Of a DNA stretch of 50,874 nucleotides, positions 1-50,874 are shown piece after piece (position 1 is the first letter of the stretch; each line of letters begins with the position of its first letter). Source of the stretch: Phormidium sp. OSCR. GTDB taxonomy: Bacteria; Cyanobacteriota; Cyanobacteriia; Cyanobacteriales; Geitlerinemataceae. Both the position numbers and the translations under genes were made by a program. The notes under the pieces are model-generated. The model saw only the letters and a program-made list of their open reading frames with translations, searched no databases and had not been told where the DNA came from. Where the stretch lies: the NCBI GenBank assembly GCA_001314905.1, contig LJZT01000021.1:1-50874 (forward strand). Reading direction: 5' to 3'.

Positions 1-196
1 ATTTTCGATATGTTTGCTATACATCAACACTGGGAGAGGGCGCGCCACTTGCGGTTCGCCCCTACGGCCATCTATGGCATGAATTTTGAAAAATGGTATC
101 AGGTTTTGGGTAAGGAAAATCAACGGATGCTTCAAGAAGCCCCCCTCTGCTCAAGCTTTAATATACCGAAAAATAGTGAAGTTACACCTAGTTCTT

Positions 197-1186
197 TTAA
201 GTGGGAGCCGGGCTGGTCAAAGATGGGGTGAAACTGACCCAGCGTTCTGAGGAAAGTTCAGCCAAGGGCAAATACGAACAACCATCCCACTCTCCAAATA
301 AGGTTAGGGGCTGGCCGCCACTGAGGGCCATCAGTTGCCAGCCTTGCTGAAAGTCAGGGGAGATGGGTAGAGATTGACCGCTGCTGTCTCGTAGTTGGGT
401 TCCGGCGTTGAGGGGCAGGATTTGGCTGAGGCTGAGGGGGATGCGATCGCACCAGGGATTCTGGGCCAACGCTTCAGCATAGGCGTTGAGTCCCTGTTCG
501 ATGTCAGGATACCCCGGTAGGTGAAACAGGGGTGTGGCAATGGTCTGGGGATGTTTGAGGATGGCTCGTTGGGGTAACGCGGCATCATAGAACACCAGTT
601 CAGCGGCCCAAGTCCTACCTGGGGAGAAGTCACTGGGGAGGGATTGGCGATGGTGTACATAGTCGAGCAGGAGTGCGAAGCGTTGCTGCTGCAATCCCCA
701 GAGCCAGGTGCGTTGCAGTTTCAGGGTGGTGGCGCCGGTGGTTTCTTGGCCTCGAACTTGGCCCAGGACGACCCAGTGATCCCATTGTCCGGGACGTTGC
801 TGAAGGTCGGCTTTTCTCTGGGTCCACCCCAGTTGCGATCGCACTTCGTTGCGTAACGACTCTGACAGGGATTGGCGCTGCTGATAGCCTTCAAGTAAGA
901 GCCAGAGTTCCCCGAGTTCCTCGAAAAACTTGGCTGGGAAGCCGTCGCTGGCCAATTGGGCCAGCGATCGCGCTCGTCGGGCCAGTCCGGGCGCTTGAGC
1001 GTCAATCATATGAGCGGTAATTCGCTGCCAGTCCTGGTAGCTAGGAGGATTGGCCCAGCCGAGTTGTAGGCGATCGCACAGCCATTGACGCAGTTCCTCG
1101 ACCCCCTGTTGAACCTGAGCGGGGCGACTGAGAGATTTTAGGGAAGAAGATTTGCCCATAACCATTGCCAAACCGTTGGAGATCAC
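197..1186 (-). CDS. SWIM zinc-finger family protein, C-terminal part only (SWIM domain missing)
   Basis: The 329 residues match the portion of bacterial SWIM zinc-finger proteins that lies after the zinc finger. Recognisable blocks are the VEELRQWLCDRL helix, the diagnostic MIDAQAPGLARR motif, the WGLQQQRFALLLDY strand and a C-terminal MALSGGQPLTLFGEW. Family members normally begin with about 100-130 more residues holding a CxCxSxKFPCKH-type SWIM motif; none is encoded upstream, where the frame closes at a stop about 70 bases before the GTG at 1186. No ribosome binding site precedes that GTG or the in-frame ATGs at 1165 and 1159. In other bacteria the gene sits beside a MoxR ATPase; the matching ATPase here is 36 kb away at 37259. 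It is either a domain-loss variant or a 5'-truncated pseudogene whose frame is still intact. Confidence 0.75.
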   Translation of the reverse strand: MISNGLAMVMGKSSSLKSLSRPAQVQQGVEELRQWLCDRLQLGWANPPSYQDWQRITAHMIDAQAPGLARRARSLAQLASDGFPAKFFEELGELWLLLEGYQQRQSLSESLRNEVRSQLGWTQRKADLQQRPGQWDHWVVLGQVRGQETTGATTLKLQRTWLWGLQQQRFALLLDYVHHRQSLPSDFSPGRTWAAELVFYDAALPQRAILKHPQTIATPLFHLPGYPDIEQGLNAYAEALAQNPWCDRIPLSLSQILPLNAGTQLRDSSGQSLPISPDFQQGWQLMALSGGQPLTLFGEWDGCSYLPLAELSSERWVSFTPSLTSPAPT

Positions 1187-1524
1187 TCGCGAATCAAGCC
1201 AGATCCCGGAGCGGGGAGCGCCACTCCAGTGGGGGAAATCTAGGGAAAATTGAGGTCAAGCCAAGGTAAAAGTGGAACTTTTGTTTAAGTTTTGCGAAGT
1301 CTCAACTTGAGCAGAATTGCCATAATTCCCACTCTATCTTGGTTTTTATGGCATATAAACCGGGATTGCCTTGGGGGCGATCGCTGACCTCTGGCCAAAA
1401 AATCGTATTACATTAAGAAGTAGCCCCTGACAGCTGAGTTAACCATGATGGAGACATCCCTCGGCTTGATCTGTGGCCCCCTCAATTCAACCTCAATTTA
1501 ACCTCTATCGACGTCAACTCGGTT
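1187..1524. other. Intergenic region between divergent genes
   Basis: This 338-base gap separates the SWIM-family remnant (minus) from the zinc-ribbon gene (plus). It has one HIP1-like site near 1377 and an AT-rich stretch at 1262-1360 that may hold promoters for either side. Translated on the minus strand it gives no trace of the missing SWIM zinc-finger domain. No hairpin with a T-run was seen. Confidence 0.5.
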
Positions 1525-1914
1525 ATGAGCGCCCCCCTATCTGACACCCACTCCCTGACTTGCCCGATTTGTCATCATCGTAATCGGGTTCCCGCTGGAA
1601 AGCTTCTGAATGGACTGTATACCTGTCCTTCATGTCAAACCCATCTGGTGGTCTCTTGGAGCGGGCATTATGTTCGAGATCCCCTATCTGGACAGGTCCC
1701 CCTGCTGAGTCTGAACACGGGGGAAGTCTTACGCCGCAAAAGTCGCCCGCTCTCGCGACTGCTTCGAGATGCTGGGGGGTTGAAATGGATTGTCGTACTC
1801 GCGGCGATCGCCTTGAGTCTAACGGTGGTGTCGTTAAAGGCGTCAGAGTCTGAACATGACCCCCTCAACTGGGAGGAAGCCCCCACTCTTGAGAACGAGT
1901 GGGAGTCCCAATAG
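1525..1914 (+). CDS. Small zinc-ribbon membrane protein
   Basis: The 129-residue protein starts with a two-knuckle zinc ribbon: CPICHHRN at residues 13-20 and CPSCQTH at about residues 34-40. A basic stretch (RRKSRPLSRLLRD) follows, then one transmembrane helix (about residues 88-106, WIVVLAAIALSLTVVSL) and an acidic tail. By charge the zinc ribbon should be cytoplasmic. Such proteins are common as uncharacterised cyanobacterial ORFs and no specific role can be read from the sequence. Its 3' end overlaps the convergent glycosyltransferase gene by 50 bases, so the two transcripts must be antisense over that stretch. Confidence 0.7.
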   Translation: MSAPLSDTHSLTCPICHHRNRVPAGKLLNGLYTCPSCQTHLVVSWSGHYVRDPLSGQVPLLSLNTGEVLRRKSRPLSRLLRDAGGLKWIVVLAAIALSLTVVSLKASESEHDPLNWEEAPTLENEWESQ

Positions 1915-3571
1915 TCCCCTGGCCAGCATGACAGAGTAACAGCCAATCTGGCGGAAATTCGACAATGGCCTCTGGGTCTAAGTCGAGCTGGTCAAAGCTG
2001 TCATAGTCGAGTAGTAAACAAATCGGTTCGTTGCCGTGCCATTTTTGATAGAGTTGGTGAGGGTCAGCACTGATAATGGGGCGGTTGGCGTAGAAATTTA
2101 AGGAGGGGCGATCGTAGGGATGAGAGGTATAAATTGGCTGTCCCTGAGTCTTTTCCCGAATCATCGTCGCCACAGGTTTCACCGGATAGTCTTCGTTGAG
2201 TTCCCAAAGCCAGTCAAATGAGTTGACAAACAACAGCAGGCTAATCAACCAACCCCAGAACAGCACAATTGGCATCATCGGGTTTCGTTGAGCGATGAGG
2301 CTGGCGGTCATGGTGAAGGTCATGGCGGCGGCGAGGAGCGTGACGGTCAAATGAACTCTCTCAGGGTCGAGAACTCCCGATTCCATTACAGATGTGGCCC
2401 GGATGGCTGCGCCAACCCAGGCAATGAGGGCCATGACGATAAAGCCCCAGAGCCACCATTGAGGATAGCGCGGACGTGGGTCGCGGCTGGGGTGTCCTTG
2501 CTGTTGGAATTGCTGCCAAATGTCGGCCAAGATCACCCCCACGGCCAGGGCTAAGGCGGGATACAGGGGCAAGCTATACCAGGGGAGTTTGGTTCCCATC
2601 AGGGAAATGGCTGCTAAATAGCCACCGCCCCAAACGAGCAACAATCGCGCCCAGCTCAAATTCTGCTCTTGCCAGACTCGTTTTAAGGCCGCCGGGACAA
2701 AGATGAGAGCCGGAAATCCGTATTTGAGGAGTTCAAGGAGGTAATACCAGGGGGGGCCACTATTGTTTTCTACGGCTTGCCAAACCCGATGAGCCGATTG
2801 ATTGAGTAAATTTTCGATGAGAAAGTCCTGACCGTAATAGGTCCATTGGGCCAGATACCAGGCCCCCAGAGGAACAGCTCCTAGGGTGATCCCGAGCCAA
2901 AACCAGGGGTGAGTTAACAAACGCGGTGTATCCCAGAGGACAAACCCTAGGGAAATGGCCCCGAAGAGTACGGCCAGCATGATCCCTTTGGTCAGTCCGA
3001 CGAGGCCCAAGGCAATCCCCACGCCTAGGGCATAGCTGAGATTACGGCGCGTCCGCAGTAGGCAGAGCATCCAGAGGAGCCAGAAACAGAGGACGGTTCC
3101 GTCTAACATGGCTAGACGTCCATAACGCACCACCGGCAGCCAGGTGAGATAGACGATGCTGGCCCAGATGGCGGCGGCGCGATGGGGCCACAGTTCTCGG
3201 CCGAGGTAATAGAGTAAGGGAACTGAGGTGGCTGTGAGTATGGCTCCGGGAAGACGGGCGGCGCCTTCATCGGCGCTGCCGAAGCTGTGGTAACTCAGGG
3301 CGATGAGATTATGGAGTAGGGGGGGTTTGTTGAGGTAGGGTTGACCGTGCAGGGTTGGATGCAACCAGGCATCGGGATGTTGCCAAATTTCTCGGGCGAC
3401 TTGGGCGACGGTTCCTTCGTCCCAATCTCGCAGGGGGAGCTGCTCGAGGCCGCTAGTCAGTAGGATTAGGGCGACCCCCCAAAGGAGAAGACTCCAAGCT
3501 AGGTCACGGTAAGGGCTACGGCTTGATAGGAACTTCCGTTGTATCTCGGCAAAGACAGACGACTGCATCAT
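1865..3571 (-). CDS. Glycosyltransferase family 39 (ArnT/PMT-like) membrane protein
   Basis: Integral membrane transferase that would move a sugar from a lipid-linked (polyprenyl phosphate) donor to a lipid or protein at the outer face of the plasma membrane. The GT39 signature is visible: after the first membrane helix comes RDWDEGTVAQVAREI, with the Asp-Glu pair expected in the catalytic first loop, then HPTLHGQPYLNKPPL and the RLPGAILTATSVPLLYYLGR helix. About eleven hydrophobic segments follow and the last 100 residues form a soluble domain (YTSHPYDRPSLNFYANRP). The frame is open to 3655, but the Met-Met pair at 3571/3568 is the more natural start. The acceptor is unknown. It overlaps the zinc-ribbon gene at its 3' end. 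Confidence 0.8.
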   Translation of the reverse strand: MMQSSVFAEIQRKFLSSRSPYRDLAWSLLLWGVALILLTSGLEQLPLRDWDEGTVAQVAREIWQHPDAWLHPTLHGQPYLNKPPLLHNLIALSYHSFGSADEGAARLPGAILTATSVPLLYYLGRELWPHRAAAIWASIVYLTWLPVVRYGRLAMLDGTVLCFWLLWMLCLLRTRRNLSYALGVGIALGLVGLTKGIMLAVLFGAISLGFVLWDTPRLLTHPWFWLGITLGAVPLGAWYLAQWTYYGQDFLIENLLNQSAHRVWQAVENNSGPPWYYLLELLKYGFPALIFVPAALKRVWQEQNLSWARLLLVWGGGYLAAISLMGTKLPWYSLPLYPALALAVGVILADIWQQFQQQGHPSRDPRPRYPQWWLWGFIVMALIAWVGAAIRATSVMESGVLDPERVHLTVTLLAAAMTFTMTASLIAQRNPMMPIVLFWGWLISLLLFVNSFDWLWELNEDYPVKPVATMIREKTQGQPIYTSHPYDRPSLNFYANRPIISADPHQLYQKWHGNEPICLLLDYDSFDQLDLDPEAIVEFPPDWLLLCHAGQGTIGTPTRSQEWGLPPS

Positions 3572-3782
3572 ATGGGACGAACAACATTTTGTGACGAGGC
3601 GGCTGCGATCGCCGAACTTTCCTTTAGACTGAACTGAGCGACTAAGGTTTGTCAATCATCGCGGCGATCGCTCCATCCTTGATTCTAGTCAAGCTCTCGA
3701 CTATTGCCCGCGATCGTTGAGGAGCTTGGACTGGTCTAATACTCTTGTCTAATACTACTTTGCCTGTTGTTAGGAGTTTGTC

Positions 3783-5330
3783 ATGAATCTACCTCTAGTT
3801 TTAGATATTGCAATTGGCATTATCTTTATCTATCTGACGTTGAGTTTACTTTCGTCTGAAATTCATGAACTCATGACGACACTGTTGCAGTGGCGAGCGG
3901 AACATTTACGAACGTCGATTCGTGTCTTGTTAGAGGGAGGTGGAAAGAGGGGAAACGATCCTGAACTTCAGCAGCGAGAGCAAGATGTTCAGGTCTTAAC
4001 AGAACGTCTGTATTCACATCCTTTAATTCGGACATTAAATCAGGAAGCGAAAGGGAGTTTTTCTAAATTAAACCGCAAAATCATTAATACTGGTATTGAT
4101 GGTGTATATCGTATTTTGTCGGCGATCTTAAATTTTGGAAATCGGCTTATAGGCAAGCCCCAAGAGAGCCTAAGAAATCCATTTGCTAATCAAACTAGTG
4201 CGCCCTCTCATATTCCAGCTGAGACGTTTGCCTCAACGATTCTTGAAACATTTCATATTTCGGAAATTGGACGTTTAGTGACGGTTTCTCGACTTGAGAA
4301 ATTTCAGAAACGGCAAGTTTCGGCCCTACTCAAAACTGGGAAATATTTGCGCAAGCCCGAGTCGCAGCGGCTGGCGACGGAACGGTTAAGAGACATGACG
4401 CGAGATTGGAATCGAACCCGTCAGGAGTTTGGCGATGGAGGAATCACACTTCTGGCAACAATTGATCGAATGGAAAATACGTTAAATGGCTATATTGGTT
4501 ATTGTGAAAGGTTTATTGATGAACCCGAGTCCATTAAACAGTTTTTTATCTATGAGTTGGAATTCCAAAAAGACCGTTACTACAACCCAACGGAAAAACC
4601 GAGGGTCTTGGAAACGTTACGACCGACGTTAAATGAGCTAATTGAGTTAGTTCGTGACAAGCCAAAAATTTATCAGCAGCTAGAACAGGCATTTCAGGAT
4701 AAAAATAGTCCAACCTATCAAGGTTTTAAACGTATTATTGATACCTTGCCGGATTTGCCGGAATCCTTACAAAATAGCTTAAAAGCTCTAACCGAAAAAA
4801 TAGAGACGCGCAAAGAGAGCATCGAAGAGGAGATGCGGGATTTACAAACTCAGCTAGAAGACTGGTTTGATAAGTCCATGACGCGGGCGAGTGGAGTTTA
4901 TCGTCGCAATTCTCGCGGAATTGCGATTTTAATTGGTTTTATTCTGGCGATCGCCACTAATTCAGATACCCTATTTATGATTGATAGCTTGTCGCAAAAT
5001 GCAGTCTTGCGAGAAACCGTCAGCAGCTATGCTCAACGGGAGGTGAGCCAAACTCAAGATATGGGGGAGGTGAAACGCAATGTACGCGACCAACTCAATG
5101 ATATCTCGCTTCCCATTGGCTGGAATGAGGAGATTCGTCGCCAACAAATTCCTCCCGAGTCATCGGTGACCATTCCGGGTACAACTTGGCGTATGGGCAA
5201 CCCTCTCCTCTATCTAAAGCGGCTTCTGGGTTGGTTCATTAGTGGTATTGCCATTTCCATGGGATCATCGTTCTGGTATGACTTGCTGCGTAAGGTGATT
5301 GATGTTAAAAATACAGGCGGAAAAGGTTGA
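3783..5330 (+). CDS. Conserved cyanobacterial membrane protein of unknown function
   Basis: A protein of 515 residues with one N-terminal transmembrane helix (about residues 5-27), a long charged, helix-rich middle, and two C-terminal hydrophobic segments (about 375-395 and 480-500). The strongly conserved-looking opening, LDIAIGIIFIYLTLSLLSSEIHE, is familiar from uncharacterised cyanobacterial proteins, but I know of no assigned function. Residues about 325-370 are predicted coiled coil (ENSLKAL through QLEDWFDK). The start is supported by TTAGGAG seven bases before the ATG at 3783. The gene is somewhat AT-richer than its neighbours. The following alpha/beta hydrolase starts 57 bases downstream and may be co-transcribed. 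Confidence 0.7.
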   Translation: MNLPLVLDIAIGIIFIYLTLSLLSSEIHELMTTLLQWRAEHLRTSIRVLLEGGGKRGNDPELQQREQDVQVLTERLYSHPLIRTLNQEAKGSFSKLNRKIINTGIDGVYRILSAILNFGNRLIGKPQESLRNPFANQTSAPSHIPAETFASTILETFHISEIGRLVTVSRLEKFQKRQVSALLKTGKYLRKPESQRLATERLRDMTRDWNRTRQEFGDGGITLLATIDRMENTLNGYIGYCERFIDEPESIKQFFIYELEFQKDRYYNPTEKPRVLETLRPTLNELIELVRDKPKIYQQLEQAFQDKNSPTYQGFKRIIDTLPDLPESLQNSLKALTEKIETRKESIEEEMRDLQTQLEDWFDKSMTRASGVYRRNSRGIAILIGFILAIATNSDTLFMIDSLSQNAVLRETVSSYAQREVSQTQDMGEVKRNVRDQLNDISLPIGWNEEIRRQQIPPESSVTIPGTTWRMGNPLLYLKRLLGWFISGIAISMGSSFWYDLLRKVIDVKNTGGKG

Positions 5331-5387
5331 ATTTTGGGTGAATGTGTCTTGGCTTCAGTGTTGGTAACTCACAGTTGGGTTTAGGTT

Positions 5388-6377
5388 ATGTCTCCACAGA
5401 GCAGTCCGGTTCGTCTTCTTTTTCGAGCAGCACGGGTTACTGATGCGACGGCTCCCTATGACACGTTGCATTTACAGGTATTTTATCCGGCTGAGCTGTC
5501 ACAGAAATCTTCGGGGCCATCTCAAAATCTGAGGGAACCCCTGGATAGATGTCGCTTGCCAGTGGTTTTGTTTTTGAATGGGGTTAATTGCGATCCCTGT
5601 CTGTATCGTTGGTTGGCGATGGAGTTGGTTGAACTGGGCTTAGTGGTGGTGATGTTTTCTTGGGTGGGGGAAAATTTACCGGGATTGGTGGGGTTAACGC
5701 CTGGAGTCAGGTTGGAGGCGTTGAGGCCTGATGTCTATGGAACGCAGGCGACGGCGGCGGCTGTGCCGGCACTCTTGCTTGAGTTAGAGCGCTTAGAGGA
5801 GAACAGTGTTTTGGCGGGACATCTGGATCTCGATCGCATCGTTTTAGGTGGCCATTCAGCAGGGGGACGGGTAGCCATCGAAAGTGCTAGTCCCGAGTTT
5901 TTCCCCCAGGTGAAAGGGGCGTTTAGCTATGGAAGCCATACGGCGGCTGTGCAGCAGTTAGGCTATGCTCCTGGGACGATTTTACCTCTACCCGATCGCC
6001 TCCCCCTCTTGTTGATGGGAGGAACTCAAGATGGGGTGATTGGCCAGGGTGGCCAGCAATATGGAGTTGTGTGGGATGAACCCGTAACCCCCATCGTGCG
6101 TACGTTTGAGGAGGCGATCGCCGGAGGACGAAACGATAGTTATCTGCTACTGCTCAAGGGAGCAAATCACTTTACCATCGCCCATCCCTTTGAGGCGATT
6201 GCCAGTATGACTCATCTCGATGAACCGGCGGTCGTTGCCCAGTCTCCCTTACGACAAATTATGGTTGAGGCGATCGCCAGTTTTCTGACGGCTTATCTGG
6301 ATTTGGGGGGCGATCGCCAGCCACTGACCACCTATGCTCGGCAGCAACAGGCGATCGCGGGGTTTGCGCTCAAATAA
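5388..6377 (+). CDS. Alpha/beta hydrolase (chlorophyllase/dienelactone hydrolase-like)
   Basis: Serine hydrolase with a clear nucleophile elbow GGHSAGG, placing the catalytic Ser at about residue 157. The likely Asp follows in MGGTQDGV and the His in KGANHFTIAHP, so the catalytic triad looks complete. The oxyanion region LFLNGVNCDPCLYRWLAMEL comes at about residues 61-80. There is no signal peptide, so it should act in the cytoplasm. The arrangement resembles bacterial chlorophyllase-like and PET-hydrolase-like groups, but the substrate cannot be told. HIP1 sites near the 3' end (6115, 6310, 6350) show it belongs to the native genome. Confidence 0.75.
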   Translation: MSPQSSPVRLLFRAARVTDATAPYDTLHLQVFYPAELSQKSSGPSQNLREPLDRCRLPVVLFLNGVNCDPCLYRWLAMELVELGLVVVMFSWVGENLPGLVGLTPGVRLEALRPDVYGTQATAAAVPALLLELERLEENSVLAGHLDLDRIVLGGHSAGGRVAIESASPEFFPQVKGAFSYGSHTAAVQQLGYAPGTILPLPDRLPLLLMGGTQDGVIGQGGQQYGVVWDEPVTPIVRTFEEAIAGGRNDSYLLLLKGANHFTIAHPFEAIASMTHLDEPAVVAQSPLRQIMVEAIASFLTAYLDLGGDRQPLTTYARQQQAIAGFALK

Positions 6378-6458
6378 CGAACCGATCTGTAACCCTCAAT
6401 CACTGTATATTCACGGTCTATTCAGGGGCAAGTCTTGACGTTAAGAAATTTAACGTTA

Positions 6459-6485
6459 TTTTTTGCGTGGATATACGCAAAAAAA
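6459..6485. repeat. AT-rich inverted repeat (10-bp arms)
   Basis: TTTTTTGCGT at 6459-6468 and ACGCAAAAAA from 6475 are perfect reverse complements around a six-base loop. The A/T ends would pair with each other, so no free U-tract is left for a standard terminator. It lies about 80 bases after the hydrolase and just upstream of a TATAAT at 6499-6504, so a regulatory site or weak bidirectional terminator are both possible. Confidence 0.4.
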
Positions 6486-6683
6486 TCGCAAGATTGGTTA
6501 TAATCGTCCTACGGTGTTGGTAAAGATATAAAACCAACGGACCGAATCCTGTTCGAGCCATGGGCTTTAGGTATCGGATGGGTCGTTGCAATCAGGGTTC
6601 TAGAGAGCATTAGCCGATGGCCCAATCGGCCAATGACTCTCACATCGGGTGGATAAGATGCTTTGTGGCGGCCGTGTTGCCAC

Positions 6684-6719
6684 AGTTCAGACATTAGTTC
6701 AGACATTAGTTCAGACATT
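6684..6719. repeat. Triple 12-bp tandem repeat AGTTCAGACATT
   Basis: Three perfect head-to-tail copies of AGTTCAGACATT lie at 6684-6695, 6696-6707 and 6708-6719, ending 22 bases before the ATG of the next gene. Because 12 is a multiple of three, the repeat reads as a repeated VQTL if translation started further upstream at 6649. It more likely belongs to the 5' leader. Confidence 0.85.
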
Positions 6720-6741
6720 ACGGAGAGCATCGGATTTAATA

Positions 6742-7110
6742 ATGTATAACTCAACCAGTAGCGCAACCCAAACCCACTTACCCACATCGAGATTAGGACG
6801 CAAACGACTCGGAGCCTATCTCCTCGAAGCCGGACTGATTACACCGGCTCAGATCCAGGTTGCGGCCTATGATCAACAGGTGACGGGCAAGAAATTTTCC
6901 GAAGTGATTGTCGATCGCGGTTGGATTAAGCAACAAACCATTGACTTTCTGATTGAGCGGGTCATCAAGCCTGAACAGCAGGGACGACGTTCAGCGGGGG
7001 TCTTTGCGCAACCGGTTGAGCCATTTGAGCAGGTTTATGCTCGTCGCAAACATGAGCTGCTCAATGGTTCCCCGGACCGCGAAGAAGATCTCCCCTGGAC
7101 GGTGGACTAG
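6742..7110 (+). CDS. Small cyanobacterial protein with GspE/MshEN-like N-terminal fold
   Basis: The 122-residue protein carries a short helical motif, LGAYLLEAGLITPAQIQVAAYDQQ followed by GKKFSEVIVDRGWIKQQTIDFLIE. This resembles the N-terminal domain of type II secretion/pilus ATPases (LGxxLVExGLIxxxQLxxAL). In cyanobacteria the domain also occurs as stand-alone proteins of about this size, some linked to motility or c-di-GMP signalling; that link is inferred from family resemblance. The ATG at 6742 is chosen over the upstream 6649 because the extension would consist of the tandem repeat just upstream. GGAG at 6722 lies rather far from the ATG. Confidence 0.6.
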   Translation: MYNSTSSATQTHLPTSRLGRKRLGAYLLEAGLITPAQIQVAAYDQQVTGKKFSEVIVDRGWIKQQTIDFLIERVIKPEQQGRRSAGVFAQPVEPFEQVYARRKHELLNGSPDREEDLPWTVD

Positions 7111-7177
7111 AGAGTTCACTGGCCCGATCAAATTAAATTAACCATGATGGGTATTGTCCCGGTTGTTGTTGACAGGG

Positions 7178-9094
7178 ATGCCGGGAAGCGTGGACAGTAG
7201 AGATATCTTCCTATCAGCTTCAGCCGTGGATCATCGTTGGCTTCCTCTCACGTTCCTCTTACTTCTGCCAGGTTTAAGCAGTTGTGAGATGCTCCGTCCC
7301 CCCTCCCCAGTGGCGACAGCGGAGATGGTTCTGACGGAGGAGCGCCGTACCAATGAGGCGATCGAGCGCGGGGTGGCGGCGCGGAGTTTGGCGGTGCGGG
7401 AGGCCTTGGCTGATACGGATCTTGAGGAACTCGATCAGTGGTGGCGTTCCCGAGATATCTATGATCCTCACAAATATCTCCTACCGCCGATGTTGGCTCA
7501 ACTCAGCCTCACCCCCGAGGAAGACCAGGGGCCGATTTGGTCGGTTTGGTTGAGTGTGGAGGAGGATAAACGGGATCTCTATCATTTCCGCAGTCTCTAT
7601 GATGTGCGGATCTTTTTCCTGTTTCAAGAGTCGTTACCGGAGCCGGTTCGTCAGGCCTATCGCAGTATGTTGCAACCGCCTCGCATCTTTGAATGGGGCG
7701 AAGGCGGTACGGAAAATCATCTCTGGCAACAGTATATGTCCGGTTTGGCCATGATGGATGCCAGTGGTTTCCCGGTGGCCAATCCTCATTTTCTGGCCAC
7801 CCATGAAGCCTGGCTGCGAGCGGAACTGGCGAAATATGTCACCATTGGCCAAGGGGAATTTCACTCGTCAATTTACTATGGCTATAGCATCGGGGCTTTG
7901 CTGAATCTCTATGACTTTGCGCAAACCCCGGAACGGCGACAGTTAGCTCGGGCGGTGTTGGATTGGTTGTCGACTCAGATGGCTCTACGGCTGAGTTGGG
8001 GAACCGCTGGGGGGGCGGAAAGTCGTGGTTTCGATCGCCAAACTTGGAACAGTGGTTTGACGGCGTTGGCTTGGATTTGGTGGGGAAGTGATGATCCCCA
8101 GGAGATTGAGCGCATTGTGGCGCAGATGGGTCGCGAGGGCCAGCGTCTTGCGGTTTTGGCGGCTACCAGTGGCTATCGCCCTCCGGCCCAGTTGCGATCG
8201 CTGGCTCAGAAAACCCTTCCCCTTCCTTTTCAATTGCGGGCTAGTCATCCGAGTTATTACGGATATCATCAGGACAATCAATTTTGGGAAACCTTTTATG
8301 TCACCCCTGACTATAGTTTGGGAACCCTGCAAGCTCCTGGACGCAGTTATCAGGTGCAGGGGACGATTAACGCTCAATATGCAACCTATAAGTTAGTGGT
8401 GCGCGATCGCCAAGGTCGAGAGAATGCGGTGATTAGTTTGGGGGGAACCTATCATAGCCCATTGGCGACAGGACGCAGTCCCGGCGATCGCTATCTTCAG
8501 GAAAAAGGAGCCAGCCTCTATCAGTTGCGACTCACCTCAGAGGATGAGGCGGCGGGGGTTCCGGGACGGTCTCATTTGGTGATCCCCAAAGACTATGGGG
8601 AACCGCAGCGGATTGGCCCCTGGTATGTTTGGGAGATTGAGGGAGTCTGGCTTTGTGCTTGGGCCTGGGGGGATGAAATTCGCTTGGAGGTGCCCCTAGA
8701 GGAGGCTGAGGAGCATTTGGCGTTGGTCGCTCAGGGAGAGCAGACGGCTTGGATTACGGAAGTTCTGGCTCGCTCAGAGTATGAGACGTTGGACGAGGTG
8801 GAGGCGGCGTTAGCCCAGACGCAGGTCAATGATGAGACCTTAGAGACTGAAGGACGGTTGATGTATACCAGTGTTGAGGGCGATCGCCTCGAACTCATGG
8901 CTGACCCCAGTTTAAGGCTGGGACTCGGGCGTATTAATGGACAGCAACAATCCTTGACGGATAACCCGGTTTTAGAAAGTCCCTATGTGAATCAGCCCCT
9001 CTGGAGTGGTCGCCTGACGGTGGAAGACCCCCAGTCGGGGATGTGGGAGTTGCAGTTAAGGCCCGGTCAACCCCGCTGGAGGGACTCAGATTAG
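7178..9094 (+). CDS. Large predicted lipoprotein, possible (alpha/alpha)-toroid enzyme
   Basis: About 638 residues. The N terminus has a hydrophobic segment ending in the lipobox LSSC (PLTFLLLLPGLSSC), so it should be a lipid-anchored periplasmic protein. The middle (about residues 180-350) has paired helices with conserved aromatic motifs such as GQGEFHSSIYYGYSIGALLN and TWNSGLTALAWIWW. These, together with a beta-rich C-terminal half, recall polysaccharide lyases and other (alpha/alpha)-toroid proteins. I do not recognise the exact family, so activity is not assigned. The frame opens at TTG 7154; ATG 7178 and GTG 7190 are alternatives. It starts 68 bases after the small GspE-N-like gene, and its stop overlaps the stop of the convergent regulator gene by four bases. 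Confidence 0.6.
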   Translation: MPGSVDSRDIFLSASAVDHRWLPLTFLLLLPGLSSCEMLRPPSPVATAEMVLTEERRTNEAIERGVAARSLAVREALADTDLEELDQWWRSRDIYDPHKYLLPPMLAQLSLTPEEDQGPIWSVWLSVEEDKRDLYHFRSLYDVRIFFLFQESLPEPVRQAYRSMLQPPRIFEWGEGGTENHLWQQYMSGLAMMDASGFPVANPHFLATHEAWLRAELAKYVTIGQGEFHSSIYYGYSIGALLNLYDFAQTPERRQLARAVLDWLSTQMALRLSWGTAGGAESRGFDRQTWNSGLTALAWIWWGSDDPQEIERIVAQMGREGQRLAVLAATSGYRPPAQLRSLAQKTLPLPFQLRASHPSYYGYHQDNQFWETFYVTPDYSLGTLQAPGRSYQVQGTINAQYATYKLVVRDRQGRENAVISLGGTYHSPLATGRSPGDRYLQEKGASLYQLRLTSEDEAAGVPGRSHLVIPKDYGEPQRIGPWYVWEIEGVWLCAWAWGDEIRLEVPLEEAEEHLALVAQGEQTAWITEVLARSEYETLDEVEAALAQTQVNDETLETEGRLMYTSVEGDRLELMADPSLRLGLGRINGQQQSLTDNPVLESPYVNQPLWSGRLTVEDPQSGMWELQLRPGQPRWRDSD

Positions 9095-9870
9095 TTGACT
9101 AACCCCGATCGCAAGGCCCGAACAGCCGCCTGGGTGCGATCATCTACGCAGAGCTTATTGAGGATGCTGCGGACATGGGTTTTCACGGTTCCGACGGTAA
9201 TATAGAGTTTTTCGGCGATTTGGGCGTTGTTGCAGCCACCGACGATTAACTCAAGAATTTCTAACTCTCGTTTAGTGAGGGGGTCTGATTCCATCAACTG
9301 CTGCACTTCTGAGTCAACCCCTTCGATGTGGCGAGAGTCATCACATTCCTCAGCCGTCTCGACATCGTCGATCACAGTTGTGGCCAAGGACTTGGAAGCC
9401 TCCGAGGCTAGGGTTTGACCTGACGAGGCCGCTGATTGGGATTTGCGAGCTTGACGCAGGACAATTTGGGCGATGTTGGGATCGATCCAGGTATTCCCTT
9501 CATGGGTGACTTGGATGGCTTCGAGGAGACGATCCAAACTGGCATCTTTCATGCTGTAGGAGTCTGCACCGGCGGCGAAGGCGGCCAAAACGGCGTCTTC
9601 ATTGTCGTGCATGGTCAAAATTAAGACTTTGACGTGGTGTTTGGTACTTTCGCTGGACTGACGAAACTGTTGTAACAGTTCGATCCCGTCGAGATCCGGT
9701 AAGCCAATGTCGAGAATCGCTACATCGGGTTGGGTCTCCTCAAGCACGGCTAATCCTTCTTGACCTGTGGCGGCTTCTCCGACAATATCAATAACGCCAG
9801 TTTGCTCGAGGGCCGCTCGGATGCCAACGCGAGTGAGTTCGTGGTCTTCGATCAATACGGTGCGAATCAT
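9091..9870 (-). CDS. NarL/FixJ-family response regulator
   Basis: Receiver plus LuxR-type DNA-binding regulator of 259 residues. The receiver has the acidic pair E8-D9, phospho-acceptor Asp at residue 54 (AILDIGLPDLDG), the conserved Thr in VLILTMHD and Lys in YSMKDA. A long, Ser/Glu-rich linker (about residues 145-190) leads to the helix-turn-helix LTKRELEILELIVGG...TVKTHVRSILNKL. The linker is longer than usual for the family. It is transcribed divergently from the histidine kinase at 10195, its most likely partner. The intervening 324 bases should contain the promoters of both. Confidence 0.85.
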   Translation of the reverse strand: MIRTVLIEDHELTRVGIRAALEQTGVIDIVGEAATGQEGLAVLEETQPDVAILDIGLPDLDGIELLQQFRQSSESTKHHVKVLILTMHDNEDAVLAAFAAGADSYSMKDASLDRLLEAIQVTHEGNTWIDPNIAQIVLRQARKSQSAASSGQTLASEASKSLATTVIDDVETAEECDDSRHIEGVDSEVQQLMESDPLTKRELEILELIVGGCNNAQIAEKLYITVGTVKTHVRSILNKLCVDDRTQAAVRALRSGLVN

Positions 9871-10194
9871 ACTATCTATTAAAGGATTTTGCGAAATTTA
9901 TACCGGTTAAGAGAATGGGGCAGACCCTAATCCATCAGGGGAAATCGGGTTAAACTGGGGTCAAGTTTAGGGGCAAATCGAGAGAAAACGCACTTGCGAG
10001 GCAGAATCTCCTCTGGCAAAATCAAAACAGTTTTTCGGTGATTAAATCGTTAGGAAGGGGACAGACCTCTATCTGAGTTGCTGAACCTCTTACTCAGGAT
10101 AGAGGACAAACTGCCTAAAAATTTATAACTTTGTATTATACCCCTTATTGAGCTTTGAACGATATCATCCCTAGATATTTTGTTGCCACGACCC
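9871..10194. other. Divergent regulatory region between regulator and kinase genes
   Basis: This 324-base spacer holds a strong hairpin at 10066-10105 and an AT-rich segment ending in TATTAT at 10134-10139, a possible -10 element for the kinase. A GGGG-rich stretch near 9958-9975 lies closer to the regulator. No small reading frame stands out. Confidence 0.5.
10066..10105. repeat. Long hairpin in the divergent region
   Basis: CCTCTATCTGAGT at 10066-10078 pairs with ACTCA-G-GATAGAGG at 10092-10105, a 13-bp stem with one bulged G and a 13-base loop. There is no T-run on either side, so it does not look like a terminator. It could be a protein-binding site or the stem of a small RNA. Confidence 0.6.
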
Positions 10195-11517
10195 ATGACA
10201 AATGGACCAGTCCCAATTCTTGTGATCGGCTTTGATACCGAGACGGATATTAATGCTAAAGCGGCCTTACAGGCCTTTGCAGCCCCCCAGGAGGACGATC
10301 TCGGCCCCACACTTCGTTTTTGTCAGCAGTACCCTACGGGAGACGGAAGCCGGGGAGGCGGAACTGTTGCTGGAATCCTCTTGGATGGCGATCGCCTCAA
10401 TCTCAAAGCCGTGATGGCGGCATTACGACAAGATTTTCCTCAGACGCCGATTGTGGTTACAGGGTATAATCCTGAGTTAGAAGCCGGTGAGTTGGCAGCT
10501 GGGGCCGATGAGGTGATCAATCGTCATTATTTTACCTCTGAGGGACTGGCTATGATCTGGCGGGTTCTGTTTTGTCGTGTTGGCCGCCGGCGGTTCAATC
10601 AGGGAGGAGATCTTGAGGAAGACTGCGATATTTCTTATGGGGGTGACGATCGCCAACAATTAGAGACCCGCATCAGTGAGCAGAATCGTCTCATTGCAGC
10701 TCAACATCAGGAATTGAAACGACAACGAGAGCAGATTCGCCGTCAACATCTAACTATTTTAGAGGCTTCTCGGATGAAGTCGGCCTTTCTCTCAACGGTC
10801 TCTCATGAGTTACGAACACCGTTGAATGTCATTATCGGGTTTTCTCAACTGCTATTACGCAAAAAAAATAGTTCTTTGACGCCGGTTCAAGTGCAAACGT
10901 TACAATGTATTTTTAATAACGGCAAGCAACTTTTGTCTGTTATTAATGATATCATTGAGCGGTCTAAATTAGAAGCGGGAGCCTCGGAGCTTCGTCCCAA
11001 AGCATTCAATTTAGTGCAGTTAGTCACGTCGATTGCCGGAAATGCTCGTTGGCTCTGTGAACAGAAAGGGTTAGCACTCTGGATTGATGCTAATGTCGAG
11101 AATCCTCGGGTTTTGCAAGACCATCAGGGAGTTCGCCGGGTGGTCTCAAATTTGTTAGCCAATGCCTTAAAGTTTACGGAAGATGGGGATATTTCGGTCC
11201 AAATTTGGGAAGTGACTCCTGATCGCCTCGCCATTGCAGTCTCGGATACAGGAATCGGTATCCCCCCGGAACATCTGAAGCGAATTTTTGCTGCTTTTGA
11301 ACAGTTGGATAATTCTTTGGCCCGTAATTATAACGGAGTTGGCTTAGGCTTGGCAATTGTTGATTCTCTCGTGAAAATGATGAAGGGAACAATTCATGTA
11401 GAGAGTATTCAGGGACAGGGATCAACCTTCCGGGTTGAATTACCTCGTTCTGTGCTAGATTCGGGTCTTCGTGAGTCGCGAGAGTCCAGATTTCCCTATC
11501 AAAAAAAAAACCGATAA
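10195..11517 (+). CDS. Histidine kinase with degenerate N-terminal receiver domain
   Basis: About 440 residues. Residues 1-130 resemble the last part of a receiver domain (TPIVVTGYNPELEAGELAAGADEVI) but lack an Asp in the phospho-acceptor position, so this looks like a pseudo-receiver sensor. A coiled coil (about 155-195) leads to the HisKA H-box FLSTVSHELRTPLNVIIGF with His204. The catalytic domain has an N-box (SNLLANALKFT), G1 DTGIGIP, F-box FAAFEQLD and G2 GVGLGLAI, so kinase activity is expected. No membrane segment. The start is ATG 10195; an upstream in-frame TTG adds only five residues. The receiver-kinase at 11584 follows 66 bases later on the same strand, and the divergent NarL regulator is the candidate target. 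Confidence 0.85.
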   Translation: MTNGPVPILVIGFDTETDINAKAALQAFAAPQEDDLGPTLRFCQQYPTGDGSRGGGTVAGILLDGDRLNLKAVMAALRQDFPQTPIVVTGYNPELEAGELAAGADEVINRHYFTSEGLAMIWRVLFCRVGRRRFNQGGDLEEDCDISYGGDDRQQLETRISEQNRLIAAQHQELKRQREQIRRQHLTILEASRMKSAFLSTVSHELRTPLNVIIGFSQLLLRKKNSSLTPVQVQTLQCIFNNGKQLLSVINDIIERSKLEAGASELRPKAFNLVQLVTSIAGNARWLCEQKGLALWIDANVENPRVLQDHQGVRRVVSNLLANALKFTEDGDISVQIWEVTPDRLAIAVSDTGIGIPPEHLKRIFAAFEQLDNSLARNYNGVGLGLAIVDSLVKMMKGTIHVESIQGQGSTFRVELPRSVLDSGLRESRESRFPYQKKNR

Positions 11518-11583
11518 CTCTCTTGTGCTGATCTAATTAGTCTGATTTCATTTAGACTCCATTTAATAGATATTAGTTTACGA

Positions 11584-12693
11584 ATGCTAACACCGGAACC
11601 TAAGATTGATCGAATCCTCGCTGTTGATGATTCTCCTGATAATTTGTTTCTCGTACAAGCGATTCTCGAAGATGAAGGATATCTGATTGAGTTAGCTGAG
11701 GATGGTTTTGCGGCCCTGGATGAGATTGAGGCGAATCCGCCGGATTTGATTCTTCTCGATGTTATGATGCCAAATTTGGATGGGTATGAGGTGACGCGTC
11801 GGGTGCGAACTAACCCACATTTTCCTTATATTCCCATTTTGTTGATTACCGCTCATGAAGCATCGAGTGTGGTGAAAGGGTTGGATGTGGGAGCGGATGA
11901 TTTTATCCGTAAGCCGGTGGAAATGGAGGAGTTACAGGCACGGGTGCGATCGCTGCTGCGGTTAAAGCATACCATTGATGAACGCGATCGCATGGCCCGA
12001 GAACGAGAGGATTTTGTCTCTCGCCTGACTCATGATTTACGAACCCCTTTGGTGGCCGCAGATCGAATGCTGAATTTGATGCAATCTCAGGCGTTTGGGG
12101 AGATTTCTGAGTCCATGGATGAGGCGATCGCCACCATGATTCGCAGCAATAATAATTTGCTGGATATGGTAAATTTACTCTTAGAAGTCTATCGCTATGA
12201 GGCAGGACGAAAACAGTTAACCTTTGCGCCGTTTAATCTCTGCGAAACCCTGCACGAGATTTTAGATGAACTGACCCCCATTGCTCAAGATAAGCAGATT
12301 GAGATTATCCGCGAGTTTCAAGACGATAGTTGTGAGGTGGTTGGCGATCGCCTCGAACTCTATCGCGTTTTTATGAATCTGATTGGCAATGCGATTAAGT
12401 TTACCGATAAGGGAACGGTTCAATTGCGACTTTATCGCTCTCCGGTTCCTAATCCCTGGTTGATGTTAGAGATTGAAGATACAGGAATTGGAATTAGTGC
12501 CAGCGATCGCGCCAGTCTCTTTACTCGTTTTCGTCAAGGTCATCACAAACGCTCGGGAAGTGGGTTAGGCTTACATCTGTGCCAGCGAATTGTCGATGCT
12601 CATCAGGGTAAAATTGAGGTGATTTCAGAAGTCGGTCGAGGCAGCCTATTTCGGATTAAATTACCGCTGGAGATGCCTGGGACTTGCCGATAA
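11584..12693 (+). CDS. Response regulator-histidine kinase fusion (REC-HisKA-HATPase)
   Basis: The 369-residue protein opens with a complete receiver: D15-D16 (AVDDSPDN), acceptor Asp59 (LILLDVMMPNLDGYE), Thr in LLITAHE and Lys110 in DFIRKPVE. It continues into a kinase core with the H-box FVSRLTHDLRTPLVAA (His150), N-box NLIGNAIKFTDKG, G1 EDTGIGIS and G2 GSGLGLHL. This REC-first order is common in cyanobacterial phosphorelays, where the receiver takes phosphate from an upstream kinase and controls the second kinase. The preceding kinase gene is the obvious donor candidate. The 3' end overlaps the convergent TPR gene by 33 bases. Confidence 0.85.
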   Translation: MLTPEPKIDRILAVDDSPDNLFLVQAILEDEGYLIELAEDGFAALDEIEANPPDLILLDVMMPNLDGYEVTRRVRTNPHFPYIPILLITAHEASSVVKGLDVGADDFIRKPVEMEELQARVRSLLRLKHTIDERDRMAREREDFVSRLTHDLRTPLVAADRMLNLMQSQAFGEISESMDEAIATMIRSNNNLLDMVNLLLEVYRYEAGRKQLTFAPFNLCETLHEILDELTPIAQDKQIEIIREFQDDSCEVVGDRLELYRVFMNLIGNAIKFTDKGTVQLRLYRSPVPNPWLMLEIEDTGIGISASDRASLFTRFRQGHHKRSGSGLGLHLCQRIVDAHQGKIEVISEVGRGSLFRIKLPLEMPGTCR

Positions 12694-13125
12694 TTGCGCC
12701 TGAGATTGGCGAGTTACGACGTAATCTCGCATTTGTTGAGCATTGCGATAGTCTTCTTGGCGTTCGAGTTGGCGATAGAGTTCAACGGCGGTGGCTAAGT
12801 CGGCGATCGCCGCATCATAATCTTGATATAAATACTGAGTCCAACCCCGTAACTCAAGCAGTTCGGGGTTATTTCCTCGGGCCAACTCAATCGCTTTATC
12901 AAAGGCAAAAATAGCATTATGATAATCTCCCACCGCCGCCGCATCTCGTCCGACAATTTCCCAATCTTCGGCAGTATTTAAGTGGTCAGGAATCGACTGT
13001 TGCTCATAGTCTGGCGGCGTAAATACGCCCTCAGAGTTACCCAACGCCGCCTGTCCACCGAGGCTCAACGAGGCGGCGATCGCACCCACCACAGCCACTC
13101 GAATGAGTTGGTTTTGTCTAAACAT
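12661..13125 (-). CDS. Exported TPR-repeat protein
   Basis: The 154-residue protein has a signal peptide (about residues 1-29, with VAVVGAIAASLSLGGQAALG). It continues with two to three tetratricopeptide-like helical pairs, the clearest being DAAAVGDYHNAIFAFDKAIEL and LYQDYDAAIADLATAVELYRQL. It should be a small periplasmic scaffold. It lies 160 bases downstream of the B12/iron-type permease gene on the same strand; the gap suggests its own promoter, so membership in the uptake operon is not certain. Its last 33 bases overlap the convergent receiver-kinase gene. Confidence 0.7.
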   Translation of the reverse strand: MFRQNQLIRVAVVGAIAASLSLGGQAALGNSEGVFTPPDYEQQSIPDHLNTAEDWEIVGRDAAAVGDYHNAIFAFDKAIELARGNNPELLELRGWTQYLYQDYDAAIADLATAVELYRQLERQEDYRNAQQMRDYVVTRQSQAQLSASPRHLQR

Positions 13126-13285
13126 AAAACGTACCTAATTATCATCAATAGTTCTCACTCTGAACCCTTAACAATGACCATTCAGAGAAAATTAAACTAA
13201 TTTGATCCTAATTAAAACCGCTCCTAAACCCATCTATCCCCAGAAAGGAATCTCACTCTACCCAGAGAAAGACTTATGCAAATTA

Positions 13286-14281
13286 TTAATGATTAGTCCC
13301 CCGTTGCAGAATCGCATGAGTGACAATCGGGGCGCCAATCATCGCCATCACCGCATTCAACGGCAAAACAATATCCTGACCTGGAACCTGCGCCATCCAA
13401 TCCGCCAACAACGCCAACATCGCCCCCAACAGCATCACCGCCGGGAGTAACCGCAACACATTGGACGTATTCCACAGAGAACGAGCCAAATGAGGCACTG
13501 CAACCCCCAAAAAAGCAATTGGGCCACAAAACGCCGTCACCGTTCCCGCCAAAATCGCCGTACTCAGCAGCGTCAGCAACTGCACCCGTTGCAGCCGTAA
13601 CCCCAACCCAATCGCCGTCATATCCCCCAACAGCAACAAATTCAGAGACTTCGCCAACCCAGCCGCCAACAGCAACCCCAGCAGCACCATTCCCACAAAA
13701 AGCGTCATCCGTTGCCAAGGAATCCCCGCAAAACTGCCAAACGTCCAAGTCAAATAAGCTTGAATCCGCTCCCGAGAACTAAAATGCAGCAAAATCGTCA
13801 CCAGAGCGTTCACCCCATAGCCAAACATCAACCCCAACAACAGCAACCGTTCCCGACTGCGAACCCTCCGGGCCATCAGCATCACCAATCCCAACACCAC
13901 CGCCGCACCCAAACTAGCCGCCAGCACCCGACTCCAGGGGCCAACCTGGCCCAGCAACACCACCAGAGCCACCCCCAAACTGGCTCCCGAACTAATCCCC
14001 AAAACAAACGGCCCCGCCAGAGGATTCCCAAACAGCACCTGCATTTGCAACCCCGACACCGACAACGCCACCCCCGCCACCATCGCCGTCACCGCTTTCG
14101 GGAGGCGAAAGGTCATGACAATGGTGGCCCAAGTGGGGTCTTGAGGCGGTTGTCCCCAGAAAATTCGCAGCATTTCCCCCGCTGGAATCTCCACCGACCC
14201 CACCGCCAAACTGACATAAAGAATGAGCAAAAACAGAAGGACAACGCCCCAACTAATTCCGACTCGTCGTCCAAAGCTCAC
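13286..14281 (-). CDS. btuC: BtuC/FecCD-type ABC transporter permease, likely for cobalamin
   Basis: Inner-membrane permease of 331 residues with nine to ten hydrophobic segments and the family motifs FRLPKAVTAMVAGVALSVSG near the N terminus, GNPLAGPFVLGISSGA, and the coupling region FCGPIAFLGVAVPHLAR. The family imports vitamin B12, haem or ferric siderophores. Corrinoid is preferred here because the operon's first gene follows a cobalamin riboswitch. It is 29 bases downstream of the phosphoesterase gene and should be the last core gene of the operon. No ABC ATPase gene (BtuD) adjoins it, so the ATPase must be encoded elsewhere or shared. Confidence 0.8.
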   Translation of the reverse strand: MSFGRRVGISWGVVLLFLLILYVSLAVGSVEIPAGEMLRIFWGQPPQDPTWATIVMTFRLPKAVTAMVAGVALSVSGLQMQVLFGNPLAGPFVLGISSGASLGVALVVLLGQVGPWSRVLAASLGAAVVLGLVMLMARRVRSRERLLLLGLMFGYGVNALVTILLHFSSRERIQAYLTWTFGSFAGIPWQRMTLFVGMVLLGLLLAAGLAKSLNLLLLGDMTAIGLGLRLQRVQLLTLLSTAILAGTVTAFCGPIAFLGVAVPHLARSLWNTSNVLRLLPAVMLLGAMLALLADWMAQVPGQDIVLPLNAVMAMIGAPIVTHAILQRGTNH

Positions 14282-14310
14282 AACAGTATTATCTCCAGAA
14301 TAAACAGCAC

Positions 14311-15057
14311 CTAACCAGGATGAGAACGAATCACCTCAGTCTGATAAGTTCCATCCTCAAACAAACTTAAACCCCGAAATCCCGGATAGGCTTCCTCCTC
14401 ACTCGCCCCCTCCCGTAGCACCTGTTTACAAGTCGAAGGAGTTCCACAAAAATGAATGCCGTGATGCTCTTGGTCAAACTCTAAATGGACATGACCAAAG
14501 AGGACAAGTTTCACCTGAGGAAAGCCAGTCAAACAGTTGAGAAATTCTTGAGAATTTTGCAAACCAATAGTATCGAGCCAATCAAGTCCCATCGGAATAG
14601 GATGATGATGTAACACCACCACCGTCGGCTGAGAACAAGCCGTTAAGGATTGCTCTAACGCCTGAAGTTGAGCCTCACTAAAATAGCCTTCTCCCGATTC
14701 CGCAGTCTCTAACGTAGAGTCCAGGAGTAGAACCTGCCAACCTTGACCTTGAACAACCTTATCCGCGAGAAAGGGTGAGTCTTTAAATTCCCGATTTAAG
14801 ATATCGACGTCATCGTGATTTCCGGGAATATAGTAAGTTGGCAAATTGAGAGGCGCAATTCGTTCAATCAGATGTTGATAGGCTTGGGGTTCTCCCCGAT
14901 GGGTTAAATCTCCCGTAAGCAGCAGAACATCAGGCTTCCAGGTTATGACTTCTGTGACGACATCCCCGAGGGAGTCCCACGTCACTAAACCTCGCATCGC
15001 AGTGTTGCGGTCAGCAAAGAGATGAGTATCGGTGATTTGAGCAATTTTGAGAACCAT
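14311..15057 (-). CDS. Calcineurin-like metallophosphoesterase (CpdA-like)
   Basis: About 248 residues with all metal-ligand motifs of the calcineurin-like phosphoesterase fold: ITDTHLF (DxH), LLTGDLTHRG (GDxxH), IPGNHDD (GNHD), VVLHHHPIP and LFGHVHLEF (GHxH). The order and length fit class III cyclic-nucleotide phosphodiesterases such as CpdA. There is no signal peptide. It starts four bases after the binding-lipoprotein stop and ends 29 bases before the permease, so it is embedded in the B12 uptake operon. A cobalamin-linked phosphatase role is therefore possible, but nothing in the sequence shows it; hydrolysis of cAMP or another phosphoester is equally possible. Confidence 0.8.
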   Translation of the reverse strand: MVLKIAQITDTHLFADRNTAMRGLVTWDSLGDVVTEVITWKPDVLLLTGDLTHRGEPQAYQHLIERIAPLNLPTYYIPGNHDDVDILNREFKDSPFLADKVVQGQGWQVLLLDSTLETAESGEGYFSEAQLQALEQSLTACSQPTVVVLHHHPIPMGLDWLDTIGLQNSQEFLNCLTGFPQVKLVLFGHVHLEFDQEHHGIHFCGTPSTCKQVLREGASEEEAYPGFRGLSLFEDGTYQTEVIRSHPG

Positions 15058-15061
15058 AAGA

Positions 15062-16273
15062 CTATTCGAGCTTTTGATAATAGGTTTTTTCTGCATCTGG
15101 GAGCAGATTTGGGTGAAAAATCTGAATCAAATCGGCTAAAATTAGGTTAGGGTAGAGAATCCCCATTTCCCAATAGTCATTGCCGCCAAATTCGTTGACT
15201 CGTTTACTATTATTATAGATGCGATCGCCCTGCCAAGCCGCAAAATTTCCATAGCGTGGGTCATCCTCAATCACATCAGCCCGAGTTCGCCAATTACTAT
15301 TGACATTTACCCAGAAATCTGCATCTCTTGCCCGCTGATAGACCACCTCAAAATCCAGAGGAACCGTCCATTGACTGTCCAGGTCATCCCAGAGATAATC
15401 CGCCCCCGCATCCCGCAAAAACTGGGCTGCATAACTATTAGCACCTGGAACATACCAAGTATTCGTTGAACTAAACCCCGTAAACACCGTTGGCCGAGAC
15501 GTATCATCAGCAATCGCCGCCGCCACCCGTTGACTCAACTCCTGATAATCAGCACGAATCTCCTCAAACACCTCTTTTGCTTTTCCCTCTTGATTGAGAA
15601 ACAACGCCGTAAACTTCAGCCATTCCGACCGTCCCAGAGGAGACATTTCCAAATACTCCGAATTCAGCACAACCCGTAAACCCGCATTCTCCAACATCAG
15701 CACCGTATCCGAACTTGACCCCCCCGCATCAAAAGTCATCACGATATCAGGATTAAGACTCAAAATCGCCTCAACATTAACCACCTGATTGCGGCTCACA
15801 TCGCGAATCTTTTGCTGTTTCACTCGTTCTATGACAGCAGGAGTTTGAGTAATCTGAGTATCACTCATTCCCACCAAGCGATTAACCCGGTCTAGCGCCG
15901 CAAAATGGGGTAAATAAGTCGTCGATAACACCACCACCGACGGCACCGGAACCTCAACCACCGTAGCCTCACCGATATCATCAGGAATGGGGGTTCCACA
16001 TTGAACTAAAACATACTCAACGGGGTCATTCGCCTCAGGATGAGGAGAAGCGAGCGTAACTCGTTTATAGTGACCGTGATAGTCCACCTCAAACCCCGTC
16101 GCAAACTCCACCTGAACCTTATCCGGGAAATAATCCCGACTGGGGTCAAACTCCTGCACACAATCAGGAGAAAGCGGACGTTGCACCACCGGAGAAACTG
16201 AGTTTTGAACACAAGCATTCAGACCCAATCCAAGGAGAAATAGCACCGGAGTAATTCGCAGAGATAGTCGCAT
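15062..16273 (-). CDS. btuF: ABC transporter substrate-binding lipoprotein, BtuF/FepB-like
   Basis: Periplasmic binding protein of about 403 residues. A lipoprotein signal ends in LGLNAC at the N terminus. Class III binding-protein features follow: VVVLSTTYLPHFAALDRVNRLVGM, NVEAILSLNPDIVMTFDAG, and a C-terminal lobe with the RDADFWVNVNSNWR and YNNSKRVNEFGGNDYWE stretches. The extra 90 residues before the first lobe are unusual for BtuF. Annotation by similarity alone would say iron siderophore; the riboswitch-led operon argues for corrinoid. ATG 16273 is preferred over TTG 16279 because AGGA lies nine bases upstream. Three to four bases separate it from the phosphoesterase gene. Confidence 0.75.
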   Translation of the reverse strand: MRLSLRITPVLFLLGLGLNACVQNSVSPVVQRPLSPDCVQEFDPSRDYFPDKVQVEFATGFEVDYHGHYKRVTLASPHPEANDPVEYVLVQCGTPIPDDIGEATVVEVPVPSVVVLSTTYLPHFAALDRVNRLVGMSDTQITQTPAVIERVKQQKIRDVSRNQVVNVEAILSLNPDIVMTFDAGGSSSDTVLMLENAGLRVVLNSEYLEMSPLGRSEWLKFTALFLNQEGKAKEVFEEIRADYQELSQRVAAAIADDTSRPTVFTGFSSTNTWYVPGANSYAAQFLRDAGADYLWDDLDSQWTVPLDFEVVYQRARDADFWVNVNSNWRTRADVIEDDPRYGNFAAWQGDRIYNNSKRVNEFGGNDYWEMGILYPNLILADLIQIFHPNLLPDAEKTYYQKLE

Positions 16274-16322
16274 CAACAAATCCTATTTTAATTCAACAAA
16301 TCCTGTCGGGGCGAACCCTTGT

Positions 16323-16355
16323 GGTCGGCCAGGATATTTCGGAAATTATCCGACC
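16323..16355. repeat. Inverted repeat upstream of the binding-protein gene
   Basis: GGTCGG near 16329 and CCGACC near 16350 flank a second arm pair (GATA-TTT / AAA-TTATC) around CGG, giving a hairpin with an internal loop. It overlaps a copy of the dispersed GGGGCGAACCCTTGTGGTCG repeat and lies about 55 bases before the binding-lipoprotein start. Confidence 0.5.
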
Positions 16356-16408
16356 CATTTAATCACCAATATATTGAATGTAACGTCACGATTTTTTCCT
16401 GAGTCCCA

Positions 16409-16472
16409 GATGCGTTCCGGCAGTTCCAACATTTTGCTATCATTCAATCCACCTAACTCGCCGGAACACATC
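16409..16472. repeat. Strong 13-bp hairpin in the operon spacer
   Basis: GATGCGTTCCGGC at 16409-16421 pairs with GCCGGAACACATC at 16460-16472, with one mismatch (a G-U pair in one orientation) and a 38-base loop. It sits in the 245-base gap between the ferredoxin-type gene and the binding-lipoprotein gene. There is no T-run after it on either strand. An mRNA processing or stabilising hairpin or a small repeat element are possible. Confidence 0.6.
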
Positions 16473-16518
16473 CTACCGACCCAGGCAACCACAAGGGATG
16501 GCCCCTACGTGATTAACC

Positions 16519-17391
16519 TCACGACTGCGGAGGATATAAATGCTCTTGAACAGGCGTTCCTTGCACTAAATGTTCAGACACAATCCGACGCGCCACCTCC
16601 GGTTTCACACGACTGTACCAAGTCCTATCTCCCGAATAAAAAACAATCGGTCCCAACTGACAGACTTCCAAACATCCCGCCGTGCGAACCGTCACATCCA
16701 ATCCCGCCTCCTCCACAGCAGATTCCAACGCCTCAAACACCGGTTCCCACTTGCGAGACGGATTACAGCGACTCGACCGACAAACCGCCAAATAGGGACG
16801 TTTTAGGGGATTTTCCTCAAAGGGAATCGGCCGTTCTCCCAAGATATAAATTGAGCGCAACTCATCATAAAGCGCCAACTTTTCTAACAAGGGTTTTCCT
16901 TCCGGGAGAACATCCTCATCCTCCCCCAGCAAGGGATTGGGTAAAAACAGATTCATCATCCGTTCTCCCTCCCCATTCCAAAACTGAATCCCCCAACTTC
17001 TCGGCTGGCCCGCTTCATTCAAACGCCGATAGAACGCACCCCGACTTAAACGCCGCTGTTGTCGTAACTCTGGGGGAGTTTTGCAATGGGGACCTCCCAG
17101 ATGCTCTTCTAAACAGAGATGTAAATGCCAACCTTCTGTCACAACCGTTAAATAACCGTCATACAATAAACAGGTTTTGGGAGGCGCCGTCAGTTCCAAT
17201 TCCAGGACACTTCCCTGAACCACATGACCTACGCCAATTTCCGACCAATGGTTTTGAAACAGGTCATATAACAGGGGACCCGTGACATCACTAGAAATGG
17301 GGAAATCTTCATATTCTAGGGTTCCTCCTTGCGGGGTGGGTTCTGTGGTTTTGCGGTTGAGAGGGGCAAGCCAAGGCTGAAAGTTTGTCAT
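16519..17391 (-). CDS. Two-domain protein: unknown domain fused to thioredoxin-like [2Fe-2S] ferredoxin
   Basis: The 290-residue protein has two parts. Residues about 25-185 form a domain seen as a separate protein of about 180 residues in proteobacteria, with GPLLYDLFQNHWSEIGVG, GWHLHLCLEEH, RGAFYRRLNEAG, SWGIQFWNGEGE and NLFLPNPLL. Its function is unknown. Residues about 195-290 are a thioredoxin-like [2Fe-2S] ferredoxin: LAVCRSSRC, then TAGCLEVCQLGPIVFY and WYSRVKPEVARRIVSEHL. The protein is cytoplasmic. It lies 42 bases downstream of the TonB-dependent receptor gene, under the same cobalamin riboswitch. A reductive step on imported corrinoid, such as removing the upper ligand, is a reasonable inference but unproven. 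Confidence 0.75.
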   Translation of the reverse strand: MTNFQPWLAPLNRKTTEPTPQGGTLEYEDFPISSDVTGPLLYDLFQNHWSEIGVGHVVQGSVLELELTAPPKTCLLYDGYLTVVTEGWHLHLCLEEHLGGPHCKTPPELRQQRRLSRGAFYRRLNEAGQPRSWGIQFWNGEGERMMNLFLPNPLLGEDEDVLPEGKPLLEKLALYDELRSIYILGERPIPFEENPLKRPYLAVCRSSRCNPSRKWEPVFEALESAVEEAGLDVTVRTAGCLEVCQLGPIVFYSGDRTWYSRVKPEVARRIVSEHLVQGTPVQEHLYPPQS

Positions 17392-17433
17392 GATACAATA
17401 GGTAAATAACTCTGTTTCTCTTGTAGCATACTC

Positions 17434-19455
17434 TTAGAAGCTATAACGAATCCCCCCTTGAACACTTCGACTTAACCCGGGAAAGCCGGGAAAGACTTCA
17501 TAGCGTTCATCAAAGATATTATTTACACTGGCATTGAGACGTAAATTGTCGGTAATGGGGGCTTGTAACTTGAGGTCTAATGTGGTGTAGCCTGGTAGGC
17601 TTTCGCTGTTGGTGTTATTGACAAAAAAGTTGCTGAGATTGCGTAGGAGTAATCCGGCATACCAGCCATTGGGGGTGGCGTAGGCGACTCCGATATTAAA
17701 CACATCGGCATCCCGTAAACTGAGGCGATTGCCTTCTACAGCGTCGTTGGTATCTTGCAAGATTTGGGTATTATTTAAGGTGAGGTTGGCAAAGGCGAAG
17801 ACATTGGGAGCCAGTTGCAGGTCTAAGGCGGCTTCTACCCCTAAGGCTTCCACTTTGCCGATGTTAACATTGGTGCTGGGGTCGCCAAATTGAAAGGCAA
17901 TCAGTTCTGAAATTTGGTTGGCAAAGAGAGTCAGACGAAATAAACCGATGTCGCCGAGTTGTTGGTCGATGCCGAGGTCAAAACTGTTGCCTCGTTCCGG
18001 TCGTAGATTGGGATTACCGGCGACGGAAAAGGCGGCGAGTCCTTCGAGTTGAGACATGAGGGGAGATTTAAAACTTCTGGCATAATTGGCGCGGAGTGCT
18101 GTGCTATCGCTGAGGTTCCAAAGGACACCGACAGCGGGAGAGGTGAAAGAGCCATTTTCGAGGCTATTAAATTCTTGGCGCAGACCCAAGTTTAGACTGA
18201 GATTATCGGCAAGGTTGACCTCATAGCGAGCAAACGCGGCGCCATTGTCGATGCGACTGTTGTAGTTTTCCGTACTTTGGCCTGTGGAGATGTTAACGGT
18301 TCTATTTTCTGAAGAAATGGTGCGAAAGTCGATGCCGTAGGTGAGGGTTTGGTTATCGGTGAATTGCCAGTTATGTTGAACTTGCACGCCGAAACTGTTG
18401 CGGTCAAGGTTGCTACGGCTGCTTTCGGGGTCGCGGAAGGTGGAGTCGAGGATATCGGTATAGATGCGGGCCGTGAGGTTGGAGGTATCCTCGGGGTTGA
18501 GTTGGGATTCCCAGAGGAGGTCGAGTAGCCAGTCTTCGGTGTATTGTCTGGCTTGGGGACTGAGGCGGTTAAATTCTCCCAGGCTTCCGGCTGCGGTGGG
18601 AACGCCGCCGGGAACGCCGATGTCTCGGCTGAGGTAGAGGCCGGAGAAGGTCAGACGGTTGCGATCGCCCAAATCGGCGGCTAGAGTGAGGTTGAGATTG
18701 TTATAGTTGGCCTCGGCATTGTCCCGAGTTCCCGAAACATCGACGGTTTCCAGGTCAAAGGGAAAGTCATTGCGGGAGAAGGTGCGGTTATAGCCAATCA
18801 CCCAGCCGAAGTCTCCGGCGGTTCCCCGACTTTGAATCACTTGTTGGTTGTAGCCAAAACTCCCCACTTCGCTTGCGATAACCACTTCCGGTTCCTCCGT
18901 GGGGGATTGGCTGACGATGTTGAGGGTTCCGCCGACGGCGCTAGACCCGTAGAGGGTGGAACTTCCCCCAGGGAGGACTTCCAGGCGTTCGACAAAGTTG
19001 GTGGTGAAGGAGGAGAGGTCAAAGCCTCCAGAAGACCCCAGGTCATTGATGGGTCGTCCGTTGAGAAGAATGAGGGTTTGGGAGGAGTTTCCGCCGCGCA
19101 TAAATTGGGAACTGACGGACCCGAGTTGACCGCCACTGGTTCCATCGCTGAGGATTCCGGGGACGAATCGCAGTGCATCTTGGACGGTGGTGGCCCCTTG
19201 AACGTCGATTTGTTCGCGGGGAATGATATAGATGGGACGGGAGGAATCCCGTAGGGGTCGGTTTTGGCGAAAGGGGCCAAAAACGGGTTGGCGCAGGATG
19301 CGTTGAATGAAGATTTCGACTTCTTCAATGTCGTCCTCTGTGGGGTCATCGCCGGTGGGGGGATTATCGTTGGGGTCTGGGTTGGCGAGACTGGGACTGA
19401 CGAGGAGTAGGAGAAATAGGAGGGAGAGGGGAAGGGATTTCATGATTTTTGGCAT
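17434..19455 (-). CDS. btuB: TonB-dependent outer-membrane receptor, likely for cobalamin
   Basis: Outer-membrane barrel of 673 residues. Signal peptide at residues about 1-24 (SLPLSLLFLLLLVSPSLA), an acidic linker, then a plug domain (about 70-190) with PIYIIPREQIDVQGATTVQDAL, QFMRGGNSSQTLILLNGRPIND and LEVLPGGSSTLYGSSAVGG. The 22-strand barrel ends in the typical terminal aromatic residue (GGIRYSF). A cobalamin riboswitch and terminator lie in its 5' leader, so it should import vitamin B12 or related corrinoids and be switched off when these are plentiful. It is the first gene of the operon continuing through the ferredoxin fusion to the permease. The second ATG at 19443 is an alternative start. 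Confidence 0.85.
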   Translation of the reverse strand: MPKIMKSLPLSLLFLLLLVSPSLANPDPNDNPPTGDDPTEDDIEEVEIFIQRILRQPVFGPFRQNRPLRDSSRPIYIIPREQIDVQGATTVQDALRFVPGILSDGTSGGQLGSVSSQFMRGGNSSQTLILLNGRPINDLGSSGGFDLSSFTTNFVERLEVLPGGSSTLYGSSAVGGTLNIVSQSPTEEPEVVIASEVGSFGYNQQVIQSRGTAGDFGWVIGYNRTFSRNDFPFDLETVDVSGTRDNAEANYNNLNLTLAADLGDRNRLTFSGLYLSRDIGVPGGVPTAAGSLGEFNRLSPQARQYTEDWLLDLLWESQLNPEDTSNLTARIYTDILDSTFRDPESSRSNLDRNSFGVQVQHNWQFTDNQTLTYGIDFRTISSENRTVNISTGQSTENYNSRIDNGAAFARYEVNLADNLSLNLGLRQEFNSLENGSFTSPAVGVLWNLSDSTALRANYARSFKSPLMSQLEGLAAFSVAGNPNLRPERGNSFDLGIDQQLGDIGLFRLTLFANQISELIAFQFGDPSTNVNIGKVEALGVEAALDLQLAPNVFAFANLTLNNTQILQDTNDAVEGNRLSLRDADVFNIGVAYATPNGWYAGLLLRNLSNFFVNNTNSESLPGYTTLDLKLQAPITDNLRLNASVNNIFDERYEVFPGFPGLSRSVQGGIRYSF

Positions 19456-19516
19456 CGCGAAGGAGTCGCCAATTTCAACTTAGGGAATTGGCGGGTTTAA
19501 ATTGGCATGAAAGGTT

Positions 19517-19546
19517 AATCTCGACGGTTGAGAAAACCGCGAGATT
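19517..19546. repeat. Hairpin in the receptor mRNA leader
   Basis: AATCTCG-A-CGGTT at 19517-19529 pairs with AACCG-CGAGATT at 19535-19546, a 12-bp stem with one bulge and a short loop. It lies about 60 bases before the receptor start and after the riboswitch terminator. It has no T-run; it might influence translation or mRNA stability. Confidence 0.55.
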
Positions 19547-19623
19547 GGGGAATATGGCTAACAAAAACTGACTCCCATTTTAGGAGCGTTGATGATGCTA
19601 ATTTGGGAGAGTTTGAGAATGCT

Positions 19624-19686
19624 AAAAACTCCCGAAAACGTTGCCTAGAGCGCCTGTAGCGAGGGCGGGTGGGCAGTTTTGGGAGT
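19624..19686 (-). terminator. Rho-independent terminator, probable riboswitch expression platform
   Basis: Read on the minus strand, ACTCCCAAAAC (19686-19676) pairs with GTTTTCGGGAGT (19639-19628), interrupted by one bulge, and is followed by a T-run at 19627-19624. The loop itself can fold through GCC/GGC ends. It lies about 100 bases after the cobalamin aptamer and about 170 bases before the receptor ATG. That is the layout expected for transcription termination when cobalamin is bound. The antiterminator pairing was not resolved by eye. Confidence 0.7.
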
Positions 19687-19784
19687 GATGGGGGTTGGGA
19701 AACCCGGAGAATTTAAGCGGAAATTAAGTCTTGTCATAGGAACCATCATCTGTAACTCGCAGATGTTTGAGGTGGAGTTTGGCG

Positions 19785-19915
19785 ACTCGGCGGGCATCCT
19801 GACTTAGAGCGTTTTGGCTCCTTACAGTTGCGGTACAGCGCCGGATTTACACCGGACTTTCCCCGTTTCCTCTGATGGCTGCTCCCCATCAGAACCGAAT
19901 TTCAGCACTGTAGCA
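19785..19915 (-). promoter_or_regulatory. Cobalamin riboswitch (aptamer)
   Basis: On the minus strand the aptamer core is clear: GGTTC near 19896, then CGGGGAAAGTCCGGTG, the CCGGTGTAAATCCGG hairpin with GCTGTACCGCAACTGTAA (the C-G-C-A-A-C-TGTAA block of the class), and GTCAGGATGCCCGCC at 19803-19789, matching the conserved CAGGATRCC segment. The outer P1 helix limits are approximate. It lies between cbiD and the TonB-dependent receptor, on the receptor's strand, and is followed by a terminator at 19624-19686. It identifies the downstream transport genes as B12-responsive. Confidence 0.95.
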
Positions 19916-19935
19916 TAGATGGGGAAATTGGGCAA

Positions 19936-19987
19936 GTAGGGGCGAACCCTTGCGGTCGCCCTAGGAGCGAACCCTTGTGGTCGCCCT
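19936..19987. repeat. Two adjacent copies of a dispersed repeat
   Basis: Two copies of a roughly 26-bp unit, (G)TAGG(G/A)GCGAACCCTTG(C/T)GGTCGCCC, lie head to tail right after the cbiD stop. A diverged copy is at 16312-16332 and a partial, inverted one near 46-75. The 24410-24431 hairpin has the same GGGGCG/CGCCCC ends. This type of GC-rich dispersed repeat is frequent in filamentous cyanobacteria. Confidence 0.7.
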
Positions 19988-21061
19988 CTAATTTTGCTCG
20001 ATGAGGTCTGATGCGATCGCATTTTGAGCCACAATCACCCCCTGGCGTTCAAAAAGAATCACCCCGATTTCTAGGTGGGTGTTCGCGTATTTGTGGACGT
20101 AGGCTTGGGCATTTTGGCTGATGCGATCGCACAAATCCTTAAACACAGTTTCAGCTAAGTTTTCTTGGTCTAAAAACTGATGCGCCTCAGCCATGGTTCG
20201 ACAATCTAAAACCTCACGAATTAGCTTGACATTATCAGTGTAGCGTGCTAAAAAAGCCGCAAGAATTTCCAATTTTCCATCGGCAATATGGCTCGATGTA
20301 TTAAAAATCTTACCCGCCAATTTGACGAGTTTTCCATGATAGCCCAGAAGTAACACCGACCGCACCTCATGGAGTCCCGCTTCGACGAGTAACGCCCCCA
20401 ACCAATTACCCACTTGCACAATTCTCGCCTTGGGAAGATTCAGTCGTTCAGCCACTTGTAAGCCATTGCTACCAATACAAAACACCAGGTCTTTTTCTGA
20501 GGAACTTTTGTCCTGAAGTTGAGTTTTGGCCGTTTCCAAACTTTCAATCGCCGTATGAGGTTGGGCAATACCATGAGTTCCCAGGAGAGATAACCCCTCT
20601 AAAACTCCAAAGGCTTCGTTAGAGGTTCGTTTTGCAAGCTGTCGTCCTTCGGGGAGAATAATCACCACGCGCAGGGTTTTTCCTGAGGGAATCAACTCGA
20701 AGAGATTAGCTTCAGCTAAACGACGCGCATAGTTATAAATGGCGGCTTGTCCTTCCTGGGTTCTGCCAATTCCTTCACCCCCGACTAAGGAGAGAGATTC
20801 ACCCGAAAAAGGGTCTAGGCTAACATCGGCCCAAATGGGAGTATTTCGGGTTAAATCGAGGTTTGCACCGGGGTCACTGCGGGTAATGGCTAAGGCGCGA
20901 TTTTGGTCGAGACAGGCGACTTGTTCGATGGGGATTTCGGCGCAATCGGGGAGGAGGTTGAGTTGGACGGTTTGGGGAGATTGGCGCTGTTGCAGATGCA
21001 GTAAGGCGGCTTTGGCGGCTGCAATGGCGAAGACTGGGAGGGTGTAACCGGAATTTTGCAT
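19988..21061 (-). CDS. cbiD: Cobalt-precorrin-5B C1-methyltransferase
   Basis: The 357 residues match CbiD, which adds the C1 methyl group using S-adenosylmethionine in the anaerobic (early cobalt insertion) branch of corrin synthesis. Family landmarks are the opening SGYTLPVFAIAAAKAALLHL, the RSDPGANLDLTRN region, GGEGIGRTQEG, LGTHGIAQP, CIGSNGLQVAERL, QVGNWLGALLVEAG and LLGYHGKLVKLAGKIFNTSSHIADGK. Length is close to the family norm of about 370. The ATG at 21061 gives the expected start. The cobalamin riboswitch begins 73 bases after its stop and faces the transport genes, so cbiD itself is not under that switch. cobM, a later pathway gene, is 4.2 kb upstream beyond an AT-rich island. Confidence 0.9.
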   Translation of the reverse strand: MQNSGYTLPVFAIAAAKAALLHLQQRQSPQTVQLNLLPDCAEIPIEQVACLDQNRALAITRSDPGANLDLTRNTPIWADVSLDPFSGESLSLVGGEGIGRTQEGQAAIYNYARRLAEANLFELIPSGKTLRVVIILPEGRQLAKRTSNEAFGVLEGLSLLGTHGIAQPHTAIESLETAKTQLQDKSSSEKDLVFCIGSNGLQVAERLNLPKARIVQVGNWLGALLVEAGLHEVRSVLLLGYHGKLVKLAGKIFNTSSHIADGKLEILAAFLARYTDNVKLIREVLDCRTMAEAHQFLDQENLAETVFKDLCDRISQNAQAYVHKYANTHLEIGVILFERQGVIVAQNAIASDLIEQN

Positions 21062-21098
21062 GATATGTGATGGAATATATAGATTTAAACCTTTTCAA

Positions 21099-21326
21099 CG
21101 ATGTTTGATGAGTTTCGTTGGGAGTCCAGAGTCTCTCGTTTGGAGTCACACTAAAGTTATCCCAATTTTGCCGCAACTCTACGAGACACAACAGCCAATC
21201 TTCTAGAACTCCACTTCGGGTATCGACATGTTGAATGCTCTGAATAACTGGATAACCTGCCTGGTGACAGTAGAAACCCTCTGTAAAACACCAATTTCTT
21301 TTTAATTTCGCCTGTTTACCGTGGTT
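21099..21326 (-). pseudogene. Probable gene remnant upstream of cbiD
   Basis: An open stretch on the minus strand has protein-like composition rich in Trp, Cys and Tyr: NWCFTEGFYCHQAGYPVIQ, HVDTRSGVLEDWLLCLVEL and RQNWDNFSVTPNERLWTP. It has no ATG in frame, begins just after a stop at 21327-21329, and runs on without a stop into cbiD in another frame. This looks like a piece of a real gene that lost both ends. Its upstream edge coincides with the 32-bp palindrome at 21325. I do not recognise the family with confidence. Confidence 0.5.
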
Positions 21327-21356
21327 TTAGTTAAAATTTATAAATTTTAACTAAAA
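21325..21356. repeat. Perfect 32-bp AT-rich palindrome
   Basis: TTTTAGTTAAAATTTA at 21325-21340 is the exact reverse complement of 21341-21356. It has no loop, only one G-C pair per arm end region, and T/A tracts on both flanks, so it could work as a bidirectional terminator or as a recombination or protein-binding site. It marks the point where native, GC-rich sequence changes to the AT-rich island. Confidence 0.85.
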
Positions 21357-21712
21357 ATTTGACGTCATAGCTGAATTTAGCTGCCATATGCAAATTTACA
21401 TAGCACACCAAAATAAAAATTTGACAAATCGAGTTTCATGTGAGAATATGTTCGGCAGTTAACTTATAGGCGACAATAAGGGAGAGCATGGCTACATAAA
21501 GGGTGTTCACCAAATGAACTATACACATGTCTTCCGTGAGGAAAATCCCAGACAATAATTGTTGTTGTCGTCATCAACCTACCTCCGAAAAAAATAGACT
21601 CGTGACATCCTTTGTATCGATGCGAGTAATTATTCTTTATCCTAAAATAAAAGATTTAGTTTGTTTTAGGATAAATTAAATTTAAAAGCCAACGTAACTT
21701 TGGGTTTAATTC
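21357..21712. other. AT-rich leader of the island
   Basis: The 356 bases before the ABC ATPase gene have no convincing reading frame and no HIP1 sites. They contain several AT-rich promoter-like stretches and an inverted repeat at 21636-21675. Confidence 0.5.
21636..21675. promoter_or_regulatory. 12-bp perfect inverted repeat before the ABC operon
   Basis: TTTATCCTAAAA (21636-21647) and TTTTAGGATAAA (21664-21675) are exact reverse complements separated by 16 bases. The repeat ends 37 bases before the ATPase start, a position typical of a repressor operator or an attenuating hairpin for the operon. Confidence 0.6.
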
Positions 21713-22546
21713 ATGGTTTCTTTGCTAGAGCTAGACAGGGTAACTTTTGGTTATAAAGCTGACAACACTCTCTTAAAGCACGTATCGCTAAACTTGAGAC
21801 AGGGTGAGTCAGTGGGAATTGTGGGTGACAATGGAAGTGGCAAATCAACGATCATTAAACTTTTACTTGGACTACATCATCCCATAGACGGAGGTGTAAA
21901 GCTTTTTAATGAAGAAGTAACCTGGAACAACCACTATCCTGGTTTGTCTTATATTGGTGATCCGTCATACAATCCGGGTGAATTGGGATTGCCAACAGGT
22001 TTTTTAGTATCCGAGGTCATGGATACATTCAAGCTAATATGGGAGACAAATGGAATCTCTTGTTCTGATTCTTTGGAAGATTGTCTTGAAATACAATCTT
22101 TTCGTAATACTAGGGTTAGCCAGTTGTCAAAGGGACAGCGCATGAGGCTTATGGCTTTTTTGGCATTATCAAAACCAACTGACTTGCTTCTGGCAGACGA
22201 GGCAACCGAAGGACTAGATAGAGATGGTAAATCTGCCGTGCTTTCAGCAGTTCAAGAGGCAGCAAGAAAGCAAAAGTTTGGAATTTTGTGGATTTCCCAT
22301 CGGCGTGACGAGGTTGCTTTGATTGCCCAAAAGGTTTATGAGTTAAAAAATGGTAGTTTGAAGCAACAGAAGATGACAAGATTCAATTGTCAAATTACTA
22401 CTAATCATGGTTCTAGCAAAGGTGAAAATAAATCTCAAAATCGCAAGCTTTGTAGGGAAGGAGTTTTTCAAGCTTTAGGTGAAATTTTGACGGATGCGTC
22501 AGTCTTAGATTTTACGATACAGGGGGGACAGGATCTTGAAGAATAA
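21713..22546 (+). CDS. ABC transporter ATP-binding protein
   Basis: The 277-residue ATPase has Walker A GDNGSGKST (about residues 38-46), a signature motif in the variant form LSKGQ (138-142), Walker B LLLADE (158-163) with the D-loop EGLD, and the switch His196 in WISHRRDE. The C-terminal 60 residues after the ATPase core are poorly defined. It pairs with the six-helix permease 46 bases downstream to form a small ABC-2 exporter. There is no specific substrate signal. The gene is AT-rich and lacks HIP1 sites, unlike the surrounding cobalamin genes, which suggests horizontal acquisition. Confidence 0.85.
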   Translation: MVSLLELDRVTFGYKADNTLLKHVSLNLRQGESVGIVGDNGSGKSTIIKLLLGLHHPIDGGVKLFNEEVTWNNHYPGLSYIGDPSYNPGELGLPTGFLVSEVMDTFKLIWETNGISCSDSLEDCLEIQSFRNTRVSQLSKGQRMRLMAFLALSKPTDLLLADEATEGLDRDGKSAVLSAVQEAARKQKFGILWISHRRDEVALIAQKVYELKNGSLKQQKMTRFNCQITTNHGSSKGENKSQNRKLCREGVFQALGEILTDASVLDFTIQGGQDLEE

Positions 22547-22592
22547 GTCTGATTACTTCTTGTCTCATTAAAGTTGTTTACGTCACTCTATT

Positions 22593-23417
22593 ATGTCATT
22601 TTCGAGAATTTTTGTTTTATCTAAAACATTTTTTGTTAAGCTAGGTAGCCCCCTTGTATTTCTTGTACCATTAATTATCTTGCTGATAGGTTTTATTATT
22701 GTATTTCCATTAAGTTGGAACGGTGAAAATTTAACTTTTCTATCAACACCTATAGATGCTTATCTGGGATCAAGAGATAAGGTTTTTATGGACTTGATAC
22801 ACGAATTGCTGTCATGGGGATGGATGTTACTAAGTCTCTACTGGGTATTCGTTCTGTTTATTCCTTTAAGTCATAGTTTTTTAGTAAGTGAATTATTATG
22901 GATTCGTTTAACCCCTTGTCTGCCAATTGAGGTTGCTGCTGCTAGAGTTCTAGCTGTAATTATATATGGAGCAGCTTTTAGCTTGATCTCAGTGATTTGG
23001 ACGATAATGGTCTGTGTTATCAAACAAGTTTCATGGTCAAGTATCCTCCTCTTAGATTCATTTGGAATATTTTCTTGTATTGTATTATCTGGTGGACTTG
23101 TAGTAGGAGCTAGCGGTTTGGGTATAAACAGTTCTTCTCGGAGGTCTTTAGCGACTATGATTTCTGTTATTGCAGCGTTAGTTCCGAGTCTTTTACGTCT
23201 TATAAATTCATCGTTATCGGATATTTTAGGTGATTACTCTAAGTTTTTTCCTCATGCAACTCCTTTTTCTGTATTCTATACAGACACTGCATTTCACCTT
23301 GCATCAGCCTTGTTAGTGGGATGCTCGCTATTAATTTTTCATGTTGTTTACTCAAGTGCATATAGTACTATTTTGTGCGAAAATAGCTTTGAGAAAAAAT
23401 TAGGAGATAAAAAATGA
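22593..23417 (+). CDS. ABC-2 type transporter permease
   Basis: Membrane protein of 274 residues with about six hydrophobic segments: near residues 15-38, 72-93, 112-140, 148-170, 178-205 and 233-255. This is the usual topology of the permease half of ABC-2 exporters. Directly downstream of the ATPase gene and overlapping the next gene by four bases (ATGA), it is part of one operon. No substrate-determining motif was recognised. The gene is strongly AT-rich. Confidence 0.7.
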   Translation: MSFSRIFVLSKTFFVKLGSPLVFLVPLIILLIGFIIVFPLSWNGENLTFLSTPIDAYLGSRDKVFMDLIHELLSWGWMLLSLYWVFVLFIPLSHSFLVSELLWIRLTPCLPIEVAAARVLAVIIYGAAFSLISVIWTIMVCVIKQVSWSSILLLDSFGIFSCIVLSGGLVVGASGLGINSSSRRSLATMISVIAALVPSLLRLINSSLSDILGDYSKFFPHATPFSVFYTDTAFHLASALLVGCSLLIFHVVYSSAYSTILCENSFEKKLGDKK

Positions 23418-23815
23418 TACTAAAAAATAGTCATCAACTTTTGAAGAAACTGTTTGTCCTGATTCTAGCATTGAATATATTTTTGGTCGGATGTGGACCC
23501 ATCTCTCCACAAATTTGGACTTTGCTGGCAGAGATAGGAGCTGGATTAACTGAAACGGTAGTTGGACAGGTTTTAGAAAAAGCGATAAATCAGATGTTTC
23601 TGAAGTTAGGCAATGGTATTATTGTTGACGAATCCAATCCTTTAAAGGGAACCTACTACAAGCCAATTCGTGCTAACATAAGCACAAACTATTGCAAAAT
23701 GTCTTACACTCTCAAACCACCAATTCACGTAACCCGCAAAAGTCTATCCTCACATTGGAAGCCCTCTCGAGAAGACCAAAATAAACTTGAATATGCAAAA
23801 CGACTATGTTCTTAA
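23414..23815 (+). CDS. Small predicted lipoprotein in the ABC operon
   Basis: The 133-residue protein starts with a basic N terminus and hydrophobic stretch ending in the lipobox LVGC (ALNIFLVGC, Cys at about residue 27), so a membrane-anchored periplasmic protein is expected. A glycine/alanine-rich amphipathic segment follows (LLAEIGAGLTETVVGQVLEKAI). The C-terminal half is basic. It starts within the permease stop (ATGA overlap), a sign of translational coupling. I do not recognise a family; immunity or accessory function for the exporter is only a guess from position. Confidence 0.6.
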   Translation: MILKNSHQLLKKLFVLILALNIFLVGCGPISPQIWTLLAEIGAGLTETVVGQVLEKAINQMFLKLGNGIIVDESNPLKGTYYKPIRANISTNYCKMSYTLKPPIHVTRKSLSSHWKPSREDQNKLEYAKRLCS

Positions 23816-23920
23816 AATAATCCAAAAAACTGTTGTGGCTTTCATGTGAAATAGGAAGACACAAAAAAGTAGCAAATTTTCTTGTTTTTTTATCAAAATA
23901 TCAAAATTAGGAGTAAAAAA

Positions 23921-24313
23921 ATGAAATATGCCATTTATAAAGGGTCGGCAGCCTTGATTTCTGTTATAAGCTTCCTTTTACTATTATTTAGTTTGATTAA
24001 GCTTAGCCGGTTTAGCAATGGTGAAGTTTCAGGCTCTATTGAGACTGATTTGCCAGGAGTATCCATTGAAGACCCTGGTTTTTTTACAACCTATGCCGAT
24101 GCTCAATTTTTAGCGATTGTGTCAGTTCTATTGTTTCTTATAAGCACTCTGTTGGTGATTGTTTTTTGGAACAAGACGACCACTCATTTTCCGAAACCCC
24201 GCAATCAGAAAATATCATCGGCATCCCCGGCTGATAGATACTCCGATCAGGACGACGACGGTAGTGACAATGATGACGGGAATGAGGGTAACAATAATGA
24301 TCAAGGCAAATAG
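23921..24313 (+). CDS. Two-helix membrane protein with acidic tail
   Basis: About 130 residues. The two transmembrane helices (about residues 9-28 and 59-83 from ATG 23921) are separated by a short loop containing ETDLPGVSIEDPGFFTTYADAQ. The tail is Asp/Asn-rich (SDQDDDGSDNDDGNEGNNND), so calcium binding or simple disorder is possible. The start is set by TAGGAG eight bases upstream; the frame extends back to 23882. It lies 105 bases after the lipoprotein gene in the same AT-rich composition. No family recognised. Confidence 0.6.
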   Translation: MKYAIYKGSAALISVISFLLLLFSLIKLSRFSNGEVSGSIETDLPGVSIEDPGFFTTYADAQFLAIVSVLLFLISTLLVIVFWNKTTTHFPKPRNQKISSASPADRYSDQDDDGSDNDDGNEGNNNDQGK

Positions 24314-24625
24314 TCGGTTAACGGTAAGGGTAAGATTTGGGGAAATGTCTTTAATTCCTGGTATTTAGTTCCCAAGGTTTCAACCGGTGAGGCCAACTAA
24401 AAAATTGTAGGGGCGGAAATTTTTTCGCCCCCACAGCAACGGATATAATCAGCAATAAATTTTACTTATAACCCTAAAACTAGAAGATTTCTTAAACTAA
24501 GCAAGTGTCAAGCTTATGACTTTATGAACTTTTAAAATATGCGAAAGCGGTTTTCATTCTGCTTCATTTAATGACTTTATGTTATAACGTTATATCCAGA
24601 AAAATAATACTGGTTTAACTGAACA
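24314..24625. other. AT-rich spacer with repeats, between the ABC operon and the toxin gene
   Basis: The spacer contains a GGGGCGGAAA/TTTTCGCCCC hairpin at 24410-24431 (a likely end structure for the ABC operon although it lacks a T-tail), an 11-bp direct repeat ATGACTTTATG at 24516-24526 and 24571-24581, and a perfect 12-bp palindrome TATAACGTTATA at 24583-24594. No reading frame is convincing. Confidence 0.55.
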
Positions 24626-25006
24626 TTACATTGTATTTCGTTGTAACCATTTTACAAATTCTTCACGGCCCAGCTCACTCGATGCGATCGCCAAAATCAA
24701 ACGCTCTTGGTCATCTACGGAGGTGGTAATGTTCACCCTATTCAAAACCAGAAATGTCTCTGTTGCCGCATGTCCGGTACGTTTATTTCCATCTACAAAG
24801 GGGTGATTCATAATAATTGAAAATCCTAATGCCGCTGCTTTCTCTAGCAAACTGGGGTACAGTTCTTCAGCATCAAACGTCATTTTAGGCTGGACGATCG
24901 CAGACTCTAACAAACCCAAATTTCGGATTCCCAATCCTCCACCCGATTGCTCAATAATTCTACGATGCAGCGTTAAGACTTCAACTAGGCTCAAATAGCG
25001 AATCAT
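24626..25006 (-). CDS. doc: Doc-type toxin (death-on-curing, Fic fold)
   Basis: The 126-residue protein has the Fic/Doc active-site motif HPFVDGNKRTG, with His at residue 68, Asp72, Gly73, Asn74 and Lys75-Arg76, and the Doc-type opening YLSLVEVLTLHRRIIE with GLRN-like GIRNLGLLESAI. Doc toxins phosphorylate elongation factor Tu and stop translation. All core residues are present, so it should be active. It overlaps the upstream antitoxin gene by four bases, as expected for a type II toxin-antitoxin operon. HIP1-like sites (24685) suggest it is not part of the AT-rich island itself. Confidence 0.9.
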   Translation of the reverse strand: MIRYLSLVEVLTLHRRIIEQSGGGLGIRNLGLLESAIVQPKMTFDAEELYPSLLEKAAALGFSIIMNHPFVDGNKRTGHAATETFLVLNRVNITTSVDDQERLILAIASSELGREEFVKWLQRNTM

Positions 25007-25209
25007 GCCAGACGCCGATATAACTCAGCATTTTTTGCCAGCACATAGTCCGCTGCATTGTCAAAATCATCTTCTTGCAAACTTAGCCAATCCTCTAAGC
25101 TGGCCTTCAACAGCACGTCAGTCGCAATCCCATGAGCCGTTGCTAACCTCTCTAGCTTTTGGAATTGGCTATCTGACAAATCAATCGTGATAGAAGCCAC
25201 AGCAATCAC
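25003..25209 (-). CDS. Antitoxin of the Doc toxin (ribbon-helix-helix type)
   Basis: The 68-residue protein begins with a short strand (ASITIDLSDSQ) and helices FQKLERLATAHGI and TDVLLKASLEDWL, consistent with a ribbon-helix-helix DNA-binding antitoxin, not a classical Phd fold. The C-terminal tail (DDFDNAADYVLAKNAELYRRLA) would wrap the toxin. Translation may start at GTG 25209, or at GTG 25200. GGAGA directly abuts the first but is ten bases from the second, so 25200 fits better. It precedes and overlaps the toxin gene; such antitoxins usually repress their own operon. Confidence 0.8.
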   Translation of the reverse strand: MIAVASITIDLSDSQFQKLERLATAHGIATDVLLKASLEDWLSLQEDDFDNAADYVLAKNAELYRRLA

Positions 25210-25233
25210 TCTCCTATTGTATCTGGCTTAAGC

Positions 25234-26019
25234 TTAACATTCACCCGTTTGAGACGATGGGGGACGAAAGACATGATGATGTTGACTATTATATAACCGC
25301 GATCGCCCCTCGGTAGTCGCCCCCAACGCCGGACTCACCACATATAACACCGTCCGTTTGAACCCCAATCTCTCCGTCATCGCAGCCATATCCGCCACTG
25401 TCCCGAGTTCTACTAACTCATCCTCCCAACCCAAGCGATAACACAAGGCCATTGGCGTTTCTGGAGGATAATGTTGTAAAAGCTGAGCTTGAGCCTTGCC
25501 AATCTGACCCGCACTGAGATAGAGACATAGAGAGGCGCGATGACGGGCCAAACTGGCTAAATCCTCACGACTGGGAACCTGGGTGCGTCCCTGGGTGCGG
25601 GTGAGGATGATAGTTTGGACGAGATTGGGAACCGTCAGTTCGGTTTGCAAGCGGGCCGCCGCTGCTTGGAAGGCGCTGACTCCAGGAACAATCTCGAAGG
25701 GAATCTTGTCCTTGATGAGATAGACAACCAACTCATGAACTGCACCATAGAGACTGGGGTCCCCATCTTGCAGTCGCACTACAGTTTTACCGGCTTGAAC
25801 ATCCTGCAACAGCCGAGACACCCAAACCTCTAACGTCTCACCTCGGGTGTCAATCTGTTCACTGTCAGGCCGACAATGCTGTAACATGGCCGGAGGAACC
25901 AGGGAACCGGCGTAGAAGACCACATCAGCTTGGGCCAGGCGTTGCTGTCCCCGCAGGGTAATCAGGTCAGGGTCTCCGGGACCTGCACCGATGATAGTGA
26001 CTTGAGCAGCGGTCGACAT
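25234..26019 (-). CDS. cobM: Precorrin-4 C11-methyltransferase
   Basis: The 261 residues match CobM/CbiF, which methylates C11 during corrin ring synthesis using S-adenosylmethionine. Landmarks are GAGPGDPDLITLRG at the N terminus, the AGSLVPPAML segment, RLQDGDPSLYGAVHE, VPGVSAFQAAAA and the TIILTRTQGRT stretch with the CYRLGW motif. It is complete. It lies just upstream of the toxin-antitoxin genes on the same strand, and the previous pathway gene cbiD is 4.2 kb further on, past the AT-rich island. No cobalamin riboswitch was seen upstream of it. Confidence 0.92.
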   Translation of the reverse strand: MSTAAQVTIIGAGPGDPDLITLRGQQRLAQADVVFYAGSLVPPAMLQHCRPDSEQIDTRGETLEVWVSRLLQDVQAGKTVVRLQDGDPSLYGAVHELVVYLIKDKIPFEIVPGVSAFQAAAARLQTELTVPNLVQTIILTRTQGRTQVPSREDLASLARHRASLCLYLSAGQIGKAQAQLLQHYPPETPMALCYRLGWEDELVELGTVADMAAMTERLGFKRTVLYVVSPALGATTEGRSRLYNSQHHHVFRPPSSQTGEC

Positions 26020-26120
26020 GGGAGAGTTGTTGGGATAGGCGTCTCCCTAAGTATTCATGAATCTGCTTGATTTTAGCAAGTTTCCCGAAATTCCCAACTC
26101 AAATTATTTTCCAAATAGAG

Positions 26121-26146
26121 AGAGGACAATTCTAAAATTGTCCTCT
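26121..26146 (-). terminator. Perfect hairpin, likely terminator of the small-protein gene
   Basis: AGAGGACAATT (26121-26131) and AATTGTCCTCT (26136-26146) form a perfect 11-bp stem with a four-base loop. On the minus strand it is followed by CTCTATTT, a weak T-rich tail. It stands 65 bases after the stop of the small gene at 26212 and before cobM. Confidence 0.55.
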
Positions 26147-26211
26147 TCGGGAATGCACCTGAAATAAATTGTTGTTGAGATCGCCATTATCTGTACCGAA
26201 ACCGCCTCCTG

Positions 26212-26379
26212 TTACGATTTCAAACCCACTAGCGACCACATCAGATCTACCGCAAGAATATCAGTTACGGATTTTAACACTTGCCGAGATTCTTGCTGGT
26301 AGATTTCATGGGCGTAACGCTTACGGTCATCCTGCGTCACGTTGTCGTTGTTAAGGTGAACAACCTGTTGCTTATCCAT
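26212..26379 (-). CDS. Small protein of 55 residues, unknown function
   Basis: A short gene with ATG at 26379, preceded nine bases upstream by AAAGG. The product begins MDKQQVVHLNNDNVTQDD, continues with a charged helix (RKRYAHEIYQQESRQVLKSV) and ends with a hydrophobic helix (ILAVDLMWSLVGLKS). The next frame downstream, 26239-26132, reads VVASGFEIVTGGGFGTDNGD and includes a GG-like motif, so a frameshift may have altered the C terminus of a longer peptide precursor. A hairpin follows at 26121. It stands alone between cobM and a DMT exporter. Family not recognised. Confidence 0.45.
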   Translation of the reverse strand: MDKQQVVHLNNDNVTQDDRKRYAHEIYQQESRQVLKSVTDILAVDLMWSLVGLKS

Positions 26380-26485
26380 CGAGATCGCCTTTGAAGTGGT
26401 CTATACTCTCTATTACTAGGATGGCAGTTTTTATCAGGATTGTTGCGATCGCCATAGGACAGAAATGCGATCGGCATCAACGGGT

Positions 26486-27463
26486 TTAGCGATCGCGATC
26501 GCCCCGGCTCTCACGGCCCCCCAAAACGGCGATCGCCACCCCAGTCAAAACCACGACTCCTCCTAAAAACACATCTGATCCCGGCACCTCTCCAAACAGC
26601 AAAAATCCTAAGAAACTGGCCGAAATCGGTTCCAACAAAACCGCCAACGTCACCCAAGTTGGAGACAGCCAACGCAAGGCCCAATTGAGGCTCGTATGTC
26701 CCAACAACTGAGGAAACAGCCCCATCAGCAACAAATAGCCGTAAAACAGCGGCGGATAGCCCCCATAGCCTTCTCCTAGAAGCCAGGGAAGCGGTAATAA
26801 CACCAACGCCGCCACCGTATAGGTAATCGTCACATAATTGCCTAAATCCAGCCCCTGCTGCTGAATCCTGCGCCCCAACAGCAGATGAATACTGACAATC
26901 CAAGCCCCCAACAGGGCTAACCCATTTCCCAACAGCGGTTGACTCCCCGGAACGGCGATCGCCATCTCTCCTGACGCCACCAACACCCCGCCACTCAACG
27001 CCAGAACCATTCCCAACCAAGTCCGCCGCGATAACCTCTCCCCCAACACAATTGCGGAGAACAACGCCACCCACAACGGCGTGGTCGTGACCAGGGTGGT
27101 TGACGCAGCAATGGAGGTATACGACAGAGAACTAATCCAAGCCGCGAAATGCAAGGCCAGAAACAGCCCCGACAAGGCCGCCCCCGCCATTTGCCCGCCG
27201 CTCACCCGACCGGGCATCTTGCGCCAGTTTCCAGATAGCAGCAGCGCCGCCACAGTCATCCGAGATGCCGCCACAATCAGACTAAACGCGAGGCCACCCT
27301 CCCCTCGCAACTTCAGGGCTAAACGGACCCAAATTGAGCCGGTGGAGACCGCGAGAACTCCCAACAGCACAATCACGATGACGCGCCAGAGGGCCGGCCC
27401 CCCGTCGCCCTCAAGCTGGGCCATGATCGGCGTTCCGGGCTTGTCTCGATTGAAAAATCCCAT
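26486..27463 (-). CDS. EamA/DMT-family transporter
   Basis: Membrane protein of 325 residues with ten hydrophobic segments in two five-helix EamA repeats. The first repeat includes FSLIVAASRMTVAALLL and ALHFAAWISSLSYTSIAASTTLV; the second includes LLMGLFPQLLGHTSLNWALRWLSPTWVTLAVLLEPISAS, with the typical PxxxxxLxxxxLGE-type end (FLGFLLFGEVPG). These carriers export amino acids or metabolites; the substrate cannot be predicted. The N terminus before the first helix is about 25 residues. It is divergent to the DUF2470 gene with a gap of about 40 bases. Confidence 0.85.
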   Translation of the reverse strand: MGFFNRDKPGTPIMAQLEGDGGPALWRVIVIVLLGVLAVSTGSIWVRLALKLRGEGGLAFSLIVAASRMTVAALLLSGNWRKMPGRVSGGQMAGAALSGLFLALHFAAWISSLSYTSIAASTTLVTTTPLWVALFSAIVLGERLSRRTWLGMVLALSGGVLVASGEMAIAVPGSQPLLGNGLALLGAWIVSIHLLLGRRIQQQGLDLGNYVTITYTVAALVLLPLPWLLGEGYGGYPPLFYGYLLLMGLFPQLLGHTSLNWALRWLSPTWVTLAVLLEPISASFLGFLLFGEVPGSDVFLGGVVVLTGVAIAVLGGRESRGDRDR

Positions 27464-27506
27464 TTAAGCTAGAGAGACAGTGTTTATCAATTCTCAAAAT
27501 CTTGCT

Positions 27507-27797
27507 ATGAGTGACCCCATTACCCCCGCCGTCAGCGATCGCATCTGTAAACACATGAACGACGACCACGCTAGTGCCGTTCTAACCTATGCCCAAGTTT
27601 ACGGCGATCGCCGCGATGCCGAATCAGCCCAAATGCAAGCCATCGATCCCCAAGGGATGGACTTAACCGTTCACGTCAATGGCGAAGCCGTCAGCCTGCG
27701 GATTCCCTTCGATCACCCCTTGCAAGACTCCGAAGATGCCCATCAAACCCTAATTGCCATGATTAAACAAGCCCGTTCCGCCTCCCAACAGGCCTAA
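27507..27797 (+). CDS. DUF2470-domain protein
   Basis: The 96-residue protein is almost entirely a DUF2470 domain: ICKHMNDDHASAVLTYAQVYG, then AIDPQGMDLTV and the IPFDHPL motif. The domain also forms the C-terminal part of haem/pyridoxamine-oxidase-like HugZ proteins and occurs alone in cyanobacteria; no enzymatic activity has been assigned to the isolated domain as far as I know. The ATG at 27507 fits the family; the frame opens at 27480. Divergent from the DMT gene and convergent with the dipeptidase gene. Confidence 0.85.
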   Translation: MSDPITPAVSDRICKHMNDDHASAVLTYAQVYGDRRDAESAQMQAIDPQGMDLTVHVNGEAVSLRIPFDHPLQDSEDAHQTLIAMIKQARSASQQA

Positions 27798-27811
27798 CCT
27801 GTGAACTCGGC

Positions 27812-28510
27812 TTAATCCGTATCTTGTCGTCCATACATCGCCGCCGCCTCCCCCGTCAGCCAGGCCCACATCCGCTCACCGTAGCAAAAATGCCACCATT
27901 CCTGGGGATGCTGGGCAAACCCCACTTGACGCATCACCTCCGCCAACAGTTGGCGATGATGATGATAGCCTTGTTCGGGATCAGCGGTGGCGCTGGCAAA
28001 ATAGTCAGGATGCGATCGCCGGGAAATCTCATCAATCGGAGATCCCATATTCACCACCTGATTGGTTGCATTCACCAGAGTTAAATCTACCGCCCCTCCC
28101 GTCGCATGGGGGGGCGGGTCTTCGGGATCATGACTGGGAGCCGCCCAAAACTGGTACACTTGTTCGAGCAGTTCCTGCCGTTGTGAATCCGAGAGGCGAC
28201 GGGGGTTTAAGCCCCGTTCTTCAGCTAAATCCGCCAAAGCCTGATCCACCATAAACTGTTGCACCGCCACGGGACGAAAGGCATCAAAAATTCGCAATCG
28301 CCAGCCTCTATGGCTCGTTTGTAGGATGTCTTGGGCCTCAAGCAGTCGTTCGAGAACACTCTCGCGTAAACAAAAGGGACTGCGATCGCCGTAGGGTGCG
28401 CCCAATTCTCGATAGGGATGGGGAGATTCTAAGGAAAACAAACCATCGGGGATGGGAACGAGTCGTTCACCACACTCTTGGATGGGGATTTTTTGATAGG
28501 GTTTCATCAT
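27812..28510 (-). CDS. D-alanyl-D-alanine dipeptidase (VanX/DdpX-like)
   Basis: About 232 residues. Zinc-dependent M15 peptidase signatures are visible: the RIFDAFRPVAVQQFM helix with the conserved Arg, the metal site HATGGAVDLTLVN (H-x6-D) and the C-terminal EWWHFCYGERMW with the catalytic Glu and third zinc ligand His. VanX-type enzymes split D-Ala-D-Ala in the cytoplasm; in non-resistant bacteria they serve peptidoglycan recycling or D-Ala use. No vanA/vanH-like genes adjoin, so no resistance role is implied. The start could be either of two adjacent ATGs (28510/28507); an upstream frame to 28567 is unlikely. Confidence 0.88.
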   Translation of the reverse strand: MMKPYQKIPIQECGERLVPIPDGLFSLESPHPYRELGAPYGDRSPFCLRESVLERLLEAQDILQTSHRGWRLRIFDAFRPVAVQQFMVDQALADLAEERGLNPRRLSDSQRQELLEQVYQFWAAPSHDPEDPPPHATGGAVDLTLVNATNQVVNMGSPIDEISRRSHPDYFASATADPEQGYHHHRQLLAEVMRQVGFAQHPQEWWHFCYGERMWAWLTGEAAAMYGRQDTD

Positions 28511-28705
28511 AGTGGGTTGGTAACAGTTAAGATTTAATCCTGAGTCCAAAAAATAGAAAAAACTCAAGTTTGGTTTTGATTTTTTAGGAGCAAACGAAAA
28601 TTCGCTCTCGGGTAAAGACTTTAACCGGGACTAAATTTCCCTAATGACCCTAACTCCTAACCCTTGATTCTAAAAGCCAGAAAACCTTGATACATCTTTC
28701 GCGAT

Positions 28706-29314
28706 ATGTCGTCAAATCTCATGTCAGCAAATCCTCCAATTAAAGCCCTCGCACAATCCCTGGCTGGCATTTTTGATAATCAACGTCAAGCCCAAGAGAC
28801 CCCAACCTGGTTTGTCCCCACTCGACTTTGGCAGTATCCCCTCGTGCAACAGATTGATGGGTATTATGCCATGTTTGTCGAACAAGCCCCTCTCCTGACC
28901 CCAGAACAGCCCTATCGACAACGCTTGCTGCTGTTATCAGGCCATCATGATAGCGATCTCGAGATCATCTATCGAGCCTTTCGCGATCCAGCGGCGATCG
29001 CCGGAGCCGCCCAAACCCCCGAACGTCTGGCCAGCATTACCTCCGAGGATTTACTTGAACTTCCCGGCTGTTGCTTACAGGTCATCCAACAGGGCGATCG
29101 CTTCATCGCCAATCCTCCCGAGGGGGCCAAATGTTGCTTCGACTACCAAGGAAAAACCCGCCAAGTCGAACTCGGCTTTGATTTAACTCCAGACTGTCTT
29201 TATAGTCGCGATCGCGGCGTTGATCCAGACAGCGGAAACGGACTCTGGGGCGCACTCATGGGCGCTTATGAATATCGCAAACATCAACCGTTTCCTCTCC
29301 CCAAAACTTGGTAG
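28706..29314 (+). CDS. CpcT/CpeT-family phycobiliprotein lyase
   Basis: The 202-residue protein belongs to the CpcT/CpeT family, which attaches phycocyanobilin to the beta subunit Cys-153 site of phycobiliproteins or acts as a chaperone-like relative. Motifs: LAGIFDNQRQAQ, LYQ-like PLVQQIDGYYAMFVEQAP, PYRQRLLLL and the GCCLQVIQQGDRF strand, with an eight-stranded calycin-like pattern ending in GALMGAYEYRKH. The AAT-rich start allows ATG 28706 or ATG 28721. The specific member (CpcT or CpeT) cannot be fixed from the sequence. It is monocistronic by the look of its flanks, and supports a phycobilisome-containing host. Confidence 0.85.
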   Translation: MSSNLMSANPPIKALAQSLAGIFDNQRQAQETPTWFVPTRLWQYPLVQQIDGYYAMFVEQAPLLTPEQPYRQRLLLLSGHHDSDLEIIYRAFRDPAAIAGAAQTPERLASITSEDLLELPGCCLQVIQQGDRFIANPPEGAKCCFDYQGKTRQVELGFDLTPDCLYSRDRGVDPDSGNGLWGALMGAYEYRKHQPFPLPKTW

Positions 29315-29427
29315 AATACCGAATCAAACTCGGAGTCAAACTCGGACAACTCGACCCTAAACCTTTCCCCCTAACCCATCCCCCCTTTTTGCTAAACTAA
29401 AACCGTTTGCTATCCCAATATCCCTTA

Positions 29428-30480
29428 ATGAGCAGCTACTTTCGCCCCGCCGTCGATGCCATGCAGGGTTACATCCCTGGGGAACAGCCGAAACCTGGAA
29501 CCCGCATCCTCAAACTCAACACCAACGAAAACCCCTATCCGCCCTCCCCAGAAGCCATGGCCCTGCTGCGGAACTTTGACGGAGAGTTGCTGCGACGTTA
29601 TCCTCATCCTTACGCGAATCCCTTTCGTGAGGCGATCGCCGAAGTTCTCAACCTCCCCCTCGACTGGATTATCGTCGGTAACGGGAGCGATGAAATCCTC
29701 AACCTGTTAATTCGGGCCTGCGCCGAAGGAGACACTCGCCGCGTCGTCTATCCCACCCCCACCTACGTTCTCTACAAAACCCTCGCCGCTATTCAACCCG
29801 CAACGGTGTTGGAAATTCCCTATGGCGAGAACTATCAGCTTCCCATCGATGCCCTCCTCGACGCACAAGGGGCTGTTACCTTCATTGCCTCCCCCAATAG
29901 TCCTTCGGGTCATTTAGTCTCAAACGACGACCTTCGTCGCCTCGCTAAAGGGCTGTCTGGGGTCTTAGTGGTGGACGAGGCCTATATTGATTTCGCCGAC
30001 GGCACAGCCCTACCTCTCGTGAGCGAGTTCGAGAACGTCATCGTCACCCGAACCCTCTCGAAAGGCTATTCCTTAGCAGGATTACGACTCGGGTTTGGCA
30101 TTGCCCAACCGGGGGTATTGAGTGGACTGTTCAAAGTCAAAGATAGCTATAACATCGATGCGATCGCCGCCCTCATGGGGGCCGCTGCGATACGAGATCA
30201 GGCCTACAAAAACCACTGCGCTGAACGCGTCAAACAGTCCCGCCATCAATTAAGCCAACAGTTGCAAGGGTTAGGCTTCAAAGTGCCACCGTCGCAAACC
30301 AATTTTGTGTTGGTGACTCCCCCTCGGGAGAACGCTGAGGAGATCTATCTGGCCCTCAAGGCCCGAGGTATTCTCGTGCGCTATTTCAACCATTCGGGCC
30401 TAGAGAAACAACTGCGCATCACGGTGGGAACTGAGGAACAAAATCAAACCCTCATCGAAGCTCTCGTGGATTTAATTTAG
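29428..30480 (+). CDS. hisC: Histidinol-phosphate aminotransferase
   Basis: PLP-dependent aminotransferase of 350 residues in histidine synthesis. The family features are LNTNENPYPPSP, GNGSDEILNLLIR, the SPNSPSGHLVS loop, VVDEAYIDF, and the PLP-lysine motif TRTLSKGYSLAGLRLGF. A C-terminal arginine motif RITVGTEEQN completes the substrate site. ATG 29428 is used; the frame opens slightly upstream. It follows the lyase gene after 113 bases and precedes a repeat-rich spacer. HIP1 site at 29630. Confidence 0.92.
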   Translation: MSSYFRPAVDAMQGYIPGEQPKPGTRILKLNTNENPYPPSPEAMALLRNFDGELLRRYPHPYANPFREAIAEVLNLPLDWIIVGNGSDEILNLLIRACAEGDTRRVVYPTPTYVLYKTLAAIQPATVLEIPYGENYQLPIDALLDAQGAVTFIASPNSPSGHLVSNDDLRRLAKGLSGVLVVDEAYIDFADGTALPLVSEFENVIVTRTLSKGYSLAGLRLGFGIAQPGVLSGLFKVKDSYNIDAIAALMGAAAIRDQAYKNHCAERVKQSRHQLSQQLQGLGFKVPPSQTNFVLVTPPRENAEEIYLALKARGILVRYFNHSGLEKQLRITVGTEEQNQTLIEALVDLI

Positions 30481-30802
30481 GTTTCCCCCTCCCCTCCTCG
30501 TGTCATGGCTGAAGCCGTGACACGCACCCTCGGCGGCTCTGCCGCCTGGTACGGGAGGCAGAGCCTCCTAGTTGGCATTCCTAGGCAGAGCCTAGGAACG
30601 AGGGCGAACGAGGGCGAACGAGGGCAACGAGGGCGAACGAGGGCGACGAGGGCGATACGAGAGTAAGAGAATGTTCTGGTATTTCCTTCTCTTGCCTCTT
30701 GCCTCTTGCCATCCCCTCCTGGGAGGGGCCAGGGGTGGGTTCTCCCCTGTTCCCTGTTCCCTGTTCCCTGTTCCCTTCTTTTGCCTCTTGCCTTCTCTCC
30801 CC
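30481..30802. repeat. Repeat-rich spacer after hisC
   Basis: Three kinds of repeat follow each other. First come hairpins: GTCATGGCT/AGCCGTGAC near 30503, GGCGGCTCTGCCGCC near 30532, AGGCAGAGCCT near 30556 and CCTAGGCAGAGCCTAGG near 30580. Then about six copies of a 10-bp unit GAGGGCGAAC (30596-30662), two of them shortened. Then heptanucleotide repeats: TTGCCTC (30691-30710) and CCCTGTT (four copies, 30745-30775). One of the first hairpins may end the hisC transcript. No gene is seen. Confidence 0.8.
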
Positions 30803-31597
30803 CTACCCATGCCTCGGAAAATGACTAATCTCAGCATAGCCATTAAAGGTGAGCGTATCTTGTCGGGTTTCGAGGCGGTTGAGACGGAGTTTTACACCAT
30901 CGAGATTGAAGCGATCTAAATCCACCATCCCATTGAGGGCTTCAAGGAGAGCTTGACTGAGTTGTTGACTGTCTTGGCGCAACTCATCAGGAACGGACTC
31001 ATCAATACATTGAGGATTGGTGAAGTTGATGCGGCGGCGGCGTTCAATTTCTACGGTTGTTTCTAAAACAATCGGAATTTCTGGGCCAGTAGCAATTTGT
31101 GCTGTTGCCGTCAATTGAATCCGATTGCCGGGTTTCAGTTTCACCTTGACGTGAGTAAAGGAAACCGGTTTTCCTTGGGTGAGTGATTCTAAACCGGGGA
31201 GTTCAAGCTCTTGCAGGCGCTGCGTCACCAAATCGGCCTCAAAGGCTTGATTGATGCCCGCCTCACTCAACACCACCTGGGCGATCGCCTGAGTGGGCTG
31301 TTTCAGTTGCAACTGTCCACTTAACACCGAACTAAAATCAATCGAGACACTGTCCGTCTCAAAAGACATCTCTTGCACCGGAAAACGGCGACGAATCACC
31401 AGTTCCCGGCCGTTCATCTTGAAGCTATCAATACTCCCTTGTAGCAGTTTACTCGACGGTGAACAGCGAATCTGTACGTCCACGGACTCGCTTTGACTGA
31501 AAAGCTGGGCAATAGAGCGACTTGCCACGGTATCGAGCATTTTTGCGCCCCAATCCGTGCCTTCCGTCGTTGGATTTCCGATTAAACTCCCAAACAT
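30803..31597 (-). CDS. DUF2993 (LmeA-like) phospholipid-binding-type protein
   Basis: About 264 residues of the DUF2993 family, beta-rich proteins sometimes called LmeA, which bind phospholipids in actinobacteria. Matches include MLDTVASRSIAQLFSQSESVDV, LQGSIDSFKMNGRELVIRR, the FETDSVSIDFSSVLSGQ strand and the C-terminal half with NLDGVKLRLNRL. No obvious signal peptide is present, though the family is usually exported or membrane-associated. ATG 31597 is chosen; the frame extends to 31669 without an obvious ribosome binding site. Its role in cyanobacteria is unknown. It is followed by the divergent-looking spacer that contains a triple 14-bp repeat. Confidence 0.75.
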   Translation of the reverse strand: MFGSLIGNPTTEGTDWGAKMLDTVASRSIAQLFSQSESVDVQIRCSPSSKLLQGSIDSFKMNGRELVIRRRFPVQEMSFETDSVSIDFSSVLSGQLQLKQPTQAIAQVVLSEAGINQAFEADLVTQRLQELELPGLESLTQGKPVSFTHVKVKLKPGNRIQLTATAQIATGPEIPIVLETTVEIERRRRINFTNPQCIDESVPDELRQDSQQLSQALLEALNGMVDLDRFNLDGVKLRLNRLETRQDTLTFNGYAEISHFPRHG

Positions 31598-31744
31598 ATC
31601 AAGCAATGCGTGTCCGCATATCCTAGAGGCAACTTCTCCATTTGTAACAAAATATGAAGTGGCCTGCAATCATCTGATAGGTAGAGGTAATACGCCACGG
31701 GCGATCGCCGAGGTGGCGATCGCGTCAATCCCCTCCTTCCCTGG

Positions 31745-31785
31745 GGAGATTTACCGCAGGAGATTTACCGCAGGAGATTTACGCA
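31745..31785. repeat. Triple tandem repeat GGAGATTTACCGCA
   Basis: Two perfect 14-bp copies (31745-31758, 31759-31772) and a third shortened by one base (31773-31785) lie in the 210-base gap between the DUF2993 gene and the upstream secreted-protein gene. Confidence 0.85.
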
Positions 31786-31807
31786 AGCAATCCATACTAC
31801 ACCACCA

Positions 31808-32476
31808 TCAATCTGTCAATAAAAAAGAGCGAAAAAAGGGTCGAGCGGACTCAAAAAACTCAGCGCGTCGGCGTTCAGGAAACTGAGCCGGAACCGCTGC
31901 GATCGTTTGATAGAGGCGAGTTCCCACCCAATAGACATGATGTTGATAGATCAAACCATCTTGCCCCTCATACAAGAGAATCCGCCCAGGATAGCCCGAC
32001 AACGCCACCTGACGATCCTGAACCAGACGCTGACGGATATTGGTTAAAACCCCAGCAATTGCCCCATCAAAGCGAGTTTCCCGAGGAATCACCTCAAAAA
32101 AATCAGGAAAATCCGCCACAATCACCCCATACACCTTATCATCCCTCTCTAGTCCCAAAATATACATTTCCAGCGTCCCCAAACTGGTTTCCACCGGCTC
32201 GATGCTTTCCCGTAACTGGCCCGGGGGGAAATTCACCTGAAACCCCAACTCTCGATGTTCAAGAGGCTGCCAATCCTCAGGAATCTCAGATTCAACCTCA
32301 ACGGTATCCTCCTCAACGGTATCCTCAATCTCTTCAGAAATATCTTCAGGGGACTCCTCCCCAGTCGAACCCGCCCGCAGCGGCGGAAACAGAACTCCAG
32401 AGATAACCAACAGGCCAGCCAGTCCCCAAAACAACCGCATCCAGCGCCAGCCACCTCCACCTTGCTCAGCTCCCAT
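31808..32476 (-). CDS. Secreted or membrane-anchored cyanobacterial protein, unknown function
   Basis: About 222 residues. An uncleaved or cleaved N-terminal hydrophobic segment (LFWGLAGLLVISGVLFPPL) is followed by a very acidic linker (EESPEDISEEIEDTVEEDTV). The C-terminal domain has LGFQVNFPPG and VYGVIVADFPDFF, then QRLVQDRQVALSGYPGRIL and YWVGTRLYQTIAAVP, with an end like FFESARPFF. This resembles small periplasmic PsbP-like or lipoprotein-like folds, but the assignment is loose. ATG 32476 is preferred to GTG 32485. The 250-base gap to the protease gene should hold divergent promoters. Confidence 0.55.
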   Translation of the reverse strand: MGAEQGGGGWRWMRLFWGLAGLLVISGVLFPPLRAGSTGEESPEDISEEIEDTVEEDTVEVESEIPEDWQPLEHRELGFQVNFPPGQLRESIEPVETSLGTLEMYILGLERDDKVYGVIVADFPDFFEVIPRETRFDGAIAGVLTNIRQRLVQDRQVALSGYPGRILLYEGQDGLIYQHHVYWVGTRLYQTIAAVPAQFPERRRAEFFESARPFFRSFLLTD

Positions 32477-32737
32477 CACACACACCAGGCCTCATCTAAA
32501 AACATCGAAACAGGATTCAGAAGATTTCCCCAACCCTGACGAAGTTTAACAAATTTCATGACCCTAGAGCGGGGAAATCCGCACCGACTTCAGACCGAGA
32601 AACACAGTCAACTGTCAAGAAAACTGCGAAAATGTAGAAAAAACGGGTCTGGATTACCGTCGGCTCAACTCCCTCGGGAGACTTCCCAGGGGCGATCGCC
32701 AACCCGACCGTTTCCTCCAATCTTGACATGACTTGCC

Positions 32738-33922
32738 ATGGAACGACATTCAGCATTAGCCTCAACTCAGCATCGGATGGCCAAACTCCTCAGTTTTGCC
32801 ATCACCCTGCTGGTTCTCATCAGCCTTCCCTCAGGAGCGATCGCCCTGACTGATGCGATCGCCCCTCCCTTAGCCCAAACCGCCTCCAACGGCAGTAGTT
32901 TCGTCACCGCCGCCGTCAATCGAGTCGGCAACTCCGTCGTCCGCATCGACACCGAGCGAGTCGTCACCCGCAACCTCGATCCCTTCCTCAATGATCCCTT
33001 TTTCCAACGCTTTTTCGGCGACGACTTTTTCCCCAGCCCCGCCCCTCGGGAGCAATTGCAACGGGGCCAAGGATCTGGCTTCATCGTTGACGCCACCGGA
33101 ACCATCCTCACCAACGCCCATGTCGTCAACCGAGCCGATCGCGTCACCGTCCGCCTCAAAGATGGCCGGGACCTAGAGGGCCGCGTCGCTGGCGTCGACA
33201 CCGTCACCGACTTAGCCGTCATAAAAGTCAATACCGAAGGCAGCGATCTCCCCGTCGCCCCCCTCGGCGATAGTGATACCGTGCAAGTGGGGGATTGGGC
33301 CATCGCCGTGGGCAACCCCCTCGGACTCGACAACACCGTCACCCTGGGCATTGTCAGTACCCTCAACCGCTCTAGTGCTCAAGTGGGGATTCCCGATAAA
33401 CGTCTCGACTTCATCCAAACCGACGCGGCCATCAACCCCGGTAACTCCGGCGGCCCGCTCCTCAATGCTCGCGGCGACGTCATCGGCGTCAATACCGCCA
33501 TTCGGGCTGACGCTAACGGTATTGGGTTTGCCATTCCCATCAATACTGTCAAAGCCGTCAGCGATCGCCTGGCCCGAGGGGAAAGCATCGCCCATCCCTT
33601 CATTGGCATCCAAATGATCAGTCTCACCCCGGACATGGCCCGAGACAACAACCGCGATCCCAACGCCGGCTTTACCATTCCCGAACAAGAAGGTGTCCTC
33701 GTGATGCGAGTTCTCGCCGCCAGTCCCGCCGAAGAAGCGGGCCTGCGACGGGGAGACGTGATCACCCAAATCGATCGCCAACCCGTTACCACGGCCGAAG
33801 ACTTACAGCGACGAGTTGAAGAAAGTCAGGTCGGACAAGTGTTACGGTTGCAAGTGATTCGCGGCGATCGTACCCTTTCCCTACGAGTTCGTACCGGAGA
33901 ACTCCAAGCCGACGCTCGCTAA
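32738..33922 (+). CDS. HtrA/Deg-family serine protease (HhoA-like)
   Basis: Trypsin-like periplasmic protease of 394 residues with a complete triad: His128 (LTNAHVV), Asp158 (VTDLAVIK) and Ser237 ([10 protein letters not shown]). A single PDZ domain (about residues 285-390) contains [24 protein letters not shown]. An N-terminal signal peptide starts either at Met1 or at Met14 (32777). Cyanobacteria carry HhoA, HhoB and HtrA; the single PDZ and the length allow any of the three, so no symbol is given. These proteases degrade or refold damaged proteins in the periplasm and help under light or heat stress. Confidence 0.92.
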
Positions 33923-33946
33923 CCGCCGACTTACCCCTGACGAACC

Positions 33947-34627
33947 ATGCTGATCCCCATCACCCGAGAACGGTTTGAAACCCTAATTCCCCTCACCGCC
34001 ACCGCCTCTCAATATGCCTACTATTGGGGCAATTGGCAGAACTTAGTCAAACAAATCCTCTTCTCGCTGCTGGGGATCTTCCTCGTCTGGCTGCTCAGCC
34101 TCACCCTCCATAGTCAGGGATTGAGTCTATTCTTGGGAATTTTTGCCGGCCTCTATTGGCTTTGGAACCCTGTCGCCAAAGCCAGTTTTCGCAACGCCAA
34201 ATATCGACGGTATCCCTATAGTGGCTTTTGGCAGGGGGAAATTCTCGATGTTTATGTCACTGAAGAAGTGATTGGCACCGAAGAAACCGCCAACGCCAAG
34301 GGGGAACTGGTATTAGTCGAGAACCGCGAACGTCGTTTGAACCTAGAACTCGGCGATGAACGTGGTTTTTTCGCCAAAGTACAGGTTCCCCTACGCCGTC
34401 AACATCAATTTATCTCACCAGGACAAACCGTCCACCTACTCGTAATGTCCGAGGATCCCGATTTACGCCGCATTGCCAAACTCTCGGATTTATACATTCC
34501 CAATCGTCAAATTTGGGTGAGTGATTATCCCTGGCTACAACGAGAAGCCTTTAAAGATGTCAGTCAACAACTTGGCCGGCGATCGCCCCGCCGCAGCAAC
34601 AAACCCACTCGTAAACGTCCTTCCTAA
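33947..34627 (+). CDS. Cyanobacterial membrane protein, sometimes annotated as phosphate ABC permease
   Basis: The 226-residue protein has two transmembrane helices (about residues 37-55 and 60-78) and a C-terminal cytoplasmic domain of about 120 residues (VYVTEEVIGTEETAN, LNLELGDERGFFAKVQVPLRR, AKLSDLYIPNRQIWVSDYPWLQREAF), ending in a basic tail. Homologues in cyanobacteria are often labelled phosphate ABC transporter permease, but it lacks the six-helix core of PstC/PstA, so the label is doubtful. It starts 24 bases after the protease gene and is probably co-transcribed with it. Confidence 0.65.
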   Translation: MLIPITRERFETLIPLTATASQYAYYWGNWQNLVKQILFSLLGIFLVWLLSLTLHSQGLSLFLGIFAGLYWLWNPVAKASFRNAKYRRYPYSGFWQGEILDVYVTEEVIGTEETANAKGELVLVENRERRLNLELGDERGFFAKVQVPLRRQHQFISPGQTVHLLVMSEDPDLRRIAKLSDLYIPNRQIWVSDYPWLQREAFKDVSQQLGRRSPRRSNKPTRKRPS

Positions 34628-34690
34628 CTTCATCTTTTGCCCCTAGTCTCGCTTAATTAAGCATGACACACCCGTCTCAAAACAAAACTC

Positions 34691-35893
34691 ATGCGTCAGG
34701 CTTTAGTCTCATTACTCAGCGCCTTTCATCCCGAGACGATGATCTTCATGGTTGCACTCTCCTCCCTCTTACAATCCTGTGTATTGCTGGGATTAGGAGT
34801 CTCAGTCAAGCAATATAAAGGAGTGCCAATTTACGTTCTAGGAACTGTTTTTTGTGCTTTATCATTTCTGGGTTTTTTAGTACGTGGTATGACCCCGACT
34901 CCCTCGCTGATTCGTTTTATTAACAACACTTTATTAGTGAGTGGAAGCCTACTTTACACAATAGGAATCGGTCAATTTCTAGGCAAAAAAATCAAGTATA
35001 ATTTCTGGCTTTTTCTGTTAACTATCGTTATTATATTCCAGGCTTACTATATCTATTATTTTGACAACTATTTCCTCAGAAATATTACTGTTATTTTACC
35101 CATTATTTTAGGCTATGCACTGAGCCTAGCCTACTTTATTCGCTTTGACGAAACTGGCTTTGCGGCAACATCTCGCTGCTTTTCTTTAGTATTAATCGTT
35201 GGGATTCTTGTATTTACAACTCGTCTAGTGTTACTCCTAGATGGTCAAACCCAATCTATCTCAGATGTCACAATTGCTAATACATTTACCTTTTTATCTC
35301 TTTTTATTGTTGATTTTCTCCGCAACGGTTTCTTTGTTCTGCTGGTGAGCCAACGGATGTACTTTGAGTTAAAAAAAATCTCTGAAATTGACTTTTTAAC
35401 TGATGTGTATAACCGAGGTGCAGCCGCCAAAAAAATAGAAACTATACTACAAAAAAATACCGGCTTAGAGTTAACCTTGATTTTATTGGATGTTGATTAT
35501 TTCAAAAAAGTCAATGATGCCTATGGTCATGATGTGGGTGATCTCGCTTTAAAAGATATTTCTCGAATCCTGAAGTTACAGCTACAAAAAAAAGATATAG
35601 TAAGCCGTTGGGGTGGAGAAGAATTTTTGCTATTTTTACCCGGTTGTTCAACCTCAGAAGCTCGCGATCGCGCCGAGTCTCTACGTCGGGAGGTTTGTCA
35701 ACATTCCCTGATTTGTAATGCCATTACAGGGGAAAGAATAAGCTGTACCATTAGTTTAGGAGTCGTGACAACCAGGCAAGGCAACTATAGCCTTGATGAA
35801 CTACTTAAAGAGGCAGATATCGCTCTCTATGACGCCAAAACCAATGGACGAAACCAAGCGAAATATGTAATGCTATGCCAAGAAACCCTATGA
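34691..35893 (+). CDS. Membrane-bound diguanylate cyclase (GGDEF)
   Basis: The 400-residue protein has about seven to eight N-terminal transmembrane segments (residues about 15-220) and a C-terminal GGDEF domain. The active-site motif is GGEEF at residues 308-312 (SRWGGEEFLLFLP), with the Mg-binding DVDYFKKVND upstream. It should make c-di-GMP. The inhibitory I-site (RxxD, five residues before GGEEF) is QKKD, so product feedback may be weakened. The sensor region is not a recognised MASE type. A paralogue with the same layout follows at 36083, so the pair arose by tandem duplication. Both genes are AT-richer than their neighbours. Confidence 0.85.
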   Translation: MRQALVSLLSAFHPETMIFMVALSSLLQSCVLLGLGVSVKQYKGVPIYVLGTVFCALSFLGFLVRGMTPTPSLIRFINNTLLVSGSLLYTIGIGQFLGKKIKYNFWLFLLTIVIIFQAYYIYYFDNYFLRNITVILPIILGYALSLAYFIRFDETGFAATSRCFSLVLIVGILVFTTRLVLLLDGQTQSISDVTIANTFTFLSLFIVDFLRNGFFVLLVSQRMYFELKKISEIDFLTDVYNRGAAAKKIETILQKNTGLELTLILLDVDYFKKVNDAYGHDVGDLALKDISRILKLQLQKKDIVSRWGGEEFLLFLPGCSTSEARDRAESLRREVCQHSLICNAITGERISCTISLGVVTTRQGNYSLDELLKEADIALYDAKTNGRNQAKYVMLCQETL

Positions 35894-36082
35894 TAGAGTT
35901 TCTCGTCCTCAATAGCAATTGTCAAAGCCACCCAAATCATTCTTCAAGAGGGCAACCCCAAAAGTAGGGTACACCCAGTGCCAATTGCCCCTACAGTTAT
36001 CTGTGGCACGAAGGCACGAAAATTGGCATAAAAATAACAAGACAATTATCATAAACAAGACTCATCAGTAAAATCTCACTTT

Positions 36083-37249
36083 ATGAACTTTGACGCCCAC
36101 ACTCTTTTATTTATGCTCGGAATATCCGCCTTATTGCAGGCGATAATTTTAGTTGTTTTAAGACTAGTTTCTAGTCCATATAAAGGCGTTTCCAGCTATA
36201 CAGTTGGTACAGTTCTAACGTCACTAGGTATTATTTCTATTTTTCCATTTTCACCAAGCAATCAATACTTTTCTATTTTATCTAGCAATATCTTGATATT
36301 GTTGGGATCTATTTTTGGCGCCAGAGGCATCGGTGACTTTTTAAATCAAAAACATTCTAAACTGACGTGGTTATCACTGCTAGTGACTGGAATTCTATCG
36401 CAGATGTATTTTACGCTGTATATCGATAGTTATGTATGGCGTAACTCAATACTGTCTCTTCTCTATGGAAGTTCATATAGCATCATTATTGTCCCCATAA
36501 TTTTCGGACAGAATACAAAAAAAACTTCAGCCACAGAAGGGTATTTAGCTATCGTGTTATCTTTGGGGGTGATGACGGTTTTCACTCGCATTCTTTTACT
36601 AATAGACAATAAAACTCAAGCTGCATCAGATAAAACCCTAGCTAACTTAGCCATCTTTGTTGCTATTTTTATTTTTGATTTATTACGAAATAACATCTTT
36701 CTAATTATGGTTAATCAAAGGATGTATTTTGACCTAAAAAATCGAGCCAGTCGAGATTTTTTGACCCAAGTTTTTAATCGAAGAACAGTTATTGAAGAAA
36801 CCACAAAATACCTACAGGAATTACCGCAAAATAACCTAGGCTTTGCCTTAATTTTATTAGACATTGATTATTTCAAAAAAATCAATGATTGTTATGGACA
36901 TCATATCGGAGACTTAGTCTTACAAGAAACCAGTACAATCTTGAAATCGCAGCTCAATCAAAACGAACTCATCGGTCGTTGGGGTGGCGAAGAATTTTTG
37001 ATATTTTTGCCTAATTGTTCAACCTCAGAAGCCCGCGATCGCGCCGAGTTACTACGTCAAAAGGTTGCTGAACAATCCATCGATGATCCAAAAACCCCAA
37101 AAGCAATTAGCTGTACAATCAGCCTAGGCGTTGTCACAACAACATCAGCACACATGAACCTCGATGAACTCATTAAACAAGCCGACATCGCACTCTATCA
37201 CGCCAAAAACCAAGGACGAAACCAAGTCAAATACTGCCCCCTCCCCTAA
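36083..37249 (+). CDS. Membrane-bound diguanylate cyclase (GGDEF), paralogue
   Basis: The 388-residue protein repeats the architecture of the preceding gene: seven to eight membrane segments, then GGDEF with the active site GGEEF at about residues 301-305 (GRWGGEEFLIFLP) and DIDYFKKIND. The short sequence PNCSTSEARDRAELLR is nearly identical in both. The I-site position reads NQNE, so it is also degenerate. c-di-GMP synthesis is expected. A 189-base gap separates the two genes, which argues for separate promoters. Stop is seven bases before the convergent MoxR gene's end. Confidence 0.85.
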   Translation: MNFDAHTLLFMLGISALLQAIILVVLRLVSSPYKGVSSYTVGTVLTSLGIISIFPFSPSNQYFSILSSNILILLGSIFGARGIGDFLNQKHSKLTWLSLLVTGILSQMYFTLYIDSYVWRNSILSLLYGSSYSIIIVPIIFGQNTKKTSATEGYLAIVLSLGVMTVFTRILLLIDNKTQAASDKTLANLAIFVAIFIFDLLRNNIFLIMVNQRMYFDLKNRASRDFLTQVFNRRTVIEETTKYLQELPQNNLGFALILLDIDYFKKINDCYGHHIGDLVLQETSTILKSQLNQNELIGRWGGEEFLIFLPNCSTSEARDRAELLRQKVAEQSIDDPKTPKAISCTISLGVVTTTSAHMNLDELIKQADIALYHAKNQGRNQVKYCPLP

Positions 37250-37258
37250 CACCGAATG

Positions 37259-38341
37259 TTAGTCACCGGATCGTTCCAAACATTCCTCATAAAACTCTTG
37301 CCAACCTCGACGTTGTTTCACCACAGTCTCCAAATACTCCTCCCAGGCGATCGCATCCTGAGACGACTCGCCCACAATCACAGCAACCATCCCACTCACC
37401 ACATCCCCCACCCGCAACCGTCCATCACCAAAATGGGCCGCCAACGCCAACCCTTGATTCACCACAGAAATCGCATCCGCCGGACTCAAAACCCCTTGAA
37501 CCGACTTCAATTTCACCTGGCCATCCTCCGTGAACCCCTGTCGTAACTCCCGAAACACCGTCACCACTCGGCGAATTTCCTCTAAAATTGGGGTTTCTTC
37601 GGGTAACGCCAGAGACTCCCCTAACGCCTCAACCCGACGACGAACAATCTCCACTTCCATCTCCAACGTCGCCGGTAACGGTAACACCACCCGATTAAAG
37701 CGCCGCTGTAAGGCACTAGAGAGGTCATTGACCCCCCGATCCTTCTGATTTGCCGTCGCAATCAAATTAAACCCCTGATTGGCGAAGCGATCGCCCCTTA
37801 ACTCAGGAATCGGCAACCGTTTCTCCGAGAGAATCGTCAACAGAGAATCCTGCACATCCGTCGGGAGTCGCGTCAACTCCTCAATACGCACAATGGCTCC
37901 CTCATCCATGGCCCGCAACACCGGACTCGGAACAATAGCCTCAGCCGAAAACCCCTCAGCCAAAAGTTTGGCATAATTCCAGCTATAGCGAATCGCCTCT
38001 TCAGGAGTCCCCGCCGTTCCCTGAACCAAAAGATGGGAATGGCCCGAAATCGCAATACTTAGATGTTCCGATAGCCAAGACTTCCCCGTTCCCGGAACCC
38101 CCAACAACAACAAGGCCCGGTCCGTGACTAACGTCGCAATAGCAATTTCAACAGCTCGCTCGCAGCCAATATACTTGGGAGTAATCTCAACCCCATTCTC
38201 CAGGGTTCCCCCCAAAATATAGGTCCGCACCGCCCAGGGTGACAACCGCCATTGAGGAGGACATGGCCGCTCATCAACTTCGGCTAAAGCTGCCAATTCC
38301 TCGGCAAATTGGCTCTCCAAGCTCGGACGAACTCGAACCAT
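37259..38341 (-). CDS. MoxR-type AAA+ ATPase
   Basis: The 360-residue ATPase has Walker A LLGVPGTGKSWLSEHL, Walker B-like AIVRIEELTRLP, sensor 1 LIATANQKDRGVNDLSSALQRRFN and the VLPLPAT lid. MoxR ATPases act as chaperones that mature metalloproteins or protein complexes, often with von Willebrand factor A partners. This subfamily (QWRLSPWAVRTYILGGTL... and NYAKLLAEG) in many bacteria neighbours a SWIM zinc-finger protein; a truncated member of that protein family lies at 197-1186 in this window. No VWA gene is present nearby. It follows the hybrid kinase gene after 24 bases and may share its transcript. Confidence 0.85.
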   Translation of the reverse strand: MVRVRPSLESQFAEELAALAEVDERPCPPQWRLSPWAVRTYILGGTLENGVEITPKYIGCERAVEIAIATLVTDRALLLLGVPGTGKSWLSEHLSIAISGHSHLLVQGTAGTPEEAIRYSWNYAKLLAEGFSAEAIVPSPVLRAMDEGAIVRIEELTRLPTDVQDSLLTILSEKRLPIPELRGDRFANQGFNLIATANQKDRGVNDLSSALQRRFNRVVLPLPATLEMEVEIVRRRVEALGESLALPEETPILEEIRRVVTVFRELRQGFTEDGQVKLKSVQGVLSPADAISVVNQGLALAAHFGDGRLRVGDVVSGMVAVIVGESSQDAIAWEEYLETVVKQRRGWQEFYEECLERSGD

Positions 38342-38365
38342 ACTCGCTACTCGCTCACATCGACC

Positions 38366-41215
38366 TTAGACTGTAGGCGATCGCAGCGCAGCCTGCAACA
38401 GCGATAAAATTGCCCGGTCTTGAAACCGTTGAGCGCGATCGCCTAAAATCTCGGCAAACTCCTGATACTCCCCTTGTTGGCGGATCACCTCTTGAGACCA
38501 ACGACGAATCCGATTGAGACTCCCCCGTTTTGACCAGTCTAACAGTTGCTCCAATACCTCAGCATTGGGAAGCTTGAGCTGATCCATTACAGCCTCCGGC
38601 GCGTCCCCCCTTGGCTGAGAGGGAATCGGCACCGTTCCAGGAGAAGTCGCCGCATACTGCCAATCGAGTTCTAAAAGCTGTTGCAACAGATCTAAGAGTT
38701 CCTCCGCCTGAACTGGTTTGGGCAAAAACGCCGTCCCACCAAATCGTAAACTGCGATCGCGATCCTCATCAAATACACTCGCTGAGGAGACGACAATGGG
38801 AATTTCCTGAAACTGAGGAGTTTGGCGTAACCGCTCAATTAAAGAAAACCCATCGTCTCCCGGCATCACTAAATCCGTCACAATCAAGTCTGGCTGAGCC
38901 TCCAACGCGCGATCATATCCCTCGTTTCCGTCCGCAGCCAGCAACACCCGAAACCCCAACGGTTCCAACAACTGTTGGATCACACCGCAATTTTCTGGCT
39001 TATCATCAACCACCAAAATTGTCTGTTCTCGACCCGCATAACCCACAATATGACCATATCGCGCCAAGGATTGTACTGACCATTCCTGAGCTAAGGGTAA
39101 AACCAAATCAAAGAAAAAGGTACTTCCCTGATTCACCCGACTCTGAACCTGAATTTCGCTCCCCATCAAGCGCACAATTTCCCGAGAAATGGCTAACCCT
39201 AACCCAGTTCCTTCTGCCATTTTTGATGCCTGACCCACTTGCTCAAACGGTTCAAAGATGCGATCAATTTGCTCTTGGCTCATCCCCACCCCCGTATCCT
39301 GAATCTTAAAGCGAAGTTTCACGTTTTGCTCTAAATGCTCAATCACCGCCACCTCAAAGGTTATCTCACCGACTTCAGTGTATTTAACGGCATTCCCTAA
39401 CAGATTAATCAGAACCTGCCGTAAGCGTTTTTCATCGGCATAAACCGCCTCGGGAATTGGCGTTATCACCTGATAGTTCCAGTTTAATCCTTTCGGGGCT
39501 GCTTTGATTTGACAAATTTCTGATACACCGGTCAAAAATGCTGGAAAGTGAAACTCTAACGGATGAAGTTCTGTTTTGCGAGCCTCAATTTTGGCTAAAT
39601 CAAGAATATCGTTAATGAGAGTGAGTAGATGAGAGCCACATTGATGAATAACTGTGAGTCCTTGACGTTGCTCCTCGCTATGAGGATTTCGTTCCAGGAT
39701 TTGGGCATAGCCAAGGATACCATTAAGGGGGGTTCGTAATTCATGACTCATATTAGCCAAAAATTCACTTTTGGCTCGGTTAGCCAGATCCGCAGCTTCT
39801 CGGGCTTCTTCGAGGGCTTGTTCGGCGGTTTTGCGATCGCTAATATCTGTAGCAACGCTCAAGAGATATCGTGCTGTCTCAGTCTCGGATATCTTAACAA
39901 TGAGGGGTTTTTCTAAGCAATAAAACCAGCGATCTTCTCCTTGATAATTCGTTAAAACTTGTTCATAGGCGCGAACATCTGCCAAAATTTGATCACGGGG
40001 TGTGTCTGTCTGATTGGTGTTAGGCTCAGCCGCTGATGGCTGACAATCATCTGTGATAGATCGCAAATGATCGCCAACTGAATTTGTTATTGAGCCAATT
40101 AGCTCCTCAACAGAGGTTCCATAGAACTCAGCCAGACTACGGTTTGCTAAAACAAAGCGATCATGAATATCTCGCACGTCAATTAAACTCGGATTTGTAT
40201 CAATGACATTTCGCAAAAACGTTTGTTGGCGAGATAAATCGAGCTGACTTTCTTTCAGGGATGCCGTTCGTTCAGCGACCCGTTTTTCGAGTTCTTGATT
40301 ATACTGTGTAAGCTGCTGTTGAGCCAGTTGACGTTCTTGCAGAACGGCGCAGAAAACAAGAGCGGTTAAGGCGATAACACTGATAAATGACTGTAGAAGA
40401 ACTAGAGATAGGGCCACTGAGGGACGAGCAAAGGTTCCTACTCCCTGTGCGGTGCCAATAATGGCAATTGTCGCAATGACTGTCACCAGGGTTGTCACCT
40501 CTCGCCAACCAAAACGAAAAGCAATCCAGCCGAGTAAGGGTAAGAGGCTATATTCGATGGGATAGTCTTGAAAAAAGGCGATATAGGCGATCGCCACTGC
40601 TATAATGCTGACAAGACCTAGCTCAAGTGTATCCCGAAGTAAGTACCGTTGAGCCGTGCGGCGATCGCTCCAGGATAGGATCATCGGGGTAATAACTAAA
40701 ATTCCCGTCGCATTACTGGTAAACCAGGTTTTCCATAGGGATAAAAGCTCTTCTCTGGGAAGTTCTCCGAGAACCGTTAACGTGATCGTGGCTAACGTCG
40801 CACTCACCCCAGCGGGAATGGTTGCTACGACACCAATGAACACCAACACATCGCGCAAACTTTGAAATCCAGGGGAACAGCGGCTATAGCGACGTAGTAG
40901 GTTAATCCCTAACCAAAATTCCAACAGTTGGATGACAATCATCATCGTCCAAAGCAGTGACTGTCCTGAGATAGTTAGGTAACGATGACTATTAAATAAC
41001 ACTACTCCCAACACCAGTCCAGGCCAGGCTTGCTTATCCCAAACCGCTAACATTGCGATCGCCATTCCGGTTCCCACCCAAACTGGTGCTCCCACCGTTG
41101 CCGATAACGTTAATAAACTTATGTTTAAGGTTAAAACTAGATAAAGAATAGCCGCGATTCCCAATGTCAGAACAATCCTGCGGCTGGAGATTTCAACGCC
41201 TAAAAATCGGGTCAT
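38366..41215 (-). CDS. Hybrid histidine kinase (MASE1-PAS-HisKA-HATPase-REC)
   Basis: A protein of 949 residues. About eight to nine N-terminal transmembrane helices form a MASE1 sensor (FTSNATGILVITPMIL; residues about 15-295). A coiled coil and a PAS domain (about 325-470) follow. The kinase core has the H-box FLANMSHELRTPLNGILGY (His491), N-box LINLLGNAVKYTE, G1 DTGVGMS and G2 GTGLGLAI. A receiver (about 732-850) has Asp781 (LIVTDLVMPG) and Lys in FLPKPV. The last 95 residues are helical and unassigned, without an HPt histidine motif. The phosphate should go to a separate HPt protein or be used internally. It precedes the MoxR gene by 24 bases. Confidence 0.9.
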   Translation of the reverse strand: MTRFLGVEISSRRIVLTLGIAAILYLVLTLNISLLTLSATVGAPVWVGTGMAIAMLAVWDKQAWPGLVLGVVLFNSHRYLTISGQSLLWTMMIVIQLLEFWLGINLLRRYSRCSPGFQSLRDVLVFIGVVATIPAGVSATLATITLTVLGELPREELLSLWKTWFTSNATGILVITPMILSWSDRRTAQRYLLRDTLELGLVSIIAVAIAYIAFFQDYPIEYSLLPLLGWIAFRFGWREVTTLVTVIATIAIIGTAQGVGTFARPSVALSLVLLQSFISVIALTALVFCAVLQERQLAQQQLTQYNQELEKRVAERTASLKESQLDLSRQQTFLRNVIDTNPSLIDVRDIHDRFVLANRSLAEFYGTSVEELIGSITNSVGDHLRSITDDCQPSAAEPNTNQTDTPRDQILADVRAYEQVLTNYQGEDRWFYCLEKPLIVKISETETARYLLSVATDISDRKTAEQALEEAREAADLANRAKSEFLANMSHELRTPLNGILGYAQILERNPHSEEQRQGLTVIHQCGSHLLTLINDILDLAKIEARKTELHPLEFHFPAFLTGVSEICQIKAAPKGLNWNYQVITPIPEAVYADEKRLRQVLINLLGNAVKYTEVGEITFEVAVIEHLEQNVKLRFKIQDTGVGMSQEQIDRIFEPFEQVGQASKMAEGTGLGLAISREIVRLMGSEIQVQSRVNQGSTFFFDLVLPLAQEWSVQSLARYGHIVGYAGREQTILVVDDKPENCGVIQQLLEPLGFRVLLAADGNEGYDRALEAQPDLIVTDLVMPGDDGFSLIERLRQTPQFQEIPIVVSSASVFDEDRDRSLRFGGTAFLPKPVQAEELLDLLQQLLELDWQYAATSPGTVPIPSQPRGDAPEAVMDQLKLPNAEVLEQLLDWSKRGSLNRIRRWSQEVIRQQGEYQEFAEILGDRAQRFQDRAILSLLQAALRSPTV

Positions 41216-41716
41216 AATAACTCAGGGATAGAGTAAACACTGTAGCAAGGAATACAACTATAATCGTAGAAATATAGTTGAGGATTGAGGCGGATCTCAA
41301 GGCATGCGATCGCTTTAGATAACCCAGAGCTGCGCGATCGCACGGCAATTGGGTTAAAACTTGCCTAACATCAGATACACCTCAGATACACCTCAGATAC
41401 ACCCTAGGTTAAATGGAGGCAAGGTAACGACGATTACCATCTTATACTTTAAGTGGGAGTTCCCAATCGAGATGCTCGGATTGTACCATCATCAGTAACC
41501 CTTGAAATACGACTAGGAAATCTAATGAGATATTCATTAAACAAGCAATAGATTTCTCCCTCACCAATCCCCTATCCCGCACGAAGCAGAAACCTGAAGA
41601 TCCTCAACCATTCCCAATCTTGCAGAGTTAGAATGGGTGCGATTACTGAAGACCCCCCTCTCGCTAGAGGTGTCTTGATTCATGTCCCGATCGCGTTCAG
41701 CAAGACTCAACCATCA
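41216..41716. other. Long intergenic region with a triple 11-bp repeat
   Basis: About 500 bases between the divergent hybrid-kinase and CHAT genes. It contains HIP1 sites (41309, 41337), three perfect copies of TCAGATACACC at 41371-41381, 41382-41392 and 41393-41403, and a short GGGAGTTCCC palindrome near 41455. AT-rich stretches at 41240-41275 are candidate promoters for the kinase. The 84 bases from 41633 stay open in the CHAT gene frame. No other gene is convincing. Confidence 0.6.
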
Positions 41717-44308
41717 ATGACAAATGCCTTGAAAGCTTGTATTCTCTGGCTAATTCTCTGTTTGGGAAGTTTTTGGCTCACCCTAAAGCAACCAGCACTC
41801 TCACACCCGCCGTCACAGGCCCCGTCACAGACCCCGTTACACCCCCCGTCACAGGCCTCGTCACAGCACCCAAACCTGAGGGAACCGCCTCTGATGTCCG
41901 TCGAAGATAGCCGGGAGACAGCCATTGACCCCGGCTTAGATTACTATCAACGGGGAGAGTATATCCAAGCGATCGCCGTCTGGGAAACGGCATTAGAGGA
42001 AACTCAAAATCGCGAGCATCAGCTAATCTTGCACCGCAACTTAGCCAACGCCTATCAACGGCTCGGTAGCGCCCCAAATGTCGCCCTATTTCATTGGGAC
42101 CGAGTCTTAGAACTTATGCAAGCTGACCCTAATTTTCAGTCACAGGAGTCTTCCCGAGTTCAAGCCCAAATCCAGGTCGAACAAGCGCAACTGTATGATG
42201 CCATGGGACAGCATCAGCGAGCCATTGATTTACTAGAAGCGGCACTTATCGTCCTCGATGGCGATCGCGCCAGTGAACTAGCCGCTCTCGGGGCCTTGGG
42301 AAACGCCTATTCCGCCCTGGGACACTATCAAGATGCGATCGACGCCCATGAAACCAGCCTCAGTTATGCACAAGCCTTAGAGCAGCCTCAAGCCATCGCC
42401 ACCGCCCTGAATAACCTCGCCAACGCCCACAGTTTCCGAGCTCGTCGCGCCCAGTACCAAGAACAAGTGGCCCGCCTCGAAGGCGAAGACGCCGAAGCAG
42501 AAGAGGCTAAGGCCCAATTTGAAGACGATCGCCAAGCCGTTGATCGTCTCCTTAACCAAAGTCTGAGTCTCGGGGAACAAGTGGGGGGCTTCAGCCAAAT
42601 CCGCAGTCTCCTCAATGCTCACCGTCTTCGACAAGAGTTTTTCTCCGAGCCTCAGGACCCCTTAGACGGCCTCCAAGAGCGAATTGAGCGGCTGTTATCT
42701 TCCTTACCCGCATCCCGAGATAAGGTCTTTGCCCTGATCTATCTAGCCCAGGAGCAACCCTCCTCCCGCAACAGCCACGCTCAGTCCCTCCTAGAAACCG
42801 CCATCGAGATCTCGCGCTCAATTGGCGATCCTCGGGCCGAATCCTTCGCCCTCGGGACGTTAGGGGAACTCTACGAACAGCATCAATCCTATGACATTGC
42901 CCTGCGGCTGACGCAACAGGCCCAATTCACCGCCCAGGAAATTTCCGCGTTTGATAGTCTCTATCGTTGGCAACGGCAAGCCGGTCGCATTTATGACGCA
43001 ACAAACCAGCCAGACTTAGCTCTCGATCAATATCGCGCAGCAACCCAGAGTTTGGACAACTTGCGAGGAGATTTAATTGCCACCAGCCGCGATCTGCAAT
43101 TTGAATTTCGTGATGCCGTCGAACCCGTCTATCGTGAATTAATTGCTCTACTTTTAAAATCGGAAACTCCCGGTAATACTCAAGCTAAACTCGAAGAGTC
43201 TCTCGATGTTTTGGAGCGTCTTAAGTTAGCTGAACTTCGTAACTTTTTTGGGGATGACTGTGTTGAAATTGCGCAAACTGTTGTTCAAGAAAATGGGGAA
43301 TTAACGGATGCAAGCGCTGTTATTATCTATAGTATTCTCTTGCCAGATTCGACGGTTTTAATCCTACAACAAGCCGATGGAGCTCTGACCAGTTATCCGG
43401 TTGATCACGCCGGTAATGAGTTGAAAGATGAGGTGGATAATTTTCGGGATTTACTTGAAAAGCGGGGAACGAATGAATATCTACGTCCTGCTCAGACACT
43501 TTACGATTGGTTAATCCGGCCCTTAGAGGCGAAATTAGATGCGATCGCCCCGGAAACGTTGGTTTTTATTCAAGATGGAGTCTTACGTAAAACACCGGTG
43601 GCTGCCCTCTATGATGGTGAAAATTTTTTGGTAGAATCTTACGCTTTAGCGACGACTCCGAGTTTACGTTTAACCACAACGGGAGGTTTTAACCGTCGCC
43701 AAAATAGCCTTTTAATTGCAGGATTAACCGTTGAAATTCCGCCCTTTTCAGCCTTAAAAAATGTCGAAAAAGAAGTCCAAGCCGTCCAAAATTTGATGGG
43801 AGGATTGACCTTAATGGACGCCGACTTTACCGTGGCGAACTTAGAACAAGAACTGACTGAACGCAGTTATTCAATTGTCCATTTGGCTACCCACGGCAAA
43901 TTCGGGGTTGATGCCAATAGTACCTTTTTACTTGCCTTTGATGCTCGCATTACCATCGAAGCTATGGATCAACTGCTGCGATCGCGGCGGCGTTCAGGAA
44001 ATAGTCGGCAACCCCTAGAATTACTGGTTCTGAGTGCCTGTCAAACCGCCGCAGGAGACAACCGCTCTGCCCTCGGGATTGCCGGGGTAGCCGTACGAGC
44101 CGGAGCGAAAACTGCCCTGGCCAGTCTCTGGTTCATTAACGATGAAGCCACTGTTTCCCTGATTGAAAATTTCTACCAAGAATTACAAAAACCCGGCGTA
44201 ACCAAAGCTCAAGCCCTACAAGCGGCTCAGAAAAATGCCATTGACAGTTTTGCCTATAATCACCCAGGGGTTTGGTCTCCCTTTATTCTGATCGGCTCTT
44301 GGCGTTGA
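41717..44308 (+). CDS. TPR-repeat CHAT-domain (caspase-like) protein
   Basis: About 863 residues. An N-terminal hydrophobic segment (ACILWLILCLGSFWLTL) is a signal peptide or anchor. A Pro/Ser-rich linker follows, then at least six TPR-like helical pairs (DYYQRGEYIQAIAVWETALEE, QLYDAMGQHQRAIDLLEAAL, ALGALGNAYSALGHYQDAIDAHE). The C terminus is a CHAT peptidase domain with the His-Cys dyad: His726 in IVHLATHGKFG and Cys775 in LVLSACQTAAG. Both catalytic residues are present. CHAT-TPR proteins are frequent in filamentous cyanobacteria, and in other systems act as proteases triggered by partner proteins; the target here is unknown. The frame extends upstream to 41633, without an SD motif at either start. 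Confidence 0.85.
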   Translation: MTNALKACILWLILCLGSFWLTLKQPALSHPPSQAPSQTPLHPPSQASSQHPNLREPPLMSVEDSRETAIDPGLDYYQRGEYIQAIAVWETALEETQNREHQLILHRNLANAYQRLGSAPNVALFHWDRVLELMQADPNFQSQESSRVQAQIQVEQAQLYDAMGQHQRAIDLLEAALIVLDGDRASELAALGALGNAYSALGHYQDAIDAHETSLSYAQALEQPQAIATALNNLANAHSFRARRAQYQEQVARLEGEDAEAEEAKAQFEDDRQAVDRLLNQSLSLGEQVGGFSQIRSLLNAHRLRQEFFSEPQDPLDGLQERIERLLSSLPASRDKVFALIYLAQEQPSSRNSHAQSLLETAIEISRSIGDPRAESFALGTLGELYEQHQSYDIALRLTQQAQFTAQEISAFDSLYRWQRQAGRIYDATNQPDLALDQYRAATQSLDNLRGDLIATSRDLQFEFRDAVEPVYRELIALLLKSETPGNTQAKLEESLDVLERLKLAELRNFFGDDCVEIAQTVVQENGELTDASAVIIYSILLPDSTVLILQQADGALTSYPVDHAGNELKDEVDNFRDLLEKRGTNEYLRPAQTLYDWLIRPLEAKLDAIAPETLVFIQDGVLRKTPVAALYDGENFLVESYALATTPSLRLTTTGGFNRRQNSLLIAGLTVEIPPFSALKNVEKEVQAVQNLMGGLTLMDADFTVANLEQELTERSYSIVHLATHGKFGVDANSTFLLAFDARITIEAMDQLLRSRRRSGNSRQPLELLVLSACQTAAGDNRSALGIAGVAVRAGAKTALASLWFINDEATVSLIENFYQELQKPGVTKAQALQAAQKNAIDSFAYNHPGVWSPFILIGSWR

Positions 44309-44319
44309 CGAATCTACAG

Positions 44320-44358
44320 TTACCTGTTGCCTGTTGCCTGTTCCCTGCTTCCCCCTCT
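44320..44358. repeat. Heptanucleotide tandem repeat (STRR type)
   Basis: Consecutive heptamers of the form CCTGTTG/CCTGTTC (ACCTGTTGCCTGTTGCCTGTTCCCTG) followed by CTCTTGCCTC lie between the CHAT and cysteine desulfurase genes. They match the family of repeats at 30691-30785. Confidence 0.75.
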
Positions 44359-44366
44359 TGCCTCTG

Positions 44367-45521
44367 CTATAAAGGCAAATGACCCGTCAAAAACTGTTTT
44401 AAGACCATCGCCGTCCAATCAATATCCGCCTCAGTGGTGTCTCGCCCTAACGTTAGACGAATCCCCGCCCGAGCCAGGCGTTCAGGATAGCCCATGGCCA
44501 GCAGAATTGGGCTAGGGGCTAATTTGCCACTATGACAGGCGGAACCCGAACTAATGGCAATTCCGGCCAGATTTAACTGTCGCACTAAGGCTTTGCCGGT
44601 GACGGGTTTCCCTTGAGCGTCATCCAAGTCCACCATGAAACTCACATGATGGGGGAGACGATGTTGACGATCGCCGCTCACCTGTAAACTCCAAACCGTT
44701 GCCAATTGCTCAAAGAGGCGATCGCGTAACCCCGCCAACCGCCGCGCCTCACCCGCCAATTCCGCCTTAGCCAGAGTCGCCGCCACCCCAAAGCCAACAA
44801 GATTCGCAACCGCCTCAGTCCCCGATCGCCGCCCCGCCTCCTGTCCACCACCGGCCAACAGAGGAGTCAGAGACACTCCCGGACGAACATACAACGCCCC
44901 CGCTCCTTTGGGGCCATAGAGCTTATGACTCGACAAAGACAGCAAATCGACCCCCAACGCCGCCACATCCAGGGGCAACCGTCCCGCCACCTGAACGGCA
45001 TCGGTATGGAACAAGACCCCATGTTGGCCCGCAATGGCCGCTAGAGTGTCAATGGGTTGTAGGGTTCCGACCTCGCTTTGTCCATAAATGACCGAAATCA
45101 AGCGCGTATCGGGGCGAATCGCCGTCTCTAACCCTTGTGGATCAACCCGTCCTTGCCCATTCACCGGCAAATAGGTCACCTGCCATCCTTGCCTTTCCAA
45201 CTGCTGAGCCGGCTGGGCGATCGCCGCATGTTCAACACTCGAAATAATCAGATGTCCCGGTTGCTCAAGCCGTTGCGTCACTCCCATCAACGCCAGATTA
45301 TTCGCCTCTGTGCCGCCACTGGTAAAAACGAGCGACTCCGGGGGAGCTGCGATGAGATCCGCCACCTGAAGTCGAGCCGTTTCCAAGGCTGTGGCCGCCG
45401 TTTCCCCCCAATGATGGAGACTTGAAGGATTGCCCCAAGCCTGGTGCAGCGACTGCATCATTGCCTCAATCGCTTCTGGGCGTGTTGGTGTCGTGGCGCT
45501 ATGGTCTAAGTAAATTTGCAT
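44367..45521 (-). CDS. Cysteine desulfurase (NifS/IscS-like)
   Basis: PLP enzyme of 384 residues that takes sulfur from L-cysteine for iron-sulfur clusters and thio-cofactors. Features: YLDHSATTPTRPEAIEAM, FTSGGTEANNLAL, EHAAI, the PLP lysine in SLSSHKLYGPKGAG, and the active-site Cys in ISSGSACHSG. The Cys loop differs from the common SACTSG but keeps the cysteine. Start at ATG 45521 with GGGAG eight bases upstream; the upstream frame into the thrB end is not used. It follows thrB by 73 bases on the same strand. It is one of possibly several desulfurases (the specific NifS/IscS/SufS class is not decided). Confidence 0.88.
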   Translation of the reverse strand: MQIYLDHSATTPTRPEAIEAMMQSLHQAWGNPSSLHHWGETAATALETARLQVADLIAAPPESLVFTSGGTEANNLALMGVTQRLEQPGHLIISSVEHAAIAQPAQQLERQGWQVTYLPVNGQGRVDPQGLETAIRPDTRLISVIYGQSEVGTLQPIDTLAAIAGQHGVLFHTDAVQVAGRLPLDVAALGVDLLSLSSHKLYGPKGAGALYVRPGVSLTPLLAGGGQEAGRRSGTEAVANLVGFGVAATLAKAELAGEARRLAGLRDRLFEQLATVWSLQVSGDRQHRLPHHVSFMVDLDDAQGKPVTGKALVRQLNLAGIAISSGSACHSGKLAPSPILLAMGYPERLARAGIRLTLGRDTTEADIDWTAMVLKQFLTGHLPL

Positions 45522-45594
45522 GGGGACATCTCCCAATACTCCCGATCCTCTGAACCTCCCTTCTAGGCTATCGCAGTGAGCCGATCGCTGTGGG

Positions 45595-46539
45595 TTATCT
45601 GGCGGATTTGCTAATGGTGGCCCCATGGCGATCTAACTGGAGCGATCGCACCGTCACCGGCGTTTTTTCCGTCTGCCAGGCCTCCTCCATCGCCGCCACC
45701 ACCCTCGAAGCCGTTGCCCTTGACGCTAACGCCAGTAGCGTTGGCCCAGCGCCACTAATGGCCAACCCATAAGCCCCCGCCTCGATCGCCGCCTCATGAA
45801 CCCTTCCATAACCGGGGATTAATTGTTTACGGTAAGGTTGATGGACTCGATCTTGCATTCCGACCCGTAGGCGATCGCCATCTCCCGTTTCGAGGCCGTT
45901 CACCAACAGCGCCAAATGAGCGGTATTAAAGACCACATCCGCGCGACAATAGTCCTGGGGGAGCACCTGGCGAGCCGCCGCCGTCGAGAGTTCAAACTGG
46001 GGAATCGCCACAACCGGGACAATATCCGAATGCCAGGCGATCGCACAATGGAGCCAATCCTGGTCATCACTGGCCGCCAACTGACAGCCTCCCAAGAGAG
46101 CCGGAACCACATTATCGGGGTGGCCTTCGAGGTCGATCGCCATACGCATCAAAGCTTTAGGACTCAGGGGATTCCCGGCCCAATGATTCGCACCGAGTAG
46201 GCCCCCCACAATCGCCGTTGCTGAACTGCCCAACCCTCGGGCTAATGGCACTCCCAACTCAATCTCTAGGGTCAGACTCGGCGGCGTTTGTCCGAGAGAC
46301 TCAAACAACTGACAAAAGACCTGATACACCAAATTGTCTGCCCCCGTTGCCACCCGTGCCGCTTCTTCGCCTCGCACAGAAATCTTGAGCCGAGACCGTG
46401 AGCCAGCCTGATCCCCAGGCCCATCAGCGGGCAAAAAGGAAAACCGATTATATAACGACAGCGCCGCCCCTAAACAGTCGAAACCGGGTCCGAGGTTTGC
46501 TGTAGTAGCCGGGACGGTGACAGTAAACGGATGAAGCAT
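45595..46539 (-). CDS. thrB: Homoserine kinase
   Basis: GHMP-family kinase of 314 residues that phosphorylates homoserine in threonine synthesis. Landmarks are the start PFTVTVPATTANLGPGFDCLG, the ATP motif VPLARGLGSSATAIVGG, the GHPDNVVPALLGGC motif, and the C-terminal GLAISGAGPTLLAL loop. Length is typical. The ATG at 46539 gives a short N terminus consistent with the family. It may be co-transcribed with the cysteine desulfurase gene downstream. HIP1 sites (45870, 46037) are present. Confidence 0.93.
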   Translation of the reverse strand: MLHPFTVTVPATTANLGPGFDCLGAALSLYNRFSFLPADGPGDQAGSRSRLKISVRGEEAARVATGADNLVYQVFCQLFESLGQTPPSLTLEIELGVPLARGLGSSATAIVGGLLGANHWAGNPLSPKALMRMAIDLEGHPDNVVPALLGGCQLAASDDQDWLHCAIAWHSDIVPVVAIPQFELSTAAARQVLPQDYCRADVVFNTAHLALLVNGLETGDGDRLRVGMQDRVHQPYRKQLIPGYGRVHEAAIEAGAYGLAISGAGPTLLALASRATASRVVAAMEEAWQTEKTPVTVRSLQLDRHGATISKSAR

Positions 46540-46671
46540 TCAGGTGGATAACAGGGAATTGGCGAACAAGGGAGGGGCGATGGCCTCGGGTCTAACTCGG
46601 CGATCGCCAGATGAGAAAATTCTATCCTAGAGCGGGGCCATCTCAGGACGGCCCTGAGACTGAACCAGGGC

Positions 46672-48063
46672 TTAAACTTGAACCGCTTGGTTGCCTTTGA
46701 GCAAGTTAGCGCGATGTTTGGCCAGTTCTAACACCCCCTGAGTAATGATTTGCACCACATCCACGCGTCCTTGGCGTAGAAAGCGGTGTTGCAAGAAGTG
46801 TTCAGCGGGCAACTCTCCCTTGAGAAATTCCTTAGAAGCCGCCAACAACTCCGTGACACAATCAAAACCGACCGACTCGATGATAAACGTCGCTAAGGGA
46901 GAATTTTTCAAATCGTACGCTGACTCACGAGTGCGACCTTGGCTGAGCAGTTGTAGGACTTCAGCTTCCCGTTGTGTTGAAGGGGGACAGTCATTAGACA
47001 GATGGGGCAAAAACTCAGCCAAGGCCGGAGTTTTGACCCCAACTTCGGGAAACTCACCCATCATCGTCGAGATATGCACATTGCGCCCAAGGCGATAGGA
47101 GAGGGCTTCGAGGACGGCGATGGTAATCAGTTTCACACCCAGGTACAACTGAGCCGTTTCCAGGTTTTTGCGAGTGCGTTCAACTAAACCGGCGTAGGTG
47201 TCATCGTCGGGTTCACCGCGATACTGACTAAACACCACTTCCGGCTTTAGGAAGTTGATAAACCCTTCCATTTTTTGAATGGAACGCCGATAGCCCCGTA
47301 CCGTGTAAGAATTGGCGCTAATGAGTTCGTGATTGGTTTCCGGGAGCAGATTCCAGGTGTTGTCTAAAAATTCAGCGGAGTTGGGGAGGGCGAAGTTTTC
47401 CACATCCCGATTGGCTAAACGTACGGCCCGTTTGACGGCATCATAGATCTCGTCATCGGGCCACTTGAGGTCAAATTGTTCGCGAGTGCGGTAGAGATTC
47501 TGTTCGAGGCGATCGCTGGCCGTCCACCCCTCTGCTGAGACGCCTCTAAAGGGGATGGTTGCTTCGATGCAGGCGGCAATTCGCACCAAGTCCCCGAGAG
47601 ATAAGAACGGTTCTAAGGCTTTGCTGGCAATGACGGCACTGAGAAACTCATTTTGTCCTCGGAAGGGATCGAGGACTTGTTCAGGCACAAAACCAAAAAC
47701 CGACAAGACCATCAGGAAACTTCCGTCGTCGGGAAGTAAGTTAGCCGGCAGAATTGATAACTTACCGTTGAGTTCCTCGATATAGGGGGAGATATAGCGG
47801 CTAACGTTGAGGTTAATCCCTGAATCCACTTGAACGTACACTAAATCATGAAACAGTGCCGACAAGACTTCAATGGGGTCACTCGACCCTCCAACCTCAA
47901 AAATATGGGATGGCGTATGGAAATACCGCCATTGTCCCGTCATCGCTTGTACGATCAATGACGCGATGGGTTCGATTTCCTCCATCGGTGGAGGGGCCGC
48001 CAGTTCCGAAATTGAGCCGACTAGGCTGTCCAGGCAGCGTTGGTAAGCAACTTCTAGCTCCAT
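46672..48063 (-). CDS. Conserved cyanobacterial protein with HD-like motif
   Basis: A protein of about 463 residues. Residues about 40-80 have the order YFHTPSHIFEV and SALFHDLVYVQVD, which looks like the HD phosphohydrolase metal motif (H...HD), as in predicted HD-superfamily phosphohydrolases. The rest is helical with an MEGFINFLKPEVVFSQYRGEPDDDTY stretch and a C-terminal helix bundle. No membrane segments. It could be an HD enzyme, but the second conserved half of the motif is not obvious, so activity is uncertain. ATG 48063 is preferred (GAGGG upstream); the frame begins at ATG 48147. Divergent to the coiled-coil gene. Confidence 0.55.
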   Translation of the reverse strand: MELEVAYQRCLDSLVGSISELAAPPPMEEIEPIASLIVQAMTGQWRYFHTPSHIFEVGGSSDPIEVLSALFHDLVYVQVDSGINLNVSRYISPYIEELNGKLSILPANLLPDDGSFLMVLSVFGFVPEQVLDPFRGQNEFLSAVIASKALEPFLSLGDLVRIAACIEATIPFRGVSAEGWTASDRLEQNLYRTREQFDLKWPDDEIYDAVKRAVRLANRDVENFALPNSAEFLDNTWNLLPETNHELISANSYTVRGYRRSIQKMEGFINFLKPEVVFSQYRGEPDDDTYAGLVERTRKNLETAQLYLGVKLITIAVLEALSYRLGRNVHISTMMGEFPEVGVKTPALAEFLPHLSNDCPPSTQREAEVLQLLSQGRTRESAYDLKNSPLATFIIESVGFDCVTELLAASKEFLKGELPAEHFLQHRFLRQGRVDVVQIITQGVLELAKHRANLLKGNQAVQV

Positions 48064-48259
48064 CAATCCCTCGTGTTGTTTCCCTGATTCCCGTATGTGG
48101 GGTTGCAAACGACCGAAATTGTCGATGCACCTATTATCTGCCAGCATAACCTGAAGCCCGGCCGGTTGCCGAAATTGTTCAGGATTGATTTCAATGGACT
48201 TGACACCAATAACGCCATTTTCCGCTAACTTTTCTGCTCAGCCTGATTTGGAACCTACC

Positions 48260-48781
48260 ATGTCTCTAGATAATGAAGCCTCCATCAGCGATCTCCTCTC
48301 CCGTCAAGAGGAGTTGACAATCGAATTGCAATCGCTGCAAGAACATCTTAGCCGTCTTGTGCCTCAACTTGAACAGGCCCAAGCCCAGGCTCAAAAACCC
48401 CCCGAGAAACCCCAGGGAACCTCCCCTGAGACTCTCTTAGCCTCTGCTACCCAAGCGGCCCTAGCTCGCTATGAGTGGAAGGCGAAACTTGAGGGCTTAG
48501 AGGTGGCGATCGCCTGGACGCAAGAGCAAATTCATGAGAAAGCCGATCAACTCGACAGCCTAGAAGCGACCTTAGCCGCAGCTGAACGCCGTCAGGAACA
48601 GACCCTTCAGGCTCGTGAAGGGGTTGCCCACTTAAATGAGGCCATCGCTGAGATCAAACGCCAGTTAATTGAGTTGAAGGGCCAGGGCTGTTTACACCTG
48701 TATACCGTCAATTTGCCCGAATTTTCCCTCGATGAACAGGGCCAGATTCAGGTTCGGCCCCATTCTTTCCGGATTCAATGA
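48260..48781 (+). CDS. Coiled-coil protein, unknown function
   Basis: About 173 residues, mostly long coiled coil: ISDLLSRQEELTIELQSLQEHL, a Pro/Gln-rich break, and then EWKAKLEGLEVAIAWTQEQI and ADQLDSLEATLAAAERRQEQ. The C-terminal 30 residues form a short beta-like patch (LYTVNLPEFSLDEQG). No signal peptide or membrane helix is visible, so it is probably cytoplasmic. The start is set by GGA seven bases before ATG 48260; TTG 48185 and ATG 48194 are upstream options. Role unknown. It is divergent to the HD-like gene and 222 bases before the kinase gene. Confidence 0.55.
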   Translation: MSLDNEASISDLLSRQEELTIELQSLQEHLSRLVPQLEQAQAQAQKPPEKPQGTSPETLLASATQAALARYEWKAKLEGLEVAIAWTQEQIHEKADQLDSLEATLAAAERRQEQTLQAREGVAHLNEAIAEIKRQLIELKGQGCLHLYTVNLPEFSLDEQGQIQVRPHSFRIQ

Positions 48782-49003
48782 GCCGTCCGGGGTCGAGTAT
48801 GGCAACGGAACACTTCAGTCCGCTAAGTTAGGGCCGGGGCCGGCGATCGCCATAGGGAAGGCTCACCCCCAGCCTCGTCCATCAAGCCAACAGGTCAGGG
48901 AGCTTTGACAATTGATCTCCGTTGGATCTCCGTTGGAGATCCAGAACATCTGGGATAAATGGTCAAAAGACATTAGCATGGGAAAAACTTTACATTTCAA
49001 TTT

Positions 49004-50587
49004 ATGAATGTTCGGGCAGGAACTCTCCTAAATAACGGGAAATATGCCATCGAAGCCACACTCGGTCAGGGCTATTTCGGGGCAACCTATCGCGCCACCC
49101 ACGGTCAACTCTGGCAACCGGTGATTCTCAAAAGCCTTGGCGATAGCCTTTTGAGCCATCCGAACCGTAATGAATTTGCCCGCCAGTTTGTTGAGCAGGC
49201 GCGACAGTTGGCCCGTTGTCAACAGGCCAACGTCCCTCGGGTGTTGGACTTATTTGAAGAACACGGCCAACCCTTTCTCGTCCTCGACTATATTTGCGGA
49301 ACTAGCCTCAGAGAACTCGTTGAGGGCCAGGGACGGCGATCGCCCCAGGAGGCATTGACCTATCTTCAACAATTGGCCACCGCCGTTGAGACCCTACATC
49401 ATCAGGGACTCTTGCACCGAGATCTTAAACCTGAACATGGTCTGCAAGTCTCAGGGAGCGATCGCCTCGTCTTAATTGAAGTGGGATTAACCCGAGATTT
49501 AACCACCGGCGCCGGACAAACCTACAGCGGCTTACTGTCACCGGGTTATGCAGCCCCCGAACAGTACAGTGGTGCTACCTCTAGCCCCGCTACCGATGTC
49601 TATTCCTTAGCCGCTACGGGTTATTACTTGCTCACGGGACAACCGCCGGCCAGCGCCCCCCTACGCGATCGCGTTCCCCTCTCCCCTCTCAGTGACGGGA
49701 GTCCCTTAGCAGACGCCTTGGAAGAGGCGATTTTCCGGGGACTCGATCTCAATCCTGAAACCCGTCCCGCCACCATTCGTGACTGGTGCACCTGGCTACC
49801 CGACGCCACAGGTTACGTCAACACCAACGCCAATAGCCGTCAACTTCGGCAACCGAGCCATCTCAATCCTGCTTCAGAATTAACGGAGGCTCGGCCCATT
49901 TTTCAACGGCCTTGGGTTCCCGCTCTATTTGCCACGACCTCCATCGTAGCCGCCATTGGCGGGGCCGCCGCCATGATGAACTTTCGCAGCGCCATGAGCA
50001 CGGTGCCTCAGTCCGAACCAGTCCAGCAGCCGGAAACGCGACCTAGGGCCGCTGACGCTCCCCAACCACGCCAAAGGGGCAATCATTTTAGCCGTCAGGA
50101 GTCTAATGATCCTATCCTGGAAGTGGATGCCTGGACTCCGATTCAGCCCACTCCTGATGCTGAATACACCGGTAATCCCTGGCAAGAGGATGGGTCCGCT
50201 CAACATAATGGCTCCTCCTGGTCGAATTCAAGTTCTGAGTCGGTTCGAGGCAATCCCCGAGATCCCTATACTGATACTGATCCCTATCAAGACTCCAATC
50301 AGACCCGCTACAACGACTACAACGACTACAACGGCAATGGCTATAACGATGGGTATCCTGACGAAGACCCCTACGCTGATGAGGACTCCCTACTCTCAGA
50401 TAAGACGTTTACCGAAGAACGGACAACGGATGAACCCATTTGGTCTGAGCCGGTACCGGAGTCGTTAGAACGCCCCTGGGGCCAAGAAAACAACTGGGAG
50501 CGTGAGTCAGATGCCAAACTCATAAGACCCTCCCCAGAGGACTCCTGGAATCGCGATGATCACAAAGGGTTAACGTCTCCCTCCTAA
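49004..50587 (+). CDS. Ser/Thr protein kinase homologue with altered DFG motif
   Basis: A protein of 527 residues. Residues 13-267 are a Hanks-type kinase fold: G-loop GQGYFGATY, Lys43 (VILKSL), HRDLKPEH (Asp140), and APE (184-186). The Mg-binding DFG is replaced by Glu159-Val-Gly (LVLIEVGLTRD), and the Asn of HRDxKPEN is His. This predicts weak or absent phosphotransfer, although Glu may still bind metal. One transmembrane helix (about 303-325) is followed by a long acidic, Asn/Tyr/Asp-rich periplasmic tail (residues 330-527) with YNDYNDYNGNGYND repeats. The layout is that of a membrane kinase with an outside sensor or linker. No phosphatase gene adjoins. Confidence 0.85.
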   Translation: MNVRAGTLLNNGKYAIEATLGQGYFGATYRATHGQLWQPVILKSLGDSLLSHPNRNEFARQFVEQARQLARCQQANVPRVLDLFEEHGQPFLVLDYICGTSLRELVEGQGRRSPQEALTYLQQLATAVETLHHQGLLHRDLKPEHGLQVSGSDRLVLIEVGLTRDLTTGAGQTYSGLLSPGYAAPEQYSGATSSPATDVYSLAATGYYLLTGQPPASAPLRDRVPLSPLSDGSPLADALEEAIFRGLDLNPETRPATIRDWCTWLPDATGYVNTNANSRQLRQPSHLNPASELTEARPIFQRPWVPALFATTSIVAAIGGAAAMMNFRSAMSTVPQSEPVQQPETRPRAADAPQPRQRGNHFSRQESNDPILEVDAWTPIQPTPDAEYTGNPWQEDGSAQHNGSSWSNSSSESVRGNPRDPYTDTDPYQDSNQTRYNDYNDYNGNGYNDGYPDEDPYADEDSLLSDKTFTEERTTDEPIWSEPVPESLERPWGQENNWERESDAKLIRPSPEDSWNRDDHKGLTSPS

Positions 50588-50705
50588 GTGGGTTTCGGCA
50601 ATATCTCGGCAATAGCCATAAGATCCAGGAAAATCAGTCCACTCAGCACCTCCTTCCCACAAGGAGACACTCCGACATGATGCCCGAGCAACCATAAAGG
50701 TAGAC

Positions 50706-50865
50706 CCGGGCGCGCAAATGCGCCCGGACTCAACGTCTCTCCCCTCTTGGGAGAGCTACCCGTCAGAGCAAGGTAGGTTATCACGGAAGAGGGAGTTTGA
50801 GGGAGCGATAAAACCCTGCCTTCAAAACGAGTGAGTCGTTCAGACGAACAAGGTTTAAGGCAGGG
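50706..50865. repeat. Series of three strong hairpins at the right edge
   Basis: CCGGGCGC/GCGCCCGG (50706-50727, six-base loop), CTCTCCC/GGGAGAG (50737-50755, five-base loop), and CCCTGCCTT/AAGGCAGGG (50814-50865, with an internal small hairpin). The segment is cut by the window end. No gene is supported. A mobile-element end, as in IS200/IS605-type elements, or a structured RNA are possible. A minus-strand frame through it ends in GHHVGVSPCGKEV, loosely like TnpB C termini, but this is weak. Confidence 0.5.
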
Positions 50866-50874
50866 ATACATGGA

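Follow-up and report, generated by a model that had tools for sequence, protein, structure and literature searches.

A fusion of a DUF7676 domain with a [2Fe-2S] ferredoxin domain, encoded under a cobalamin riboswitch in Phormidium sp. OSCR, is proposed to act as a cytosolic corrinoid carrier and reductase, in which the ferredoxin would reduce cobalt so that the upper ligand is freed before adenosylation (probability of roughly 0.55 for the proposal as a whole). The link with corrinoids is strong; the chemistry we infer, and reduction with removal of the upper ligand would fit the [2Fe-2S] domain, the predicted carrier-like fold and the HxHxC motif of this protein.

The fusion gene and its operon

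The window, meaning the whole 50,874-nucleotide stretch of Phormidium sp. OSCR DNA that was analysed, contains the following features:

13286..14281, minus strand: BtuC/FecCD-type permease (PF01032, 2.7e-72; best NCBIfam model BtuC, 1.2e-51, under cut-off)
14311..15096, minus strand: CpdA-like metallophosphoesterase, with the BtuF- and BtuC-like genes on either side (PF00149, 1.5e-18)
15062..16279, minus strand: BtuF-like periplasmic binding protein (PF01497, 1.6e-19; NCBIfam BtuF, 1.1e-7, under cut-off)
16519..17391, minus strand: fusion protein of 290 amino acids (open reading frame with an ATG start; AlphaFold pLDDT 92.3, pTM 0.89)
16531..16797, minus strand: thioredoxin-like [2Fe-2S] ferredoxin domain, about residues 199–287, with cysteines 204, 209, 240 and 244 (PDB sequence matches, Foldseek, invariant cysteines)
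16846..17346, minus strand: DUF7676 domain, residues 16–182, predicted ChuX/HutX/HemS fold (PF24724, 1e-66; Foldseek)
17113..17127, minus strand: H89-x-H91-x-C93 motif within strand 89–93 (alignments A1 and A3; strand by DSSP of the AlphaFold model)
17434..19455, minus strand: BtuB-like TonB-dependent receptor (PF00593, 1e-47; PF07715, 3.3e-25)
19772..19914, minus strand: cobalamin riboswitch aptamer RF00174 (cmscan 57.9 bits, E 7.2e-12)
19988..21061, minus strand: CbiD, corrin-ring methyltransferase, upstream of the riboswitch (TIGR00312, 309.7 bits against a cut-off of 200)

The RF00174 match agrees with the earlier note, made from the letters alone, which had placed the gene under a cobalamin riboswitch. 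The riboswitch sits just ahead of the BtuB-like gene, whose best NCBIfam model was TIGR01779 (TonB-B12; 1.4e-52 and 179.1 bits, under the cut-off of 599.7), and 42 nt lie between the receptor stop codon and the start of the fusion. No ABC ATPase was seen directly after the BtuC-type permease in the list of open reading frames of the window. An open reading frame at 16374-17285 on the plus strand, antisense to the fusion gene, was taken as mechanical.

The same note had described two domains in one protein, and both were recovered. The N-terminal domain, there called an unknown domain, already carries a Pfam DUF number, PF24724 (DUF7676), and its match of 223.9 bits is well over the curated cut-off of 27. 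The C-terminal part matched the PDB sequences of HydB (7q4v_B, 2.8e-9) and an Aquifex ferredoxin (1f37_A, 3.9e-9); given alone to PF01257 it scored 20.8 bits (3.7e-4), under the cut-off of 24.8 and thus outside that family by Pfam, and two NCBIfam ferredoxin models matched the fusion far under their cut-offs. By sequence this domain would be at most a divergent thioredoxin-like [2Fe-2S] ferredoxin. Its modelled fold resembled 1m2a in Foldseek (1.9e-7), with TMt values of 0.71–0.77 against the Aquifex and Azotobacter ferredoxins, and the cluster cysteines (C204-x4-C209-x30-C240-x3-C244) are invariant in the 58 rows of alignment A1, in which the window is joined by 57 of the 80 loci described below. 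Neither half of the fusion had a listed match to PF11575 (FhuF_C), which gives no sign of FhuF membership; only neighbouring genes in Rhodococcus and Streptomyces matched this model. No signal peptide or membrane part was apparent by eye, from which the protein would be cytosolic.

Distribution and gene neighbourhood

In a genome scan across bacteria and archaea, 95 stretches were confirmed, 80 of which were kept; these 80 loci represent 77 genomes. At every one of them a pattern check found the HxHxC and the four-cysteine patterns together in a single open frame of 286–393 amino acids, so a chance fusion or an assembly artefact was rejected. DUF7676 was present in 10 of 59 sampled relatives and in 17 of 291 sampled cyanobacterial genomes, in the latter within open frames of 290–386 amino acids, long enough for the fusion as judged by frame length. 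The fusion is conserved, and its distribution across cyanobacteria is patchy yet widespread.

Within 6 kb of the fusion, clustering identified BtuB-like genes at 66, BtuF-like genes at 61 and BtuC-like genes at 58 of the 80 loci. An ABC ATPase was named by eye at 39 loci, 28 of which have it downstream in the same orientation, and a CobW-like GTPase, also by eye, at nine. DUF1636 occurred at 24 loci, all 25 open reading frames concerned matching Pfam-proven DUF1636, while a homologue of the CpdA-like protein was near the fusion at eight loci by clustering and nine by direct blastp. A covariance model (R1), built from ten riboswitches of such operons including three from the 80 loci (L004, L021 and L052), found 76 riboswitches in the set. 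These lay upstream of the fusion on the same strand at 58 loci and only elsewhere at four, with none at 18; the number of loci with an upstream riboswitch expected by chance is 0.16, from the density in the same genomes with one genome counted twice. Sixty-three loci have 5 kb or more of DNA upstream, and 52 of these have a riboswitch there. Ten of the 18 loci negative by R1 had less than 5 kb of upstream DNA; the other eight had at least 6 kb and were also negative by Rfam.

Phyla other than cyanobacteria were covered by plasmid records only. Fourteen such records encode DUF7676, seven as cyanobacterial fusions and seven as stand-alone copies, and a riboswitch precedes the operon in 12 (6/7 of each kind, the Gloeocapsopsis record being the cyanobacterial one without). 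In Azospirillum, Paracoccus and Diaphorobacter a TonB receptor gene comes first, then DUF7676, then genes for a binding protein (annotated as hypothetical in Paracoccus), a permease and an ATPase; two Methylocella records have the receptor, DUF7676 and then a small membrane protein; and in Rhodococcus the genes for a binding protein, a permease and an ATPase precede an FhuF_C-type (2Fe-2S) gene and DUF7676, with a 4-base overlap. A riboswitch lies before the operon in all of these. The Streptomyces record, in which the DUF7676 frame appears broken, lacks a cobalamin riboswitch within 9 kb. Stand-alone proteobacterial relatives of the N-terminal domain, as the earlier note had anticipated, thus exist together with Actinomycetota copies, and DUF7676 occurs in the context of a riboswitch and an uptake operon in three phyla.

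That note had also suggested use of imported corrinoid, which is well supported by the riboswitches upstream at 58/80 loci and in 12/14 plasmid records and by the Btu-like neighbours; it had further held that homologues mostly outside corrinoid loci would speak against the idea, and this is not the distribution seen among the 80 cyanobacterial loci and 14 plasmid records. We consider it highly probable that the fusion acts on imported corrinoid. Two loci point elsewhere. The Gloeocapsopsis locus L103 lies amid thrS, DUF1636, genes for GTP-binding proteins, folE and hisI, without a riboswitch, in what looks like a metal-starvation cluster; L006, with similar neighbours as read by eye and likewise free of a riboswitch, probably lies in another. 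The protein could on these grounds handle zinc or cobalt chelates in a metal-starvation response, with the corrinoid operon as one home among several, but two records weighed against the riboswitch counts make this very improbable.

A small membrane protein in place of BtuF and BtuC

At 16 of the 80 loci the fusion is adjoined by a membrane protein of about 200 amino acids, in which roughly five to six hydrophobic stretches were counted by eye. Up to 6 kb from the fusion, 16 loci have this membrane protein only, 62 have BtuF/BtuC only and two have neither, a mutual exclusion with a Fisher p of 5.7e-15 when kinship is ignored. The pattern holds in most of the whole genomes: when the BtuC of the window was used as the query in the 16 membrane-protein genomes, 15 had no match above 40% identity and six had no match of any kind, whereas four control genomes with BtuFC loci gave 53–57% identity. 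The exception, G071, has a 54% BtuC match and, besides the locus with the membrane protein, a fusion locus of the ABC type (L067). Three of the 16 loci (L008, L013 and L024) have less than 2 kb of DNA downstream of the fusion. Among the 291 cyanobacterial genomes there were three full-length matches to the membrane protein, about 370–410 nt after DUF7676 on the same strand, and three further matches that were fragments. On a tree of the 80 fusions made by a quick method, the membrane-protein label needs at least six changes, of which strongly supported branches force only one. Further alignments comprised the window and 50 of the 80 loci (A4) and 12 of the 16 membrane-protein loci with L093 and L103 (A5); near copies were left out of A1 and A4 by hand.

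The small membrane protein had no match among PDB sequences, and no Pfam or NCBIfam family was over or near its cut-off. An identity with BtuM was rejected on these results, the PDB set searched being one that we take to include the BtuM structure. Most likely the protein is a candidate second inner-membrane importer of corrinoids, and in genomes without a BtuC orthologue it would be a candidate B12 importer of marine genera, Trichodesmium and Okeania among them. The fusion is retained with either type of importer, which suits a step after import.

Predicted fold of DUF7676

AlphaFold modelled the isolated DUF7676 domain with a pLDDT of 89.1 and a pTM of 0.85. In Foldseek searches with the whole model the C-terminal half resembled the Aquifex ferredoxin and the N-terminal half, by exclusion, resembled HutX, ChuX and HemS; with the isolated domain the best match was ChuX (6u9j, 1.8e-5, TM 0.49 by query and 0.57 by target). 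Nineteen of the first 26 matches (E 1.8e-5 to 7.9e-3) are titled ChuX, HutX, ChuS, HemS, PhuS or heme-binding, and the other seven (3na2, 2ph0 and 2hqv) have titles without a function; at rank 27 the probability falls to 0.20. The scores are moderate, with rmsd values mostly of 4–6 Å, and DUF7676 is predicted from them to adopt the ChuX/HutX/HemS heme-carrier fold.

Sequence profiles did not confirm common descent with ChuX/HutX, and by this measure DUF7676 would stand outside that family. No match to PF06228 (ChuX/HutX) was listed at E values up to 10, a search in which the HMMER filters drop most matches above 0.1; hhalign of DUF7676 against 17 cyanobacterial ChuX/HutX sequences (17 of 18 matches, L147 with its internal stop being left out) gave a probability of 1.6%, with 7 of 200 column shuffles scoring equally high, and its global mode gave a nonsense result. 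Against PDB sequences the DUF7676 profile produced only a chance match to a lysyl-tRNA synthetase (E 0.29). Pfam also gave a match below threshold to PF22684 (LFE_1968-like, 0.26); our guess is that this may concern the family of the Foldseek match 3na2, which is likewise from Leptospirillum. When aligned by eye, WHLHLCLE and the ChuX/HutX strand FEFHLNMD would place H91 opposite a conserved ChuX/HutX histidine, which we treat as a lead only. That DUF7676 may work like ChuX/HutX has support from the predicted structure, and binding of imported corrinoid by this domain seems likely to us.

The HxHxC motif and [2Fe-2S] partners

H89, H91 and C93 are invariant both in A1 and in alignment A3, which combines the window, 11 cyanobacterial loci and five of the seven stand-alone plasmid copies (the Streptomyces copy, which looks broken, and the second one from Methylocella were left out). 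These residues alternate along one strand, so their side chains should share one side, and the strand is the best candidate for a contact to cobalt or its axial ligand.

Three unlike types of [2Fe-2S] module accompany DUF7676. One is the fused thioredoxin-like ferredoxin; another is the FhuF_C-type gene, which lies directly ahead of DUF7676 in Rhodococcus and Streptomyces; the third is DUF1636, which the Azospirillum operon also contains and which is related to the solved thioredoxin-like ferredoxin ORF378 of Rhodobacter (9jn8, 2.4e-9). It is mainly because of this repeated pairing that electron transfer to the ligand of DUF7676 is proposed, and we lean slightly towards reduction of the imported corrinoid by the ferredoxin. 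No mention of DUF1636 together with cobalamin, or of ORF378 together with Rhodobacter capsulatus, was found in the open-licence PMC literature.

The protein might instead be a chaperone only, in which DUF7676 picks up the cobamide at the membrane and delivers it to its users, and the ferredoxin docks, senses or reduces the user enzyme, with the upper ligand left untouched. The heme-carrier fold is compatible with such a role, and in the portions of PMC10404700 available to us ChuX, ChuS and HutX bind heme 1:1 and ChuS passes heme to ChuW. The Methylocella, Paracoccus and Diaphorobacter stretches have no annotated [2Fe-2S] gene beside DUF7676, in plasmid gene tables that are incomplete, so a redox partner is not always encoded nearby, which also speaks for this reading. 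The three unlike partner types across lineages suggest, however, that electrons matter to DUF7676 itself, and we regard a pure chaperone as unlikely.

The Anabaena counterpart alr4030

The earlier note knew of no described protein of this combination. This was nearly right: the counterpart in Anabaena PCC 7120, identified from gene order, is alr4030, which has been mentioned in print without a function, at least in the available parts of the two reports concerned. One calls it similar to ferredoxins (PMC10878165) and the other tabulates it as a hypothetical protein among iron genes, beside fecB3/fecD3/fecE3 (PMC3610870). The Anabaena order is alr4027 (metal-binding protein), btuB2, alr4030 (ferredoxin-like), btuF, btuC and btuD (PMC10878165); Trichormus locus L099 has the same order, with DUF1636 at the place of alr4027 and the fusion at that of alr4030. 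According to the sections of PMC10878165 at hand, there is evidence for one transcript from alr4027 to btuD, regulated by cobalt and cobalamin and turned on under cobalt starvation, and a shorter alr4030-btuD transcript, starting before alr4030, is proposed to evade the riboswitch; BtuB2 is important for fast cobalamin uptake, and uptake is reduced in tonB3 and btuD mutants. No mention of DUF7676 was found in the open-licence PMC literature. New here are the predicted heme-carrier fold of DUF7676, the invariant HxHxC, the riboswitch operons outside cyanobacteria and the candidate importer.

The listing of alr4030 among iron genes, the heme-carrier fold found by Foldseek and the FhuF_C-type neighbours in Actinomycetota could together be read as an iron system that handles heme or ferric siderophores. 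An iron operon as the main reading was rejected on the cobalamin riboswitches, which are found in three phyla. In addition, uptake of Fe-schizokinen was unaffected in Anabaena btuB1 and btuB2 mutants while the system imports cobalamin (PMC10878165, in the parts available), and a separate ChuX/HutX family is present in 18 of the 59 relatives; we hold this reading to be very unlikely.

Induction by cobalt starvation might also indicate cobalt salvage, with the protein helping to break down imported corrinoid and release its cobalt, as heme-fold relatives do in heme breakdown. ChuS bears the title of heme oxygenase in its PDB entry and, in the text of PMC10404700 available, delivers heme to the ring-opening enzyme ChuW; at L014 what appear by eye to be cbiMNQO cobalt importer genes come right after the fusion and the small membrane protein. 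Low cobalt, however, is also low cobamide, the signal of the riboswitch, and CbiD beside the operon means that at least one corrin-synthesis gene is present in the genome. No enzyme that cleaves the corrin ring to obtain its cobalt is known to us, and salvage is given very little weight here.

Proposed mechanism and significance

Under the preferred reading, a carrier and reductase for imported corrinoid, the DUF7676 domain probably receives a cobamide imported by BtuB and the inner-membrane importer, and the HxHxC strand would touch the cobalt or its axial ligand. Electrons from the fused [2Fe-2S] ferredoxin would then take cobalt from Co(III) to Co(II), which would loosen the upper ligand (cyano, hydroxo, methyl or adenosyl), and methionine synthase or an adenosyltransferase would take over the ligand-free cobamide. 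We infer all of these steps, from the binding of the corrinoid through electron transfer and loss of the ligand to hand-over, and upper-ligand removal as the purpose of the protein is put forward tentatively, with somewhat more doubt than belief. The genome of Phormidium sp. OSCR itself encodes a CobA/BtuR adenosyltransferase, a possible consumer of the cobamide. A search of the same genome for CblC gave no match; the control search was equally silent, so this proves little.

A broader suggestion, which we advance with reserve, is that bacteria which take up cobamides have a dedicated cytosolic carrier and reductase of heme-carrier fold, the corrinoid counterpart of ChuX/HemS, which would bind through HxHxC, draw on interchangeable [2Fe-2S] donors (fused ferredoxin, FhuF-type or DUF1636-type) and serve either BtuFCD or the nameless membrane protein of about 200 amino acids that would replace BtuFCD in whole genomes, for example in Trichodesmium. 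The picture is richer than the first observation, with a heme-carrier fold predicted at B12 loci across three phyla and with a candidate new importer. If true, it would give PF24724 a function and tie DUF1636 to cobamide uptake. Imported cobamides carry varied upper ligands, and whether a riboswitch-controlled protein of carrier fold with its own electron donor prepares them for adenosylation is testable through alr4030 in Anabaena, which is a genetic model.

Comparison with known systems

DUF7676 resembles the cytosolic heme carriers ChuX/HutX/HemS/PhuS (PF06228 and relatives) in predicted fold. The layout of heme operons offers an analogy, the carrier gene lying next to those for a TonB receptor and an ABC importer of a metal tetrapyrrole. 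The fusion differs from these proteins in having no significant sequence kinship with them and in its cobalamin riboswitch, HxHxC motif and fused [2Fe-2S] domain. Its C-terminal domain has the fold, the four cysteines and sequence similarity in common with the thioredoxin-like [2Fe-2S] ferredoxins (Aquifex, Azotobacter FeSI and HydB-type); unlike those, it is joined to DUF7676 rather than being free or part of a hydrogenase, and it falls under the PF01257 cut-off.

A bacterial decyanase for comparison is BtuM, in which a cysteine mediates the reaction and which is also a solitary B12 transporter, as described in the accessible part of PMC6072759. The proposed role of the fusion is alike in that imported B12 is the substrate and a cysteine would act on cobalt, but BtuM is a membrane protein, whereas in the fusion no membrane part was apparent by eye and an electron donor is attached. 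With CblC/MMACHC the likeness is in the proposed outcome, an upper ligand removed and cobalt reduced; its fold is other than that of the fusion. This decyanase uses flavin (PMC6072759, same part). FhuF is a [2Fe-2S] protein that acts as a ferric-siderophore reductase (PMC8068687, in the text available). It resembles the proposed function in being a [2Fe-2S] protein that reduces an imported metal complex, and FhuF_C relatives adjoin DUF7676 in Rhodococcus and Streptomyces; FhuF differs from the fusion in its fold and in its substrate, an iron siderophore.

A small membrane protein beside the fusion

A nameless family of membrane proteins of about 200 amino acids, adjoining the DUF7676–ferredoxin fusion, was found in four of the fetched records and in 14 more of the 80 fusion loci:

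L004, 11000-11614: membrane protein
L052, 9057-9659: membrane protein
L093, 9592-10161: membrane protein
L103 (Gloeocapsopsis plasmid), 6932-7519: membrane protein

Near the fusion, this protein and the ABC corrinoid importer components BtuF/BtuC were mutually exclusive (16 versus 62 of the 80 loci), and no BtuC match above 40% identity was found in 15 of the 16 genomes with the membrane protein. Alignment of 12 of these 16 loci with L093 and L103 showed P59, W84, N87, Q88, G91, Y97, P98, W106 and G107 to be invariant. The family is a candidate second corrinoid importer.

In the Lyngbya locus (L014), the fusion and membrane protein are directly followed by a riboswitch and cbi-like genes:

6649-7053: ChuX/HutX-like reading frame, upstream of the fusion
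11701-13743: riboswitch, then genes resembling cbiM, cbiN and cbiQ

In L103 and L006 the fusion, membrane protein and DUF1636 lie amid genes such as thrS, folE, hisI and those for CobW-like GTPases, surroundings that look like a metal-starvation cluster; no riboswitch was found around the fusion in either. Although titled Candidatus Gracilibacteria, L006 is probably a misassigned cyanobacterial contig, because its fusion branches inside the cyanobacterial tree.

Other neighbours and related ferredoxins

A CpdA-like metallophosphoesterase occurred near the fusion in 8 of the 80 loci (9 by blastp), and is also annotated in Acaryochloris L104:

Window, 14311-15096 (-): CpdA-like metallophosphoesterase, between BtuF-like and BtuC-like genes

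The Streptomyces plasmid L098 carries a DUF7676 frame that appears broken:

L098, ~8998-9700: DUF7676 reading frame, unannotated

Further ferredoxin or ferredoxin-related genes, and one riboswitch, were located as follows:

L095 (Rhodococcus), 9643-10329 (-): CbiX-like part and thioredoxin-like [2Fe-2S] ferredoxin in one chain
L095, 14618-14751 (-): riboswitch of the second ABC importer operon
L100 (Methylomonas plasmid), 5019-5378: ferredoxin similar to the C-terminal domain of the fusion
L094, 12182-12577: DUF1636
L099 (Trichormus), 5210-5617: DUF1636

The Rhodococcus gene, whose CbiX-like part is a weak, below-cut-off match, ends that importer operon, and the Methylomonas gene is flanked by cobJ and cysG within a B12 synthesis operon. 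DUF1636 recurs in fusion-bearing B12 operons (24 of 80 loci) and is related to Rhodobacter capsulatus ORF378, a thioredoxin-like ferredoxin of solved structure (9jn8).
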